A stretch of DNA of 64,000 nucleotides, taken from NCBI GenBank assembly GCA_030407315.1, contig JALQPE010002026.1:18738-82737 (forward strand). Direction: 5' to 3'. A program made the translations under genes and the position numbers. Positions within the stretch are counted from its first letter, which is position 1. Each line of letters begins with the position of its first letter. This document shows positions 1 to 64,000 of the stretch, piece after piece. Source of the DNA: Asparagopsis taxiformis. Lineage: Eukaryota; Rhodophyta; Florideophyceae; Bonnemaisoniales; Bonnemaisoniaceae. A model generated the notes under the pieces. The model ran no database searches. It was not told the origin of the DNA and worked only from the letters and a program-made list of their open reading frames with translations.

Positions 1-485
1 CGGGCCAAGTCACGCAGGCACGGACTGTTGGAATGGAACCAGTACTGTATATGGGTATAGTTAGATATGGGGTGCACCGTGACTGCGATATGTGGTGGAA
101 GGTGCAGAGCGATTCGTAGAAATAAACTATAAAATATAATGGGCACACCGTGACGGTCCGGTATCTGAAACCAGGCGTAAGCAGCACTCGCTGAATGGAC
201 GGTGACCAAACTATAATTATTTTATTCATTGGAACAATTCCAGAGTAGGTGACTTTTTGCTTATGGGACGTGACCAAGCTGACTTGTGGAACTGGCCAAA
301 CGATAATCTGGAAAGGGACCATTGACTGGGCATGTACGGCCCAAGGCAAAGCGCGGTTAGTTTCCAAACTACAGTACTGTGTAAAGCCCGGATATATTCT
401 ATTATAACACCTGCTCGTGACACTGGTATTATTCCACCGTGGAGCACTGTAATGGGTACGGTTCACTTCCACTGGATGTAGTGGT
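1..485. repeat. Probable left subterminal region, no gene
   Basis: No credible coding sequence is seen. Short motifs recur: accgtgac near 74 and 147, and related cggtgacc forms near 200. The inverse, gtcacggt, occurs near 52035 at the other end of the element. Dispersed short binding-site-like repeats are typical of the subterminal DNA of CACTA-type elements, but the match here is by eye only. Confidence 0.35.
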
Positions 486-645
486 TGTACCGTCGGGTTG
501 GCGTGGACCATGTTCACTGGGTAGAGTAGTTGTACCGTCGGGTGGGCGTGGACCATGTCCACTGGGTAGAGTGGTTGTACCGTCGAGTGGGCGTGGACCA
601 TGTCCACTGGGTAGAGTGGTTGCACCGGTGGGCGCTCTGGGTAGA
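486..645. repeat. 45-bp minisatellite, about 3.5 copies
   Basis: Units start at 486, 531, 576 and 621, each beginning ttgtaccg or ttgcaccg and containing gcgtggaccatgt and cactgggtagag. The first three differ by a few substitutions and the fourth is partial. Reading frames across it simply follow the repeat and are not genes. Confidence 0.9.
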
Positions 646-989
646 AACTGAAAGGTAGAATGGGCGGCACATCGCACTTTTGCGGAGAAACTGCAGGACG
701 GATAGGTCTGACTGAAACGATATCTAGGTAGAATGGAAATCGGCATAGGGACGATGAATTAGACTAGGTTGCAGCCAGTGCCGAGTACGCAAGATTTACG
801 ATATGGTGTAGTGGATATGGAATAGGTAAATGGGCAGCTAACGCCAAAAGTTTAACGACATGAAGATCATCTGTACACTGCACTACGGAACTATGAACTA
901 TGCCACCATGGCAGATACTAAACGGCAAAACACCAGCTCTACATAAAGTAACTACAAATACATATAGGCATGAAAAGAGAGGTGAGGGG

Positions 990-1275
990 AAGCCAGAAAT
1001 TTCTGTTGGCACCTGGAAGGAAAAGAATAGATGAATCAATGGTTAGTGCTAGGAATGTAATTTCATCAACGCTAGAAGCATGACTAGAAGCGAGAGAACA
1101 TACCGTTGATAGTGGAGCCAGAGCTTGAGTAAGCGGATTGTAGAGAACCCAGAAACTTCTGCTGGCACAGAGATGGAAAGAAGTGGATGACACAGTGGTT
1201 AGTGCTGGAAACGGTATGCCAAAAGCTCGATTAGAAGTGAGAAAACGTAGTAATGACAGTAGCCCTGGAGAAAGA
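990..1275. repeat. Diverged direct duplication, about 165-bp period
   Basis: The segment beginning agccagaaatttctg at about 990 is repeated, diverged, from acccagaaacttctg at about 1148. Both contain ggttagtgct and a following gctagaag/gattagaag block. The minus-strand reading frame at 939-1346 covers this repeat and looks like an artefact. The remaining DNA between 646 and 1390 shows no gene. Confidence 0.6.
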
Positions 1276-1392
1276 CGAAACAGAAAGTAGGAAAGGCAGA
1301 AAAGTATGTTAGCAGAAGAACAACGAAGAACCGCAGAAAAAGACAATGGGAGGAATGGCTAAAAGACTAAATGAGCTGGAAAACCTTATCGT

Positions 1393-1457
1393 AGGATGGA
1401 GGCGGCGGGGCACAATCACATCCGCAGGGATGTGGTTGCACTCCGCCGCCCCATCCT
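1393..1457. repeat. 65-bp palindrome, GC-rich stem
   Basis: Arms read aggatgg-aggcggcgggg-cacaatcacatcc and the inverse ggatgtggttg-ctccgccgcc-ccatcct, with a 4-5 nt loop around gcag. Its sequence is unrelated to the AT-rich palindromes that separate the genes. Confidence 0.85.
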
Positions 1458-1664
1458 GCGTAGGTGGTGTGCTCCATGCGACAGGCGATGACGATGGCGC
1501 TTAGCGTGACGCAAGCCTTAAATACTGCTGCAGAGTGAGCCCAGAGGTCGCGTATTTCACTTGCGTAGTGAGAAAGCGCGCGCTTTTCGTACTGACAAAT
1601 CAGAAACAAATCATCGATGATCTATGAACACGTCATGGACTCGAGATGGACTCGTCATGAAAAC

Positions 1665-1704
1665 GTAATGAAATAGAACACTGGGTAGTGTTCTATTTCA
1701 TTAC
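1665..1704. repeat. 40-bp near-perfect palindrome
   Basis: gtaatgaaatagaacact and its inverse agtgttctatttcattac flank a ggt loop. It sits about 440 bp downstream of the transposase stop codon. It could act as a 3' end or termination structure, but nothing proves a function. Confidence 0.85.
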
Positions 1705-1794
1705 AGCTGGCGTGGAGCCGCACGCGTGTGAGCGGAAACGTGTATTGCAGGCTGAGGAGCCAATGATGAAAAATTAGAAAAAAAATGACTAGTT

Positions 1795-1852
1795 ACTGCA
1801 GTAAAAAGTGATCTAGGAAGATGCATTTGGTAGATCAGTTTTTACTGCAGTA
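1795..1852. repeat. Gene-bracketing palindrome, inner-core form
   Basis: Arms actgcagtaaaaagtgatcta and tagatcagtttttactgcagt enclose a short loop containing atgcat. This is the inner core of the longer palindromes at 6409, 37134, 41646, 42154 and 46781. The outer aaatttggtaattttttt arms are missing or decayed. It lies about 295 bp downstream of the transposase stop. The stretch 1853-2146 shows nothing else. Confidence 0.85.
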
Positions 1853-2146
1853 AAAGAAACCTAATTTTACTTTAATTTTATTGTGGTACGTTCCGCCCTG
1901 AGGATGCTGGTTCATGCTTGAGGCAGTTCAAGGAAAGGATAAGCTCTGGAAGAAGCATGAAAGGTATAGACGAGGAATTAGAGATGGTTACATAGAATAG
2001 AACATAGTGTCTCACAGGTTTTGGACAAGGGACATAAGTATGGCCAATGTCAAGGTGGATGTATGTGACGGAAACGCTACAATATGAGGAAGTTTGTTTA
2101 CGGGAAGTAATATGGTAGAAAAGCTTATGTACTAGACCCTAGAGTA

Positions 2147-5100
2147 TCATGCAGTCCTTGGCGGATATCCATCTGCTCTTGCAAAAATAGAGAAGGAACC
2201 ACCATCCATAAACGAAGGACCTCCATGCGTAATTCCTCCATTCGAAGTGCCTTGCTCCACAGAACATAATGAAGGGCTACAATTGTGGAGGAGACCAACC
2301 TTACGAACCCCTGAAGTGAGAGGGAGAAACCAGGAGCCGGAATCGGTGTTCGGAGCAAACGTAGTGGGGGAGGACTTCTGCTTGATAACTGGAAGAACAG
2401 TAGCGTGTGGTGGAGACAGGTTTTCCTGGTGAGATTCGTCTATGCAAACGTTTCCAGGTGAAGCAATGTTTCCATCAATAGTCAGGTCAAATACAGTGGT
2501 AACAGCCCGAAAAGAAGGTGAACAGGTCTTCTGTAGAATTCTAGAAGACGGGGAAGCTGAGTAGCAAGCTTGTACTACACAGCCAGAAGCTATTTCTTGT
2601 GGCTTTGAAAAGTCCCGAGACGCAGCAGAGGGCGAAGCTGCAAAGGCAGGGTGGGCAGAACTGAGACGTGCTCCCTTGCAAGGTTTTCCACGAAGCATGA
2701 CTGCATCCGAATTCTGCCCACAGGAAAAATCCTGCTGTGGTAATGAAGAGGGAACTCCTGTCCACGAGTAATATGAATATGGAGAAGAGAAGAATGGTAA
2801 AGAAGACCTATTCAAATGTTCGAGAAGGGGTTCTTGACAGAGGTCATGCAGCGTACTAGCCGGGAGGTTCTCCATCGATTTACAGTGCTCCCGTCCGAAT
2901 AGAACACGAAGGAGAAACCGTTTAGAACGTTGTCTCTTCACAGATGCTGGAGTAGAATTGGAGAAACTTTTCAAAGCAAGATGGAGGCTTCCTTTCCAAT
3001 AGTTTCCGAGTGCCGCTAACATAGCATCCAACTGTCTGTCAGCACCTCCGGAATGCTCTAGACCTCGTTTCATTTGTTGATGTGTTGCTTCGAATGATAG
3101 CTCAGCTACCTGGCGAGCGTGTCCGAGCAGAGGAACAGTGTGTTCAAATGCCTCAATGAGACAGTGCAAGTTTGGCTTATTGTCAAGAATCTTCCTTGCC
3201 CGGAATCCAGCAGTCTTGTTTTCCATCTCAATGTGGTCATTATCATTCGTTACTATACCTTCTGTCTGCATCTTCCGTTTCTTCGAGACCGCTGTGCTCC
3301 GCTGTCTGGTAGGAACAGTCTTGAGCAGGTCATCCACTAGAGTAGCGTATTCTTTCGATAGCTGCTGCAGACGACGGAGACTGTTGTGCGCAGAATTCCC
3401 TGTAGCTCTCTGTACTGCCTCAGAACCGTCGATATTTTTTCGTGGTAGGAAGTATGTAGCTGCAGATATAGAGGACAGGAGACGAACAAGTTCTAGAGAC
3501 AGATGGCGTTGCTCTTCAGAAGCCTGGAGTGACCTTGAACCGCTACCTTCGGATGACCTTGTAGTCTGCGACTGGAATTTCAGAGAAGACCTGAAGCAGT
3601 GTTCGGCGACGAGGAGAACTGCAAATCTGTCCGAGATTCCCATTGTATGAGTTTCACCTGCGTTGAAGTTATATATCTTGTTCTGATTTGCGAGACCCAA
3701 TACACGGAGGGCATCCACCATGAACCTGTCGGCCAGCCTTCTCACACCATCATTAGGCAAGCTTGAAAAAGCATTGTCCAGAGCATCCTTTGCCAGTCCG
3801 TGGAGGAGATGGTCAATTCCAACAAACGTCGAACGGTATGGGTCCAGAATAGCAGGTACGACAGGGATTCGTAGACCATCGTTTCCGAGTGGTGTCCCGG
3901 TTGGAACCAGCCCTTTGGACCTAGCTTCATGAAGTAGTCTTTCAATGAGATGCAATGGAGTGTCTGTGATATTTTGCACTGTTCTCAAACCCAGATACTT
4001 CAAGATGTTTGCAGAACTTTCCGATGACTGAACAGCAGCTGTTCGCTCGGATGTGCGAAAGTGTGTATCAGAGCTCGAATGTAAACGGGTGTCGTAGCCA
4101 AACTGCGAGTTATTCCCATATTTCCCCCCTCTTACAAAGAAACACAAATGGCATGGGCAGTCTGCGTTGTGCCCCATGACATCCAGCACATGAGAACAGG
4201 CAGGACAATCCGACACGAAACCAATAAAGTCCAGGAAAATTAGACATTCATTGCCGTCTGGATCGACATCACGAAACCCCGACGTACATCCTTGAATAAT
4301 GTCTCTAGAGATATGTCGAAGGATATGGTTTGTACTAACACCAGGACCTGTGACACCGATAACGCGCACAGCAGAACTGTTCCGGCAACAGTCCAGCGGA
4401 AGACCCATTGGGAGCATATAGCATCCTCCAGCACTCCCTTTCTTACCAGAGGCTTCATTGAAGTCATCGCAGTATAAAAGAAATGGATAGACGTAGTATA
4501 TGGTACCGCAGCTGAGAACCCCACGGAGATGTGTAGGATGAAAGGGGCTGGGGCTCGTGCCTGGTTTCAATAACTTGACATTATTGATTGCACGAGTTCC
4601 GCCGACAACTTTGTAATGCCCTTCAGAGTTGACGAGAAAGAGCAGTTTTTGTGATGGGCCTGGCGGTCCGGGAGAGCTGACGACAAGCCCAATGAAGAAA
4701 TGTATACCACAATTTTGAGTAGGGTTGCACTCAGGACTGGGTGATAAAACTGTCAGGTGATCACCCGGCCGAGCATATTCCCGGAACGACTCTTTCTGAA
4801 GGATGAAGGCGGACCCATATGAATGCGGGGAGACCGAAAGCCTGCTATGAAATGCGGCACCAGAGTTAATCCACGAAGAAGATGTGAGAGCTTTGAACGA
4901 CTCATGGCTGGAAGATAGTGATTCCTGTTGGAAAAGGGAACTGAGAGTAGGATCTAGAGGAGAGGCGTGCCGCCCTGATATCACTCGAAGCTCCACAATA
5001 CTACCCCCGAAAGCAGGAACCGGAGAGCCATCCTTATCCTCCTCTGCCCTCAGAGTATAGTTTTGTCCTTTCAAAGAGTACTCTCTGAATTTTCCTATCC

Positions 5101-6268
5101 TGGATGTACACACATTACCATGGAAACTTAGTAACTCATCCGAGTCGGAAGCATCCAATTGTGTGTTATCACGCCACGCAAGGTCGAATATTTGTGGCGT
5201 AGTAATGTCTGCTCGTGCATATTCGCTTGGTGGAACGATAAGTACAGGTGCTGATTGGCCTGTTGTTGCTCGTTCGACCCGGCTTCTTCGTAGAATTGCG
5301 GAGGAAGCTACACGGGCTGCACTGCGCTCTACGTTTACAGGAAAATAAACGGTTTCTGAACGCAACCATGCATTGTAGAATAGCCACGGTCTCACCTTAC
5401 GCACTATTGTCGAATAATGAGGCAGACCTTGCTGAACATGTTTATTCGTTGAGCCTTTTCTCGCGAAATCGAACAAAACACGATCTTCCTGCAAGCTAGC
5501 GGCAGTACTTTTTGTGGAGCCTGTCAGCTTTGCGACAGTATACAGCGTAGTCCATTGTGTCATGTAATTGCGAGCTTTGTCTGGATTGGACGTGTTCATG
5601 ATAAAGGGAGAAGAGATTAGGAGCTTCGCTTCTGCCTCCTCCTGTAGTAGCAGGTCTTTATCATTCGACACGGTATCATGTTCTGAGAATACATCATCGG
5701 GTTCGTCAGAACTATCGTGATGGAATTCAGTAGGAACTGTCGCAACAGCAGAAGCAGGTTCACTCCTAGAAGGAAGTATCATATCACAATGGTCGGGAAT
5801 GGTGGATAGGTTTTCAACTGCTGGAGGTGGCAGGGTGTTTCCCTCTTCGCTTTTGGCGTACTCCATAGAGACAGTGGTATCCATGGGTACCAGAGCAATA
5901 GAATGCAAGCTATTGTTCCCAGTTGTAGCCGTATCCAGGACAGGGGAGGAAGGGGGTGTTGCATCTGGGAGCCGGTGGTTGATAGCATTTGGACTCTGGG
6001 GAATGTTCAAAGTGCTGTCATGGTCTATTTGTGGGGGAGGAAGAGGGTTTTGCATTGGTCTCCAGCCCATGTGATGGACGGAGAAAGGGTCAGAAACTGT
6101 TCTGGTAGTCGAACGCCGAGCCCGATTACGACCAGGGTATACATTGTTGTATCGTAGTCGTAGGCCAGTCCTAGACTTTCTCGGTCTTGCCATGTCTCGA
6201 TGACAGACAATATGCAGGCTCTGATATGTGTGTGAGGGACCGCGTGTAGGCCTTGCTGTAGTGAGCAT
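2147..6268 (-). CDS. TNP2/CACTA-KDZ-like DDE transposase, 1374 aa
   Basis: Intact ORF. It is probably the enzyme that moves the surrounding element by cutting at its ends. About residue 598 there is LLYCDDFNEASGKKGSAGG, with D601/D602 as the likely first catalytic acid. About residue 685 there is SDCPACSHVLDVMGHNA followed by CPCHLC, matching the D-P...GH...C-x2-C block of TNP2, Plavaka and KDZ transposases (D687). Near residues 1040-1065, HTVPLLGHARQVAELSFEATHQQ supplies a candidate final Glu (about 1059). The first 230 residues are low complexity. ATG at 6268 is the most upstream ATG; ATG at 6193 (MARPRKSR) is an equally good start. Family level is fairly secure; the exact superfamily (CACTA, KDZ or Plavaka) is not. 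Confidence 0.72.
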   Translation of the reverse strand: MLTTARPTRGPSHTYQSLHIVCHRDMARPRKSRTGLRLRYNNVYPGRNRARRSTTRTVSDPFSVHHMGWRPMQNPLPPPQIDHDSTLNIPQSPNAINHRLPDATPPSSPVLDTATTGNNSLHSIALVPMDTTVSMEYAKSEEGNTLPPPAVENLSTIPDHCDMILPSRSEPASAVATVPTEFHHDSSDEPDDVFSEHDTVSNDKDLLLQEEAEAKLLISSPFIMNTSNPDKARNYMTQWTTLYTVAKLTGSTKSTAASLQEDRVLFDFARKGSTNKHVQQGLPHYSTIVRKVRPWLFYNAWLRSETVYFPVNVERSAARVASSAILRRSRVERATTGQSAPVLIVPPSEYARADITTPQIFDLAWRDNTQLDASDSDELLSFHGNVCTSRIGKFREYSLKGQNYTLRAEEDKDGSPVPAFGGSIVELRVISGRHASPLDPTLSSLFQQESLSSSHESFKALTSSSWINSGAAFHSRLSVSPHSYGSAFILQKESFREYARPGDHLTVLSPSPECNPTQNCGIHFFIGLVVSSPGPPGPSQKLLFLVNSEGHYKVVGGTRAINNVKLLKPGTSPSPFHPTHLRGVLSCGTIYYVYPFLLYCDDFNEASGKKGSAGGCYMLPMGLPLDCCRNSSAVRVIGVTGPGVSTNHILRHISRDIIQGCTSGFRDVDPDGNECLIFLDFIGFVSDCPACSHVLDVMGHNADCPCHLCFFVRGGKYGNNSQFGYDTRLHSSSDTHFRTSERTAAVQSSESSANILKYLGLRTVQNITDTPLHLIERLLHEARSKGLVPTGTPLGNDGLRIPVVPAILDPYRSTFVGIDHLLHGLAKDALDNAFSSLPNDGVRRLADRFMVDALRVLGLANQNKIYNFNAGETHTMGISDRFAVLLVAEHCFRSSLKFQSQTTRSSEGSGSRSLQASEEQRHLSLELVRLLSSISAATYFLPRKNIDGSEAVQRATGNSAHNSLRRLQQLSKEYATLVDDLLKTVPTRQRSTAVSKKRKMQTEGIVTNDNDHIEMENKTAGFRARKILDNKPNLHCLIEAFEHTVPLLGHARQVAELSFEATHQQMKRGLEHSGGADRQLDAMLAALGNYWKGSLHLALKSFSNSTPASVKRQRSKRFLLRVLFGREHCKSMENLPASTLHDLCQEPLLEHLNRSSLPFFSSPYSYYSWTGVPSSLPQQDFSCGQNSDAVMLRGKPCKGARLSSAHPAFAASPSAASRDFSKPQEIASGCVVQACYSASPSSRILQKTCSPSFRAVTTVFDLTIDGNIASPGNVCIDESHQENLSPPHATVLPVIKQKSSPTTFAPNTDSGSWFLPLTSGVRKVGLLHNCSPSLCSVEQGTSNGGITHGGPSFMDGGSFSIFARADGYPPRTA

Positions 6269-6408
6269 AGAAACGAAACACACAGATGTAAAGCTGTAGA
6301 AAGGGAGAACATGAATAAGTCGACCGTTACAGTCTAATAGTTTAACTATGACCTTGCTCAGTTGAACATACGACTATACTACCCATAAACAGAAATCATT
6401 CATGGAAC

Positions 6409-6548
6409 GGGAGATGTTGAAATTTGATAATTTTTTTCGCTACGAAATTACTGCAGTAAAAAGTGATCTAGGTTGGTGCACTTTGCTAGATCACTTTTTA
6501 CTGCAGAAATTTCGGAGTGAAAACAATTACCAAATTTCAACATCTCCC
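6409..6548. repeat. Long gene-bracketing palindrome, 140 bp
   Basis: Outer arms gggagatgttgaaattt and aaatttcaacatctccc flank inner arms ctgcagtaaaaagtgatctag and ctagatcactttttactgcag. The loop holds gtgcac. It lies 141 bp upstream of the transposase ATG. The flank catggaacggg just outside also occurs next to the palindrome at 37134. Confidence 0.95.
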
Positions 6549-6569
6549 TGAGCTTCCGGGCGCCGAACT

Positions 6570-7057
6570 TGTTGAAGCACTGGAATTGGCCCTGAGGGGC
6601 TCAATTACGTGAGAAAACTTTGACCCTCGATTTCTCTATGAAGGAGTGGTCTGAGCGCTCTGAAACCTATCTCATCGTGTTCAGCGTGCCCGAATTAGTC
6701 GGGTAGCAACTTCTCCGAAGCTTCTACGACCTTTCTTCATGGAGATATTAGCGTCTGAAGTTTCAATTTGTTTGTCATAGTTTCAATTAGTAATTAGAAA
6801 TGCCAAGATGGGTTGCCATCATGGCAGAGGGAAAATGTTATGATAAGTGTACACGTGTGGATGATATGATAGAGAAGCCCACGTGTACCAGATTGGCAGC
6901 GGGTGCTTGCTAGGACAGACTGTCAGTGACAGTCTGTCTGGAGCAGCCTTGAACAGGCTGTCCTTAGCACCGCCGGCGCACCTCGGCGAGAATACAAATT
7001 ATGTAGTGAGCTCGCAGATTCAGTAAACGCTCGGTAAGCGACCAATTCGTTTCAACA
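6570..7057 (+). repeat. Copia 5' LTR, 488 bp
   Basis: Starts TGTTGAAGCACTGG and ends TTCAACA, so short inverted termini are present. It is followed directly by the primer binding site and has a matching 3' copy at 35902-36389. It should carry the promoter and polyadenylation signals, though no single TATA box can be assigned with confidence. Confidence 0.96.
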
Positions 7058-7072
7058 GGTTATGGGCCCAGC
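7058..7072 (+). other. Primer binding site for an initiator tRNA-Met fragment
   Basis: GGTTATGGGCCCAGC begins at the first base after the LTR. It is complementary to GCTGGGCCCATAACC, the anticodon stem-loop segment of eukaryotic initiator tRNA-Met. Drosophila copia uses the same internal half-tRNA primer instead of the tRNA 3' end. Confidence 0.85.
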
Positions 7073-7487
7073 GCGCTCGCTCGGGTCGTTTCTTATTCTC
7101 TAGCGCTTTGGTAAGTGCGTCGTTTGCGTCGGCGTTCTCTTACATATTTCGTCTCGTTTCTCGCCTCGTTCTCTCTTCTCTTCGTCTACTCGCTTTTCTT
7201 CCGTTCTGCGCCTTCCCGCGCTTCCGCGGTCTTCCTGGGCGTCTCCTCCACGCTCCCCCGACGATCGCCGCGCACCTCTGTCGCCGCCGCGCACCTCTGT
7301 CGCCGCCGCGCACCTCTGTCGCCGCGCCGCACCTCTGTCGCCGCTCCGCGCCGACACTGTGTCATCCTGTCACTGACACTGACATCCTGGCATCCACACT
7401 GTGTCACACTGACACTCTGTCATCTTGCCATCCGTTTCCGGGTCATCGTCATCAGGTGACATCATTCTTTTATCTGGGGTTCGCGTA

Positions 7488-7577
7488 AGAAAAAAGTTTG
7501 GCCAGCGGCGTTGCTGGGGTTTGAACCAAGGATCTATACATCGCCGTGGACCGTCCAACCGACTCGGCTACCGGGCC
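7488..7577 (-). ncRNA. tRNA-like element with A/B boxes in copia leader
   Basis: On the minus strand, TAGCCGAGTCGGTTGG (7555-7570) resembles a tRNA A box and GGTTCAAACC (7518-7527) a B box. A T6 run, the usual pol III stop, follows at 7488-7493. The acceptor arms pair only partly (GGCC with GGCC) and no clean anticodon stem can be drawn. It is more likely a tRNA pseudogene or SINE-like head than a working tRNA. Confidence 0.35.
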
Positions 7578-7757
7578 ATTCAAGGCCCAATTACTGGAAT
7601 CGACCTTTGCTTTTATATTGGCTAGTCTATACCTTTCTCAACTCGGTCCTGCTCTTGTAAGACAGTGACCTTGTCCTGATCGGTATAGCGTTATAGCCTT
7701 TACATATCACCGAATAAACTCATCAAACGTTTGGTTTTATTGTCAACTGTTTCCACA

Positions 7758-8274
7758 AGTAAGTTTATACCTTTCACCTTTCGGTCTATTTCAAGGTTTA
7801 GACCTTAGTATTGATCGGTATAACTTCTAACTCTCTTGTTCTCTTCTCTCTGCAGTGTCTAGCAGTGACGAAGACCGCGTGGAACCGCGCACCGACGAGC
7901 AGCCTCCCAGGCTTCGTCGAGAGGGGGAGTCTCTTCAAGACCGGGTCTTCCGCAAAGCCTACAGCATCGCCGAAAGGAGGGATAACAAGAAGAAGTACGC
8001 CGCTCACAAGAAGGCAAACCGCTCGAGGTGCCATCACTGCAACGTCTTTCTCAACTCCGCCGAGTCTAGAGTCGCACACTTCAGCGGCTCTAGACATAAG
8101 AAGACTATCGAACGCCTCAAGGAAGGTGGTCTCAAGGTCTGCAAGCCCTGCGGTGTCATCGTTCGCACCCAGAGCGAGTTCGACAACCACCTCCGCGGTA
8201 GTCGCCACCGTGGCATCGAGAAGACTCTCAAAGCCGCTAAAGCCTCTAAGGCTTCTTCCTCCTCCGATAAGTAG
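7758..8274 (+). CDS. C2H2 zinc-finger protein; ATG made by splicing
   Basis: About 139 aa, from A7758 joined to 7856-8274. The protein starts MSSSDEDRVEP and has a basic middle. It then has two similar fingers, CHHCNVFLNSAESRVAHFSG..H (about 58-82) and CKPCGVIVRTQSEFDNHLRG..H (about 96-120), of the U1-type C-x2-C-x12-H-x5/6-H kind that binds RNA or DNA. No in-frame ATG exists in the unspliced transcript, so it should be made only from spliced RNA. It sits between the PBS and gag, an unusual place for an extra ORF. It may be a captured host gene or an accessory protein of this copia lineage. Confidence 0.6.
7759..7855 (+). other. 97-nt spliceosomal intron in copia leader
   Basis: Donor GTAAGT follows CCACAA, a branch-like TTCTAAC lies 29-35 nt before the end, then a pyrimidine tract and the acceptor TTCTCTCTGCAG. 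Joining exon base A7758 to TG at 7856-7857 creates an ATG in frame with the zinc-finger ORF. A second donor, GTAAGT at 7111, could make a longer alternative intron. Confidence 0.75.
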
Positions 8275-8458
8275 TACTCCTCTTCTCTAGACACAATAGA
8301 AATCTAGCTGATTTCTCTTTGATAAACCTTGTTTTCTTGTTCTCCACTCATCTTGCTCTTAGCTAAAAGTCTTTATCCTATAGATCCCAGCTTGGTCCTA
8401 GACGACTATCGGTTGTCCACTTGGGAAGGGTCGAACAGATAAGACATAATACAGAGCC

Positions 8459-11125
8459 ATGGAGAGCAATTCATCCGGCATTCGCATTGAAAAGCTGGAC
8501 TACTCCAACTTCCACTCATGGAAGCAAAAGATGGAGCTCATCCTCGGACACCGCGAGGTGGACGAAATGATCGATCCTGACCTACGTCCTCCACGCCCGG
8601 CAGAACAGGAAGCACTGTCCAAGTGGCTTCGCAAAGACAAAACTGCTCGGATGACCATCGGGATCACGTTGTCTGATGAGATGCTCAAGAACGTCTCACA
8701 CACCACTACTGCTCTGGAAATGTGGCAGGAGATCTGTAACGTGCACCAAAGGCACACTCTCCTAAACAAACTAGCTGCAAGGCGTGATTTCTATACTGCC
8801 ACTATGAAGCCCGGTGAACAGATGCTCGTCTACATTAATCGTGTTCGACAGATGGCCTCGGTCCTCAGCTCTATGGGCGTGATCATCGACGACAAGGAAA
8901 TGGCTATGGCTGTCCTCAATGGCCTTCCTTCTTCCTTCCAGACACTCATTACTGCTCTTGATGCTATAGGTGATGAGGATCCTACATTCACCTTCGACAA
9001 AGTCCGAAGTCTCCTTCTTCAGGAGGAACGTAGAGCTTCTATTTTGAAACCTGGAAGCTCTTCTTCTGACTCAGCTGCATTATTATCCAGGTCTGGGAAA
9101 CAGCCCGGCAGTAACCGAAAGAAATGCACTCATTGCGGTCGTACCAACCACACTGAACCGTATTGTTGGCAAAAGTATGGCCGTCCATCCCGCTCTCGGC
9201 CTGCACGGTCTAAACCTTCTGCCATGGTTACTCTCACCGATTCAGAAGGCAATCCTCCATCAAACTCTGTTTCCGCGTCTACTTTCCATAATGATGAAGA
9301 GAAAGAGTATGTTTGCCTCATGTCAACTACTCCTGGATCTCTTCATACATCAACTTGGTACATAGACTCTGCTGCCACCTCTCACATGACCTTCGATCGC
9401 TCCATGTTTGTTTCCTATAAGGAAATAACACCGTTCTCCGTAACTCTGGGAGATAAGTCTACCTCAATGGCAGTCGGCCGTGGTGATGTTCGTTTAATGA
9501 TCTCTCTATATGGGGAAATAAAACAGTGCATACTTCGTGACGTCCTCCACGTTCCCTCTTTTGTATTTTCTCTCATCTCCGTCAGCACCCTCACTACTCG
9601 AGGCATATCGGTGCAGTTCAATAACAATACAGTCATCCTGACTCAGAACAACAAACCGATAGCCACTGGACGGAGAAGCAAGGGACTCTATGCCATTGAT
9701 CTCTTCTCGTCAGAGGCCCCAAAAGATCATGTGCAGCAAACAGCCTGTGTGGCCTCGCTACAGCTCTGGCACGAGCGGCTCGGGCATGTCAACAAATCCG
9801 GTATCTCACGCATGGAACAGCTATCTGCCGTGAAGGGCCTCCGAATCAAATCTCAGAAATCAGATGCAGGTGCCCCATGTGAAGGATGCATAACCGGCAA
9901 AATGCCCCGAGCAGCTATTCCAAAGCTCTCTGAAACGAGAGCATCTGAGCTACTCCAGTTGGTTCACACAGATCTGGCAGGGCCGATGGAAGTACTCTCG
10001 AAAGGGGGAGCTCGATACTTTGTGACATTCATCGATGACAAGTCCCGATGGCTAACGGTATACCCGCTCCACCGTAAGTCCGATTGCTTCGACTCCTTCC
10101 AGAGATTCCTGCGCATTGCTGAAACGCAAACTGGTTGTAAACTCCGCCAACTACGCTCGGATGGAGGGGGAGAGTTCTTCTCAAACGACTTTACCTCCTT
10201 CCTCGACAGCCAAGGAATCAAACGTCAGACCACCTGCGCATACACTCCGCAACAGAATGGTGTGGCAGAGAGAATGAACAGAACCCTCAAAGATCAAATT
10301 CGTGCCATGCTCCATCACAGCAACACCCCATTCGAGTTCTGGGCAGAAGCACTCTCCTGTGCTGCCTACATTCGTAACCGTGTCACCAGCCGCTCCCTGC
10401 CAACAGGAAATACTCCGTATGAGATCTGGTATGGTAGGAAACCGAGTATTGCTCATATGCGAACGTTCGGAAGTAGATGCTGGTACAAAACGCCTGATAA
10501 ACTTCTTCAGACCCTTGATTTGCGGGCAAAGGAAGCAATTATGCTTGGATACGCAAGCTCCCAGAAAGCCTACAAACTATGGGACACAGCAAATGAAAAG
10601 GTCGTTGTGTCGCGAGACGTAGTGTTCGACGAGCTGCAGAAGAAGCGTTTACCATCTTCTGATACAGACTACAACAGCGTTGATGCTGCTCCTGAGTCCA
10701 ATACTGAGCCATGGGATGGAGACAGCAAGTCTGGTCTCTCTACCAAACAGGATACTCCTCCTTCATCCCATTCGGACTCTGACTCTGACACCAACGCTCC
10801 ACAACCTCAATCTCCTCCACCAACTCCCTCAGCATCTACTGATGAGTCTCTCCTTAACGCTCCGCGTAAATCTTCTCGATCTCGTAAACCTCCGGGTGAG
10901 TGGTGGAAAACAACTGCCCTTGTCTCCACTACTGCTGATACCACTCCGGAACATCTTCTTACCTTCACTGAGGTGACCAAGGGGGAGGAAAAAGATCTCT
11001 GGATTGAGGCCATTCAGTCCGAGATGGATTCCCTCGAAGCAAATAGCACCTGGATTCTGGTCCCCGCAGTGAAGCTCTCAACCTCCTCACTTCGAAGTGG
11101 GTCTTCAAACGCAAAGATGTTGTGA
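8459..11125 (+). pseudogene. Copia gag-protease-integrase, 3' end frameshifted
   Basis: Starts at gccATGg. Order: gag_pre/UBN2-type gag domain (residues 1-200), zinc knuckle CTHCGRTNHTEPYC (about 223-236), aspartic protease with WYIDSAATSHMT in place of the usual DSGAS, integrase zinc finger HERLGH...CEGC, and a DDE core with HTDLAGP, RSDGGGEF and YTPQQNGVAER. The frame is lost near 11062: after WILVP it runs into an unrelated tail and stops. The RT continues in the -1 frame, so one base seems to be missing in the CCCC run at 11062-11065. A programmed -1 shift is less likely because there is no canonical slippery heptamer. Confidence 0.9.
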
Positions 11126-12147
11126 GTGAAACTGGTGAGCACTCGATCAAACACAAAGCTCGACTCGTAACTCGAGGATTCCAGCAGAAGTACGGCATCG
11201 ACTACTCCGAGACTTATGCCCCCGTTGTCCAGTTCTGTACCCTTCGCATGTTCTTTGCGCTCACTGTCCACCACGATTTGCACTGCGACCAAATGGACGT
11301 CAAAACAGCCTTTCTCTACGGAGATCTCGAGCAGGACATCTTCATGGAGCAGCCGGAGGGATTCATCGACTCGAAGCATCCAGACCATGTCTGCAAACTG
11401 CAAAAGGCTCTATACGGACTCAAACAAGCTCCGAGGCAGTGGCATGCTAAGATCGATGACTTTCTCATTTCACAGCTCGACTTCCAGAGCTCTCCGTACG
11501 ATCCATGTTTCTATGTCAGGTATCGTGACGACTCTATGATCATCATTGCACTATACGTCGACGATATTCTTCTTGCTTCAAGCAGTAGAGATATGTTGGA
11601 TGAGCTGAAAGCAGAGTTCAGCAAGCGTTTCGAGATGAAGGATTGTGGTAGAGCTCGGGTATGTCTTGGACTAGAGATTGCGCGCAACACCTCGAAAGGA
11701 CTGCTACACTTGAACCAGTCTCGCTACGCTGAGAAGGTATTGGAACGGTTTGGAATGGAAAATGCAAGTCCGGTTGTTACGCCAATGCAAGCTCAGATCT
11801 CCGTCGCGGATACAGAAACTGAGCCCATCGACTCTACGCTCTATCGCAGAGCAATTGGCAGCCTGATGTACCTAGCGGTGGGAACTCGCCCTGACATCGC
11901 ATTTGCCGTTGGGAGACTTGCACAGTTCGTTGAGGCCCCGACAAAAGCTCTCTGGGTAGCCGTTAAACGTGTCCTACGCTACATCGCTGGTACACGGGAC
12001 TTTGGCGTGATGTATAAAGCTACAGCAACACTTGCACCAGTCGGGTACAGCGACTCGGACTGGGGCGGTTGTACTATCAACCGGAAGTCGACCAGTGGCT
12101 ATGTCTTCAAGATGGCTGGAGGAGCGGTGAGCTGGAAGTCTCGTAAG
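11062..12147 (+). pseudogene. Copia reverse transcriptase and first part of RNase H
   Basis: In frame from EALNLL...KWVFKRK at 11071. RT motifs are KARLVTRGFQQ, QMDVKTAFLYGDL, YGLKQAPRQWH and the catalytic LYVDDILL. RNase H begins SDSDWGGC (the first Asp) and reads GGAVSWKSRK up to the gypsy-1 insertion at 12147/12148. The remainder resumes at 35515. Reading past 12147 enters the gypsy LTR and gives a meaningless tail to 12468. Confidence 0.93.
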
Positions 12148-12807
12148 TGTAGTATACGTGGCAATTCCGAAATTGCAAATATTTACGTTTTTCCGCGGAA
12201 TTCGAATCTCGGCGGACACGACCGGCGACAGCAATGCACGAACATTGCTGGCGCATGCGCGCGCGCAACCGGCACACGTGTGCAACGAACGTACTGGCAA
12301 CGGCCAACGGACCAACGGGTCCCTACGTGTGACCCACAAGGTCCTTTCCCATTCGGGGACGTTACGAACAGTGTTTACACTGTAAAGCGATGCCATCGTG
12401 GCCATATAGGTATTGGCATCGTGCCGGGAGGGAAAGGGGACAAGACAACGATCGAGCAACGGCTCTAGTCTACGACTGACTTCTACGTTTACGTTTACGT
12501 TTTGCCTAACGAGGCTTCGTCTCCGTCGAGCTGCGTACTCCCTACCCATCGCCGCACGTAAGGCTGATTGCGTGTAGTGCCTCCGGGCTTGGTCGAGAGC
12601 GCCTCCGGTGACGTACCACCTCGTGTGCTAACGTAATCCTCGCGTGGATTGTTGCGTCGTGACGCTCGTGTCTACTCGCTAACCACTCTACCTTCCTACC
12701 TAACAATACAGTCAAAACACCAGCGGGTGGACTGCTCGTTTCGTTTCGTTAAGGACAGCGTGTCCGTGGCTCGTACCAGCTACTTCTAGAACTAACGTGG
12801 TTCCACA
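12148..12807 (+). repeat. Gypsy-1 5' LTR, 660 bp
   Basis: Starts TGTAGTATACG and ends GGTTCCACA. It is repeated at the 3' end, where it is split by a transposon. The span also provides the uninterrupted reference that proves the AT target duplication of that transposon (gcaatgcacg at 12231-12240). Confidence 0.97.
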
Positions 12808-12808
12808 C

Positions 12809-12827
12809 TGGTCTCTCGACCTAGAAG
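12809..12827 (+). other. Gypsy-1 primer binding site
   Basis: TGGTCTCTCGACCTAGAA lies one base after the LTR and begins with TGG, the complement of tRNA CCA. The same 18 bases follow the gypsy-3 LTR at 54732. The two otherwise divergent families therefore appear to use the same tRNA primer. I could not assign the tRNA. Confidence 0.7.
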
Positions 12828-12906
12828 TTGCTACGAGCATAACGACAACCAACGAGGTTGAGCTCTTTTACGTTAACGAAAAGCTACGTGCTACAGACGA
12901 CGGTCT

Positions 12907-15309
12907 ATGAATTACGCTGTGTCGAATTCCAGCGCGTCGCCCAGGCAACCGTTGCCAACGTCAGCGGACGCCGAAGCCGACGTGGCCTTGTCAGCAGAAG
13001 CGATCTTCGCGACTGATCGATCTATCCCGCCGGATATCGAGGCGATCGGCCAGCTACCACGTACGGTAAGCCCGTTTGAGTCCGTGAGTATGGACCCCGC
13101 AACGCGCGGTCAGCTCAACGAAGGGAACGTGACTCCCACGGCACTACGTGTAGTGTACGAAGACCTTCGAGGTCACATCGAAAGGGCGAGCGACGCGGCC
13201 GTCGACGAAGCCGTAAGGCAGAGACTCGGAGTCTCGGAGCGCGAAGCTCGTGCGTTACGTGAACGCTCAGCGACCCTCGAACGGGAAAACGAAGGTTTAC
13301 GAAACCGCCTCTCCGCCGTGGAGGGAAGACTCGACTCGTTTGTCGTAGTATTCAACGAAATCGTCGCCGGACGTTCCGCTCCGCCGAGCGGAAGCGATCC
13401 GAATTACGAAGGCTCGCGCGCCTATAACTCGCAATCCTCCCCGGCCGTTCCGGGAGGATACCCACCAACACCCGGTCCGACGACCCCGACAACGTACGGA
13501 AGGGGGGCGACAGTGCACCGAGCCATCGCCCACCCCGACGAGACGCCACGAAGGCAATTACGTTTTAACGACACGCCAGACCACGCGCGGTCGGCAGACG
13601 CAGCACGTGCTGCGCAATTCGATACGAGAGCTCCCCCGCCACGTGAAACGTACATTCCGTGGCTGGGTACGTTCGGCACGACGGACACGCGAGTCCACGA
13701 AAACGAACGTGCCGACGCGGTACGCTTACCAGGGAACGCCCTCGGACCCGTTTGCCACGCGTTGGCAGAGCACACGACAATGCTCGACGCATTTGCGAAC
13801 GTGGTATCGTACCGCATGTACCGACTTAACGATGTACGTGAACATCTCTACGTGAACGAGAGTCAAAGCGTACACAAGCTCAAACGTGAGCTGGAGGGAC
13901 TTTTCCCTACGTTGAAGCCGTTCTCCGGCCGGAATCCGATTACGTTACTCGGATTCCTCGCCCAAATACGTGATGGGTTCAGCACACTCGGAGTGTGCGA
14001 GGGAGTGGCAGTACGTGCGCTGCACTTCTTCCTCGAAGGGGACGCCCGACGGTTCTACGATTCCCAGTGTACGACTGGTGTGATCACGACTGATCCGACG
14101 AAGAGGTTCTCGTGGCCTCACGTAATCAACGCGTTGATCAAACGATACCTGCAAGACGACGTGCTGCAGGAGGCCTACGAAAAGGTCACGATGATCACGC
14201 AGAGTCCTAACGAGGACGAGAATCAGTACGCTGATAGACTCGACACCGCCACGCGGGCGTGTAACTACGTGTTTACGGATCGACTCCTCGTTCACCACTA
14301 CGTACGTGGGTTGCTGCCCTCGACGCGGGCAGCAGTGACGGAACGACTCCGGTCACTCCCCGAACGAGAGAGGAACGACCTCACCGTTGTGAGACGATTG
14401 GCGACGGCCGAAGGAACGACCTTCCGTGCACGTACGGCAGCTGTCGCGTCAGCCGCGAAACCGAAAGTGCGGTTTCCGGTGAAGCCTACGTTGGCTATTC
14501 CCGACCACGAGTCGAGGAAGTTCGCGGACTACGATGAGTCCGCGTACTTACGTAATGAACGGGCTAACGAGCCCAGTTACCACGATGGTAACCCGAACAT
14601 CCCCGCGAGGGACGACGACGACGTGTCGCTCGCTGCGGTTCACGTTGCCGAGAATTTGGAGGCGATCCTCTTCACGAACGGGCCGCCGCCCAACGATACG
14701 AAAACGGCAAACGAAAAGCCGGACGAGCTCGAAGCTCGATTGAACCGTCCATGCGAGGACGTGCCGAAGCTCACGAGCGAGCAGACGCAATTGGCGCACT
14801 CCGTAATCCCGAATGATTACTGGACGCTGTCGTGTTGGTCATGCCGCGAAGATGGCCACTCGACGTTTACGTGTCCGCGTCTGACGCCAGATCAACGGAT
14901 CTTTTTCGCGTACAAGTACTACCTCTTCCACGTGAAGAGCAACCCACGTCAGGCTGAGTACTTCCGCCAACGAATGGCCAAGCGTCACCAGGAACGACCT
15001 GATGAGCGAGGGAACGTGACCCCGCGGAGGTACGGCACGCCGCCTACGATACTCCGAAACCCCAATCGTGACGGGGGAAGGCCCTTCGACAGGCGCCGCG
15101 GCGACTTTCGTAATGACCGACGTGACCCCCGCCCGTGGGCGAACGAACGAAATGGCCAGCGTAATGGCCGCAGCGGAGTCTACGTGACGACCTCCGCTGA
15201 CGAAACACCACTCGAGGTGGAAACGAGTCACGATGACGAACGAGCTTCGTGGGCTCACGACGACAACGTGTCGAACGGCCCCGCGCCGGGAAACGACCAG
15301 GCGATGTAG
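12907..15309 (+). CDS. gag: Gypsy-1 Gag, 800 aa
   Basis: Structural protein that forms the retrotransposon particle and binds its RNA. A heptad-like helical segment with many Arg and Glu (about 90-150) suggests a coiled coil. A capsid-like core follows (about 310-520: FPTLKPFSGRNPITLLGF, then ALIKRYLQDD). A single zinc knuckle, CWSCREDGHSTFTC, lies near 642-655, followed by a basic Arg/Asp-rich tail. It overlaps pol in the -1 frame and ends ...PGNDQAM just after the slippery site. The ATG at 12907 is the first good start, 100 bp after the LTR. Confidence 0.93.
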   Translation: MNYAVSNSSASPRQPLPTSADAEADVALSAEAIFATDRSIPPDIEAIGQLPRTVSPFESVSMDPATRGQLNEGNVTPTALRVVYEDLRGHIERASDAAVDEAVRQRLGVSEREARALRERSATLERENEGLRNRLSAVEGRLDSFVVVFNEIVAGRSAPPSGSDPNYEGSRAYNSQSSPAVPGGYPPTPGPTTPTTYGRGATVHRAIAHPDETPRRQLRFNDTPDHARSADAARAAQFDTRAPPPRETYIPWLGTFGTTDTRVHENERADAVRLPGNALGPVCHALAEHTTMLDAFANVVSYRMYRLNDVREHLYVNESQSVHKLKRELEGLFPTLKPFSGRNPITLLGFLAQIRDGFSTLGVCEGVAVRALHFFLEGDARRFYDSQCTTGVITTDPTKRFSWPHVINALIKRYLQDDVLQEAYEKVTMITQSPNEDENQYADRLDTATRACNYVFTDRLLVHHYVRGLLPSTRAAVTERLRSLPERERNDLTVVRRLATAEGTTFRARTAAVASAAKPKVRFPVKPTLAIPDHESRKFADYDESAYLRNERANEPSYHDGNPNIPARDDDDVSLAAVHVAENLEAILFTNGPPPNDTKTANEKPDELEARLNRPCEDVPKLTSEQTQLAHSVIPNDYWTLSCWSCREDGHSTFTCPRLTPDQRIFFAYKYYLFHVKSNPRQAEYFRQRMAKRHQERPDERGNVTPRRYGTPPTILRNPNRDGGRPFDRRRGDFRNDRRDPRPWANERNGQRNGRSGVYVTTSADETPLEVETSHDDERASWAHDDNVSNGPAPGNDQAM
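15288..15294 (+). promoter_or_regulatory. GGGAAAC -1 ribosomal frameshift site
   Basis: G GGA AAC lies in the gag reading frame, exactly the X XXY YYZ form, 12 nt before the gag stop TAG (15307-15309). A -1 slip continues at 15294 with RPGDVGHEP, the start of the Pol sequence. The downstream RNA is GC-rich, but I did not fold it. Confidence 0.85.
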
Positions 15310-18300
15310 GTCACGAGCCACCCACATCGCCTGAACCCTTACGTAAAAGGGGGACGACCGACGTCGATGATTGGTCCTCCGCAGGCTCACCGATGAACGA
15401 GAGTTACGTAAAGCTCACGGCCGCGAAGGCCAACTCGAGTCACATGACACCCGACGTGGGGGAAGAAACGAAGTCCGACGGGACGAACGAACCTCACACG
15501 AAGAGGAAGCCTCGCAGACGAGCGAGACGCGCTACCCGGAAGCACGACGCTTCCGAGCGCGAGAAAGCCAAGCACGCGGCTTATACGAAGCGTGTCGACG
15601 CAAAAGAAGCCATACGGGCTCACACGATGAAGCGACGAACCGCTAGCGAAGACGTAGACCGCGCGCCGGTCAGGACCGAACCGTTGGTCCTCGACGGGCA
15701 TACGTGCCTACTTGCGTCGAAGCATTATATCGTGTCCGGAACGATTGGACTAGACCTCAACGTGATGAGGGCGATTACCATCGCGATGGATACGTGCAGC
15801 GGCCACAACTTGATACGAACAAGTTTACTACCCTACGACTGGGTCGACCGCTGTCTACGTGACGAAGAGCTACCGAAGCTCGGAGACGCCAACGGGCGAC
15901 GTTTGCCTATCGAAGGCGCCATCCTGCTTCGTGTCAGGTTAGGGAACTCGCTGTTCCGCGTAAAATTCTTCGTAGCCAACACGCTGGCTGTTCCCGTTAT
16001 AATGGGCACGTCGTTCATGTCGAAGCATGTCGATGCTATACGCTGTCGAGCGCAGACAATCGACCTCCATCGGGGGGATACGATACCCATTATCGCGGAG
16101 GGTGATACGACGACTCCGTACGAGGAGGGGGAAGAGACGAATCCAAACGTGGAACACCCGAGACGCCGCGAGCGTAACGCGGCCTCGAATAGGCCGAGCC
16201 GAACGTTCTCGGTTCGCCTGACGAAGTACACGCGTGTACCGGCGATGTCGCAACGGACCGTCAACGTGACGACGGATGCGACCGGACTCGTGTTCCTCGA
16301 ACCGAAAGCGTCGGTGCAATTTCGGCATGGGCTGCGCATAGCCAACGGAGTGGTCGACGTAGGACCGAGAGAGACGTTCTCTATCATCGTGTCGAACTTC
16401 ACGAAGAAGGACCGCGAATTGCCGAAAGGCGCAACGATTGCGTACGCGGTACGCTCCCCGTTGGGAATCGTCCCACTCAAGCGTGAGGGCGGCGAAGCCC
16501 TCGCGAAGGTTTTGAACCTACCGCTAGTCGACGCGACGACGCGGACAACTACGAACGGGTTGGGCGACGAAACGCCAGACCCGTTGGTCAACGAAAAGGG
16601 GAACGACCCCGCCACGGATTGGCAGTCGACAATCGATTTGTCGCACCTCGACGACGAGGATTTACGAAAGCGCATCAACGAGATGCTAGCTACACATTCG
16701 TCAATGTGGACGAGCGGACGCCTCGGCGAAATCAATGCTACGGAGCATCGAATCGAACTCGAACCGGGCACGCGGCCCATACGTTCAATGCCCTATCGTC
16801 AGGGTCCGGCTCTACGTACGATAGCCGAGGAGCAGATCACGAAGATGCTCAACGAAGGGGTTATCGAAACCGCGTCCAGCGAATGGGCGTCACCAATCGT
16901 GTTGGTGCCGAAGAAGGACGGATCCTTACGTTTCTGTGTCGATTACAGGCGTTTGAACGCGAAAACGATCGCTGATTCGTACCCGCTTCCTCGTATGGAA
17001 GACTGCCTTGATTCGTTGGGCGACGCCGCCATCTTCACGACACTCGATTGTAACGCCGGTTACTGGCAAGTGCCCGTCTCCGCCGAGGACCGTGATAAGA
17101 CAACGTTTACGTCTTTCATGGGAACGTATCGCTACGTGCGAATGCCATTCGGGCTACGAAATGCCCCCGCTACGTTTCAGCGGACGTTGGACATCATCCT
17201 CTCCGGAGTACGCTGGCAATCGTGCCTGGTCTACTTAGACGACGTAATCGTCTTTTCGAAAGACCTCGAGTCTCACCTGGGTCACGTTGACCAGGTGCTT
17301 TCCCTGCTACGCGCAGCGGGAGTAACGTTAAAGCTCACGAAGTGCTCGTTCTTTCAACCACGAGTTGACTACCTGGGGCACGTGATTACCCCAGGGAAGC
17401 TGCACGTCGCAGCTCGGAACAAGGAAGCCTTTCGTACGGCTACGTTCCCACGCGACAAGACGCAATGTCGATCGTTTTTGGGCGCGGCCAACGTTTACCG
17501 CCGTTTCGTAAAGGCGTATGCCGAGATCGCTCGGCCACTCAACACGATGTTGAAGAAGGACGCTTCCCCCGATTGGACGAACCCAACGGACACGCAAACG
17601 AATGCGTTCGAAACGTTGAAGACAATACTGGTGTCGCCACCAGTATTGCACCTTCCGAAGGCGGGACGTCCGTTCATGATCGATACCGACGCGTCGGCGT
17701 ATCAGCTGGGAGCTACGTTGCTCCAGCAGCAGAACGAAGATAAGCCCAACGAATGGGTGCCGATTGGGTACTGGTCGAAGACCCTCAACGAAACCGAACG
17801 CGGTTACTCGGCAACGGAGCGCGAGTGCTACTCCGTCGTCTGGGCGATAACGTCGCTCCGACCCTACGTAGAGGGTCAGCGATTTACCGTACGTACGGAT
17901 CACGAAGCCTTACGTTGGCTGATGACGTTAACGGACGCGTCCGGACGACTACTACGATGGAGGCTACGCGTTGCCGAATTCGATTTCGAAGTCACGTACA
18001 GGCCTGGGCGCGTGCACCAGGTACCTGACGCTTTATCACGTGTGATATCTACGTATGACGACGGTCGACCCGTCGACGATGACGTACCATCGTACGGGGA
18101 CACGGTCCTCGTGACGACTCGCAGTCGGCGACAACCCACACGAAATGGGCAAGGACGAACGACGTCCGTACGTAAAAAGGCAACGAATGCCAGGGGTCAC
18201 GACGACCCGTCGAACGAGACTCGTGATGAACGAACATCGGCCACGACGGCTGGCCACGATGGCCTCGAGTTCAACCGCGACGCGACGCTCGATGACGTTC

Positions 18301-19838
18301 TCGACGAGGAACCGGATTTCCTCGACGAACAGCGCGCTGCCGAAGACGATTCGGCACGCGTGCCACCAGCTGACGTTCAGCTTCCCATTACGAGGGACGA
18401 GCTTATCGAAGCTCAACGCGAGGACGCGTTCTGTCAAACGATACTGACACGACAGTCCGAGACGCAGGACGCTGCATTCTTCGAAGGCCACGATGGCTTA
18501 CTCCGACGCCGGAACCCTCACGGTGAGGAACGTACACAAATCGTTGTGCCGGCTTCGTTACGGCCGCGGCTGCTGGAGTTAACGCACCACCACGTCCTCG
18601 CTGGACATCCCGGGCAAACGCGTATGTACTATACCCTACGGAGGACGTACTACTGGCCCGCGATGGCCGCCGACATCCACGCAACGGTACGAAACTGCGT
18701 TGGATGTGCGAAGAACCGCGTGAAGCTTCGCAAACGGACGAACCCGTTACGTTTATTTCCGGCTACGGAGCCGCTGCGAGACCTATGTATCGACATACTA
18801 GGTCCGCTTACGAAGACCACGCGTGGTAACCGATTTATCCTCGTGATAACGGACCGCTTCACGAAGCTGACTAGAGTCGTACCTCTACGAAATATCGATT
18901 CCGCCAACGTGGCGAGCGCGTTCGTCAACGCGTGGGTCTTCTCGTATGGACCCCCACGGACGCTCATAAGCGATAACGGAAAGCAGTTCGCTGCTAAGTT
19001 TTTCCAGCGCGTCTGCAACGAAATCGGCGTGACGAACGTCTTTACGTCGACGTACCACCCCCAAACGAACGGGCAGGTGGAGCGCTACAACAGGACGATC
19101 CTGGCGATGCTGCGCAATTACGTGAACGAAAACCAGAACGACTGGGATCGATACGCATCGGCGTTAACGTTTGCGTACAACACGCATGTGCATTCGAGCA
19201 CGGGCACGACGCCCTTCGATTTGATTCTCACGAATCCACCGCCACCGTTGGCGCTACACACGTCGGTAACGAACCGCGAACTACCCGACGGGGGAGGGCG
19301 AGCCACTTACGTTCGTGAGCTCGCCACAACGATGGACAATGCGTATCGAACGCTGAAGGCCGCGCAGGCACGTTATAAACGAAATTTCGACAAACGAGTC
19401 CGTGTCTCGAATCGAAACATCCGCGCGGGAGAATACGTATTCATCGACCCGACGGACGGGACCACGAAGGGCACGAAGCTCGGCAACCACGCGTTGGGAC
19501 CGTTCCGCGTACTACGTAACGACGTACGAACGTTCGTCATCCAACGAGGAGACGTAGTTGAACGTGTCAACTCGGACCGCGTTGCGTACGCGCCAACGCC
19601 GGCGAACGCGCCCCCGCCGGAGCCATACGATGCCACCGAGGCAGACCTCGACAAGAACCGCGACGGTCCAGCGTATGTAGTAGACGACCTACTCAACCAC
19701 CGCGTGAACGAGGACGGAACGTTAGACTTCCTCGTGAAGTGGGTCGGGTATCGTAACCCTACGTGGGAACCCCGCCGGAACGTATCTGAAGAGAGCGTCT
19801 CTCGATACTTCGCACGCGTGCGACGAGCAACAACGTGA
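15294..19838 (+). CDS. pol: Gypsy-1 Pol: protease, RT, RNase H, integrase, chromodomain
   Basis: Made as a Gag-Pol fusion by -1 frameshifting, so it needs no start codon. Domains in order: aspartic protease around AMDTCSGHNLI (a DTCSG variant of D-T/S-G), with flap-side VIMGTSFM; RT with VPKKDGSLRFCVDYR, FTTLDCNAGYWQ and catalytic VYLDDVIVFS; RNase H with MIDTDASAYQLG and RTDHEALRW; integrase zinc finger (H-x3-H...C-x2-C, HHVLAGH...NCVGC) and DDE core with DILGP, SDNGKQF and HPQTNGQVER; and a C-terminal chromodomain ending FLVKWVGYRNPTWEP. Chromodomains target integration to modified histones. The ORF is intact over about 1515 aa. Confidence 0.96.
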   Translation, partial: RPGDVGHEPPTSPEPLRKRGTTDVDDWSSAGSPMNESYVKLTAAKANSSHMTPDVGEETKSDGTNEPHTKRKPRRRARRATRKHDASEREKAKHAAYTKRVDAKEAIRAHTMKRRTASEDVDRAPVRTEPLVLDGHTCLLASKHYIVSGTIGLDLNVMRAITIAMDTCSGHNLIRTSLLPYDWVDRCLRDEELPKLGDANGRRLPIEGAILLRVRLGNSLFRVKFFVANTLAVPVIMGTSFMSKHVDAIRCRAQTIDLHRGDTIPIIAEGDTTTPYEEGEETNPNVEHPRRRERNAASNRPSRTFSVRLTKYTRVPAMSQRTVNVTTDATGLVFLEPKASVQFRHGLRIANGVVDVGPRETFSIIVSNFTKKDRELPKGATIAYAVRSPLGIVPLKREGGEALAKVLNLPLVDATTRTTTNGLGDETPDPLVNEKGNDPATDWQSTIDLSHLDDEDLRKRINEMLATHSSMWTSGRLGEINATEHRIELEPGTRPIRSMPYRQGPALRTIAEEQITKMLNEGVIETASSEWASPIVLVPKKDGSLRFCVDYRRLNAKTIADSYPLPRMEDCLDSLGDAAIFTTLDCNAGYWQVPVSAEDRDKTTFTSFMGTYRYVRMPFGLRNAPATFQRTLDIILSGVRWQSCLVYLDDVIVFSKDLESHLGHVDQVLSLLRAAGVTLKLTKCSFFQPRVDYLGHVITPGKLHVAARNKEAFRTATFPRDKTQCRSFLGAANVYRRFVKAYAEIARPLNTMLKKDASPDWTNPTDTQTNAFETLKTILVSPPVLHLPKAGRPFMIDTDASAYQLGATLLQQQNEDKPNEWVPIGYWSKTLNETERGYSATERECYSVVWAITSLRPYVEGQRFTVRTDHEALRWLMTLTDASGRLLRWRLRVAEFDFEVTYRPGRVHQVPDALSRVISTYDDGRPVDDDVPSYGDTVLVTTRSRRQPTRNGQGRTTSVRKKATNARGHDDPSNETRDERTSATTAGHDGLEFNRDATLDDVLDEEPDFLDEQRAAEDDSARVPPADVQLPITRDELIEAQREDAFCQTILTRQSETQDAAFFEGHDGLLRRRNPHGEERTQIVVPASLRPRLLELTHHHVLAGHPGQTRMYYTLRRTYYWPAMAADIHATVRNCVGCAKNRVKLRKRTNPLRLFPATEPLRDLCIDILGPLTKTTRGNRFILVITDRFTKLTRVVPLRNIDSANVASAFVNAWVFSYGPPRTLISDNGKQFAAKFFQRVCNEIGVTNVFTSTYHPQTNGQVERYNRTILAMLRNYVNENQNDWDRYASALTFAYNTHVHSSTGTTPFDLILTNPPPPLALHTSVTNRELPDGGGRATYVRELATTMDNAYRTLKAAQARYKRNFDKRVRVSNRNIRAGEYVFIDPTDGTTKGTKLGNHALGPFRVLRNDVRTFVIQRGDVVERVNSDRVAYAPTPANAPPPEPYDATEADLDKNRDGPAYVVDDLLNHRVNEDGTLDFLVKWVGYRNPTWEPRRNVSEESVSRYFARVRRATT

Positions 19839-22348
19839 AAGGCCACGACGGCCCCCGAAAACGCACACGAGCGTCGGGTTAAGCGCACGCGTGCGCGACG
19901 TTGCACGATGCAACAAACGAAGGCGACGAGCCGCACGAACGAGAAGCGAAGGCACAACGAGTGGCCGGGACGTCCACCCTTGCGTTGGGGGGGGCGCGAT
20001 GCGTGCTAGAGCCGTCGCTCTTTTCGTTTTCGACACCATACGTTGGTGGAGGCACGAGCGCCAACGAAAGATTGGACGACGAGTCCACGCGCGGACGATT
20101 CACACGATGTGAAGAGCCACGACTGGCTCGACAGTGCTGACCGTCCCACGGGCAAAGGTGACGACACCACGGGCCACGGACGGACAACACGTCAGATTTT
20201 TCGCGCGAAAAATTATACTTGGGCCAGCGGGCCATGGACGCACGGTACGAAAAATCGGGCCGATTACAGTGCGCTAATCCGGCCAAATCTCGGGACACGC
20301 GTGCCCCGAAAATTTCGTAATTTTGGCATGTCACGTGAGCCATCGTACGTCCCCGTGGACAGCCGCTGACAACGAGTCGCATCGACCAACGAGGTCAACG
20401 CCAAACAGCTCGCGAGCTAACGGCAACGTGACGCCGGTAGGCGGAGAAACGACGTAGGACGGACGCGTCCCCAGCGAAGATGGCAACGGCCTCATTACGA
20501 AACTCCCCGCACGAAGCGGAACGAAGCTATACGTTAGCCGACGAATTAGACCAACGGGTCTCAGCGCACGAAGCGCGCGAGTAAAGCGTGCGAAAGACGA
20601 GCCAACGAGGCCGCGACGACGGACGGCGAACCGTATCGCCATCGTGAGGCACGACGCCGAACGCGGTAGCCACGTACGGCAACCACGGAACGACACAACG
20701 GTGTCCTGCCACGCGGGCATAACGAACGACGCGCGAAAGCGAAAAGCCCGCCGGCCAGTCGAACGCACGTAACGAAACACGAATACGCAACGGCGTACAA
20801 GCTGGTAGCCAACGTAAACGGCACAGCTGAAGGCAACAAGCCGACGAAAAGTTGGCTCACGTAACAGCCTCAAACGCCCGCGGGCATGCGAAGCGACTGC
20901 GTCAATCGCGTCCCCGTCGGGTTCGCAAGTCGAATAAACGGAATTACGCAACGGCGTAGAGGGCGAGCATTACGTATGCCCAGGTGCACGTCGCACCACA
21001 TAACGAATGAGCTAACGAAACGCTCCTCGGACGCCGCGGCGAACGACGCCACCACACGAAGCGGACTAGCGCAACGATTGCGCCACCGGCTAACGTGAAG
21101 CCGCGGGAACGTGAAGCGCGACGGCGCTAACGGTGTTAACGGCTATACGAAAAGCCAAGCCCGCCGGCAAAAACGTTGTCTACGGAACCGCGACGCACCA
21201 CGACGCACTACCGCGTACACGCAACGGCGTGAAGCGTCAAGCCAACTCACGCGCGAGTCGGCCTGACGCTTAGCGAATTTTCCGTCCAGCTCACCGGAGC
21301 GAATTAAAATTGGCACCGACGTGCTACGTGCCAGAGAGCTCGAATGCTCAACGGAATTCGACACCCGACGGGGTTATCCGCACGAGGAACGACGGCGGAA
21401 ACGAATTCCGAGATAGTTACAAAATGATAACGCCACTGGCCAACGTGAAGCCGCGGCAACGCGAAGCGCGACGGCGCTAATGACGTCAACGGCTATACGA
21501 AAAGCCAAGCCCGCCGGCCACCACGTCGTCAACGAAACCGCAACGTACTGCGACGAATTACTGCGTACACGCCACGGCGTAGAACGTCAAACCGACTCAC
21601 ACGCCCGTCGGTCTGACGTTCGACGAAATTTTCGCCCAGCTCATCGGAGCAAATTAAAATGGGCACCGATGTGCTACGCGCTAAGGAGCTCGAATGCTCA
21701 ACGAAATCCGACACCCGACGGGGTTATCCGAACGAGAAACGACGGCGGAAACGATTTGCGAGTTAGTTACTAAATGATACGCACGCCAACGGGCTCTAAG
21801 ATCGAGGTTAACGTACCACTCGCAGTGAAAAGCCGCCGCTACGCGCCGCCGCTTTGCCGAATAATCGCGTGTGTTACGAACCTGCCAACGGGCACGCGCC
21901 GCCGCGAACTCGAAGCACGGGCTACGTAAGCCTTACGACACCCGACGGGGTAGACGCCACAACAAAAAAAAAATTGTGGGGAGGGGCTTAACGCTAACCC
22001 CTCCCCCGCTGCAGACGACCTGCCAACACGTATTACGAAGCTCAACGGAGCCATGCGATTACGCAAAGAAACAAACGAAGGTTTACGAAGCAGCTCGATG
22101 CTAAAAGCCTACGAGGCCTACGACTAACCACGGAACGATGCCAACGGGCGGGCCGCGATGATTACGAAAGAGCCGGAGCGCACGCGCGCGCTCCGGCGCC
22201 GTGGCGATTCGATCAGCCAACCGGGCCGCGTACGTTTAAACGAGATTTTTCGGGACAACTGCCACGTCCGCAGTTGTACCCGAAAAGGCGCCACGGCCCC
22301 GTGTCTCAGGCGCGTCCTGAAGGGCCTCGCGTGGCCGGGACGTCCACG
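19839..22348 (+). other. Gypsy-1 long 3' non-coding region with tandem duplication
   Basis: About 2.5 kb between the pol stop and the polypurine tract without a convincing gene. A near-348-bp unit is tandemly duplicated at about 21090-21436 and 21438-21782. Shared landmarks are gccgcgg.aacg.gaagcg, aaaagccaagcccgccgg and gacacccgacggggttatcc. Gypsy-3 has a similarly long, repeat-containing 3' region, so this may be a lineage trait. Confidence 0.8.
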
Positions 22349-22364
22349 TGTGGGGGTGGGGCTG
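22349..22364 (+). other. Gypsy-1 polypurine-tract region
   Basis: The G-rich stretch gtgtgggggtggggctg lies just before the 3' LTR start, where plus-strand DNA synthesis should prime. It is not a perfect purine run. Confidence 0.55.
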
Positions 22365-22452
22365 TGTAGTATACGTGGCAATTCCGAAATTGCAAATATT
22401 TACGTTTTTCCGCGGAATTCGAATCTCGGCGGACACGACCGGCGACAGCAAT
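22365..22452 (+). repeat. Gypsy-1 3' LTR, first 88 bp
   Basis: Matches 12148-12235 of the 5' LTR. It is interrupted after gcaat and resumes at 34938 (gcacgaacattg). Confidence 0.96.
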
Positions 22453-22589
22453 CGTCTGTGTTTTCGGAAGTGGACGCGGACGTCCAGTCTCTCTAGTACG
22501 GGTCCTAGTCGGCCCCGAGATTTACTAGAACAAATGAACGTCCGCGTCCGAAAAAAAATAAAAATTTTTTGGATGCGGACGTCCACTTT

Positions 22590-22895
22590 CTCTAGTACGT
22601 TCGGCGGAATACTAGGACCCGACATCCACTTTCTCTAGTACGTTCGGCGGAATACTAGGACCCGACATCCAATTTCTCTAGTACATTCAGCGGAATACTA
22701 GGACCCGACATCCAATTTCTCTAGTACATTCAGCGGGATCCTAGGACCCGACATCCACTTTCTCTAGTACGTTCGGCGGAATACTAGGACCCGACATCCA
22801 CTTTCTCTAGTACGTTTGGCGGAGTACTAGGACCCGACATCCAGTTTTTCTAGTACGTTTGGCCGGATACTAGGACCCGACATCCAGTATACAAT
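22590..22895. repeat. Left subterminal tandem repeats, about 43 bp, 7 units
   Basis: Units read gacatccactttctctagtac followed by gttcggcggaatactaggaccc, with small variation. Isolated, diverged forms begin near 22480. Related ggacgtcc and tactag blocks are found inverted at 34730-34930 in the other end, so these may be transposase-binding sites. Confidence 0.9.
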
Positions 22896-23009
22896 ATATC
22901 AGCAAAAACCCGGAGGGAAGAAATTACAGCGGATGGTAAATTAAGGGCCCATATCGGACCGTATTTTATTCTCTCATTTACGAAACTGCTCGTATACAAT
23001 ACGTCTCTC

Positions 23010-23150
23010 TAGAATAGGAAATACATATCTGGTCAGAATAGGAAATAAATACCCGGTTAGAATAGGAAATACGTATCAAGCCAGGATACGGAATATGTAT
23101 CCAGCTAGAATATGGAATACGTATCCAGCCAGAATACAAAATACCTGTCA
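23010..23150. repeat. About 27-bp tandem repeats, 6 diverged units
   Basis: Each unit contains agaataggaaatacg or agaatatggaatacg followed by tatccagcc. A tyrosine-rich reading frame across it is repeat-driven and not a gene. Confidence 0.8.
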
Positions 23151-23164
23151 GCATACCGTCGATC

Positions 23165-24960
23165 ACCCATCTCCCTCACTATCGCGTTCTCCCTACCATC
23201 CGAACGCCATGCACCACCATCCGCACATACTTCAAGAACCCTCACGACCTAGATTACAAAAAATCTGCTCCTTCCCAATACCATCCCCGCTTTCCTCGAC
23301 ACCACCCCAGCCCATTAAATCATCAAGACATGAAACACGAACATGGTCAGCAAAATCTTACACGACTTGAAACCCACTCTTACTTCTATCGTATGCCTGA
23401 AAATATACACATACCAGAAACACCTCACAGCTTCATTCCCCATCTTCCTAGATCCCTTCTTCACTCTCCCTGAGTCCTGCCATTCCTGCTTCACCACTCC
23501 TGCATCACATACACAACATCAACCCCAACAGTCAGATTCAAAAGCAACGCTTACCACGCCAGATATCTTAGAAAATCCCTTACTTACCTCTCATCGATCC
23601 TACACACAATACAAACCATGATCCAAAAACCTTGCAATGAATAATCAAAGTCAGCAGTCCATATCTTCGCAAAACAAGTCTTGGCGCTCAATGAAACTTA
23701 CCTTCTGTCATCACCATTCCAGCATCACCTGCATAAAATCGAAATCAACCACAACAGTCGGACTCAAAACCCACATGTCCCTCTCAGCATACTCTCAAAA
23801 CTTCCGCACTTTCCTTCGCTCGACACAATACGCACCATGACTGGATAAGCTTCCAATGAATAAATATCGCATTAACTGCAATAGTCAGATTCGAAACAAA
23901 CACTTCTCTCGATGCATACCCTCAGAACTCACTTACTCTCGTTTCATTCTACACACAATACATACCAAAAGTCGAAAATCTCACAACCAACAAATGAAGT
24001 CAACATTCCGCATCTTCGCACCACCGGACTGCGCGCTAAATGCAACTTACCTTCCGTCATCACCATTCCTGCATCACCTACAAAAAATCGAAATCAACAA
24101 CAACAGTCGGACTGAAAACCCATGCTTCCCTCGCTGCATACCCTCAGAACTCACTTACCCTCGTTGTATCCTGCACACAATAGAAACCATAAGTCAAAAA
24201 TTGTACAAAAAAATGTAGTCAGCATTCCATATCTTCGCGCAACTTAACTAGGCGCTCAATGTAACTTACCTTCCGTCATCACCATTCCAGAATCACCTAC
24301 ACAAAATCAACATCAACCACAGCAGTCAGACTCAAAACCCACATTCCACTCACTGCACCCCTCAAATGCTCACCTACCTCCTTTCCACCCTTCAGCAAAT
24401 ATGCACCATGACTCACTAAGCTCCCAATAAATAAATATTGCATAAAAGACGACAGTCACATTTAAAACAAACACTTCCCTCGCTTCATACCCTCAGGACG
24501 CACTTAACCTCTTCATCTCGTTGCATCATACAAACAATACAACCAATAATTCACAAATCGTGCAACGAAAAAATGTAGTCAGCATTCCATTTCATCGCGA
24601 AACCCGTCTTTCAGCTCAATGAAACTTACCTTACTTCATCACTATTCCTGCACCACCTATACAACATCAAAATGAACCAGAACAGTCAGACTAAAAACCC
24701 ATGCATCCCTTATTGCACACCCGCGAGACTCACTTACTTACCTGCCTCCCATGGTTCACAACATGCAAACCATGACTCACGAAGCTTCTAATGAATCAAT
24801 ATCGCATCAACGACAACAGTACGACTCAAAACACACGCTTCCCTCGCTGCATACTCTCCAAACTGGCATACTCACCGTCGTTCTATCCTCTACACCAAAC
24901 AAAGGAAACACGACCAAAGAACCTCAGCCAGTGACGGCGGAGAAGTGGAATTCCACAGGT
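23165..24960. repeat. G-poor, A/C-rich region with degenerate long repeats
   Basis: The plus strand is strongly depleted of G. Landmarks such as aacttaccttccgtcatcacc (about 23697, 24047, 24263, 24625) and caccatgactc recur at 210-365 bp spacing, so this is old, irregular tandem duplication. No convincing gene. The opposite end of the transposon (33600-34350) is G-rich, roughly a mirror. Confidence 0.6.
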
Positions 24961-25439
24961 TAACCTGCGGCGTCGACTGGACAGCTTTCAACGTCAGCTT
25001 AAGTCCTGCTGTGCATACTCCATATCATCGCCGGTATTGAGATTAATAATGGCCCAAGCCATGGTCTCTGAACTCCCGAATGATGAGATCCGGATCGAGA
25101 ACATCGGAATGGTATAATCATATATATCACAATCCATTTGCTTCCCTTAAATGATCCCTGTAATATCCACTGTAAAGCACAAACTTATTCCATGAAGTTC
25201 GCAATTAATATAATTTTATTATTTCAAATGAATTAATTGAAAATCCATCTCCCACGGCGGTCATTCATCCTTCCAAGCGCACGTTGCCAGCAAAATGTGT
25301 GACCTAGCGGTGATGATTGATCGCTCAGGCACATTCCACCATTGGGCTGCCAGAAGTGAGCACAAAACTGATACCCACAAAACCACGAGAACATTACAAA
25401 CGAGGTCTCGAACGCACATTTGGAGTACAATATAAATAC

Positions 25440-27625
25440 TATACAACAAACTCTACTCGCTATCTCAGACGACGCGGCTCACAAGTGGCGTAGTCCCAAT
25501 TTTCCGTAACGCCTTTCCTGATGCTTAAAAGTAAAAAACACGTCAAAACGTATATCAGAAATGAGTGCGAGAGTTTTCTGCACAGGAGATGCTGAGCCAC
25601 CAAATTGATTTTTCGGAAATTTTAGAATTTCTGGGCTGGCCAGCAATGCAATCGAGCTGGACATCCACCGGACGTCCATTTCAGGTTGATCGTGAGAGAG
25701 TAGGGCGGGACCATGATGAAACAAGGACCAAGACCTGTCCCTGACGTGTTGAGCCTGAAATCGACCCTTCGTAAGACGCGATTTTGGCTTACAGTTAGTG
25801 CTTACAGAAGCCAGTGATGACCCCGGTCGGGGCAGCAGCCGGTTCCTGGGGCCGTTGTGGCCAAATTAGACACCTTGATTTGAATTGAAATTTGGGCTAT
25901 TCTCAAAAACATGCACATGTGAACATGTTTTTGAGATGGGGGTCTGCCGTACGGCACAATCGACCCGCCCAAATCGATGATTTTTCACAATTTTTTTCTG
26001 CCCGAAATTTTAGAATTTCTGGGCTGGCCAGCAGTGCAATCGAGCTGGACATCCACAGGACGTCCATTTCAGGTTGGTCGTGTGCTGCCCACATCCATGC
26101 ATTGCAGCAACTAAGCAGGCGGGCTCACTACTCATACAAAGTGCACGGAATATGAGTAACGTGATGTGTGAGTGTTGTTTGTCGTGAGGATGTAAGGTGG
26201 GACCATGATGAAACAGGGAAAAAGATGTCTCCCTAGCATAACTTGGGCTTGAAGCCTGGAATCGACCCTTCGTGAGATGTGGCTTTGCTTACAGTTGGTG
26301 CTTACAGAAGCCAGTGACGGCCCCGGCCGGGGCAGCAGCCGGTTCCTGGGGCCGTTGTGGCCAAATTAGACACCTTGATTTGAATTGAAATTTGGGCTAT
26401 TCTCAAAAACATGCACATGTGAACATGTTTTTGAGATGGGGGTGTGCCGTACGGCACTTTCGACCGCCCAAATCGATATAATTTTGCAATTTTTTTCTGA
26501 CTGAAATTTTAGAATTTCTGGGCTCGCCAGCAATGCAATTGAGCTGGACATTCACCGGACGTCCATTTCAGGTTGGTCGAGTATTGCACATGGATACAGT
26601 TTTGCAGCTATTTCTCAGCCCAACATTTTAGAATTTCAGGGCTGACCAGCAATGTAACCGAGCCGGACTTCCACTGGACGTCCATTTCAAGTTAGGCTAG
26701 TGCTGCACATTTGCTCGCATCGCAGCAACTAAGCAAGTGTTGACAGCACCGAGATGCCATGCAGACAAGGGGGAATCGGCTGCAAACGGCTTCCCTGGTC
26801 GGCGGCTGGATGTCTGGATGTGAATGGCTGCAAGCATGGAAATCTTGCTACCGCACAGCGCATACACACTGCAGCAGCACATCACTGACGCATGCGAAAG
26901 TTGGGTGCTGCAGTGCGTGGTTGTTTGTGTGTTTGTGTGTTTGTGTGTGTATGACGAACCTTGTGGTATCCCTAGGCGTGCACTGGTTCAAAAAGTTTGG
27001 ACTGCCCCATCGGTCGTACTTTGGCGCATTTACATGCATCGGAGAACGACCAAGGAGGTAGAGCAGCAATCGCTGTTGGCTGAGCGTCCAAACTGGAGGG
27101 CTTGGGGCAATGGTTCTATAGCAGTCATTTATAGGACGCCCACCGTTGATGACTGAGATCCACGGTGGGTTTAGTATTCATGGTGTTGTCCTGCATTGGC
27201 GGACGTCGAAGACGAGTACTTCCAGTGAGCGTCCAAGGTGAACAGCTCAGCAGAGGATTATGATGTGGATGTGAAGGCATGGATGAGGCCAGCAGGAACG
27301 TTTCTGCAAGATGGGCGTGAGTGGGTAAGTGAGCGGGGAGGGGCCGCTCGGGGCGCTTGGTAGCTTCTGGGGCCGTTGTGGCCAAATTAGAATCAAGCCT
27401 ATGTCCGGCGGACGTCCTGAATTGCTTTATTTTTTGGGCTATTCTCAAAAACATGCACATGTGAACATGTTTTTGAGATGGGGGTGTGCCGTACGGCACT
27501 TTCGACCGCCCAAATCGATGTATTTTTGCATTTTTTTTCTGACTGAAATTTTAGAATTTCTGGGCTCGCCAGCAATGCAATTGCGCTGGTCATTCACCGG
27601 ACGTCCATTTCCATTTCAGATCTAC
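25440..27625. repeat. Left arm of giant internal inverted repeat
   Basis: Inverted relative to 30225-33500. It holds five repeat blocks with gaaattttagaatttctgggct (about 25615, 26007, 26507, 26620, 27545). Most are followed by ggacgtccatttcagg, and three have a 40-bp palindrome (ctcaaaaacatg..catgtttttgag). The two arms agree closely, for example 26697-27500 with 30336-31235. Confidence 0.93.
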
Positions 27626-27639
27626 TGGTTGCACTAGGC

Positions 27640-30200
27640 CTGAAAGTGTTTCTGGATAGGGCCGAATAACGACCTGGGCAGCACGCACTGCGTAAGATGA
27701 TCTGTGTGATGCAGACTGCAAGGATTTCTATGGTGATTCTGGCTGGGGAATGTGGTAAGCTTGATTGTTGCGTGGCTTTGTATCTCCTTGCCTGCCATTT
27801 TGCTTGGATATTTACACGAGCGATCAAACCGAAGACGCCGACTCGGCACAACTACCAACTCTCCTAGCTTCGAGTCAGCGCCATCTAATTGCAACTTGTG
27901 ACACTCAAGACGAATACGTTGTGCTGATCTCTGCAATGAAAATTGAGTTAGTGCTGCAGTTCTTTTGGTCGATGCCAATATGCAGGGATACTGTTTACAC
28001 CTTTTGGGAGTCAAGAAGTTCTCAGATTGCAAATCAAATCAGATCATGGTAGAATATCTGACTTTTCTCTCTTCCCTTCACCACATCTGCATCCGGAGCT
28101 GAGCCAAGCTGAGCTGGAGGGAACCCGGCCGCTGACCCCTGTCATTCTCATAAAAATCTTTAATGCAATACTATTCGTGTATGGTAATGTAAGTGCTAAT
28201 GAAAATGTATACAAGTCTAGAATAAACGTTGCAGTGGTTCTTTGTAGCTATCGATACTTGCTAAAAATCTGTAGCTTTTGCTTCTCGCATGGACGAGTTG
28301 CAGTCTTTGTGTTTGTTTCATTTCTGCCACAAACGAGAGGCAATCAGGGTCTGTGTGCACATAGAGAATGATTTAATATATGCGCTCATTGCCGTCGTAG
28401 ATACTTTTAACAATGGCCAGTACGTTTCTCTCGGCCGCCGCCGGGTACGGTCGGACTGAAAGATCGGGGAGATGTGTGGAGAGTAGTGTTTGGATAGAGA
28501 CGAACGTTGTGATGGATGGAATGGTGATGATTTCATGCTGAAGCGATGGGAGATGGATGGATATGGTTGAATGAAATCTAGTATTCCGAAGGAGGCCTTT
28601 TCTCGAGGAAGAGGCATTATATTCTCACAAAGCATGTAGATACTGGTTTCCAGTTTGGTATGCTATTGTAGCTCAATTCACATCTTATCTACACGTACGT
28701 ATGGAGAGAGATCCAAGTGTGCGTGGCACAAGTCCAACGGTGAAACAACGCAGTATGAAACTACCACAGATAAGGCGGCGTACAAAATCCTCGACTCAAG
28801 GCAGCTCTCAGGCTTTCGTGAGCACCGACTTCGTTCCACCAAGATGTTGCGGAAATATGTGCTGGTCTAACTTGATACGACCATTGGACAGTTTTGCTCT
28901 CTAAGCAATGAGCGAAAAATCAATGATTGCGCGTGTCGTCGGTACGGTCTTGTAATGTTGGCTCAACCAATAACATCTAACGTTGAGTTATCCACCCTCC
29001 GCCGTGTCGTGTCGTAAATTTGCACAGAAAATTTGTTTCAAATCTTTGCTCCAATTATCAGCTCAAATACGGCATTGATCTCCAGCTTCATCTGGACAGA
29101 AACACCGATCGCTCGATGTCTGTCTCAGATAAACCGCAGTCAAACGCCATGCGGAAAGTTTCATCGCTTCCCGTTGCGACTGAATCTGCAAACGCCACAC
29201 AAAAATTTGCCCTTTCCGCGTCCGGAACGAACGCCGACTACATGTCGTCAGGTTCCTGATCGACTGGATCGATGGAGCTTGCTCTGCAGGAGAGCAGGAC
29301 AGGCGGTTTGTTATGCCTGGACAATTTCCATACCGATCTCCCTTCTTGAGTGCAAAATTACGAGTCTAGAAATTGACCTGCATCGGCTGCTGTATCACAT
29401 CTGTGCTAAGGATTGATGATACCCGTACCGCTGAGAAATTGCAGCTCTGGTAACGTGGGGATGATGTGCTGAACACGCAGAACGCTGATCCATAACGGGA
29501 CTGCTTCATAGGCATAGTACGGAATGTATTGAGACAGCCCAAGCGAATTCAGGAGGGAGCACCAGGGCAGTGCGCGGTGACTCAGCAGATACCAGTGGTG
29601 AGTGGTCTAAATGGGGCTACACACGAGTTTGTCAATGAACAGTCTAGTTTAGTTTGGAAATGTGTCGGATGGATGGTATGTTGTAAATGTCGACAGATTT
29701 GAGGAAGCGATAGAAGCAATCAGCACCGTGTAGTTGCATCAAGGCTTTAGTGGCCATTGCTAGAGAACTTTCTCCAATGCCCTTATTGCAGGATGGGCAG
29801 AAAACCCGGCCGGTTTCGAGATTGAAGAATTCATTGCGCAGATTGAATGAATGCAATTGACGGAGAATGCAGAAGTATACAATGGTATCGTTTTGCAGGG
29901 TGACGTAGGGGAAACATGTTGGGCTTGTTGGAAATGCTGAGAGCGATGATGAGATCCAGTCGTTTCCGTCGTAGATGGCAGTGCTTATTTTCTGCACGGC
30001 TAGCTTGTCTGCTGGGCGACTGGGCGGTATTGGCGTACGATGAAGCGGGACTGGTGGTGTTTAAATGACATTTTTTGTTTGAAGATGGATGTATGTGTGC
30101 GACTAGAATGTAGTAAGAGCATGAAAATGTTTATGTTTGATGGGCGTCGCATGTTGGGGGACTTTATGTCGTGTGGGGCAATAATGTATCAGGTATTTGA
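27640..30200. other. Unique centre between inverted arms, no clear gene
   Basis: About 2.5 kb without repeats. The best reading frame is 29644-29997 (-), 117 aa, with FCPSCNKGIGESSLAMATK and other Cys/His residues. I do not recognise it and it may be a decayed exon. The remaining frames are short. This may be captured host DNA. Confidence 0.4.
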
Positions 30201-30224
30201 AGCAGACAGCAATCGCTTGAGCGC

Positions 30225-33200
30225 ATATAGACGTCCGGTGAATGACCAGCGCAATTGCATTGCTGGCGAGCCCAGAAATTCTAAAATTTCAGTCAGAAAA
30301 AAAATGCAAAAATACATCGATTTGGGCGGTCGAAAGTGCCGTACGGCACACCCCCATCTCAAAAACATGTTCACATGTGCATGTTTTTGAGAATAGCCCA
30401 AAAAATAAAGCAATTCAGGACGTCTGCCGGACATAGGCTTGATTCTAATTTGGCCACAACGGCCCCAGAAGCTACCAAGCGCCCCGAGCGGCCCCTCCCC
30501 GCTCACTTACCCACTCACGCCCATCTTGCAGAAACGTTCCTGCTGGCCTCATCCATGCCTTCACATCCACATCATAATCCTCTGCTGAGCTGTTCACCTT
30601 GGACGCTCACTGGAAGTACTCGTCTTCGACGTCCGCCAATGCAGGACAACACCATGAATACTAAACCCACCGTGGATCTCAGTCATCAACGGTGGGCGTC
30701 CTATAAATGACTGCTATAGAACCATTGCCCCAAGCCCTCCAGTTTGGACGCTCAGCCAACAGTGATTGCTGCTCTACCTCCTTGGTCGTTCTCCGATGCA
30801 TGTAAATGCGCCAAAGTACGACCGATGGGGCAGTCCAAACTTTTTGTACCAGTGCACGCCTAGGGATACCACAAGGTTCGTCATACACACACAAAGACAC
30901 AAACACACAAACACACAAACACACAAACACACAAACACACAAACACACAAACACACAAACACACAAACACACAAACACACAAACACACAAACACATAAAC
31001 ACACAAACAACCACGCACTGCAGCACCCAACTTTCGCATGCGTCAGTGATGTGCTGCTGCAGTGTGTATGCGCTGTGCGGTAGCAAGATTTCCATGCTTG
31101 CAGCCATTCACATCCAGACATCCAGCCGCCGACCAGGGAAGCCGTTTGCAGCCGATTCTCCCTTGTCTGCATGGCATCTCGGTGCTGTCAACACTTGCTT
31201 AGTTGCTGCGATGCGAGCAAATGTGCAGCACTAGCCTAACTTGAAATGGACGTCCAGTAGAAGTCCGGCTCGGTTACATTGCTGGTCAGCCCTGAAATTC
31301 TAAAATGTTGGGCTGAGAAATAGCTGCAAAACTGTATCCATGTGCAATACTCGACCAACCTGAAATGGACGTCCGGTGAATGTCCAGCTCAATTGCATTG
31401 CTGGCGAGCCCAGAAATTCTAAAATTTCAGTCAGAAAAAAATTGCAAAATTATATCGATTTGGGCGGTCGAAAGTGCCGTACGGCACACCCCCATCTCAA
31501 AAACATGTTCACATGTGCATGTTTTTGAGAATAGCCCAAATTTCAATTCAAATCAAGGTGTCTAATTTGGCCACAACGGCCCCAGGAACCGGCTGCTGCC
31601 CCGGCCGGGGCCGTCACTGGCTTCTGTAAGCACCAACTATAAGCAAAGCCACATCTCACGAAGGGTCGATTCCAGGCTCAGGCTCAATACGCCAGGGCGA
31701 AGTTTTGGTCCTTGTTTCGACATGCTCCCACCCCACTTTCTCACGACAAACAACACTCACACATCACGTTACTCATATTCCGTGCACTTTGTATGAGCAG
31801 TGGGCCCGCCTGCGTGGTTGCTGTAATGCGTAGATGTGAGCAGCATACGAACAACCCAGAATGGACGTCTGGTGGATGTCCGGCTCAATTGCATTGCTGG
31901 CGAGCCCAGAAATTCTAAAATTTCGGGCAGAAAAAAATTGTGAAAAATCATCGATTTGGGCGGGTCGATTGTGCCGTACGGCAGACCCCCATCTCAAAAA
32001 CATGTTCACATGTGCATGTTTTTGAGAATAGCCCAAATTTCAATTCAAATCAAGGTGTCTAATTTGGCCACAACGGCCCCAGGAACCGGCTGCCGCCCCG
32101 ACCGGGGCCGTCACTGGCTTCGGTAAGCACTAACTGTAAGCCAAAATCGCGTCTTACGAAGGGTCGATTCCAGGCTTCAAGCCCAAGTTATGCTAGGGAG
32201 ACATCTTTTTCCCTGTTTCATCATGGTCCCACCTTACATCCTCACGACAAACAACACTCACACATCACGTTACTCATATTCCGTGCACTTTGTATGAGTA
32301 GTGAGCCCGCCTGCTTAGTTGCTGCAATGCATGGATGTGGGCAGCACACGACCAACCTGAAATGGACGTCCGGTGGATGTCCGGCTCAATTGCATTGCTG
32401 GCGAGCCCAGAAATTCTAAAATTTCGGGCAGAAAAAAATTGTGAAAAATCATCGATTTGGGCGGGTCGATTGTGCCGTACGGCAGACCCCCATCTCAAAA
32501 ACATGTTCACATGTGCATGTTTTTGAGAATAGCCCAAATTTCAATTCAAATCAAGGTGTCTAATTTGGCCACAACGGCCCCAGGAACCGGCTGCCGCCCC
32601 GACCGGGGCCGTCACTGGCTTCGGTAAGCACTAACTGTAAGCCAAAATCGCGTCTTACGAAGGGTCGATTCCAGGCTTCAAGCCCAAGTTATGCTAGGGA
32701 GACATCTTTTTCCCTGTTTCATCATGGTCCCACCTTACATCCTCACGACAAACAACACTCACACATCACGTTACTCATATTCCGTGCACTTTGTATGAGT
32801 AGTGAGCCCGCCTGCTTAGTTGCTGCAATGCATGGATGTGGGCAGCACACGACCAACCTGAAATGGACGTCCGGTGGATGTCCGGCTCAATGCATTGCTG
32901 GCGAGCCCAGAAATTCTAAAATTTCGGGCAGAAAAAAATTGTGAAAAATCATCGATTTGGGCGGGTCGATTGTGCCGTACGGCAGACCCCCATCTCAAAA
33001 ACATGTTCACATGTGCATGTTTTTGAGAATAGCCCAAATTTCAATTCAAATCAAGGTGTCTAATTTGGCCACAACGGCCCCAGGAACCGGCTGCCGCCCC
33101 GACCGGGGTCATCACTGGCTTCTGTAAGCACCAACTGTAAGCCAAAATCGCGTCTTACGAAGGGTCGATTTCAGGCTCAACACGTCAGGGACAGGTCTTG

Positions 33201-33500
33201 GTCCTTGTTTCATCATGGTCCCGCCCTACTCTCTCACGATCAACCTGAAATGGACGTCCGGTGGATGTCCAGCTCGATTGCATTGCTGGCCAGCCCAGAA
33301 ATTCTAAAATTTCCGAAAAATCAATTTGGTGGCCCAGCATCTCCTGTGCCGAAAATTCCCGCGCTCACTTGTGATATACGTCTAGACGTGTTTCGCACTT
33401 GTACGCATCAGGGAAGGCGTCACGGAAGGTTGAGACTACGCTACTTGTGTACCGCGTCGTCTGAAATAGCGAGTAGTGTTTGTTGTATAGTTGTGGAGTA
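30225..33500. repeat. Right arm of giant internal inverted repeat, expanded
   Basis: Inverse of 25440-27625 with extra tandem copies. The block containing agcccagaaattctaaaattt occurs at about 30270, 31290, 31405, 31905, 32400, 32905 and 33295. Two consecutive units of about 507 bp (about 32140-32645 and 32648-33150) are almost identical, so expansion is recent. Confidence 0.93.
30893..31005. repeat. (ACACACAA)n microsatellite
   Basis: About 13 near-perfect 8-bp units. The matching site in the left arm (about 26926-26955) has only about 3-4 units, so length changed after the arms were duplicated. Thr/His/Lys-rich frames here are artefacts. Confidence 0.97.
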
Positions 33501-33509
33501 TGCGTCTGG

Positions 33510-34640
33510 TGGTTTGTAAAGCTTGCAGAACGGGATAGGGATGTGGGTGGCTCCATTTTATGAATACATGAATACAAATATTCAGGGTTGACGAAGCGGA
33601 AAGGCATACGCTCATACATGTATGAGTTTGCATAGTGGAGAAAATATTTACATCGAAATTTACATGGAAGAGATGGAGGTTTTAAGGATGAGGTATGAGA
33701 GGAAGAAAATTCTTCTGTGGTATGAGGATGTGTTCTGTGGGGGGTGGATGGAATCTTGGGATGGGATGGTACAGGGGGAAGTGGAAATGTACGGAGTGCG
33801 GGTTTAGATTGGAGTGTGATTCGGAGAGGAGTGCCGACAAGCATATTATGGGGATTGGGGAGACGCTGCGGGGTGTTGGGGTAGTGAGGGCGGAGGAGGT
33901 GTTTAGGTGGGACCGTAGGAGGGTGCGGTTGAAGGCCCCGAGAGGAGGGGGTTTTAGGAAAGTGAGGAGAAAGAGGTGGGAAGGGGGGTGGCGTCTGTTC
34001 TGGCTGTGGTGAGTGGGGATGTGATGGGGAAGAAGAGGGTTATTGTATTTGGGGAGGGAGGGGAGTGGGAGGATGGGTGCGAAGTGGGGGGTTGATATGT
34101 GTTTCAGAGCGGGGAGGTTTCTGGGGAGACGGCGGGGGAGCGGGAGCGTGGGCCGGTGGTGGTGGTGGTGGTGTATACGGTATCGAAGATGCGGATGGCG
34201 TGGGGGCATGGAGCAGGTGAGGGAGGGAGGGGTGGAGCAGGTCGAAGAGTAAGCTGCAGGGGAAGTTTGTGGAGAGGGCGAAGGAGAGGGGTTGAAGGTA
34301 GAGGAGAGAGGGTATTGAAGAACAATACGTTGCAAAGGTGATGGGGGAGAGCATGGTCGAGGGGATAGGGGATGTTTTTCCCTATTCTGAGGTAGTATGA
34401 GGACTGGTTATAAGAAATCTGTACGGTAGAGCAGAAAAGTAGGTATGGAATGGAGGTGTGCACCGTGGAAGCGGGGATAGGTAGCTGAAAATGCGTTCTA
34501 GAGTGGTATTGGGGGTGTTTGAGGTACAGTACGGGGGAGGTGAGCACCAAATGGAAGGGGGTGTGAGCGAGAGGATGAAAAAATTAAAGACAAAATTGGA
34601 GTCGACCGACAAGGAAAAATAGAGTGGTCGCCGTGATGGA
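33510..34640. other. G-rich right flank of the DNA transposon, no firm gene
   Basis: Plus strand is G-rich with little T or C. One short plus frame near 33780-33850 reads KWKCTECGFRLECDSERSA, a possible single Cys-pair finger, but the frame is broken within 60 codons. The 217-aa Pro/His-rich minus frame (33682-34335) is a by-product of composition. Confidence 0.4.
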
Positions 34641-34937
34641 TGCGGACATCCATGTCGAGCAAGGCGGCAGAAATTTCTGGGGTCGAAATTTTTGAATTTC
34701 TGAACCGGCGCCCGTCCTAGGTTGACATAGACATGGCGGAAGTCCATCCCGAGGGGGACATCCGTGGTACTAGAAACAATGAATGTCGTCCTAGTAATAC
34801 TAGACGTACTAGACCGCATGGACGTCCGGATCTAGGCGGACATCCAAAAATACTGGAGAACATGGACGTCCGCCTAGTAATACTAGGTGTACTAGAGGTT
34901 GTGGACGTCCGCGTCCATTTCCGAGAACACAGACGAT

Positions 34938-35509
34938 GCACGAACATTGCTGGCGCATGCGCGCGCGCAACCGGCACACGTGTGCAACGAACGTACTGGC
35001 AACGGCCAACGGACCAACGGGTCCCTACGTGTGACCCACAAGGTCCTTTCCCATTCGGGGACGTTACGAACAGTGTTTACACTGTAAAGCGATGCCATCG
35101 TGGCCATATAGGTATTGGCATCGTGCCGGGAGGGAAAGGGGACAAGACAACGATCGAGCAACGGCTCTAGTCTACGACTGACTTCTACGTTTACGTTTAC
35201 GTTTTGCCTAACGAGGCTTCGTCTCCGTCGAGCTGCGTACTCCCTACCCATCGCCGCACGTAAGGCTGATTGCGTGTAGTGCCTCCGGGCTTGGTCGAGA
35301 GCGCCTCCGGTGACGTACCACCTCGTGTGCTAACGTAATCCTCGCGTGGATTGTTGCGTCGTGACGCTCGTGTCTACTCGCTAACCACTCTACCTTCCTA
35401 CCTAACAATACAGTCAAAACACCAGCGGGTGGACTGCTCGTTTCGTTTCGTTAAGGACAGCGTGTCCGTGGCTCGTACCAGCTACTTCTAGAACTAACGT
35501 GGTTCCACA
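34938..35509 (+). repeat. Gypsy-1 3' LTR, remaining 572 bp
   Basis: Matches 12236-12807 base for base as far as I compared and ends GGTTCCACA, followed by the TSD gtaag and the rest of the copia RNase H. Confidence 0.97.
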
Positions 35510-35907
35510 GTAAGCAAGGCTGTGTAGCCCAGTCTTCCTCAGAAGCCGAATACATGGCTCTCAGTGCAGCAGTGAAGGAGGCAATCTGGCTGAGAAACAT
35601 CGTTGGTTTCAGCAGCAGTACAAATCCTGCAGATCCTATCCTCATCAATGTGGATAATCAAGGATCTATCAAAATGGCTAGGAACGATGCTTCTGGAACC
35701 CGCACAAAGCATATCGACATTCGGTATCACTTTGTCCGGGATTGCCTCCTCGAAGGAATGTTCGATATCGACTACTGTCCAACATCTGATATGGTAGCGG
35801 ATGTCCTCACTAAGCCTCTGCAAAGGATTCAGTTCGTCAAGCTTCGTGAACTTATGGGGGTAACTACCAAATCATTAATCGAGAAGGTCAAAGAGGGGGA
35901 GTGTTGA
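35510..35907 (+). pseudogene. Copia RNase H, C-terminal remainder
   Basis: Continues the copia polyprotein after removal of gypsy-1: R-K joins QGCVAQSSSEAEYMALS (with the conserved SEAEY Glu), then DNQGSIKMARN, RTKHIDIRYHFVRD and DVLTKPLQ. The stop codon TGA lies in the first bases of the 3' LTR (35905-35907). Confidence 0.95.
35890..35901 (+). other. Copia polypurine tract
   Basis: AAAGAGGGGGAG is an unbroken 12-nt purine run ending at the base before the 3' LTR. Confidence 0.9.
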
Positions 35908-36389
35908 AGCACTGGAATTGGCCCTGAGGGGCTCAATTACGTGAGAAAACTTTGACCCTCGATTTCTCTATGAAGGAGTGGTCTGAGCGCTCTGAAACCT
36001 ATCTCATCGTGTTCAGCGTGCCCGAATTAGTCGGGTAGCAACTTCTCCGAAGCTTCTACGACCTTTCTTCATGGAGATATTAGCGTCTGAAGTTTCAATT
36101 TGTTTGTCATAGTTTCAATTAGTAATTAGAAATGCCAAGATGGGTTGCCATCATGGCAGAGGGAAAATGTTATGATAAGTGTACACGTGTGGATGATATG
36201 ATAGAGAAGCCCACGTGTACCAGATTGGCAGCGGGTGCTTGCTAGGACAGACTGTCAGTGACAGTCTGTCTGGAGCAGCCTTGAACAGGCTGTCCTCAGC
36301 ACCGCCGGCGCACCTCGGCGAGAATACAAATTATGTAGTGAGCTCGCAGATTCAGTAAACGCTCGGTAAGCGACCAATTCGTTTCAACA
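35902..36389 (+). repeat. Copia 3' LTR, 488 bp
   Basis: Copy of 6570-7057 with one visible difference (c36297 versus t6965). It is followed by the TSD gaact and the resumed outer element. Confidence 0.97.
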
Positions 36390-37133
36390 GAACTTGGGCT
36401 TTTCCAACAACCTGCACCTGAATTAGCCCCATATGCAGCGCTTGAGTTCCCTGGGGCGCTCGGGACATCACCTCCTCGGAGGCTGTTATACACGCACGTT
36501 CACTTCCCAACCTTGGAGAGGAAGTTATGCGAGCACATTGAACGCGTTAACATCAAGGTGTATGCTGTACTTTGTACTCAGTGGGCATCATTTATCCTTT
36601 TCTGTAATCATAGTTGTAGGTTTAGTCGTATACGACTCTAATGTGTTATATCGAGAGGGGAAGGTACGTACAGGATAATCTCAATAGGTCATTAGGAGTA
36701 TTATTGTCATAGGACCCATTCCGCGGTATACTACATGTCTATATATAGATGATCTAGGAAGTGAAGTCGACGAGACAAACTACCAGGTAAAATAGACCAA
36801 ACTTCTTTAAAGCTTCACTTCATGTACCCTACGTATGGGATAGCCCCTATTTGGAAAGACTTGGATAGTGCATATTGCATTCCAGCCGCAGCAGGAATTC
36901 AAAAGTCTTACACGTATGTTTAGTGGCTGCTATGTCTAGTCAGAATTCGGAATGGGTCGTTTACCTATGGGAATGTTGTACAAACTAGTGATTTCAAAAT
37001 AATGTTGTGCTCTGTGAAGTGCTGCAACATGACTAACTCTGTTGAAACAGTGATAGCTCAACCGTGCTTACGTGGCCAGGTTCCCTGGTTTGTGCACCTC
37101 TGTCAACGCGGTGTCCATGGAACGGGGGATGTA

Positions 37134-37254
37134 AAAAATTGGTAATTTTTTTCGCTCCGAAATTACTGCAGTAAAAAGTGATCTAGGTTGGTGCACTTTG
37201 CTAGATCGCTTTTTACTGCAGTAATTTCGGAGCGAAAAAAACTACCAAATTTTA
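37134..37254. repeat. Gene-bracketing palindrome, about 120 bp
   Basis: Arms ttggtaatttttttcgctccgaaatt and inverse aatttcggagcgaaaaaaactacc, inner ctgcagtaaaaagtgatctag/ctagatcgctttttactgcag, core gtgcac. The ctccg/cggag change relative to other copies occurs in both arms, while gtgat/atcgc has changed in one arm only. It lies about 225 bp downstream of the dioxygenase gene stop. Confidence 0.95.
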
Positions 37255-37478
37255 GGACCTCAACGCCAGGGGTCCAGCGCCCTTCGCGACTTGCGAAGGC
37301 ACACTGGTTGCAACTAGTATACTACCATTCTTTACCTTGCCATGCACGAGAAGGGGAGAGGGCAGAGGACTATCAAAGGAAGGAGATTCTGACAAACTAC
37401 AAGTAGACTATAGGAATGTGGGAGAACATGGAAACAAGAGAAATATCAGTTTAGAGCATGTTATAGTTAATATGCTAT

Positions 37479-40400
37479 CTATTCAACTGTAATATACTCT
37501 TCGCTGCTACTACTTTCCTCTTCCTTATCACTATCCGACACGTAGTCGTGATCGAAATCGTAGGGCTCCGGCAGAGCATTGGGGTCGTCACTCAGCCCTG
37601 GCGCATGAACTAGGTCGTTGACGAGCTCGGAGGAGACACGCGCAGCCATTGTGTGGACCCGAATATGGTGACCATACGGCATTCCAGTGTTGGAAAGCCT
37701 GGTCTGCACGAAATCGTGGTCCTGCCATCCTGGACCTGCATGTTCCAAGTCTCCACGAGAGACAAAAACAGAGAAGGGAGGTATCCAGACCAACTTGGGA
37801 ACGAGGTGGGGCCAGACGTCCAGGAAGGCCTTGCGTGGGGAGTTGAGGAAGGTATGGCTGCGAGGTCGTACCAGAATCGGGGAACCCACTGCACCAGTTG
37901 CAATGAATGCATAGTCAGGATCTGGTGCAGGTTTACCGTAGTATCGGTTGGGTTCCCCTGGCGGTGGACCGGGGTATGTGAAGTCCAGATGAGGTATCTG
38001 ACGATCACAGCCCGACCCTGTGAGCAGCATCCGAAGACCTGTTCTACCGAACCTGAGCTTGGAGCCTTCCTTGAATCCCTTCAATGACGAAACGGAATCT
38101 TCTAAGTGGAGCTTTTCTGCTATAATAGCGAGCAGAACATCCACAGAGACCTTATCGTGAGCTATTGGACCAGACGCAAGCGTGTCCAGGTCTTCGACAA
38201 CGGCCTTGCAGGGGGTCATGTACCGCTGCCGAGACGGCCCCCCTTCTGCATCCTTACCTCGAGAACCGGAATTCAGAATCGAAATCCACGCACCTTCCTC
38301 GTCTTCCGAGAACTTCTTCGCAAAGGCTGCCAGAAGGTCGTGGATACTAGACCGCACTTCCTTAGCTCCTAGTATGTTCTCCAGGACAACATATCCATCA
38401 GAATCAATACTAGCCCTTGCCCGCTCGAAATACACAGCCCTCTCGATGGACGAAGAACCAGCCATGGAGTCAATATCCTCCCTCAGTTCCTCCACCTCCC
38501 CTTCCGTCAAGTAGAACCCAGAGCGGTGTTCAGGATGAAGTAGGCTCGAAACTGAACGGACGAACGATTCAGCTTCGGCCACGGAAGTATTCTCGAGGAG
38601 GTGGGGAGGTGGACTCGGCTGTTCGTCCTCGTACCGGTGGACCAGAAACCCCTTCGAAGTCACCTTCGATTTCGTGGGGGTTTCTTCCTCCTCCTCACTC
38701 TCACCTTCATTGTCACGCTCCTTCTCACCCGAAGGCGGGGGTTGACCAGGAAGCGGAAGGGAGGGAGGAGGGGAAGAAGTGCTGCCAAGAGCGATGAGCT
38801 GCTCTGCAACGGCAGCACTTCTGGTCTCCGACCGAGTAACCCGGGCCGGAAGCGGACTAAAGGTATCGTCCCTTTTCCTCTTTTCCCCTCGGCGGGTACT
38901 CTTGGAGGGCTTCTTGACCTTGCCCAGAGATATGGGAGTCTTCTCTCCTACGGTGCTCCTCTTGTCCTTGACACCCGCTTCACCCTTGTCCTGTTCCACC
39001 GACTCGGTCTTTGAGCCTCCTTTGCGAAAAGGATTGAACTCATCCCCATCCCACGCTTCTTGTAACGTGACCCCTGCAGGAGGGGTCCAAGAAGAGGCGT
39101 CATTGGGTTGACGACCATCATAGCACCGACGGGAGCAGACGAAGACCATGTCTCGCTCACCTTGATTCAGGTACTTGATGGGGATGAGATGGTGGATGCG
39201 GGGATAGTCGCACAAGTTGTGCACAGGCTTAGAGTTGCACGCTGTGCATTTGTGCACAGCGGCAGAGCCGGGAAAGCGACAGTGCGGTCCAAGAGAGCAA
39301 GGGAAGGGGCGTGGAGTAGTTTCGTCGGCCGGAATGCGAATGGCACGCGAAACGGGATACTCCGCACCACCCCCCAGCGGTTCAGAGACTTCCGCAGTTT
39401 CGGGGTTCTGCTGTTCCCCCTTAGGAGTGGGGGGAACTGGAGCAGGGGAGGGTAGTGACACAGCCATAGGAGACTTGGGGGGAGAAGATGGAGCCCGGGC
39501 AGCGGAGGGTGTTGAGACAGCCATGGGAGACTGAGCAGGAGAGGGATGAGGAGAAGGGGTGGTGGGATTGGGAGGAGAGGGGGAGGGATGAGGAGAAGGG
39601 GTGGTGGGATTGGCAGGAGGGGTGGTAGGATTGGCAGGAGGGGTGGTAGGATTGGCAGGAGGGGTGGTGGGTTTGGCAGGAGGGGTGGTGGGATTGCCTG
39701 AGGACCCGGGAGCATTCTGCTGCGTTTGTTCAGGTGGAACAGCAGCAGAAATGTCCAAGGGACCAGTTTCATCCTCTGGGAGGGGCTCAGAGGGAAGGGG
39801 GACAGGGAGAGGCTCGATGATAGTTTCTCCGAACTGTGTCGGAGAACGATCCTTGCCAGGCACTTGCGATGGTGATCCTGGCGGAGGGACAGGTGCAGGA
39901 GGAGCACTCGTTGAAGCCCTCGCACCCTCCTCCATTACCACGTCATTGGCGGGAGTGGTATTCGCAGCAGAGTCCAACGGCTCAGTACGAGGAGGAGTCT
40001 GTTGCTTCGGTGCAACATTGAAACGATGCTGGATGACCGAACGGAAATCTTCGATACGAAGATCTTGGTTCTCCGTTCTCTTCGGCACCGGCTCCTCCTC
40101 GTACTGAACCATACGCTTGAACACGGATTTCCAGGTCGGGATCATTTCCTTTCCATCCGGTTCAAGGTCTTCCAGGTCTGCCAATTGCTCCGTACTGAGG
40201 TCAACCATGGGTGCTAGTTCACGGATGACCTCGTAGAAATCTCTAACGTAATTGAGATATGTACGGAGCTGGAGACCTGGGATACGTCCAAACGAATGCA
40301 TCAGCAGCACAGACCGGTAGTGAAGGCATTTGACCATCAATTCACTAGCACGGTCTTCAGCCTTCGTGAATGCTGTGTCTTTTAGGACCAGAAGGCTGAT

Positions 40401-41129
40401 GCCGACCTCGTTCTCCTTCCTCCCGGAAGCCATCTTGTAGGCTGCGTACGTGCGAGGCGAACGTCGCATATTCATAGCTACATTGACGATGGACGTCACG
40501 GTACTCTTCCGGAGGATGCCAGAAAAATGACGTTGGAAGAACCAATTAGACAGCTGCGAAGCCGTCATGTTGGCCAGATTCCTATCCCCAGGTTGAGCGT
40601 ACTTGAGGTTGCAATTGTATATGCTAATGATAGCATGTATACGATCCCGGATGGTGGTTGGCAAAACAGTGTGAACAAGCTCATTCAACCGCTGACTGAG
40701 GTAAAGGACATCCTCCATAGTCATTGGCGCACCATCCGGCCTCAAGGCTTCCTGGACAGGAACGTTGTCCACAACGGAAGCTAAACGCTCAACCTGTTCC
40801 TCCTTCGCCCGCACCAGAGCTCCACGACGATGAAGACCGTCCGCTATGTAGTAGCGTGTTCCATCGGGCCCAAATGGTAGATTTACCACAGTCATGGAGC
40901 CCACAGAAGAGGTCTGAAAGCCTTCGAGAACCATCTTCTGGAACAGCACTTCAACATGAGAGACATCAACCTCGCGGGATGTTTCTTCCGTGACATGAAT
41001 GTCAGCGATCGGAAGTTTCGTTTCCCTGAACAGGTAGTTCGAAAGCGAGGTGCCAGTGCGGGACATGGCAGGGATGGTGAGCTCTCGAGCTGCACTGGTG
41101 GTCGACAGAGGGATAGTACGCGGAGGCAT
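37479..41129 (-). CDS. ParB-like / Zn-cluster / 2OG-Fe(II) dioxygenase fusion, 1216 aa
   Basis: Residues about 38-115 look like a ParB/Srx-type domain: LPIADIHV at its start and YYIADGLHRRGAL at the ParB box. Residues about 430-560 are a Pro/Thr linker with PTTPPAN repeats. Residues 611-668 hold a Cys/His cluster (CSLGPHC, CTACNSKPVHNLC, VFVCSRRC) that probably binds zinc. The C-terminal 300 residues look like a double-stranded beta-helix dioxygenase: DGYVVLENIL near the start, iron ligands H1047-x-D1049 (PHLDFTYPG) and H1130 (SRGDLEHAG), and Arg1144 or Arg1157 for 2-oxoglutarate. Such enzymes oxidise methyl groups on bases, proteins or small molecules; substrate unknown. ATG at 41127-41129. 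A TET/JBP-like role is inference only. Confidence 0.62.
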   Translation of the reverse strand: MPPRTIPLSTTSAARELTIPAMSRTGTSLSNYLFRETKLPIADIHVTEETSREVDVSHVEVLFQKMVLEGFQTSSVGSMTVVNLPFGPDGTRYYIADGLHRRGALVRAKEEQVERLASVVDNVPVQEALRPDGAPMTMEDVLYLSQRLNELVHTVLPTTIRDRIHAIISIYNCNLKYAQPGDRNLANMTASQLSNWFFQRHFSGILRKSTVTSIVNVAMNMRRSPRTYAAYKMASGRKENEVGISLLVLKDTAFTKAEDRASELMVKCLHYRSVLLMHSFGRIPGLQLRTYLNYVRDFYEVIRELAPMVDLSTEQLADLEDLEPDGKEMIPTWKSVFKRMVQYEEEPVPKRTENQDLRIEDFRSVIQHRFNVAPKQQTPPRTEPLDSAANTTPANDVVMEEGARASTSAPPAPVPPPGSPSQVPGKDRSPTQFGETIIEPLPVPLPSEPLPEDETGPLDISAAVPPEQTQQNAPGSSGNPTTPPAKPTTPPANPTTPPANPTTPPANPTTPSPHPSPSPPNPTTPSPHPSPAQSPMAVSTPSAARAPSSPPKSPMAVSLPSPAPVPPTPKGEQQNPETAEVSEPLGGGAEYPVSRAIRIPADETTPRPFPCSLGPHCRFPGSAAVHKCTACNSKPVHNLCDYPRIHHLIPIKYLNQGERDMVFVCSRRCYDGRQPNDASSWTPPAGVTLQEAWDGDEFNPFRKGGSKTESVEQDKGEAGVKDKRSTVGEKTPISLGKVKKPSKSTRRGEKRKRDDTFSPLPARVTRSETRSAAVAEQLIALGSTSSPPPSLPLPGQPPPSGEKERDNEGESEEEEETPTKSKVTSKGFLVHRYEDEQPSPPPHLLENTSVAEAESFVRSVSSLLHPEHRSGFYLTEGEVEELREDIDSMAGSSSIERAVYFERARASIDSDGYVVLENILGAKEVRSSIHDLLAAFAKKFSEDEEGAWISILNSGSRGKDAEGGPSRQRYMTPCKAVVEDLDTLASGPIAHDKVSVDVLLAIIAEKLHLEDSVSSLKGFKEGSKLRFGRTGLRMLLTGSGCDRQIPHLDFTYPGPPPGEPNRYYGKPAPDPDYAFIATGAVGSPILVRPRSHTFLNSPRKAFLDVWPHLVPKLVWIPPFSVFVSRGDLEHAGPGWQDHDFVQTRLSNTGMPYGHHIRVHTMAARVSSELVNDLVHAPGLSDDPNALPEPYDFDHDYVSDSDKEEESSSSEEYITVE

Positions 41130-41645
41130 GTTGTTTTTGCCGAGTGGGTAGCGCGGAAGTGTAGTGAGAAAGAGAGGGGGATAGGAGAATAGAGATGGTT
41201 GAGGAGAGATAGACTGCCAGTCTACAGTGTCGCTTTAGAGAGACAGTGGGAGGGAGAGTGTGGTGGATAGTGCCAGAGAGATTGGCAATGAAGTGGTAGA
41301 GAGGATCCCTGAAAGGTTGGCAGAGAGAGGTAGGTAGAGGTGGAGAGATTGGTGTAGGGAGTGAAAGAGAGAAAGAGAGAGAGAGAGAGAGCGGAACAGT
41401 GCGTCTCGTAGGGGGAAGTCCTCGATCGGGATTGCTTTTCAGGTGCAGAAGAAGCAGAGAGAGTAGCAGATGAGTAGGAGCCGAGAAAGAAGAAGTGGAT
41501 GGTCGTGTAAGGTATGCACTTGAAGGTTGTCCAAACCGGACCGTGGGACAGCGCAATATAACAACTAATGCGCATAATATCCGCCGGTTGCGTCCTAATC
41601 AATCAGAACTCATATTGAACGGTCATGGAGAGAATGGAGGATGGG

Positions 41646-41775
41646 CATTAAATTTGGTAATTTTTTTCGCTCTGAAATTACTGCAGTAAAAAGTGATCTA
41701 GCTTTGTGCACTTAGGTAGATCACTTTTTACTGCAGTAATTTCAGAGCGAAAAAAATTTCCAAATTTTAAGCGCA
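41646..41775. repeat. Gene-bracketing palindrome, 130 bp
   Basis: Arms gcattaaatttggtaattttttt... and its inverse ending caaattttaagcgc, inner arms cgctctgaaatt/aatttcagagcg and ctgcagtaaaaagtgatcta/tagatcactttttactgcag. It lies about 515 bp upstream of the dioxygenase ATG. The 41130-41645 stretch has a GA-rich tract (41365-41390) and no gene. Confidence 0.96.
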
Positions 41776-41784
41776 TCTTGAGCT

Positions 41785-42152
41785 GACCCGTGGCGCCTTT
41801 TCGGCGACTGCTCTAGCCTGCACTAAACGCGACCGTTGCTTCGATGATTTTATTGAGCAAAACAGAATGGCTTACGTTTACTTTCTACAATAAACGGTCT
41901 TTGACGCAGCTTGACTGTGTCTATCAAGTTGTATGCGTCACTGCCAATGTGCCCATTTCAGCTGGCTCAGAGTAATTCATCGAGTACGGACACGAAATAC
42001 TGTTCTGTGTAACCAGCACCCTGTCAGGAGAAATGTTGAGAAGTAAATGTTTTCCCATCTTCCTTTACACCCTGTTCATAGAATTCAAATAAGTGTATGC
42101 GAGACAGGATGTAAATCCTTGCACAGGTCCCCTAAACGACGTAAAATACGAG
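41785..42152. repeat. Chimeric inverted duplicate of 42587-43040
   Basis: 41785-41917 matches the complement of about 42587-42735 (shared ttacgtttactttctacaa, aaacggtctttgacgcagc). 41918-42152 matches the complement of about 42795-43040, including the last codons of the SET gene (tcgagtacggacacgaa). The two source blocks lie on either side of the short palindrome 42746-42790. Here they are fused directly and enclosed by two long palindromes. It carries a non-functional tail of the SET gene on the plus strand. Confidence 0.85.
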
Positions 42153-42153
42153 C

Positions 42154-42276
42154 GTAAAATTTGGTAATTTTTTTGGCTGTGAAATTACTGCAGTAAAAAG
42201 CGATCTAGCTTGTGCACTTGGGTAGATCGCTTTTTACTGCAGTAATTTCACAGCCAAAAAAATTACCAAATTTTAC
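42154..42276. repeat. Gene-bracketing palindrome with compensatory changes
   Basis: Arms gtaaaatttggtaatttttttggctgtgaaatt and inverse. It differs from the other copies at ggctgtg/cacagcc and at aaaaagcgatctag/gatcgcttttt, each changed in both arms so that pairing is kept. Confidence 0.96.
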
Positions 42277-42745
42277 AGTCTAGCTTGTGGCGCCTGTGGC
42301 ACTTGCCTTGCACATCTCCCCTCATACCGCGGACCAATACCCTCTGTTTCGGGCATCTCAACCATCGGAACGGAAGCCAGCGAGCAATGCAATGTAGTTG
42401 TTCCTCTACTTTTCCATCGCTATATTCACCCGGATGTACATGAACTAATCTAAATGCACCGTATGGTAATGCACGAAGCATGACCACGAATACATGTTCT
42501 GGTCTGTCCCTTCCTTAGTGGAGCTACTTGCGCTTGCGAGCAAACAATCGTGACACCCACAAGGTGTGGTACAGAACCATCATACACAGTCGAGCTGCGT
42601 CAAAGACCGTTTATTGTAGAAAGTAAACGTAAGCCATACCATTTTGCTTAATGACATCATTGAAGCAACGGTCGTGTTGAGTGCAGACTAGAGCTCAGAC
42701 TAGAGCAGTGGCCGAAAAGGCACCACAGGCGCCACAAGCTATACT
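42277..42745. other. Non-coding segment between two palindromes
   Basis: No gene seen. Its right 150 bp (42587-42735) has an inverted partner at 41785-41917. Near both of its ends, gcttgtggcgcctgtgg-like sequence occurs in opposite orientations (about 42284 and 42722). Confidence 0.6.
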
Positions 42746-42790
42746 GTAAAATTTGGTAATTTTTTTGGCTCTGAAATTACCAAATTTTAC
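42746..42790. repeat. Short (45-bp) palindrome, deletion form
   Basis: gtaaaatttggtaattttttt and gaaattaccaaattttac, without the inner ctgcag core. The junction ctgaaattac|caaatttt is what a deletion between the two direct aaattac copies of a long palindrome would leave. Confidence 0.93.
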
Positions 42791-42936
42791 GCTCGTATTT
42801 TACGTCGTTTAGGGGACCTGTGCAAGGATTTCCCTCCTGGCTCACATACACGTACTTGAACTACAATTCTATGAACAGAGTTTAAAGGAAGATGGGAAAA
42901 ATTTACTTCTCAACATTTCTCCAGACAGGGTACTGG

Positions 42937-44193
42937 TTATACGGAAAAGTATTCGTGTCCGTACTCGATGAATAACTCTGAGCCAGCTGAAATGGGCACA
43001 TTGGCAGTGACGCATACAACTTGATAGGTTGATACAGAGGTCTCATCAAGAACTTCTTGTATGGGGGAAGAGAAACTAACATTAGCAGAACGCGACGGAC
43101 GCTCAGTTCCCTCCGCTGGGTCCACAAACGTTGGGTCGTTGATTTTCGATGCCGCACAATACTCGAATGGAACAATGAAGATTGGACTTGCAGACGTGGA
43201 TGGCATCAGACATTTCACATTTGCATCCTTAATTTGAACAGCGTACTTCTGGAAACGCTCAATCGAGAAGGAAGTAGGTCCAGTACCGAAAGTCTTCAAC
43301 TTCGCCTTGTACAAATCCTTGTAAACCACAGACCCGAAATAGTACCCTACGATATCTCCAGGATCAATATCCACTCTTGCAAACAGACCGTCACCAGCCG
43401 AAGGAATCGTTGACGCTGCGACGTATACATTGTGTGCCATCGCGTCTATTGACAGCAGGGTTTTAATATCCACGGTAGACAACAAACCCAGCAGCGATTG
43501 TGGCCACTTATCAATGGGTTGGTCTGTCAACTCCTTGTGCTGGTCCGGAATGCACCAGATGCCAGTAAGAAAGCTGATGAGGTGGGGCGGAAGTTTGGTT
43601 GAAATGGGCACTTTTGAGGTTGTCTTCAATGATGAACTCTCTTCCGAAGTTCCCAGACGAGCAGAAGCCAGCTGCTGTAGGGCAGTCGTGGACTGCTGGG
43701 CAAAGTTCCCAATAGAGACCTGGTGGAGAAATGCGACGTTGACTCTAGGAAGAGACAGTTCGTAGCAATCCTTGAACTTCTCACACCCGACAAACCTCCT
43801 GTACTGACCATGGTGCATTGTCAGGCATGCAACAGCAGTGGAGAAAGTTCCAGCAAACATGTCAACAACCAGGTCGCCCTGGTTTGAGAAACGCCCAATG
43901 AGCTCTTGCATGAGAGCGACGGTCTTCTGCTCGGGGCGCAACGTAACCTTCTTCTTGTCCTTGTCCATATATTTCACCGTCTCCGACGCAGTGATCCGCG
44001 GGATGTTGTCGATGACATTTGTCCAAGCCTTGAATCTAGAAGGTATGTATCCGGCATTTCGGTAATTAACCATCCCCCAGCCTTCTCTCCCCTTGCCGAG
44101 CTTGGTGGCATGTACGACCAACTCCACCATATTCAACAAACTTGTCGTGATACGATACGGGGGGATGTGAAATGTGTCGGACTCCGAGTACAC
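42937..44193 (-). pseudogene. DNA methyltransferase C-terminal half fused to SET domain
   Basis: Continuation of the methyltransferase at 44133-46421 in the -1 frame. That frame is open from 44210, there is no upstream ATG, and the nominal start is GTG. First part: VTLRPEQKTVALMQELI (the KP-Q/EQKT motif) and VVDMFAGTFSTAVAC, the SAM-binding FxGxG motif with a Phe in place of the last Gly. The last 165 residues are SET-like: ASTIPSAGDGLFARV, YYFGSVVY, a divergent PFEYCAASKINDP...SANVSF centre, and GSELFIEYGHEYF at the end. SET domains methylate lysines in histones or other proteins. The stop lies 147 bp from the short palindrome. Confidence 0.68.
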
Positions 44194-46421
44194 ACAATAG
44201 GCTGCGAATCAACGGCAAACATAGGATAGCCGGCAGAGTACTTCACTTTGCGGAGCTCGTAAACCCAATTGTAGAACAGAGCAGCAGATGTGAATATGAG
44301 AACATGACCACCCTTGCGCGTCACCTTGGAAATTTCAGCTACCGTGTCTTCGATTTCTTCCTGACGGAGGACATCGTAACCAGAGTTTCCTCTGCCGGAC
44401 ATACGCCTAGTATTGTACGGCGGGTCAGTGAGGACCAACTGAGCACCTTCCCGGATTTGCGGCTTACCAGGATTGTCAACGGCGTCGTAGTTTTTCAGAA
44501 GGTCTCGGAAACTACAGTTGAATGTATGTAGGAAACATCCTTTCATGTCCTCCAGTTCCGCAGGAATTAACACTTCCTCTTCGACCCGCATGGAGTTCAC
44601 ATCAGCTTCGTTTGGACCGGTGCTGCTGCTAGCCGGGTTAGCCCCTGAGCTTGCTGCACCGATCGTACTGACCTCTAGACGCCTACGCTTATTCGGGTTC
44701 GCGGCCACGGCTTCCGACACCTGTCGGGTTACCGAAGATTCCCGCACTGGAGAAGCTGTCGTCTCCATTTCTCTGAACAGCTCCTCATTTGGGTCGGGCG
44801 TTGATTGCGGCTCTTCTGTGAGGCTGAACGCTGTGAGCTGCCTTTCCACCATCGCCAGTGCCGGAATAGTCGTGAACCTCCCGGAAACCGGGGAACCGGG
44901 GGACGGCTGGAAGCTCTGTATGAACGGTATATCTTGCGGAGCCGAGACAGATAGGTCGAACAATTTGTCATTGCGACATATTGCCATTAAGTGTTCCCAG
45001 AATGACTTTGCACAGAGGCGCATCTGAGCGTCTTGCAGCAGCGTACGATGGACAGCAGCACTTGAAATGCTTGCCGAGTGTTGCACTCTTCGAACAGCTC
45101 CTCTGCCATGCAACAAGGTCTTCAGCTCTCGAAGCGGTGAAAAGCCCCTATTTTCCGAGTCCAGGACGTGGTACGTAAACAGTCTCTGGTCGTAAAGAAG
45201 GTAAGGTTGTAGGAGCTCTTCTGCACCGCCTGACCCCAAGGATTTTGCCAACTCATCCCATGCTGCCAGAACCTGATGAACCCCATATCCCAGACGCTGT
45301 GCCGTAAAAGGACTGTCCTTTTTGATTAGCGCTGTCAATCTAGCCGCAGACCTGGTTCTTGTCCGTTGTCGTGGGCGCGTTTCTACTCGCAACTTCCAGT
45401 CTCGATCCATCTGAATCAATCCCATGAGAAATACAACTTTCCGGAAAGACGGGGAATATCTTGGAGTTGCCCAGTTACCATGATCTGTAGCCCTTTCCTG
45501 AACGTGTGAAACAAAGAATTGACAAGCCAGAGTTTGCCTGGAGTACGCATCTCGTCCAATAGCTGTCCTTTCCTGTGTGTTATGGTTTTGGTATTCATAG
45601 AACACTGGACCTGAGGGACGAGGACTCTGGGAGGTTTTCGTTGAAATTTCTACACCCCTTGGCTCATCACGCTCATTGATGTACACCGGAATAAAGAACG
45701 ATACCGACAAATCCTGCATCCCACAGCTGGTAAGAAACAGATCCCATACTCTAGTATCAAGCTCTGTATTGCCATCATCACCAGTACTCGTGAAGTTCCG
45801 CACTGATTGCACAATGTTAAACGTGTGGCGGTGGTACGCATATGAAAACCACCTGTCAACGATTACGATGGCTTCTAGAGATGGTAGATTGAATCTGTAC
45901 AGACTGCCCACAGCCCTTCGGAACGCTGAGAGTGAACGTTCTTCGAGTGGAACGTTATCTTCGTCCTTCTCTCTATTATGCCAGCAGTCCCGCATGTAAG
46001 CTACAATTGACACACTTTCGTAGAACGGAATTGTCCTTTCGCTCTCCAGAATGTGATACAGAATCAAGGCAAGCGTATGCGGTTTCGTGGAAATAGACTC
46101 ATAGCACATGCGGAGTAAATACCTTGAAGTCTTGGTTCGGGGGCGTGACAATACCTCTTCGCACACGTCCATACCTCCAACCAGGGTAACGTCCCCGTTT
46201 TCCGCTATGGTACCGTACAGATAGAGAGCATCGAAGTTTAGGTGCGTTCCGCGGGGAATATCAGAGGCAGGAGTGGCAGCCCCTTCAATCGCTGGAATTG
46301 AAACAACGCGCGCCGGATCCACCCAGAGAATTGTTCCGTCTCCGTACAAATCATGCGGTTCTGTTGGTCCATTTTCGCTGCGTGTTACGACGAGCCCATG
46401 TCGCCGTCGTACTTCCGCCAT
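44133..46421 (-). pseudogene. DPPY-type DNA methyltransferase N-terminal part, frameshifted
   Basis: 762 aa from ATG 46421 (MAEVRRRHG). An unassigned region of about 640 residues comes first. Then comes LVLTDPPYNTRRM, the catalytic motif IV of amino (N6-adenine or N4-cytosine) DNA methyltransferases (D666), and RKGGHVLIFTSAALFYNWV, the following strand and helix. DPPY before FxGxG gives the beta-class order. The frame ends at 44133, but the rest of the enzyme continues in another frame from the overlap 44135-44210. One base seems missing, most simply in the G6 run at 44159-44164. The hit target (DNA or RNA, adenine or cytosine) is not known. Confidence 0.72.
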
Positions 46422-46780
46422 TACTTGTGAGGTGAAGAGAAAAGGGAGAGCAGGGAGAATGGAAAAAGATGAGTGGGGAAAGTTTTCGACGATCAAAGGG
46501 CGGACTGGAAGTCCACGCCCTCCAAAGTCCACGCGGCGCCAATAAATTCGAAATCGGAAATTCTGGAACCGACACGCCGCCGATATCTCGCGAGGGGACG
46601 TGAGGATGGCGACAGAAGCCAGAGTTGTATTGCAGGGATTAGAGTAGGGGTTTGTACTAGTTTGGAAGGGGTGCGTAAGTCGCTTGCACTCTGTGCCAGT
46701 AAACTAACTTCAACGAGCGCGAATGGCAAGGAGATAGTAGAGAAATAATAGTAGCAAGACTCGTTCTCGATTCACAATTG

Positions 46781-46898
46781 AAATTTGGTAATTTTTTTCG
46801 CTCTGAAATTACTGCAGTAAAAAGTGATCTAGCAAAGTGCACTTGGCTAGATCACTTTTTGCTGCAGTAATTTCAGAATGAAAAATTTCCAAATTTAA
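46781..46898. repeat. Gene-bracketing palindrome, 118 bp
   Basis: Arms aaatttggtaatttttttcgctctgaaatt and a slightly decayed inverse, with ctgcagtaaaaagtgatctag/ctagatcactttttgctgcag inside and gtgcac at the core. It lies 360 bp upstream of the methyltransferase ATG. 46899-47438 shows no gene. Confidence 0.95.
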
Positions 46899-47438
46899 AG
46901 CACCGCTCTAATCGTTCATGCTTTATTCCAGAACTAACCAACTGAAACGTCTGACTAGTTTATGGAACGATAATCATCAGATTCTTCTTTTACGAATAAA
47001 TCTTGCTGGGAATTCCTAGTTTTGGATATCGATCGTTAAACTAGTCTAGACTTTTAACTAACTTCGCGGACGTCCTACGATACATTCCAGCGCATGATGA
47101 TGGCGTCGTACTGCTGTTCAGCATGCTGACAAGTGCACTAGTGTGTAAAATTGCGCAATGTTATACATGTGTGCTGCAGAGTAAGGGGGCTATCACTTGC
47201 TCTGCTTATTGCACTCTGCGCATATTGGAATGCACAGAGCAAAAAAGTTAGCTTTGCTGTCGTTAACATTGCGGGGCACCAATGTGCTCTGCTACGTACA
47301 AATTCCCGGTCGTGTATTACCAAAGTATACGGCCGAAAAGCTCACCGAGTTTCCCAGTGCCGCACCTTCACAGTCTCTGAGCAGAATAAGCGGTGGTAAA
47401 ATACTACGTCATGTATTGTTGGCCGTCATGGTTTGTAC

Positions 47439-47486
47439 AGTTGAAATTTGGTAATTTTTACGGCCTGAAATTACCAAATTTCAACT
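47439..47486. repeat. Short (48-bp) palindrome, deletion form
   Basis: agttgaaatttggtaattttt, then cggcctgaaattaccaaatttcaact. It lacks the ctgcag core and has the same ctgaaattac|caaattt junction as the short form at 42746. It lies 228 bp upstream of the next gene. Confidence 0.93.
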
Positions 47487-47713
47487 CGAGCCTACATTGC
47501 TGGTTTCACTGCTTCTCAGTATGCCGAGGACCGTTACAGCCCTCATATTTCGTAACGGCACTACCATTGCACTTGTCCGTTACATGATTGGTCTGCTTAC
47601 GACAGACATTTCCCTCGAGTCTTTCTATTTATCTTTCCGTTGGATAATCAATTTGCTCGTGCACCTCAATTCTCCTCTCCCGGACGTGGAACATCCCATC
47701 ATTTTGAGCTGAA

Positions 47714-49396
47714 ATGCGAGATGAATTATCATTGTCAAGGTTTGCAAAGTTTGAGGAACAGTTTGCATCCCTCGAACAGTATATGCGCGACTCCCTTTCG
47801 TCCATTGAAATGGAGCTTGCTTGCATTCGGTACATGACCTCGGCTGCTGCAGGGACAAACACTGTACCTTCAGTAGTTCTCGAGGAGAGATCAAGAAGAT
47901 CAGGTCAAATTACCACTCTAGTGTCCTCTTTGTTCAACAATAGGCATGTGACATCTAGATTCGTCGCTTTCCGAACCGTTGCAGAGCTTACCAAAACTTC
48001 AGTGGATCCCAGTTTGTTCAGGAACTTGAATGCAAGGTCTGACGAAACCGCGCAAGTGAAGTCCTGTACAACATTGCTACTTGCTGCATTGTCGTTTTCG
48101 CAGACTTCCAGTTCTAATGCAGAGGTAAGACAATCCAAGAAATCTCTAATTGGCACTGCGGTTGGGAAACGGCATATATTCTTAAAACGCTCTATTGTCG
48201 GAACAGCATTTATTTCGATGGCGAATGACAGAATTGTACGATGGAAGGACTCGGCCACCAGGAATGCCGGCATCCTGGACCCCGGCGAAGAAGAGGACTT
48301 GAACAGCAATACTATCTCGAGAGATTATGCACTACGGAATGCAACAATTGTGCCCATCGATAAACCATCTTGGCTGCACATTTCGCAGCGCGCTCTTTTG
48401 CATGCTATGGATATTTCGATGCCCACGGAGGCGGAACGCAACATAGAACAGACCACGAGTTTGCAGGTTGGATCTTCGAAGCGTCGGCGACTGTCTGGTT
48501 CAAAAGGAGAAGCACGCCGTGCATCTACGTCCTCCTCTTCGTCTTCCGCTATGCCCAACCTGTCACCGTCTGATATACAATCCATTCCGATCATTACCTC
48601 TGCTCTACGGCAGCTCACCCAGTTCTTCAACAGTTCCCGTAAGCAAATGAAAATGGAATTGGTCAAGCAAGCATTCTTCCTCATCCACCGAGATATGAAG
48701 GCAAATATTGCTGTTCCACTCGACTCTGATGTGTCAACGTCGGACATGTGTCCACTTGACTCAATTCCGACAACTTTGAAAGCTTACGGAACAGGAGAAG
48801 ACGCTCTAGAAGTGTATTCAAGAAATGATTCTACCTTCTCAAATTTCATTCTCAGTCGTCCCGAGCTTCACGTCCAGGTTACTTACAAAGTTCAGGTAAG
48901 CGGCGGTATCGTTAATGGAAACATTACAACTGCGCAGAATCCAGTGGAGAAATTGGCTGTATGTTCATTCTCTTTTCTTACTTTAGCTATGATATTGTTA
49001 TGCAGTTTCTGCCAATGCACACAACTGGAGATGCTTTGTCATGAGCCCCATGCCATTCAAGCTTGTTATCGGATAGCAATATGTCTCCAAGGTTTATTCA
49101 ATGCGGCCCTCAGCAAGATACCTACACCTCAATTCGGGAAAGATGGATTCCCTTTGCGAGTTGCATGGGGGCATCTAGAGCTGCGGGACTACCTTATGGG
49201 AGGTGATTGCCTGTTCGGAATCATCAGAAAGAAGAGAAATCTCACTGCTGAAGAATATGAGTCTGTACGTTTCGATTCAAGCATCGTACAAACCGAACTT
49301 TCCTTTGAAAACACGGCAGACAGGCGCGTTTCCAATCCTGATTGCGTCCCTCTACAGGAGGATGACGAGCTTGGTATTTCTCTAATTGATGTGTAG
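47714..49396 (+). CDS. Unknown 560-aa protein of the giant element
   Basis: Not recognised. The only gene of the element on the plus strand. ATG 47714 opens MRDELSLSRFAKFEEQ, with a likely amphipathic helix or coiled coil over about the first 45 residues. The middle (about 245-285) is Ser/Arg-rich with a possible nuclear signal (SSKRRRLSGSKG). The C-terminal region (about 430-520) looks globular (CYRIAICLQGLFNAAL, RVAWGHLELRDYLMGGD). It converges with the 562-aa gene, with 137 bp between stops. Length, intact frame and position suggest a real accessory gene, perhaps DNA-binding or regulatory, but that is a guess. Confidence 0.6.
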   Translation: MRDELSLSRFAKFEEQFASLEQYMRDSLSSIEMELACIRYMTSAAAGTNTVPSVVLEERSRRSGQITTLVSSLFNNRHVTSRFVAFRTVAELTKTSVDPSLFRNLNARSDETAQVKSCTTLLLAALSFSQTSSSNAEVRQSKKSLIGTAVGKRHIFLKRSIVGTAFISMANDRIVRWKDSATRNAGILDPGEEEDLNSNTISRDYALRNATIVPIDKPSWLHISQRALLHAMDISMPTEAERNIEQTTSLQVGSSKRRRLSGSKGEARRASTSSSSSSAMPNLSPSDIQSIPIITSALRQLTQFFNSSRKQMKMELVKQAFFLIHRDMKANIAVPLDSDVSTSDMCPLDSIPTTLKAYGTGEDALEVYSRNDSTFSNFILSRPELHVQVTYKVQVSGGIVNGNITTAQNPVEKLAVCSFSFLTLAMILLCSFCQCTQLEMLCHEPHAIQACYRIAICLQGLFNAALSKIPTPQFGKDGFPLRVAWGHLELRDYLMGGDCLFGIIRKKRNLTAEEYESVRFDSSIVQTELSFENTADRRVSNPDCVPLQEDDELGISLIDV

Positions 49397-49533
49397 TACT
49401 GCTTTGATTAGAAACTTTATATCGGTATGGTTCATTAGTAGTTCTAGGAAAAGTCCCAACGCTCAACTAGTTCTGCTTTGCAATGCATGCATCATCTGCA
49501 TTAAAGTATTTCTGATTCATCCAACTGCTGGCA

Positions 49534-51222
49534 TCATTTAATGTACTCCTCTGCCTTTTTCTCTGACGCACTATACCCTACCACGTCGTTCACTACATCT
49601 TCTGTTATCAACTTGTCTATACGACAAGGTTCTTCCACACCACGGAATACGACGTACGGCATATGAACTCTCAGAGATCCCCACAGTACATCCCCCGCCT
49701 TTCCTCGCTTTCTTTGCATCGCAGGCTCCCATTCTATACGGAAACATTTCTTTCCTTCGCTTTTCCACCCTTCCAGACTCCCTTCACCGTCGCTCCTCCC
49801 GTGCACATCACATGTCAAAGGACATTTCTGCAGCTCCATTCCGTGCACGTATTCACCTTGGACCACAGCACTACTTTTTCGAATTAGACACCACACGTTT
49901 GATGTTGTTTCCGCACTGCAGAATGAGCTACTGCCAATTGCAACAGATGTCGACTGTGCTTCCATCATTCCCGAGCACAATATCGTACCAAACAACCGCA
50001 AACCACATGACCTCGCCGAACCGTTCATGTAACTACACTCTTCATTGTCCTCCACTTCCGAGTTGCTGATGTTACGCCTTTGAACCAGACACTCGGTTCG
50101 CCATCGGTGCCCTAATCCTAGCAGATCTGATAGTGTTGCAAAACTGGAACACGTAATGTTCAAAGCTTCCCCACCAGTTCCAGCTACTGCCGCGTGAAGC
50201 CCTGGGTACACTTTGTAATACCCCCCTCCATAGATTTCTGCTGTTCCCTTTAGCATTTCCCGGAATAACTCAGTGCTCAATGAGATGGGAATCTGCACCG
50301 GTCCGCTAATAGCCGTTCCACTTGTACAGGCACCGTCAATCTCACTATGTGGGTAGCCGCCACCTGAGTTTGACAAAGTGCTTCGATTAACCTGTTCCAC
50401 AACTTTCTCTACCGCACGCTGTAAGAGCATCAATAAAACCTTACCAGCTGATACTGTTGATCCACAATTTCGAACCATTCCGCTCCAACCAAGCCGACAC
50501 TCGCTACCATTTCCAGAAAGCATTATATTTTCTAGTGTTCTCAGCCTTGTCTCCATACTACCGTATGTGTTGGCGTCAAGTGCTGATTCCACTTTTTGCT
50601 TCTTCCTATGCGGTGATATCGCTTCAGATTCTCCATCTGATTGTTCATGAAATTCTACTCCCACCGCTTCGTAGTCCACAACCTCTCTGTTGCTCCTTCG
50701 CCACTGTGTCGGTGGCTGACCCCCGGACATTAACTTACTTCCCATCAGAAATTTTACATGTTCGTAGGAAACACAAGGGTAATTCCTTTCAGGGATAGCA
50801 TCATATAACAATCTGCCTTCCGCAACCACCATTTCATCGTGCCTTGGCTTCACAGCATCCGAGTACCGCCACTTTGATACTTCCATCACTGCAATATCCT
50901 TTTCCTCCGTCGTCAACCTCACAATTGCATCACCCACATCCTGTCCATTGTGCTCCACCACACCAGGCGTGTACACGCCATCTCCTCTGTCTACATCGAT
51001 GCGGTCTCCCACTGACGGCTTATCACTGCAGACAGGATACTGCTCAGGAAGTTTGATTTCCACAACAGTAGCCTTCCACCATATTGCGTCATCACCCACT
51101 TGGAACCATACGTCTATTTGCGAGCCGACACAGGGAAGTGCATCTACGGCCGCTGCTCGCTCACGGCCAGCTTTCGCTTTTTCGCTCTGTCGCCTAATTC
51201 GCAATGATTCACGCCTAGTCAT
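49534..51222 (-). CDS. 562-aa protein, possible Tudor/Agenet-like N-terminus
   Basis: ATG at 51220-51222. A basic first 25 residues (MTRRESLRIRRQ) is followed by two motifs that read like small SH3-type barrels: GSQIDVWFQVGDDAIWWKAT (about 32-51) and SVGDRIDVDRGDGVYTPGVV (about 70-89). Such folds in Tudor/Agenet proteins read methylated residues. A nuclear-signal-like HRKKQK lies near 205. The remaining region is rich in Cys, Gly and Ser and is unassigned. The domain call is a pattern impression; a profile search would decide. In context, a reader module next to methyl writers and an oxidase would make sense. Confidence 0.5.
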   Translation of the reverse strand: MTRRESLRIRRQSEKAKAGRERAAAVDALPCVGSQIDVWFQVGDDAIWWKATVVEIKLPEQYPVCSDKPSVGDRIDVDRGDGVYTPGVVEHNGQDVGDAIVRLTTEEKDIAVMEVSKWRYSDAVKPRHDEMVVAEGRLLYDAIPERNYPCVSYEHVKFLMGSKLMSGGQPPTQWRRSNREVVDYEAVGVEFHEQSDGESEAISPHRKKQKVESALDANTYGSMETRLRTLENIMLSGNGSECRLGWSGMVRNCGSTVSAGKVLLMLLQRAVEKVVEQVNRSTLSNSGGGYPHSEIDGACTSGTAISGPVQIPISLSTELFREMLKGTAEIYGGGYYKVYPGLHAAVAGTGGEALNITCSSFATLSDLLGLGHRWRTECLVQRRNISNSEVEDNEECSYMNGSARSCGLRLFGTILCSGMMEAQSTSVAIGSSSFCSAETTSNVWCLIRKSSAVVQGEYVHGMELQKCPLTCDVHGRSDGEGSLEGWKSEGKKCFRIEWEPAMQRKRGKAGDVLWGSLRVHMPYVVFRGVEEPCRIDKLITEDVVNDVVGYSASEKKAEEYIK

Positions 51223-52219
51223 AGTTGCTCCACAAAATAAAGATACTACAACGCACTATCTGCAATTTTGTTTAGGACAAGTCTTCGTCGACTTCTTCAC
51301 TAGATACTACTTCACCCATGTCTGTAACGTCCAATTTTTTCATTTTTATAGTATGATACGAAATCACTACCTTGTTCCCTACTGCCATACAAGTTGTCAA
51401 ACACTCTACTACTGCGTTCAAGATACTAGTCACGCTTAAAGCCAGGCCGGAACTCACTATTCAGGTCAATCTTGTGTATGCAGGAGTGACTTTATTACAA
51501 AATTTAGCGACTTCGACAGTAACTATGCCGTAGTATCTGTGCTAAAAATCAACATAGATGGTGCCATTCTTTACTAAGTAATACTACAGAAACTAAACTC
51601 AAGTACAATTATCTACTCTTTCGACCGTACCCTACCTATGGTACAACAATGGCCATATCGAGATTAGCTAGTTAACGTCATACACTCTGCATTTCGCCTC
51701 TTCCATATGATATATTATTCCTCATGGACGCCCAAAACGTGACGCTATCGAAGGGTATGGCGCGTTGGAACAGTCAGTACCAGTCCATCACTCTAGCCTC
51801 ACTACACTGCTACGAATGCCATCTGTACTACAGACCGGCGTAACCATCCAAGTTCATGGTTCGAGTCCAACATGGTACTGTCACACATATGGTTCCCTCG
51901 TTTCGTCATTCCAGCATGGAAATTATAAAAATCGTGGAATATGCCACCTCCGGTCACTGTCATGACCAACGCGACGTGTCCTTGTCCTTTCCAATGTTAT
52001 TTTTCCGTACAGTACTGGAAAATTCCACCATGTCACGGTGCTTATACCCACTCCCACGGCGCAGTTTCATTCCACTATATTCTTTACGGTATTTCCACTA
52101 CTTATCTATGGCACGGCGCCGGTAATATCTGGGATTTTTTGATGGTTTGTCATTCCACTAATTTCTAATGGTCCAGACCATGAAATTTGCTGTTTTTTCA
52201 AAAAATTGCTTATCCTGTG
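51223..52219. repeat. Right subterminal region of giant element
   Basis: No gene. Short motifs echo the left end of the window in inverted form, such as acagtactgg (about 52012) and gtcacggtg (about 52034), plus many attcca words. The last 20 bp, inward, read CACAGGATAAGC and a small palindrome gcaattttttgaaaaaacagc. The abrupt switch to gypsy pol sequence at 52220 marks the terminus or a break. Confidence 0.55.
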
Positions 52220-53921
52220 TATCGTATGTAGAGCCGGACCCTGACGATAGGGCATTGAACGTATGGGCCGCGTGCCCGGTTCGAGTTCGATTCGATGCTC
52301 CGTAGCATTGATTTCGCCGAGGCGTCCGCTCGTCCACATTGACGAATGTGTGGCTAGCATCTTGTTGATGCGCTTTCGTAGATCCTCGTCATCGAGGTGC
52401 GACAAATCGATTGTCGACTGCCAATCCGTGGCGGGGTCGTTCCCCTTTTCGTTGACCACCGGGTCTAGCGTTTCGTTGCCCAACCCATTCGTATTTATCC
52501 GCGTCGTCGCGTCGACTAGCGGTAGGTTCAAAACCTTCGCGAGGGCTTCGCCGCCCTCACGCTTGAGTGGGACGATTCCCAACGGGGAGCGTACTGCGTA
52601 CGCAATCGTCGCGCCCTTCGGCAATTCGCGGTCCTTCTTCGTGAAGTTCGACACGATGATAGAGAACGTCTCTCTCGGTCCTACGTCGACCACTCCGTTG
52701 GCTATGCGTAGCCCATGCCGGAATTGCACCGACGCTTTCGGTTCGAGGAACACGAGTCCGGTCGCGTCCGTCGTCACGTTGACGGTCCGTTGCGACATCG
52801 CCGGTACACGCGTGTACTTCGTCAGGCGAACCGAGAACGTTCGGCTCGGCCGATTCGCGGCCGCGTTACGCTCGCGGCGTTTCGGGTGTTCCACGTTTGG
52901 ATTCGTCTCTTCACCCTCCTCGCACGGGGTCGTCGTATCACCCTCTGCGATAATGGGTATCGTATCTCCCCGATGGAGTTCGATTGTCTGCGCTCGACCG
53001 CGTATAGCATCGACATGCTTCGACATGAATGACGTGCCCATTATGACGGGAACAGCCAGCGTGTTGGCTACGAAGAATTTTACGCGGAACAGCGAGTTCC
53101 CCAACCTGACGCGAAGCAGGATGGCGCCTTCGATAGGCAGACGTCGCCCGTTGGCGTCTCCGAGCTTCGGTAGCTCTTCGTCACGTAGACAGCGGTCAAC
53201 CCAGTCGTTGGGTAGTAAACTTGTTCGTATCAAGTTGTAGCCGCTGCACGTATCCATCGCGATGGTAATCGCCCTCATCACGTTGAGGTCTAGTCCTATC
53301 GTTCCGGACACGATATAATGCTTCGACGCACGTAGGCACGTATGCCCGTCGAGGACCGACGGTTCGGTCCTGACCGGCGCGCGGTCTCCGTCTTCGCTAG
53401 CGATTCGTCGCTTCACCGTATGAGCCCGTATGGCTTCTTTTGCGTCGACACGCTTCGTATAAGCCGCGTGCTTGGCTTTCTCGCGCTCGGAAGCGTCGTG
53501 CTTCCGGGTAGCGCGTCTCGCTCGTCTGCGAGACTTACTCTTCGTGTGAGGTTCGTTCGTCCCGTCGGACTTCGTTTCTTCCCCCACGTCAGGTGTCGTG
53601 TGACTCGAGTTGGCCTTCGCGGCCGTGAGCTTTTCGTAACTCTCGTTCATCGGTGAGCCTGCGGAGGACCAATCATCGACGTCGGTCGTCCCCCTTTTAC
53701 GTAAGGGTTCAGGCGATGTGGGTGGCTCGTGACCTACATCGCCTGGTCGTTTTCCGGCGCGAGGCCGTTCGACACGTCGTCGTCGTGAGCCCACGAGGCT
53801 CGTTCGTCATCGTGACTCGTTTCCACCTCGAGGGGTGTTTCGTCAGCGGAAGTCGTCACGTAGACTCCGCTGCGGCCATTACGCTGGCCATTTCGTTCGT
53901 TCGCCCACGGGCGGGGATCAC
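52220..53921 (-). mobile_element. Gypsy-2 fragment: second copy of gypsy-1 family
   Basis: The complement matches gypsy-1 from about 15125 (cccgcccgtgggcgaac) to about 16820 (ggctctac.tacgata). It is bounded by the giant element on the left and by the gypsy-3 LTR on the right. Both missing halves should lie outside the window if the two elements inserted into an intact copy. Differences from gypsy-1 are scattered substitutions. Confidence 0.95.
52220..53921 (-). pseudogene. Gypsy-2 gag tail and Pol N-terminus (protease to RT start)
   Basis: The gag tail ends at stop 53734-53736. Pol is open from there to the junction, holding the protease (AMDTCSGYNLI, VIMGTSFM) and the start of RT, then reads on into the giant element (tail ending 52106). 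At the gag-pol slippery site the sequence is GGAAAAC (complement of 53749-53755) in place of the canonical GGGAAAC of gypsy-1, so frameshifting is expected to be weaker. Confidence 0.92.
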
Positions 53922-54729
53922 TGTGGTGCAATTTAAGTTGGTCGATGGAACCGATGCGAGCGCGCGCGTTTACGTTAGTCCGCAAGCATCCGTTTGAGTT
54001 AGTTTAGTAAGCGAGCGTACGCGTGGCGCCTTGATTACGTGTCACGGAGCGTCAATGCGAGCGCGTGCGCGCGTACGTTGCCACGAAACCGCGAGCCGCG
54101 CCACGTGTAGCGTTTTCCGCGAATTTCCCTTTATTTCCCTTTTTTGGGTTTTTTATGACGAAAGTCTTTTTCCCAAATATTTCCCTTTTTTGCGTGCGAG
54201 CGTGCGGCCGCCGCCGGCCGGCCACACAAGGACAGCCTGTCCCAAGTAAGTTAGCTATTAGTGGTCGCATGGCTTCGCACCCTACCAATAAACAGTCAGC
54301 ACTTTCGCAGCTACGAGTTAAGCGTTGAGCGCGTCGCGAGGACCGATTGCGTTACGACGTTGCGTGCGGATTGCTCACGATCGCCGACGTACGTGCGCGC
54401 GCGCCGCGTTTACCGACCGTCGAATTGCGTCGCACCGCGAGACTGCGCGTTGCGTCGCACGCCACTAGGCCAGGGTTTACGACCCCTGTGTGGATCGCGT
54501 TGTGCTCGAGTTTACTCGGTGATCTCACCCTGAGATCACGGCTTGCGCCGGCCCGCGAATCCCGTGTTGCGATCGACCCTGCGCGTTCCGCCGTTGTACC
54601 ACCCGATCGCCTCCGCGACCGAGCGACGTGCGAAACGCAAGTTCACGAGCGCGTTACGGTTCAACACGCCCTGACAAGGCAAGCGATTCTAGAACTCTCT
54701 TAGTGACTGCCATCCCGGCTGGTCCTACA
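53922..54729 (+). repeat. Gypsy-3 5' LTR, about 808 bp
   Basis: Starts TGTGGTGCAATTTAAG and ends TCCTACA, two bases before the primer site. The start is fixed by the switch from gypsy-2 sequence and the end by the PBS. Contains a T-rich tract (54118-54200). Confidence 0.8.
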
Positions 54730-54731
54730 AC

Positions 54732-54749
54732 TGGTCTCTCGACCTAGAA
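54732..54749 (+). other. Gypsy-3 primer binding site
   Basis: TGGTCTCTCGACCTAGAA is the same 18-mer as in gypsy-1 at 12809. 54750-55306 is untranslated leader with no gene seen. Confidence 0.7.
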
Positions 54750-55306
54750 TTGCGCGAACCGACGTGCGAACTCAGCGAAGAACAGAAACTCCGCTTGGGG
54801 AAAACACGGGACGCCAAACCTATCGCTTACTCTAATTCTTCTTTTATCCGTTCGTCGTGCGCGACAGCGAGGGCGATTGACGCGTGCGCGCGTATCGCTA
54901 TCCCGGAAGCGGTGCTATAGCCTCTCTGGTTTATATAACTACCCTACCTCTACTACGACGATTCGCCGCGCGGAACGACGCGATCGAAGACGCAGCGCGT
55001 GCGCGCGCTAGTTCGCAGCCCTAACGCGGGTTCGGCGGTGCCGAAAATATTGGGTTCGCGGACGATCGAGACCCGTCTTTGCGCGTTCCGAGCGAGGAAG
55101 AAGCCCTCCTGCGAGCGAACTCGTCCCCCTCACCCTTACTACGCGCGCCCGATACACAGACAATTTTCGGGAAGCGCTTCCCTTTTTACTTGCCAATTTT
55201 TCGACGCGCCGACGCGAGATTTTGACGCGCGCCGAATTCCCCTTTCTCCTTCCCCATCATCCCTTTTTCCCTTTTCCCTAGGCGACGATCGAACGCAACC
55301 GCGCCG

Positions 55307-57427
55307 ATGGATCCATCCGCGCCCGAGCGATCGAACGCGCCGACCGAACCGCCGCCAGTCGCGTCGCAAACGCACGCAGTCGACGCGCTGGTCGCTTCAC
55401 ATATCCCTGACCCTACCGCTTCCCCGTGGCCGCCGCTATCGACGCAAGCGCTCGCGAGCATTGACGACGACGCGCAAACGTCCGACGATGGCGCCGCAAC
55501 GAAGCGCGAGGCCGAGTTCCGCGTTTCCGACGTGCACGCTACGCCGTCCGCAACGCTTCCGAGCTTGGTTCGACAAGTAGTGGACGACCCTACGTTCCAA
55601 TGCATGCTCCAGGCAGAAGTCCGAGCGGCTGTGGACCGCGCCATCAAGGGCCAATCACGTGGATTGACGGCTCAGATGAGGGCGCAAGTCCACAACCTAA
55701 TCGTCACTACGATGGACTCCCGCGAGGAGCACAATACCGACCGCGCGAGCGTCGTTACGCGCGAAAACCGAACGCGAACCGCAGCGCGCGCGACTCCGAC
55801 GAACTACGCGCGTAACGCGGATCCCGAAGGATGGCTGGAACTGGCGCGCCAGGACCTGTCATTCGATGATCACCCGCGCTCGAATAGCGACGACGGACCC
55901 GCGCACCCCGGGCTGGTAGAGATCCAGCCGTTGAACGAGCTGTTCACGCGCGCGCTTTCGTACCGCACGTATCGCTTGCGAAATACGGACCGCGCGTTTA
56001 ATCGGGAAATCGCGAGCGAATTGGCTAACACCGCGAAGATGGTGCGCCATTCGATGCAAGGAGAGAATTTCACGGGCGCTGACGGAATCGCGGTACTATC
56101 GTTTCTGAAGTACTTCAAGAGCGCATGCGACGATACCGGCGTATCCGAAGGCGCAGCGCTGCCGATTCTCAAGTATTTCCTGGCCGACGAGGCGCGCGAC
56201 ACGTTCCAAACGTACGTGGGACGAACGTTCCGAGGAGCGCGCGCGGGCGTCGATTCGATTACGTGCTACGCGGAAGCCGTTCAGTGGCTCTTACTAACCT
56301 ACGCGCGCGAAGGCGACGTTGCGCAAGCGTACCGCGACGTGGCGCAACAAACGCAAGACCCGAAGGAAACCGAAACGCAATTCGCTACGCGATTACGACG
56401 CCGAGCGCTGCGCTGCGGCGACGCGTTTAGCGAGCGAACGCTTGTTTCTATTTTCGTCGATGGTCTACGCCCCTACGCGCAACACCTCGTGCGGGACGCG
56501 CTGTCTCGTGACCCGCGGCGATACACCTTTCGAGAGCTAGTCTCTATGGCGCAGAGCCACGGGGACACGCACCGAGCGATGACGCCGACGACGAGCGCGC
56601 GACCGCTACTGCGACGAACGCCTGCGCTCTACGTAGACGAGGACGAGACACCGATGATGCAAGCGCTGACCGTGGGGCACACCCCACCATCAGGCTTCTC
56701 ATCGCCAAACGTCTCAACCTCCGCCGCGACACCGCACGCTCCGCGCGAACGGAAGTTCTCGACTCCGAGCCCCATGCGAAGTCCGACCTCGCTTGGCACT
56801 CCTTCGTCGAACTACCGCACGCCACGCTCGCGCGACGCCTCGCCCGCCGACCGCTCACGACGCACTGCGCATACCGACGACCGGGAACGCGAGCGCACGG
56901 GACCGTACACGGCGCACATACCGCGCGCAACTTACCCACCGCCTATCGTGAGACAGACGGCACCGGCCGACACGTCTCGCACAGCGGCGTTCCGCTGTCT
57001 GATATGCCGGAAGTTTGGGCACCCCATGGTAAGCTGCCCGCTGCTCTCATCCGAGCAACAGGCCGCGATTCGCGAGATGCATAGCCACGCGCGCCTAACG
57101 CCCGAAGAACTGAACCTGCAGCGAAACGTTCAGGTTTTCGAAGTTTCCGCGGACGATGACGCACGCGAGCGCGAAAGCGAACGCACGCGCGAAGACGACG
57201 CGCACGACGGCGAGCAGCTCACGCCCCACTCGGTTCGCTTCGCGAAGACCCGGGAAACGCCTACGAGGAGTCGTAGCGGGTGGGCCGACTCCTCTCCATC
57301 CAACGGATACGCGACGCGCGATGACGCAACCGCTGCGCGAAAGACCGCCTCCGTTACCACCCGAAACAGTGGTCCTGTTTCAGACCCCTACCGCGAACTA
57401 CAAACTCGAGATACGCGTCGGATATAA
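55307..57427 (+). CDS. gag: Gypsy-3 Gag, 706 aa
   Basis: Starts MDPSAPERSNAP. A capsid-like core lies around residues 195-400 (LNELFTRALSYRTYRL, VLSFLKYFKSACDD, QDPKETETQFATRLR). It is followed by an Arg/Ser/Pro-rich linker and a zinc knuckle, CLICRKFGHPMVSC, near 563-576. The tail is acidic and basic. The layout parallels gypsy-1 Gag. The protease continues in the +1 (or -2) frame before the gag stop, so either the translation mechanism differs from gypsy-1 or an indel is present. Confidence 0.9.
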   Translation: MDPSAPERSNAPTEPPPVASQTHAVDALVASHIPDPTASPWPPLSTQALASIDDDAQTSDDGAATKREAEFRVSDVHATPSATLPSLVRQVVDDPTFQCMLQAEVRAAVDRAIKGQSRGLTAQMRAQVHNLIVTTMDSREEHNTDRASVVTRENRTRTAARATPTNYARNADPEGWLELARQDLSFDDHPRSNSDDGPAHPGLVEIQPLNELFTRALSYRTYRLRNTDRAFNREIASELANTAKMVRHSMQGENFTGADGIAVLSFLKYFKSACDDTGVSEGAALPILKYFLADEARDTFQTYVGRTFRGARAGVDSITCYAEAVQWLLLTYAREGDVAQAYRDVAQQTQDPKETETQFATRLRRRALRCGDAFSERTLVSIFVDGLRPYAQHLVRDALSRDPRRYTFRELVSMAQSHGDTHRAMTPTTSARPLLRRTPALYVDEDETPMMQALTVGHTPPSGFSSPNVSTSAATPHAPRERKFSTPSPMRSPTSLGTPSSNYRTPRSRDASPADRSRRTAHTDDRERERTGPYTAHIPRATYPPPIVRQTAPADTSRTAAFRCLICRKFGHPMVSCPLLSSEQQAAIREMHSHARLTPEELNLQRNVQVFEVSADDDARERESERTREDDAHDGEQLTPHSVRFAKTRETPTRSRSGWADSSPSNGYATRDDATAARKTASVTTRNSGPVSDPYRELQTRDTRRI

Positions 57428-60400
57428 TCTACGCACGGCCACCGCGGTGACCGCTGTGCTTGATACCGGCGCGGCCCGAGCCTCATTCGCGAGAACGTAT
57501 TAGGCGCTGATTGGAAGCGCCACGCTACGCCGCCGACGCTGCGCTGCGCGATTATCGACGCGAACGGACGACGCCTCGCGCCAAACGCGTCGCTGCGACT
57601 TAGCGTTTTTCTAGGTGCCCGAGCGCACCTCCAAACCTTCTTGGTGATGCCACGCTTATCCGTCCCATGTATCTTGGGAGCGGACTTCATCGACCGCGTA
57701 GTCGAAATTATCTACACTGGACCGCAGCGCGCGTTGCGAACCCGCTATGGCGACCACGTCCCGATGCTTCCGCGTACGCCGACGAAACCGCGCCGCGCGC
57801 CGACCGCGAAGACGACCCGACCCACAAGCTTCGCGCCTATTCGCGCTGCGTGCCGCACATCGATTCCGCCGAACGCGACGCGAGCGATCGACGTTACCAC
57901 GAGCGCTGAAGGGCGCTGCATCATAGTTCCCGCACTAACCTCTACGCGCAGAAACTACTCCGTTTAACCAACGGGGAGACGATGGTTCGAAGGAATGTAC
58001 CCTTCCGAGTACAGGTACACAACGCTGGCACTCGTCTACAAGTATTGCCCAAAGGCATGAAGGTAGGCACCGCCGTGCCCAACCCCGTGGGGTGTCTACA
58101 AGTCGCTCAGGAAGCGCCGGACCCGCAAGACCGACCGCCCGACGACGCGACGCGACGCAACGTTACGACACCGCCGGACCCGCGCGGACCGACGAAATTG
58201 CGAGCGCGACGCCGCCTTGGGAAGAACTCTTACGCGCGACGCTACGCGACGAGCGAGTAGACGACGACCTGCACGCGGAAATTATCGAGATGCTAAGAAA
58301 GCATGAGCGCATGTGGAGCGGCACGCTGGGAGCCATTCACGCGACGGAGCACCGCATCGAGCTGGTTCCGGGGGCGACCCCCGTGAACCAACCGCCGTAC
58401 CGCGCCGGACACGCGTCGCGCGAGATTATCCGTACGCAAGTGGAGAAGATGCTCCGCGCTGGAGTAATCGAACCCGCTACGTCGGAATGGGCGAGCCCGG
58501 TCGTGGTCGTGCCTAAGAAGGACGGGACCTCCCGCTTCTGCATTGACTACCGCCGCTTGAACGCCGCCACCGTGAAGGACGCGTACCCGATTCCGCGCAT
58601 GGACGATTGCGTCGATTCGCTCGGTAACGCGACAGTTTTCACGACGCTGGACTGCAACTCGGGATACTGGCAAATCCCAGTAGCGCACGCCGACCGCGAT
58701 AAGACTACGTTTACGTCGCACGTCGGTACGTACCGCTTTCGCCGCATGCCTTTCGGACTTTCGAACGCGCCCGCGACGTTTCAGCGCGCGCTCGACATTT
58801 TGCTCGCGAACGTGAAGTGGCAACATTGCCTTGTCTACCTGGATGACGTAATCATCTTCTCCGCCGACGTAAACGCGCACGTGCACCACGTCGACGAGAT
58901 ACTGGGAATCCTCGGACGCGCAGGCGTTTCGCTGAAATTCGCGAAGACCGAGTTCTTCAAGCGCTCGGTGGACTACCTGGGACATACTATTTCGCCTGGG
59001 AAGCTCTCCGTACCGACGACGAAGTGCGACGCGCTGCGCGATGCGACGTACCCGACGACGAAGACGCAGCTGCGAAGTTTCCTAGGAACTTGCAACGTAT
59101 ACCGCCGATTCGTCGAGAAATTCGCGTTCGTCGCGGCGCCGCTTACGCAGTTGCTAAAGAAGGACCAAGGAGACAACTTACCCGCGCCGACGCCGGAGCA
59201 AACGCGCGCGTTCGAATCATTGCGACAAGCGATGTTGTCTCCACCAATCCTCCGTCTACCGCGCGAAGGGCACCCGTATGTGCTCGATACAGACGCGTCG
59301 CAAGGGCAAATCGGATGCGCGCTACTTCAGCTAGACGCGGACGACGACGTACTACATCCAGTCGGATACTGGTCGCGCACGCTTAACGACGCGGAGCGCA
59401 ACTATTCGACGACGGAACGCGAATGCCTCGCAGTCGTATGGGCAGTCTTGCTATTACGCGCATACTTGGAAGGACGAAAGTTCACGGTTCGCACCGACCA
59501 TAATTCGTTGCGTTGGATCCTGAACATGACGTCCGCGGAAGGACGACTCGCGCGCTGGAGATTGCGACTCGCCGAGTTCGAATTCGACGTCGAATACAAG
59601 AAGGGAAAACGCCACGTTATCGCCGACGCGCTCTCGCGAATGGCCACGCGAAGCTGCGACGAGACGGAAATACCGGACGAGATACCCTGCTTCGGCGCCG
59701 CGAACATCGTCGAACCGCACGCGAACGCATGCGACCGAACCGACGCTGCGCTATTATGCGACTACGCAGAATACTACCCGAGCTTGGCTGCCTACTGGCA
59801 ACTCGGTCGTGTATCGAGCCGCCCGTATCCACTGACGAGTGGATTCGCGAACAGGCGACGGACGAATTCTGCCAGAACGCGAGACGCGACGTCGAAACCG
59901 CGCCGCGTTCGCGCTTCCATCTGTCCCCCGACGGGATACTAATGAGGACCGCTCCGCTCGACGACGCGACGCAGATAGTTGTGCCCGAAGCGATAAAAGG
60001 ACGTATTCTGCGAGCGAACCATTACGCGGTAACTGCAGGACACCCGGGCGCGCGACGCATGTACGACGCAATTCGACGCGCGTATTACTGGCCGATGATG
60101 AGCGTAGACGTCTACACCACGGTGAGACAATGCGATGCGTGCGCGCGCAACCGCGTTACGCAATATCGCCATACGAACGCCCTGAAGCTATTCCCCGCTA
60201 CGCGCCCGCTCGAAGACGTCGCTATCGATATTCTGGGACCGCTGCCCGAGACCCCGCGCCAACGCCGCTTCGTACTCGTAATCGCCGATCGCTACAGCAA
60301 GCTCTGTCGACTCATCGCGCTCGGACGCGTATCCGCGCTCGCCGTCGCAAAAGCGTTTTGCCGAGATTGGGTCTTCGTTTACGGACCGCCGCGCACGCTA

Positions 60401-61522
60401 CTTTCAGATAACGGACCGCAGTTCCGCTCGAAGCTGTTTCAGGAAACGTGCGCGCTAATGGGAACGCGTAACATCTTCACGACTACCTATCACCCGCAGT
60501 CGAACGGGCAGGTCGAGCGTATGAACCGTACCATCGTCGCGACGCTGCGCCACTACGTCGACGAAGAGCGAAAGAATTGGGACGAGCACCTAGACGCACT
60601 GGCGTACGCATACAACCGCGCGATACACCGCTCGACGAATACGTCGCCGTTCGAACTCACGCTCACGCGCTACCCCGTATCGCTGGGGACAGAGCAGGTC
60701 GACACGATTCGCAGCACGCCGTTCCTCCGCATGGAGTTTCTCGCGAAGCTATCCGACGCGTACGCGCGCGCCGCGAACGCGCTGAAGAAAGCGCAGGCGA
60801 GATACAAACGCGACTTCGACCGCGGCGCACGCACGGTGAACAAGAGCATCAAGGTTGGCGACCAAGTATATCTGGACACTCGCGCGGGAGCGACGACACG
60901 AACGCAGCGCGACGACGGAACGCGCCCTTCGAAGTTGGACTATCCCGTGTCGGGACCCTTCCCGGTCACAAGCTGCCGCGGGCACACTTACGAAATCATA
61001 ATCGACGGCGTGCCCGAACTCGTCAGCTCCGACCGTATTCGCCTAGCACCGCGCAACGCGACGCGCGCGCCGGTTACGCCAAGCGGCGAAGAAGGGGGGA
61101 CTGAAGCGGAGGACACAAGCGACGCAGCGCGACGTGACGAACGCGTACTCGAGGACGCACGCAAGGTCAATCCTGAAGCAGGATACGGGACGCGGGAGTT
61201 CATGATTGACAGATTGACGGCTGAAGGTGTCGACGACACCGGAGCGCCCGTATTCCGTGTACGCTGGAAGGGCTTCTCTCCGCGCGACGACACTTGGGAG
61301 CCCGAAAGTTCGTTACCCGCGCCCATCGTTGCCCGTTTCCGCCGCGACCGCGGACGCTCCGCCTCTGAAAACACTGCGCGCAACACCGAGATTGGCGCCA
61401 CGTCACCGCGCAATCGTAGAAAGCGACCGACACGCGGCGACGCCCCACGTATAACGCCACCTAGCCGCGCGAGCGCGCGTATCGCGAGTCGACGAACGCC
61501 TTCGCATGCACCGCGCAACTGA
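57360..61522 (+). pseudogene. pol: Gypsy-3 Pol with at least four frameshifts
   Basis: Coding blocks in successive frames: protease start with VTAVLDTGAARASF to 57503; protease end with VPCILGADFIDRV (about 57505-57967); a linker with VRRNVPFRVQV (about 57960-58130); RT and RNase H (about 58140-59800, VYLDDVIIFS, VLDTDASQGQIG, TERECLAVVWA); and integrase plus chromodomain (about 59800-61522: DILGPLPET, SDNGPQF, HPQSNGQVER, VRWKGFSPRDDTWEP). Each switch is a -1 step, as if one base were missing at about 57495, 57960, 58150 and 59805. Either the copy is decaying or the assembly has small deletions. Confidence 0.88.
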
Positions 61523-61644
61523 CGCGCGGAACGGGGCTGAACACGCCAGTTACGCCCAGCGGAACCGACGCGTAGATAAACACGCGGGCCAAGCCTCCCG
61601 TCGCCACCTGTCGTCGCACGCCGGCAGCTGCGCCACCGTTTGCC

Positions 61645-62070
61645 ACGCAATCGTTCCCATCGTATGCCGCGCAACCGTTCGACGCAACGCGACCGCGCTT
61701 GACCGACGCCACACAATCGCGTTCATCTTTCGCTGCGCAATCGCCAAGCGTCACATCGCCGCGCTACCACGCAATCGTTTTCACCGCGCAACCGTCGCCT
61801 GTCGTTGCACACCGCGCAACCGCGCCATCGCTACTACGCAGCCGTTGTTGCCACGCCCTCGCCGCATGTCGCCCTCGCTACGCAATCGTTCCCATCGTAT
61901 GCCGCGCAACCGTTCGACGCAACGCGACCGCGCTTGACCGGCGCCACGCAATCGCGTTCATCTTTCGCCGCGCAATCGCCAAGCGTCACATCGCCGCGCT
62001 ACCACGCAATCGTTTCACCGCGCAACCGTCGCTTGTCGTTTTCACCGCACAACCGTCGCATTCCACCGCC
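61645..62070. repeat. About 233-bp tandem duplication in gypsy-3 3' region
   Basis: tcgttcccatcgtatgccgc, followed by gcaaccgttcgacgcaacg, occurs at 61651 and 61884. Within each unit a shorter caatcg/gcaacc motif recurs every 15-35 bp. Ala/Arg/Ser-rich frames here are not genes. Confidence 0.85.
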
Positions 62071-62599
62071 GTCTCCCGCTCCCGCACGAACCCAAGCGGC
62101 AACCGTAGCCGGGAGTCCAGGTGCCGTTCGCTTCCCATCCCCATGCCGATAACGCCAGAATCCCCAGGAGCGGGCACGCCCGACAGCGCAATTACGCGCG
62201 AAAAAGGGAGGCGCGCACACCGGATTGGTCGTTGCGGGGGAGGGACTGGCCCATACAGCATGGCCATGTACGGGGCTGGAAGATTATAGGCCGAAAAACG
62301 AGCCGAGGCCGGGGCAGGCCAAAAATGGACGGCGCCGATCTGCCCCGACGCCGTGGCGAGATGCTTCCTGATGGCACCCCCGGATTGGCTGTTCACATAC
62401 GCGCGCACGCGACGAACCATACGGGTGGCAGGGAACGACGCAGAATACCAGCAAGCGAAAGCCTCCGCTGGAAAGGGGGATGCCACCCACACGCCCGTCC
62501 TCTTCGTCCAGGAAGGCCATGGCGAACCCCAAACCTCCGGGGGCGGGAACCCACCTAGACGCTCGCTAAAAACCAGAGCATTAGAAACCCAGCCCCCGA

Positions 62600-62820
62600 A
62601 GCGCGGACGAAGCGCGAACAACACGAGACGAAGCGCGAACGAGACGCAACGAAGCGCGAACAACACGCGACAAAGCGCGAACGAGACGCGATGAAGCGCG
62701 AACGAAACTAGACGAAGCGCGAACGAAACTAGACGAAGCGCGAACGAAACTAGACGAAGCGCGAACGAACCTAGACGAAGCGCGAACGAAACGCGACGAA
62801 GCGCGACGAAACGCGAAGCG
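62600..62820. repeat. About 21-bp tandem repeat (gaagcgcgaacgaaacnagac), 9-10 units
   Basis: Near-identical units from about 62605 to 62815. The rest of 62071-63442 is Arg/Ala-coding-like but shows no recognised gene. One frame at about 63230-63360 has a Cys-rich patch (GACVGSKNCPLRRACEH) that I cannot assign. Confidence 0.85.
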
Positions 62821-63442
62821 AAAAAGCGAACGAAAACGCGACGGACGCGCGACGATAAGCACGAAGAGAACGCGCCCGTTCTACATGCCTACCGGCCAGC
62901 AGCTCTATCCCCCTCTCTCCCGCCTCGCCCTACGCGACCCAACCGCGTCGCTCGCAAATCCCGAGCGTCGACGCGGTCACTGGGCAAACACCGCTTCAAG
63001 CGGCGACTCGCGCGACGAAACTCGCACCGAACCATGGCTAGTAGCTCCCCGACCGGACATCAGCACGGCACTCCGAGGAGCCGCTGGACGCAGCCGCAGT
63101 CGCGCGCGGTACACCGTCGCGCCTACGCATGCGCCACAAACGCAATTCGCGCCGCGCGTACGAAAGGAAGGGTGGCCAAGGCGAAGTTAACAAAACACAA
63201 GAGGTTAATCAAGGGAGTAGAATGGACTACCGGCTAGCCCGGATTTGGGCGAAGAAGCTCACTCACGTGCGTTATCCTCGCGGCGCGTGCGTCGGCTCGA
63301 AGAACTGCCCGTTGCGCCGCGCGTGCGAGCACGACTTGAAGCCGTGTCTGCTTGGTGATTGCGTCGTCGCTCGGAATTCAGCACGCGGACGACGCGCCCG
63401 TCTTGCACGCCGAGACGCAAAGGACACTACGGTGTTGAAAAG

Positions 63443-64000
63443 GGGGCCTCAGACAGTACTGCGAGACAGTGATTTTACTGTCTGAGACAGTAAAAATCAC
63501 TATGCGGCAAATGAAAATAATGCCACACTTGGAGACAGTGATTTGCACTGTCTGGCAGACAGTACGGAACACTGTCTGCAGACAGTAAAAAAACTGTCTC
63601 ACAGTACTGTCTGAGGCAGTGATGGAGACAGTAAAAATTAATAGATTTATTCAATAGTTGGATATGATGTAATTACTGTACTGGGCAGTGTGGCGGATAG
63701 TGTTGTGTATGGGCCTAGGCAACATGGCCGGATAGTGAAATACGCTGCCTGGGACAATAGATGGAACCAACACGGTGCACTGTCCTGGGCCAGTACCTGG
63801 AGACAGTGATTTTCACTGTCCTGGCAGTACTGGAGACAGTGATTTTCACTGTCCTGGGCAATACCTGGAGGACAGTGATTTTCACTGTCCTGGGACATAC
63901 CTGTAGACAGTATTTCGTGCTGCCTTGGGCAGTACCTGTAGACAGTATTTCGTCCTGCCCTGGGCAGTACCTGTAGACAGTATTTCGTGCTGCCCTGGGC
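63443..64000. repeat. Tip of another repeat-rich element, cut by window end
   Basis: The sequence changes at about 63443 from gypsy-3 style to AT-richer DNA packed with agacagt/actgtct words. Palindromes such as gagacagtgattttactgtctgagacagtaa occur, then about 30-38-bp tandem units (ggagacagtgattttcactgtcc; cctgtagacagtatttcgt). Such subterminal arrays are typical of DNA transposon ends. Confidence 0.6.

Follow-up and report, generated by a model that had tools for sequence, protein, structure and literature searches.

A giant, probably EnSpm/CACTA-related transposon of the red alga Asparagopsis taxiformis that may govern its own silencing

In a 64,000-nucleotide stretch of the genome of the red alga Asparagopsis taxiformis (hereafter the window), we identified a giant DNA transposon with five genes in the order transposase, ParB/oxygenase, DNA methylase-SET, and two genes of unknown function (ORF5 and ORF6). 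It is probably an autonomous, recently active cut-and-paste transposon related to EnSpm/CACTA elements, whose enzymes would keep its copies expressible or distinct and whose palindromes would be cassette boundaries. Because its own transposase is combined with predicted enzymes that methylate DNA and protein and that oxidise, the element may control its own silencing. Transposons with single epigenetic enzymes are already known, and silencing in the lineage of this element is little understood. An active family with a joint methylase-SET writer, a ParB-linked oxygenase, and flipped modular genes would allow a direct test of whether mobile DNA determines the state of its own chromatin. The three multi-copy subfamilies that we recognise (A, B, and C; the window copy belongs to A), with a large group in which the writer gene is broken, constitute a natural experiment.

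The element extends from 292 bases upstream of the window through position 52219. Its main parts are as follows:

1..6569, no strand: left part of the element within the window
2147..6373, minus strand: transposase ORF, 1408 aa, EnSpm/TNP2-like by termini and motifs
6570..36389, no strand: copia-type nest, a later insertion outside the element proper, with a 5-bp duplication (GAACT)
36390..52219, no strand: right part of the element
37479..41234, minus strand: ParB, Cys/His-rich, and oxygenase-like protein, 1251 aa
42937..46703, minus strand: DNA methylase-SET gene, in two overlapping frames (44133-46703 and 42937-44208)
47708..49396, plus strand: ORF5, 562 aa, function unknown, dN/dS 0.125 (A-C)
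49534..51255, minus strand: ORF6, 573 aa, function unknown, dN/dS 0.265 (A-C)
52206..52219, minus strand: right terminal inverted repeat, 14/14 bases identical to the left end
52220..52221, no strand: 2-bp target duplication TA, with its second copy at contig positions 18444-18445

An earlier note on this DNA had assembled these genes into one mobile element from palindromes and subterminal motifs; membership argued from palindromes alone is now replaced by the ends, the target duplication, and other copies. The left end lies at position 18446 of the contig (C1900), where the terminal inverted repeat CACAGGATAAGCAA perfectly matches the right end. The note had expected such a left repeat, complementary to the right end, and it is present, although it is 14 bp long and not the 21 bp (52199-52219) originally proposed. 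That the copia nest splits a single element is borne out both by the GAACT duplicated at 6565-6569 and 36390-36394, on either side of the nest, and by a subfamily A copy on contig C1824 (L034), which has the same element without the nest and is continuous across the nest site. At the right end, alignments with copies of the two other subfamilies (L037 and L038) stop exactly at 52219, with unrelated sequence beyond. The element is inserted in a gypsy element, and the comparison that the note had called for, with an uninterrupted gypsy copy (97-98% identical, in the same window), places both junctions at one point.

Genome-wide, we found 189 left ends (34-nt pattern) and 166 right ends (27-nt pattern), each with up to three mismatches allowed, and none with the reversed-pattern controls of either. 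Among the first 100 listed matches of each end, 21 left-right pairs could be formed; 13 of these are 20-23 kb long and eight, which reflect either insertions nested within them or ends wrongly paired, are 32-53 kb long; a listed methylase-SET match lies within 16 of the 21. Without nested insertions the element measures about 21-22.7 kb, and one copy (C1847; 22,691 bp) differs by no more than 5 bp from the length of the window element once the nest and one duplicate are subtracted. Target duplications of 2 bp, and none longer, flank 11 of the 19 copies examined, where about 1.2 would be expected by chance; the other eight have no matching 2-bp duplication. A TA-specific target was rejected, as TA accounts for only two of these 11.

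All five genes recur, in the window order, in a subfamily C element read in whole (C348) and in subfamily B, whose left half was read at C2078 and right half at C215. The part of C1824 that was read contains a transposase fragment, the ParB/oxygenase gene, the methylase-SET gene, and part of ORF5, again in the window order. The single mobile element of the earlier note is thus upheld by shared boundaries, high copy number, and a gene order common to three subfamilies. All five genes are under purifying selection, judged from dN/dS between subfamilies: 0.18 (A-C), 0.17 (B-C), and 0.45 (A-B) for the transposase, 0.17 (A-B) and 0.11 (B-C) for methylase-SET, and 0.20 (A-B) for ParB/oxygenase, with the values for ORF5 and ORF6 given above. 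An open frame of 270-288 aa adjoining the left end (ORF0) was rejected as a gene; its dN/dS is 0.6-1.1 between subfamilies despite the good conservation of the region, and it is therefore treated as non-coding.

Three regions can be distinguished in the ParB/oxygenase protein:

40758..41018, minus strand: ParB-like domain (phrog_1033; weak here, E 0.065 in P0002, and E 5.2e-5 in the subfamily C ortholog, P0010)
39123..39299, minus strand: conserved Cys/His cluster, zinc-finger-like by eye
37635..38447, minus strand: putative 2-oxoglutarate/Fe(II) oxygenase domain (HxD, distal H, and R)

The ParB assignment is made with moderate confidence; the DGxHR-type box is conserved as DGLHRR, and the Pfam ParB profile found no match in the protein. 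The oxygenase is putative, a call made at the motif level only from conserved residues: the HxD, the distal H, and the R are invariant in all four aligned sequences. No Pfam oxygenase family, TET/JBP included, matched the domain. Its best PDB match, to ectoine hydroxylase (E 0.06), covers 25 residues only, and a fold search with a low-confidence model (pLDDT 34.6) produced no significant match, E being 1.1 or higher throughout the 50 rows listed; several of these rows are 2-oxoglutarate oxygenases, which we do not take as evidence. A protein search with the whole sequence returned one match, 99.8% identical to the subfamily C protein, which implies that it comes from the same species or one very close to it.

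The domains of the methylase-SET gene are predicted firmly:

43759..44441, minus strand: N6/N4 DNA methylase domain (PF01555, E 7.2e-14 in the unbroken copy; DPPY then FAGTF)
42958..43395, minus strand: SET domain (PF00856, E 9e-6 in the window copy)

The PF01555 match covers positions 2-217 of 221, and beside it a SET match of E 3.6e-5 and a phrog_67 match of E 1.3e-24 are reported. The alignment has an invariant TDPPYN (motif IV) followed by FAGTFST (motif I), the beta-type order of N6/N4 methylases, and the curated SET cut-off of 22.4 bits is exceeded by P0003, P0015, P0016, and P0011. Among 37 protein matches only two organisms are named, Chondrus (a methylase-SET relative) and Pyropia (a methylase relative), and these suggest a red algal host.

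As for the class of the element, its termini (CAC...GTG with inverted repeats, as in EnSpm; a CACAGC variant exists, for example in C348), the 2-bp size of its target duplications (2-5 bp in the clade), and one invariant C(2)C that follows conserved D residues in the four transposase rows covering it (in the clade this motif lies between the second D and the last E) point to the EnSpm/CACTA-related (CMCT) clade. The CMCT-clade motif H(3-4)H (HxxxH/HxxxxH) is not invariant in these four rows, and the catalytic D and E were assigned by eye. We take the transposase to be TNP2-like, a likeness also judged by eye. Pfam contained no transposase family matching the window ORF, P0014, or five members of A6, a PDB search with the transposase gave no match, and its three protein matches (98, 75, and 60%) are all from ENA. 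Since the AlphaFold models are also poor (mean pLDDT 35.1, and 34.6 for the oxygenase), the class assignment and the oxygenase fold are both judged from motifs and termini. The earlier note had called the transposase TNP2/KDZ-like, and a KDZ transposon carrying an oxygenase, like those of fungi, would agree with the very long transposase and the oxygenase-like cargo (PMC12730594 and PMC12477816). We nevertheless consider it very unlikely, because the ORFs match no KDZ profile, the ends are CAC...GTG, and the duplications are of 2 bp, whereas 7-8 bp are reported for KDZ members in PMC12730594; a genome-wide KDZ search gave no matches, but neither did its controls, and it is therefore uninformative. 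More improbable still is that the element is a virus integrated into the genome or derives from one (large DNA virus or Polinton-like). Several genes, a prokaryote-like methylase, and intronless frames could suggest such an origin, but it is largely refuted: Pfam and PHROGs scans of the element proteins found no viral hallmark family, and the ends and duplications are of transposon type. In IMG/VR, two short peptide patterns for the ParB/oxygenase protein yielded no relatives among 131 pattern matches, and two for methylase-SET yielded two distant methylase relatives among 46, a weak test with so few patterns.

In the EnSpm/CACTA-related transposon that we favour, the transposase would recognise the 14-bp ends and a conserved left subterminal region and mobilise the element. 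The methylase-SET fusion would mark the DNA of the element as well as a lysine of a neighbouring protein (a histone or a transposition protein), the ParB/oxygenase protein would bind element DNA and oxidatively alter a mark, and the two together would leave copies open to expression or set them apart from host chromatin. Of the writer, eraser, and perhaps reader that the note had proposed, the writer is supported by its methylase and SET domains, the eraser is putative, being based on the conserved HxD...H...R residues, and the reader is hypothetical. A fuller scheme seems improbable to us: a self-contained chromatin system in which ParB would load on the palindromes (cf. parS) and spread, the oxygenase would erase silencing marks, methylase-SET would write DNA and histone marks, and the palindromes would swap or flip cassettes. 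It is equally doubtful that the accessory enzymes target host genes or rival elements, as defence- or addiction-like cargo that takes no part in the silencing of the element itself. The prokaryote-like methylase and ParB domains would fit such a cargo, but all three subfamilies have retained these genes within the element, where they are under purifying selection, and a distant second lineage likewise combines relatives of the transposase and of ParB/oxygenase. The broken methylase-SET frame is a point against the reading that we favour. The fusion exists as one 1255-aa frame in C1824, and the unbroken form was matched at 11 places in the genome, but the gene is split in the window copy and in all 30 fetched A loci, the window copy included, 24 of which have a best alignment to the window copy at more than 99% identity. 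Since the query that picked out these loci as its best matches carries the break too, the sample is biased towards the broken frame. That all 30 carry it suggests that an unbroken enzyme is dispensable in cis. The shared break, together with an ENA metagenome protein (P0023) that has the same ending, might also mean that the frame is read as one protein by frameshifting or that its halves act as a split enzyme; this we regard as unlikely, given the biased choice of loci, the 11 places that keep the frame, and those B and C genes that were read, which are single frames. Help in trans from unbroken copies would explain the spread of the broken form equally well.

The giant EnSpm elements of red algae described by Petroll et al. 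are said to be of the Plavaka type. Giant EnSpm transposons with accessory genes are reported from Bostrychia moritziana (Petroll et al. 2025, cited in PMC12477816), likewise a red alga, a likeness that we draw through the citing paper alone, and proteins resembling ParB-methylase are said in that paper to occur in red algal transposons. Since giant elements with accessory genes are already mentioned for red algae, the present element is not wholly new in kind. Sola1-1_Ec32 of the brown alga Ectocarpus, as described in PMC12477816, is likewise a DNA transposon (21.5 kb) with a ParB-like domain and an N4/N6 methylase, but it is a Sola-1 element with both in one 1104-aa protein, whereas here ParB is joined to an oxygenase-like domain and the methylase to SET, in an EnSpm-like element. 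Fungal TET/JBP-carrying EnSpm, Plavaka, ESTA, and KDZ elements are also DNA transposons with a 2-oxoglutarate oxygenase, and their EnSpm members share the CAC...GTG ends (PMC12730594); by comparison, the oxygenase here is ParB-linked and not recognisably TET/JBP, a DNA methylase and SET are added, and the duplications are of 2 bp and varied in sequence. Transposon-borne SET protein methyltransferases occur likewise in HarbingerS and Phytophthora MuDR elements (cited in PMC12730594), which belong to other superfamilies, and the available text does not mention a DNA methylase fusion. DNMT retrotransposons of dinoflagellates and charophytes, and DIRS elements with Dam-like adenine methylases, also carry DNA methylases, and purifying selection is reported for the charophyte element; they are retrotransposons with other methylase classes or contexts, and the term "SET domain" is absent from the available text (PMC5890265). 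A literature search judged on titles and abstract openings, with subscription papers mostly outside it, found no paper describing this gene set.

The window copy contains the following palindromes and inverted duplication:

1785..1853, no strand: palindrome separating the left non-coding region from the transposase
6409..6548, no strand: near-palindrome of about 120 bp at the transposase 5' end
37134..37259, no strand: near-palindrome 3' of the ParB/oxygenase gene
41640..41777, no strand: near-palindrome 5' of the ParB/oxygenase gene
41810..43027, no strand: inverted duplication of the methylase-SET 3' end and downstream region
42154..42276, no strand: near-palindrome with perfect 54-bp arms
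46779..46900, no strand: near-palindrome 5' of the methylase-SET gene
47441..47488, no strand: short palindrome before ORF5

The palindrome-arm pattern has 1,773 matches in the genome (controls 0). Palindromes had been said to surround every gene; in subfamily A they mark four of six boundaries, the one between ORF5 and ORF6 having none and the stretch from ORF6 to the right end yielding none, and in B and C they mark fewer. The near-palindromes between genes may be cassette boundaries at which lineages exchanged and inverted genes. Two genes keep their place but differ in orientation between subfamilies. Using positions from the first 100 listed matches of each end, methylase-SET lies on the strand opposite to the element in 23/23 resolved A copies and on the same strand in 18/18 B and 18/18 C copies (40 of 99 genes had no resolved strand), and no flipping within a subfamily was seen in these 59 copies. 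Divergence is also mosaic. Between A and C, the first 2,145 bp are 90.9% identical, the match stopping at the first palindrome (1785..1853), and the next match is 71.4% identical. Between A and B, identity is 92.7% over the left end and transposase, 75-77% in ParB/oxygenase, 80-85% in methylase-SET, and 84.8% from ORF5 to the right end, and synonymous divergence is 0.17 for the transposase, 0.83 for methylase-SET, and 0.95 for ParB/oxygenase.

The giant DNA transposon in the window is a real and complete element, which runs from base 18446 of contig JALQPE010002026.1 (82,737 bases, the window being bases 18738-82737) to window position 52219. The earlier note had proposed looking upstream for a left terminus complementary to the right end, and a 14-bp end does lie inverted at contig base 18446, just before the window; the right end recurs at exactly the same point in two more loci from other subfamilies. 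That a copia-type nest (6570-36389) interrupts the element, as also proposed, is borne out by the 5-bp duplication flanking the nest and by a copy lacking it on contig C1824, in which the DNA is continuous across the site. Both flanks of the element join at a single point of a gypsy element, leaving TA as a 2-bp duplication, and an intact gypsy stretch in the window is 97-98% identical to the interrupted one (about 14.5-20.5 kb compared). We read the flanks of 19 copies (17 newly fetched from 21 left-right pairs, plus the window copy and the copy on contig C348): a 2-bp duplication of varied sequence is present in 11, the flanking 2 bp do not match in eight, and none has a duplication longer than 2 bp. 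The remaining two pairs start at, or at most 2 bases from, a contig end. A gypsy ORF (52106-53806) runs into the element end and weakly matches a dUTPase profile (E 0.0055, under the cut-off), and the copia nest contains a strong GC-skew block (about -0.46) at 23001-25000.

Searches of the 141.5-Mb assembly (3,156 contigs) found 189 left ends, 166 right ends, and 1,773 palindrome arms, with none in the controls. In a protein search with the SET-containing half, 99 out of 3,083 candidates were scored, all with at least 75% identity, and these fall into subfamilies A (43 matches, 93-100% identity), B (34, 85-87%), and C (22, 75%). The window copy belongs to A, and without the nest and one duplicate it measures 22,686 bp, beside 22,691 bp for the copy on contig C1847. 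We fetched 30 A loci, counting the window copy, and 24 of them are >99% identical to it over their best alignment (2.2-4.3 kb); the burst is therefore recent. Two left ends also lie head to head, 575 bases apart, in both C86:15041-15649 and C730:15619-16227, which suggests that a locus was duplicated or that an element was rearranged.

The genes form one array, as the earlier note had supposed, and all three subfamilies share its order: a non-coding region at the left, then the transposase, ParB/oxygenase, methylase-SET, ORF5, and ORF6 genes, and the right end. This order was read from the whole C348 copy (C), from two halves on C2078 and C215 (B), and from C1824 (A), between a transposase fragment and ORF5. 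All five genes have dN/dS <1, with a higher A-B value for the transposase (0.45); for ParB/oxygenase and methylase-SET between A and C, synonymous sites are saturated and give no ratio. The left subterminal region (window 1-763; contig C1900:18634-19500, C1900 being the window's contig) has 45-bp tandem repeats and an open frame, apparently non-coding, and is a candidate transposase-binding region.

Within this fixed order, single genes have been flipped. Compared with A, the ParB/oxygenase gene runs the other way in B, and so does the methylase-SET gene in both B and C, each keeping its place; the methylase-SET strand is constant within each subfamily in all 59 resolved copies (of 99; 40 are unresolved). 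Subfamily A also has a second, inverted copy of the methylase-SET 3' end next to the gene, probably a scar of the inversion. Contrary to the earlier note, palindromes do not surround every gene: near-palindromes, mostly of ~120 bp, stand at four of the six boundaries in A, at two in C, and as one pair in B, at the methylase-SET/ORF5 boundary (matches in locus L036), the left 16 kb of B having short palindromes only. The arms are unlike between A and C, and self-complementary in each. Divergence is mosaic, A-B identity being 92.7% from the left end through most of the transposase gene versus 75-85% elsewhere, and A-C identity 90.9% across the first 2,145 bases, where the match ends at the first palindrome. 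We infer that the palindromes may be recombination boundaries between cassettes.

Both domains of the methylase-SET protein are firmly assigned by profile (methylase: PF01555, E 7.2e-14, and phrog_67, E 1.3e-24; SET: E 3.6e-5), and among solved structures its sequence comes closest, over short stretches, to the adenine methylase DpnA and to SETD7. Two of its 37 relatives carry organism names, Chondrus crispus, with both domains detected, and Pyropia yezoensis, with the methylase domain alone; these two names point to a red alga as the probable host. The frame (42937-46703) is broken at all 30 A loci that we fetched, counting the window copy, a share biased by the choice of loci as best matches to a query containing the break; the unbroken form matches at 11 genomic places over a 22-base stretch. 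Together, these counts indicate that the unbroken gene is dispensable in cis. Trans-complementation, a split enzyme, or frameshifting are candidate explanations for the spread of the broken gene.

The ParB-like domain matches phrog_1033 (E 5.2e-5 in the C protein, 0.065 in the window protein), with no Pfam match for ParB. The oxygenase is putative, assigned at the motif level from H, D, H, and R residues invariant in four sequences, one of them 33% identical, beside a weak ectoine-hydroxylase match (E 0.06). ORF5 and ORF6 have no match over curated cut-offs in profile scans including Pfam and PHROGs. Near-identical proteins occur in metagenomes: one from JGI (P0008) is 99.8% identical to the C ParB/oxygenase, and one from ENA (P0023) has the broken methylase-SET form. 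Public metagenomes thus contain the host or a species very close to it.

Giant transposons of Plavaka type are reported from red algae. The KDZ-like affinity first proposed for the transposase is not supported; the element fits the CMCT clade (which includes EnSpm/CACTA-related transposons), as defined in PMC12730594, by its CAC...GTG termini, its 2-bp duplications, and a C(2)C motif conserved in the transposase. The H(3-4)H motif is absent from the aligned transposases and no known transposase profile matches, so that CMCT membership is likely, short of proof. PMC12477816 cites giant EnSpm transposons with accessory genes from red algae (Petroll et al. 2025, on the Bostrychia moritziana genome). 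In the literature searched, where that red algal paper is represented by this citation, we found no description of a methylase-SET fusion combined with a ParB/oxygenase gene of its own and with flipped genes bounded by palindromes.

A second, distantly related lineage adjoins the C215 copy (locus L037:4091-10000), with a transposase fragment 23% identical, an oxygenase-like frame 31% identical, and, by eye, a ParB-like frame. A decayed oxygenase relative, 27% identical, also lies upstream of the window copy (L001:7724-9213, on the window's contig). The pairing of transposase and ParB/oxygenase therefore looks old.
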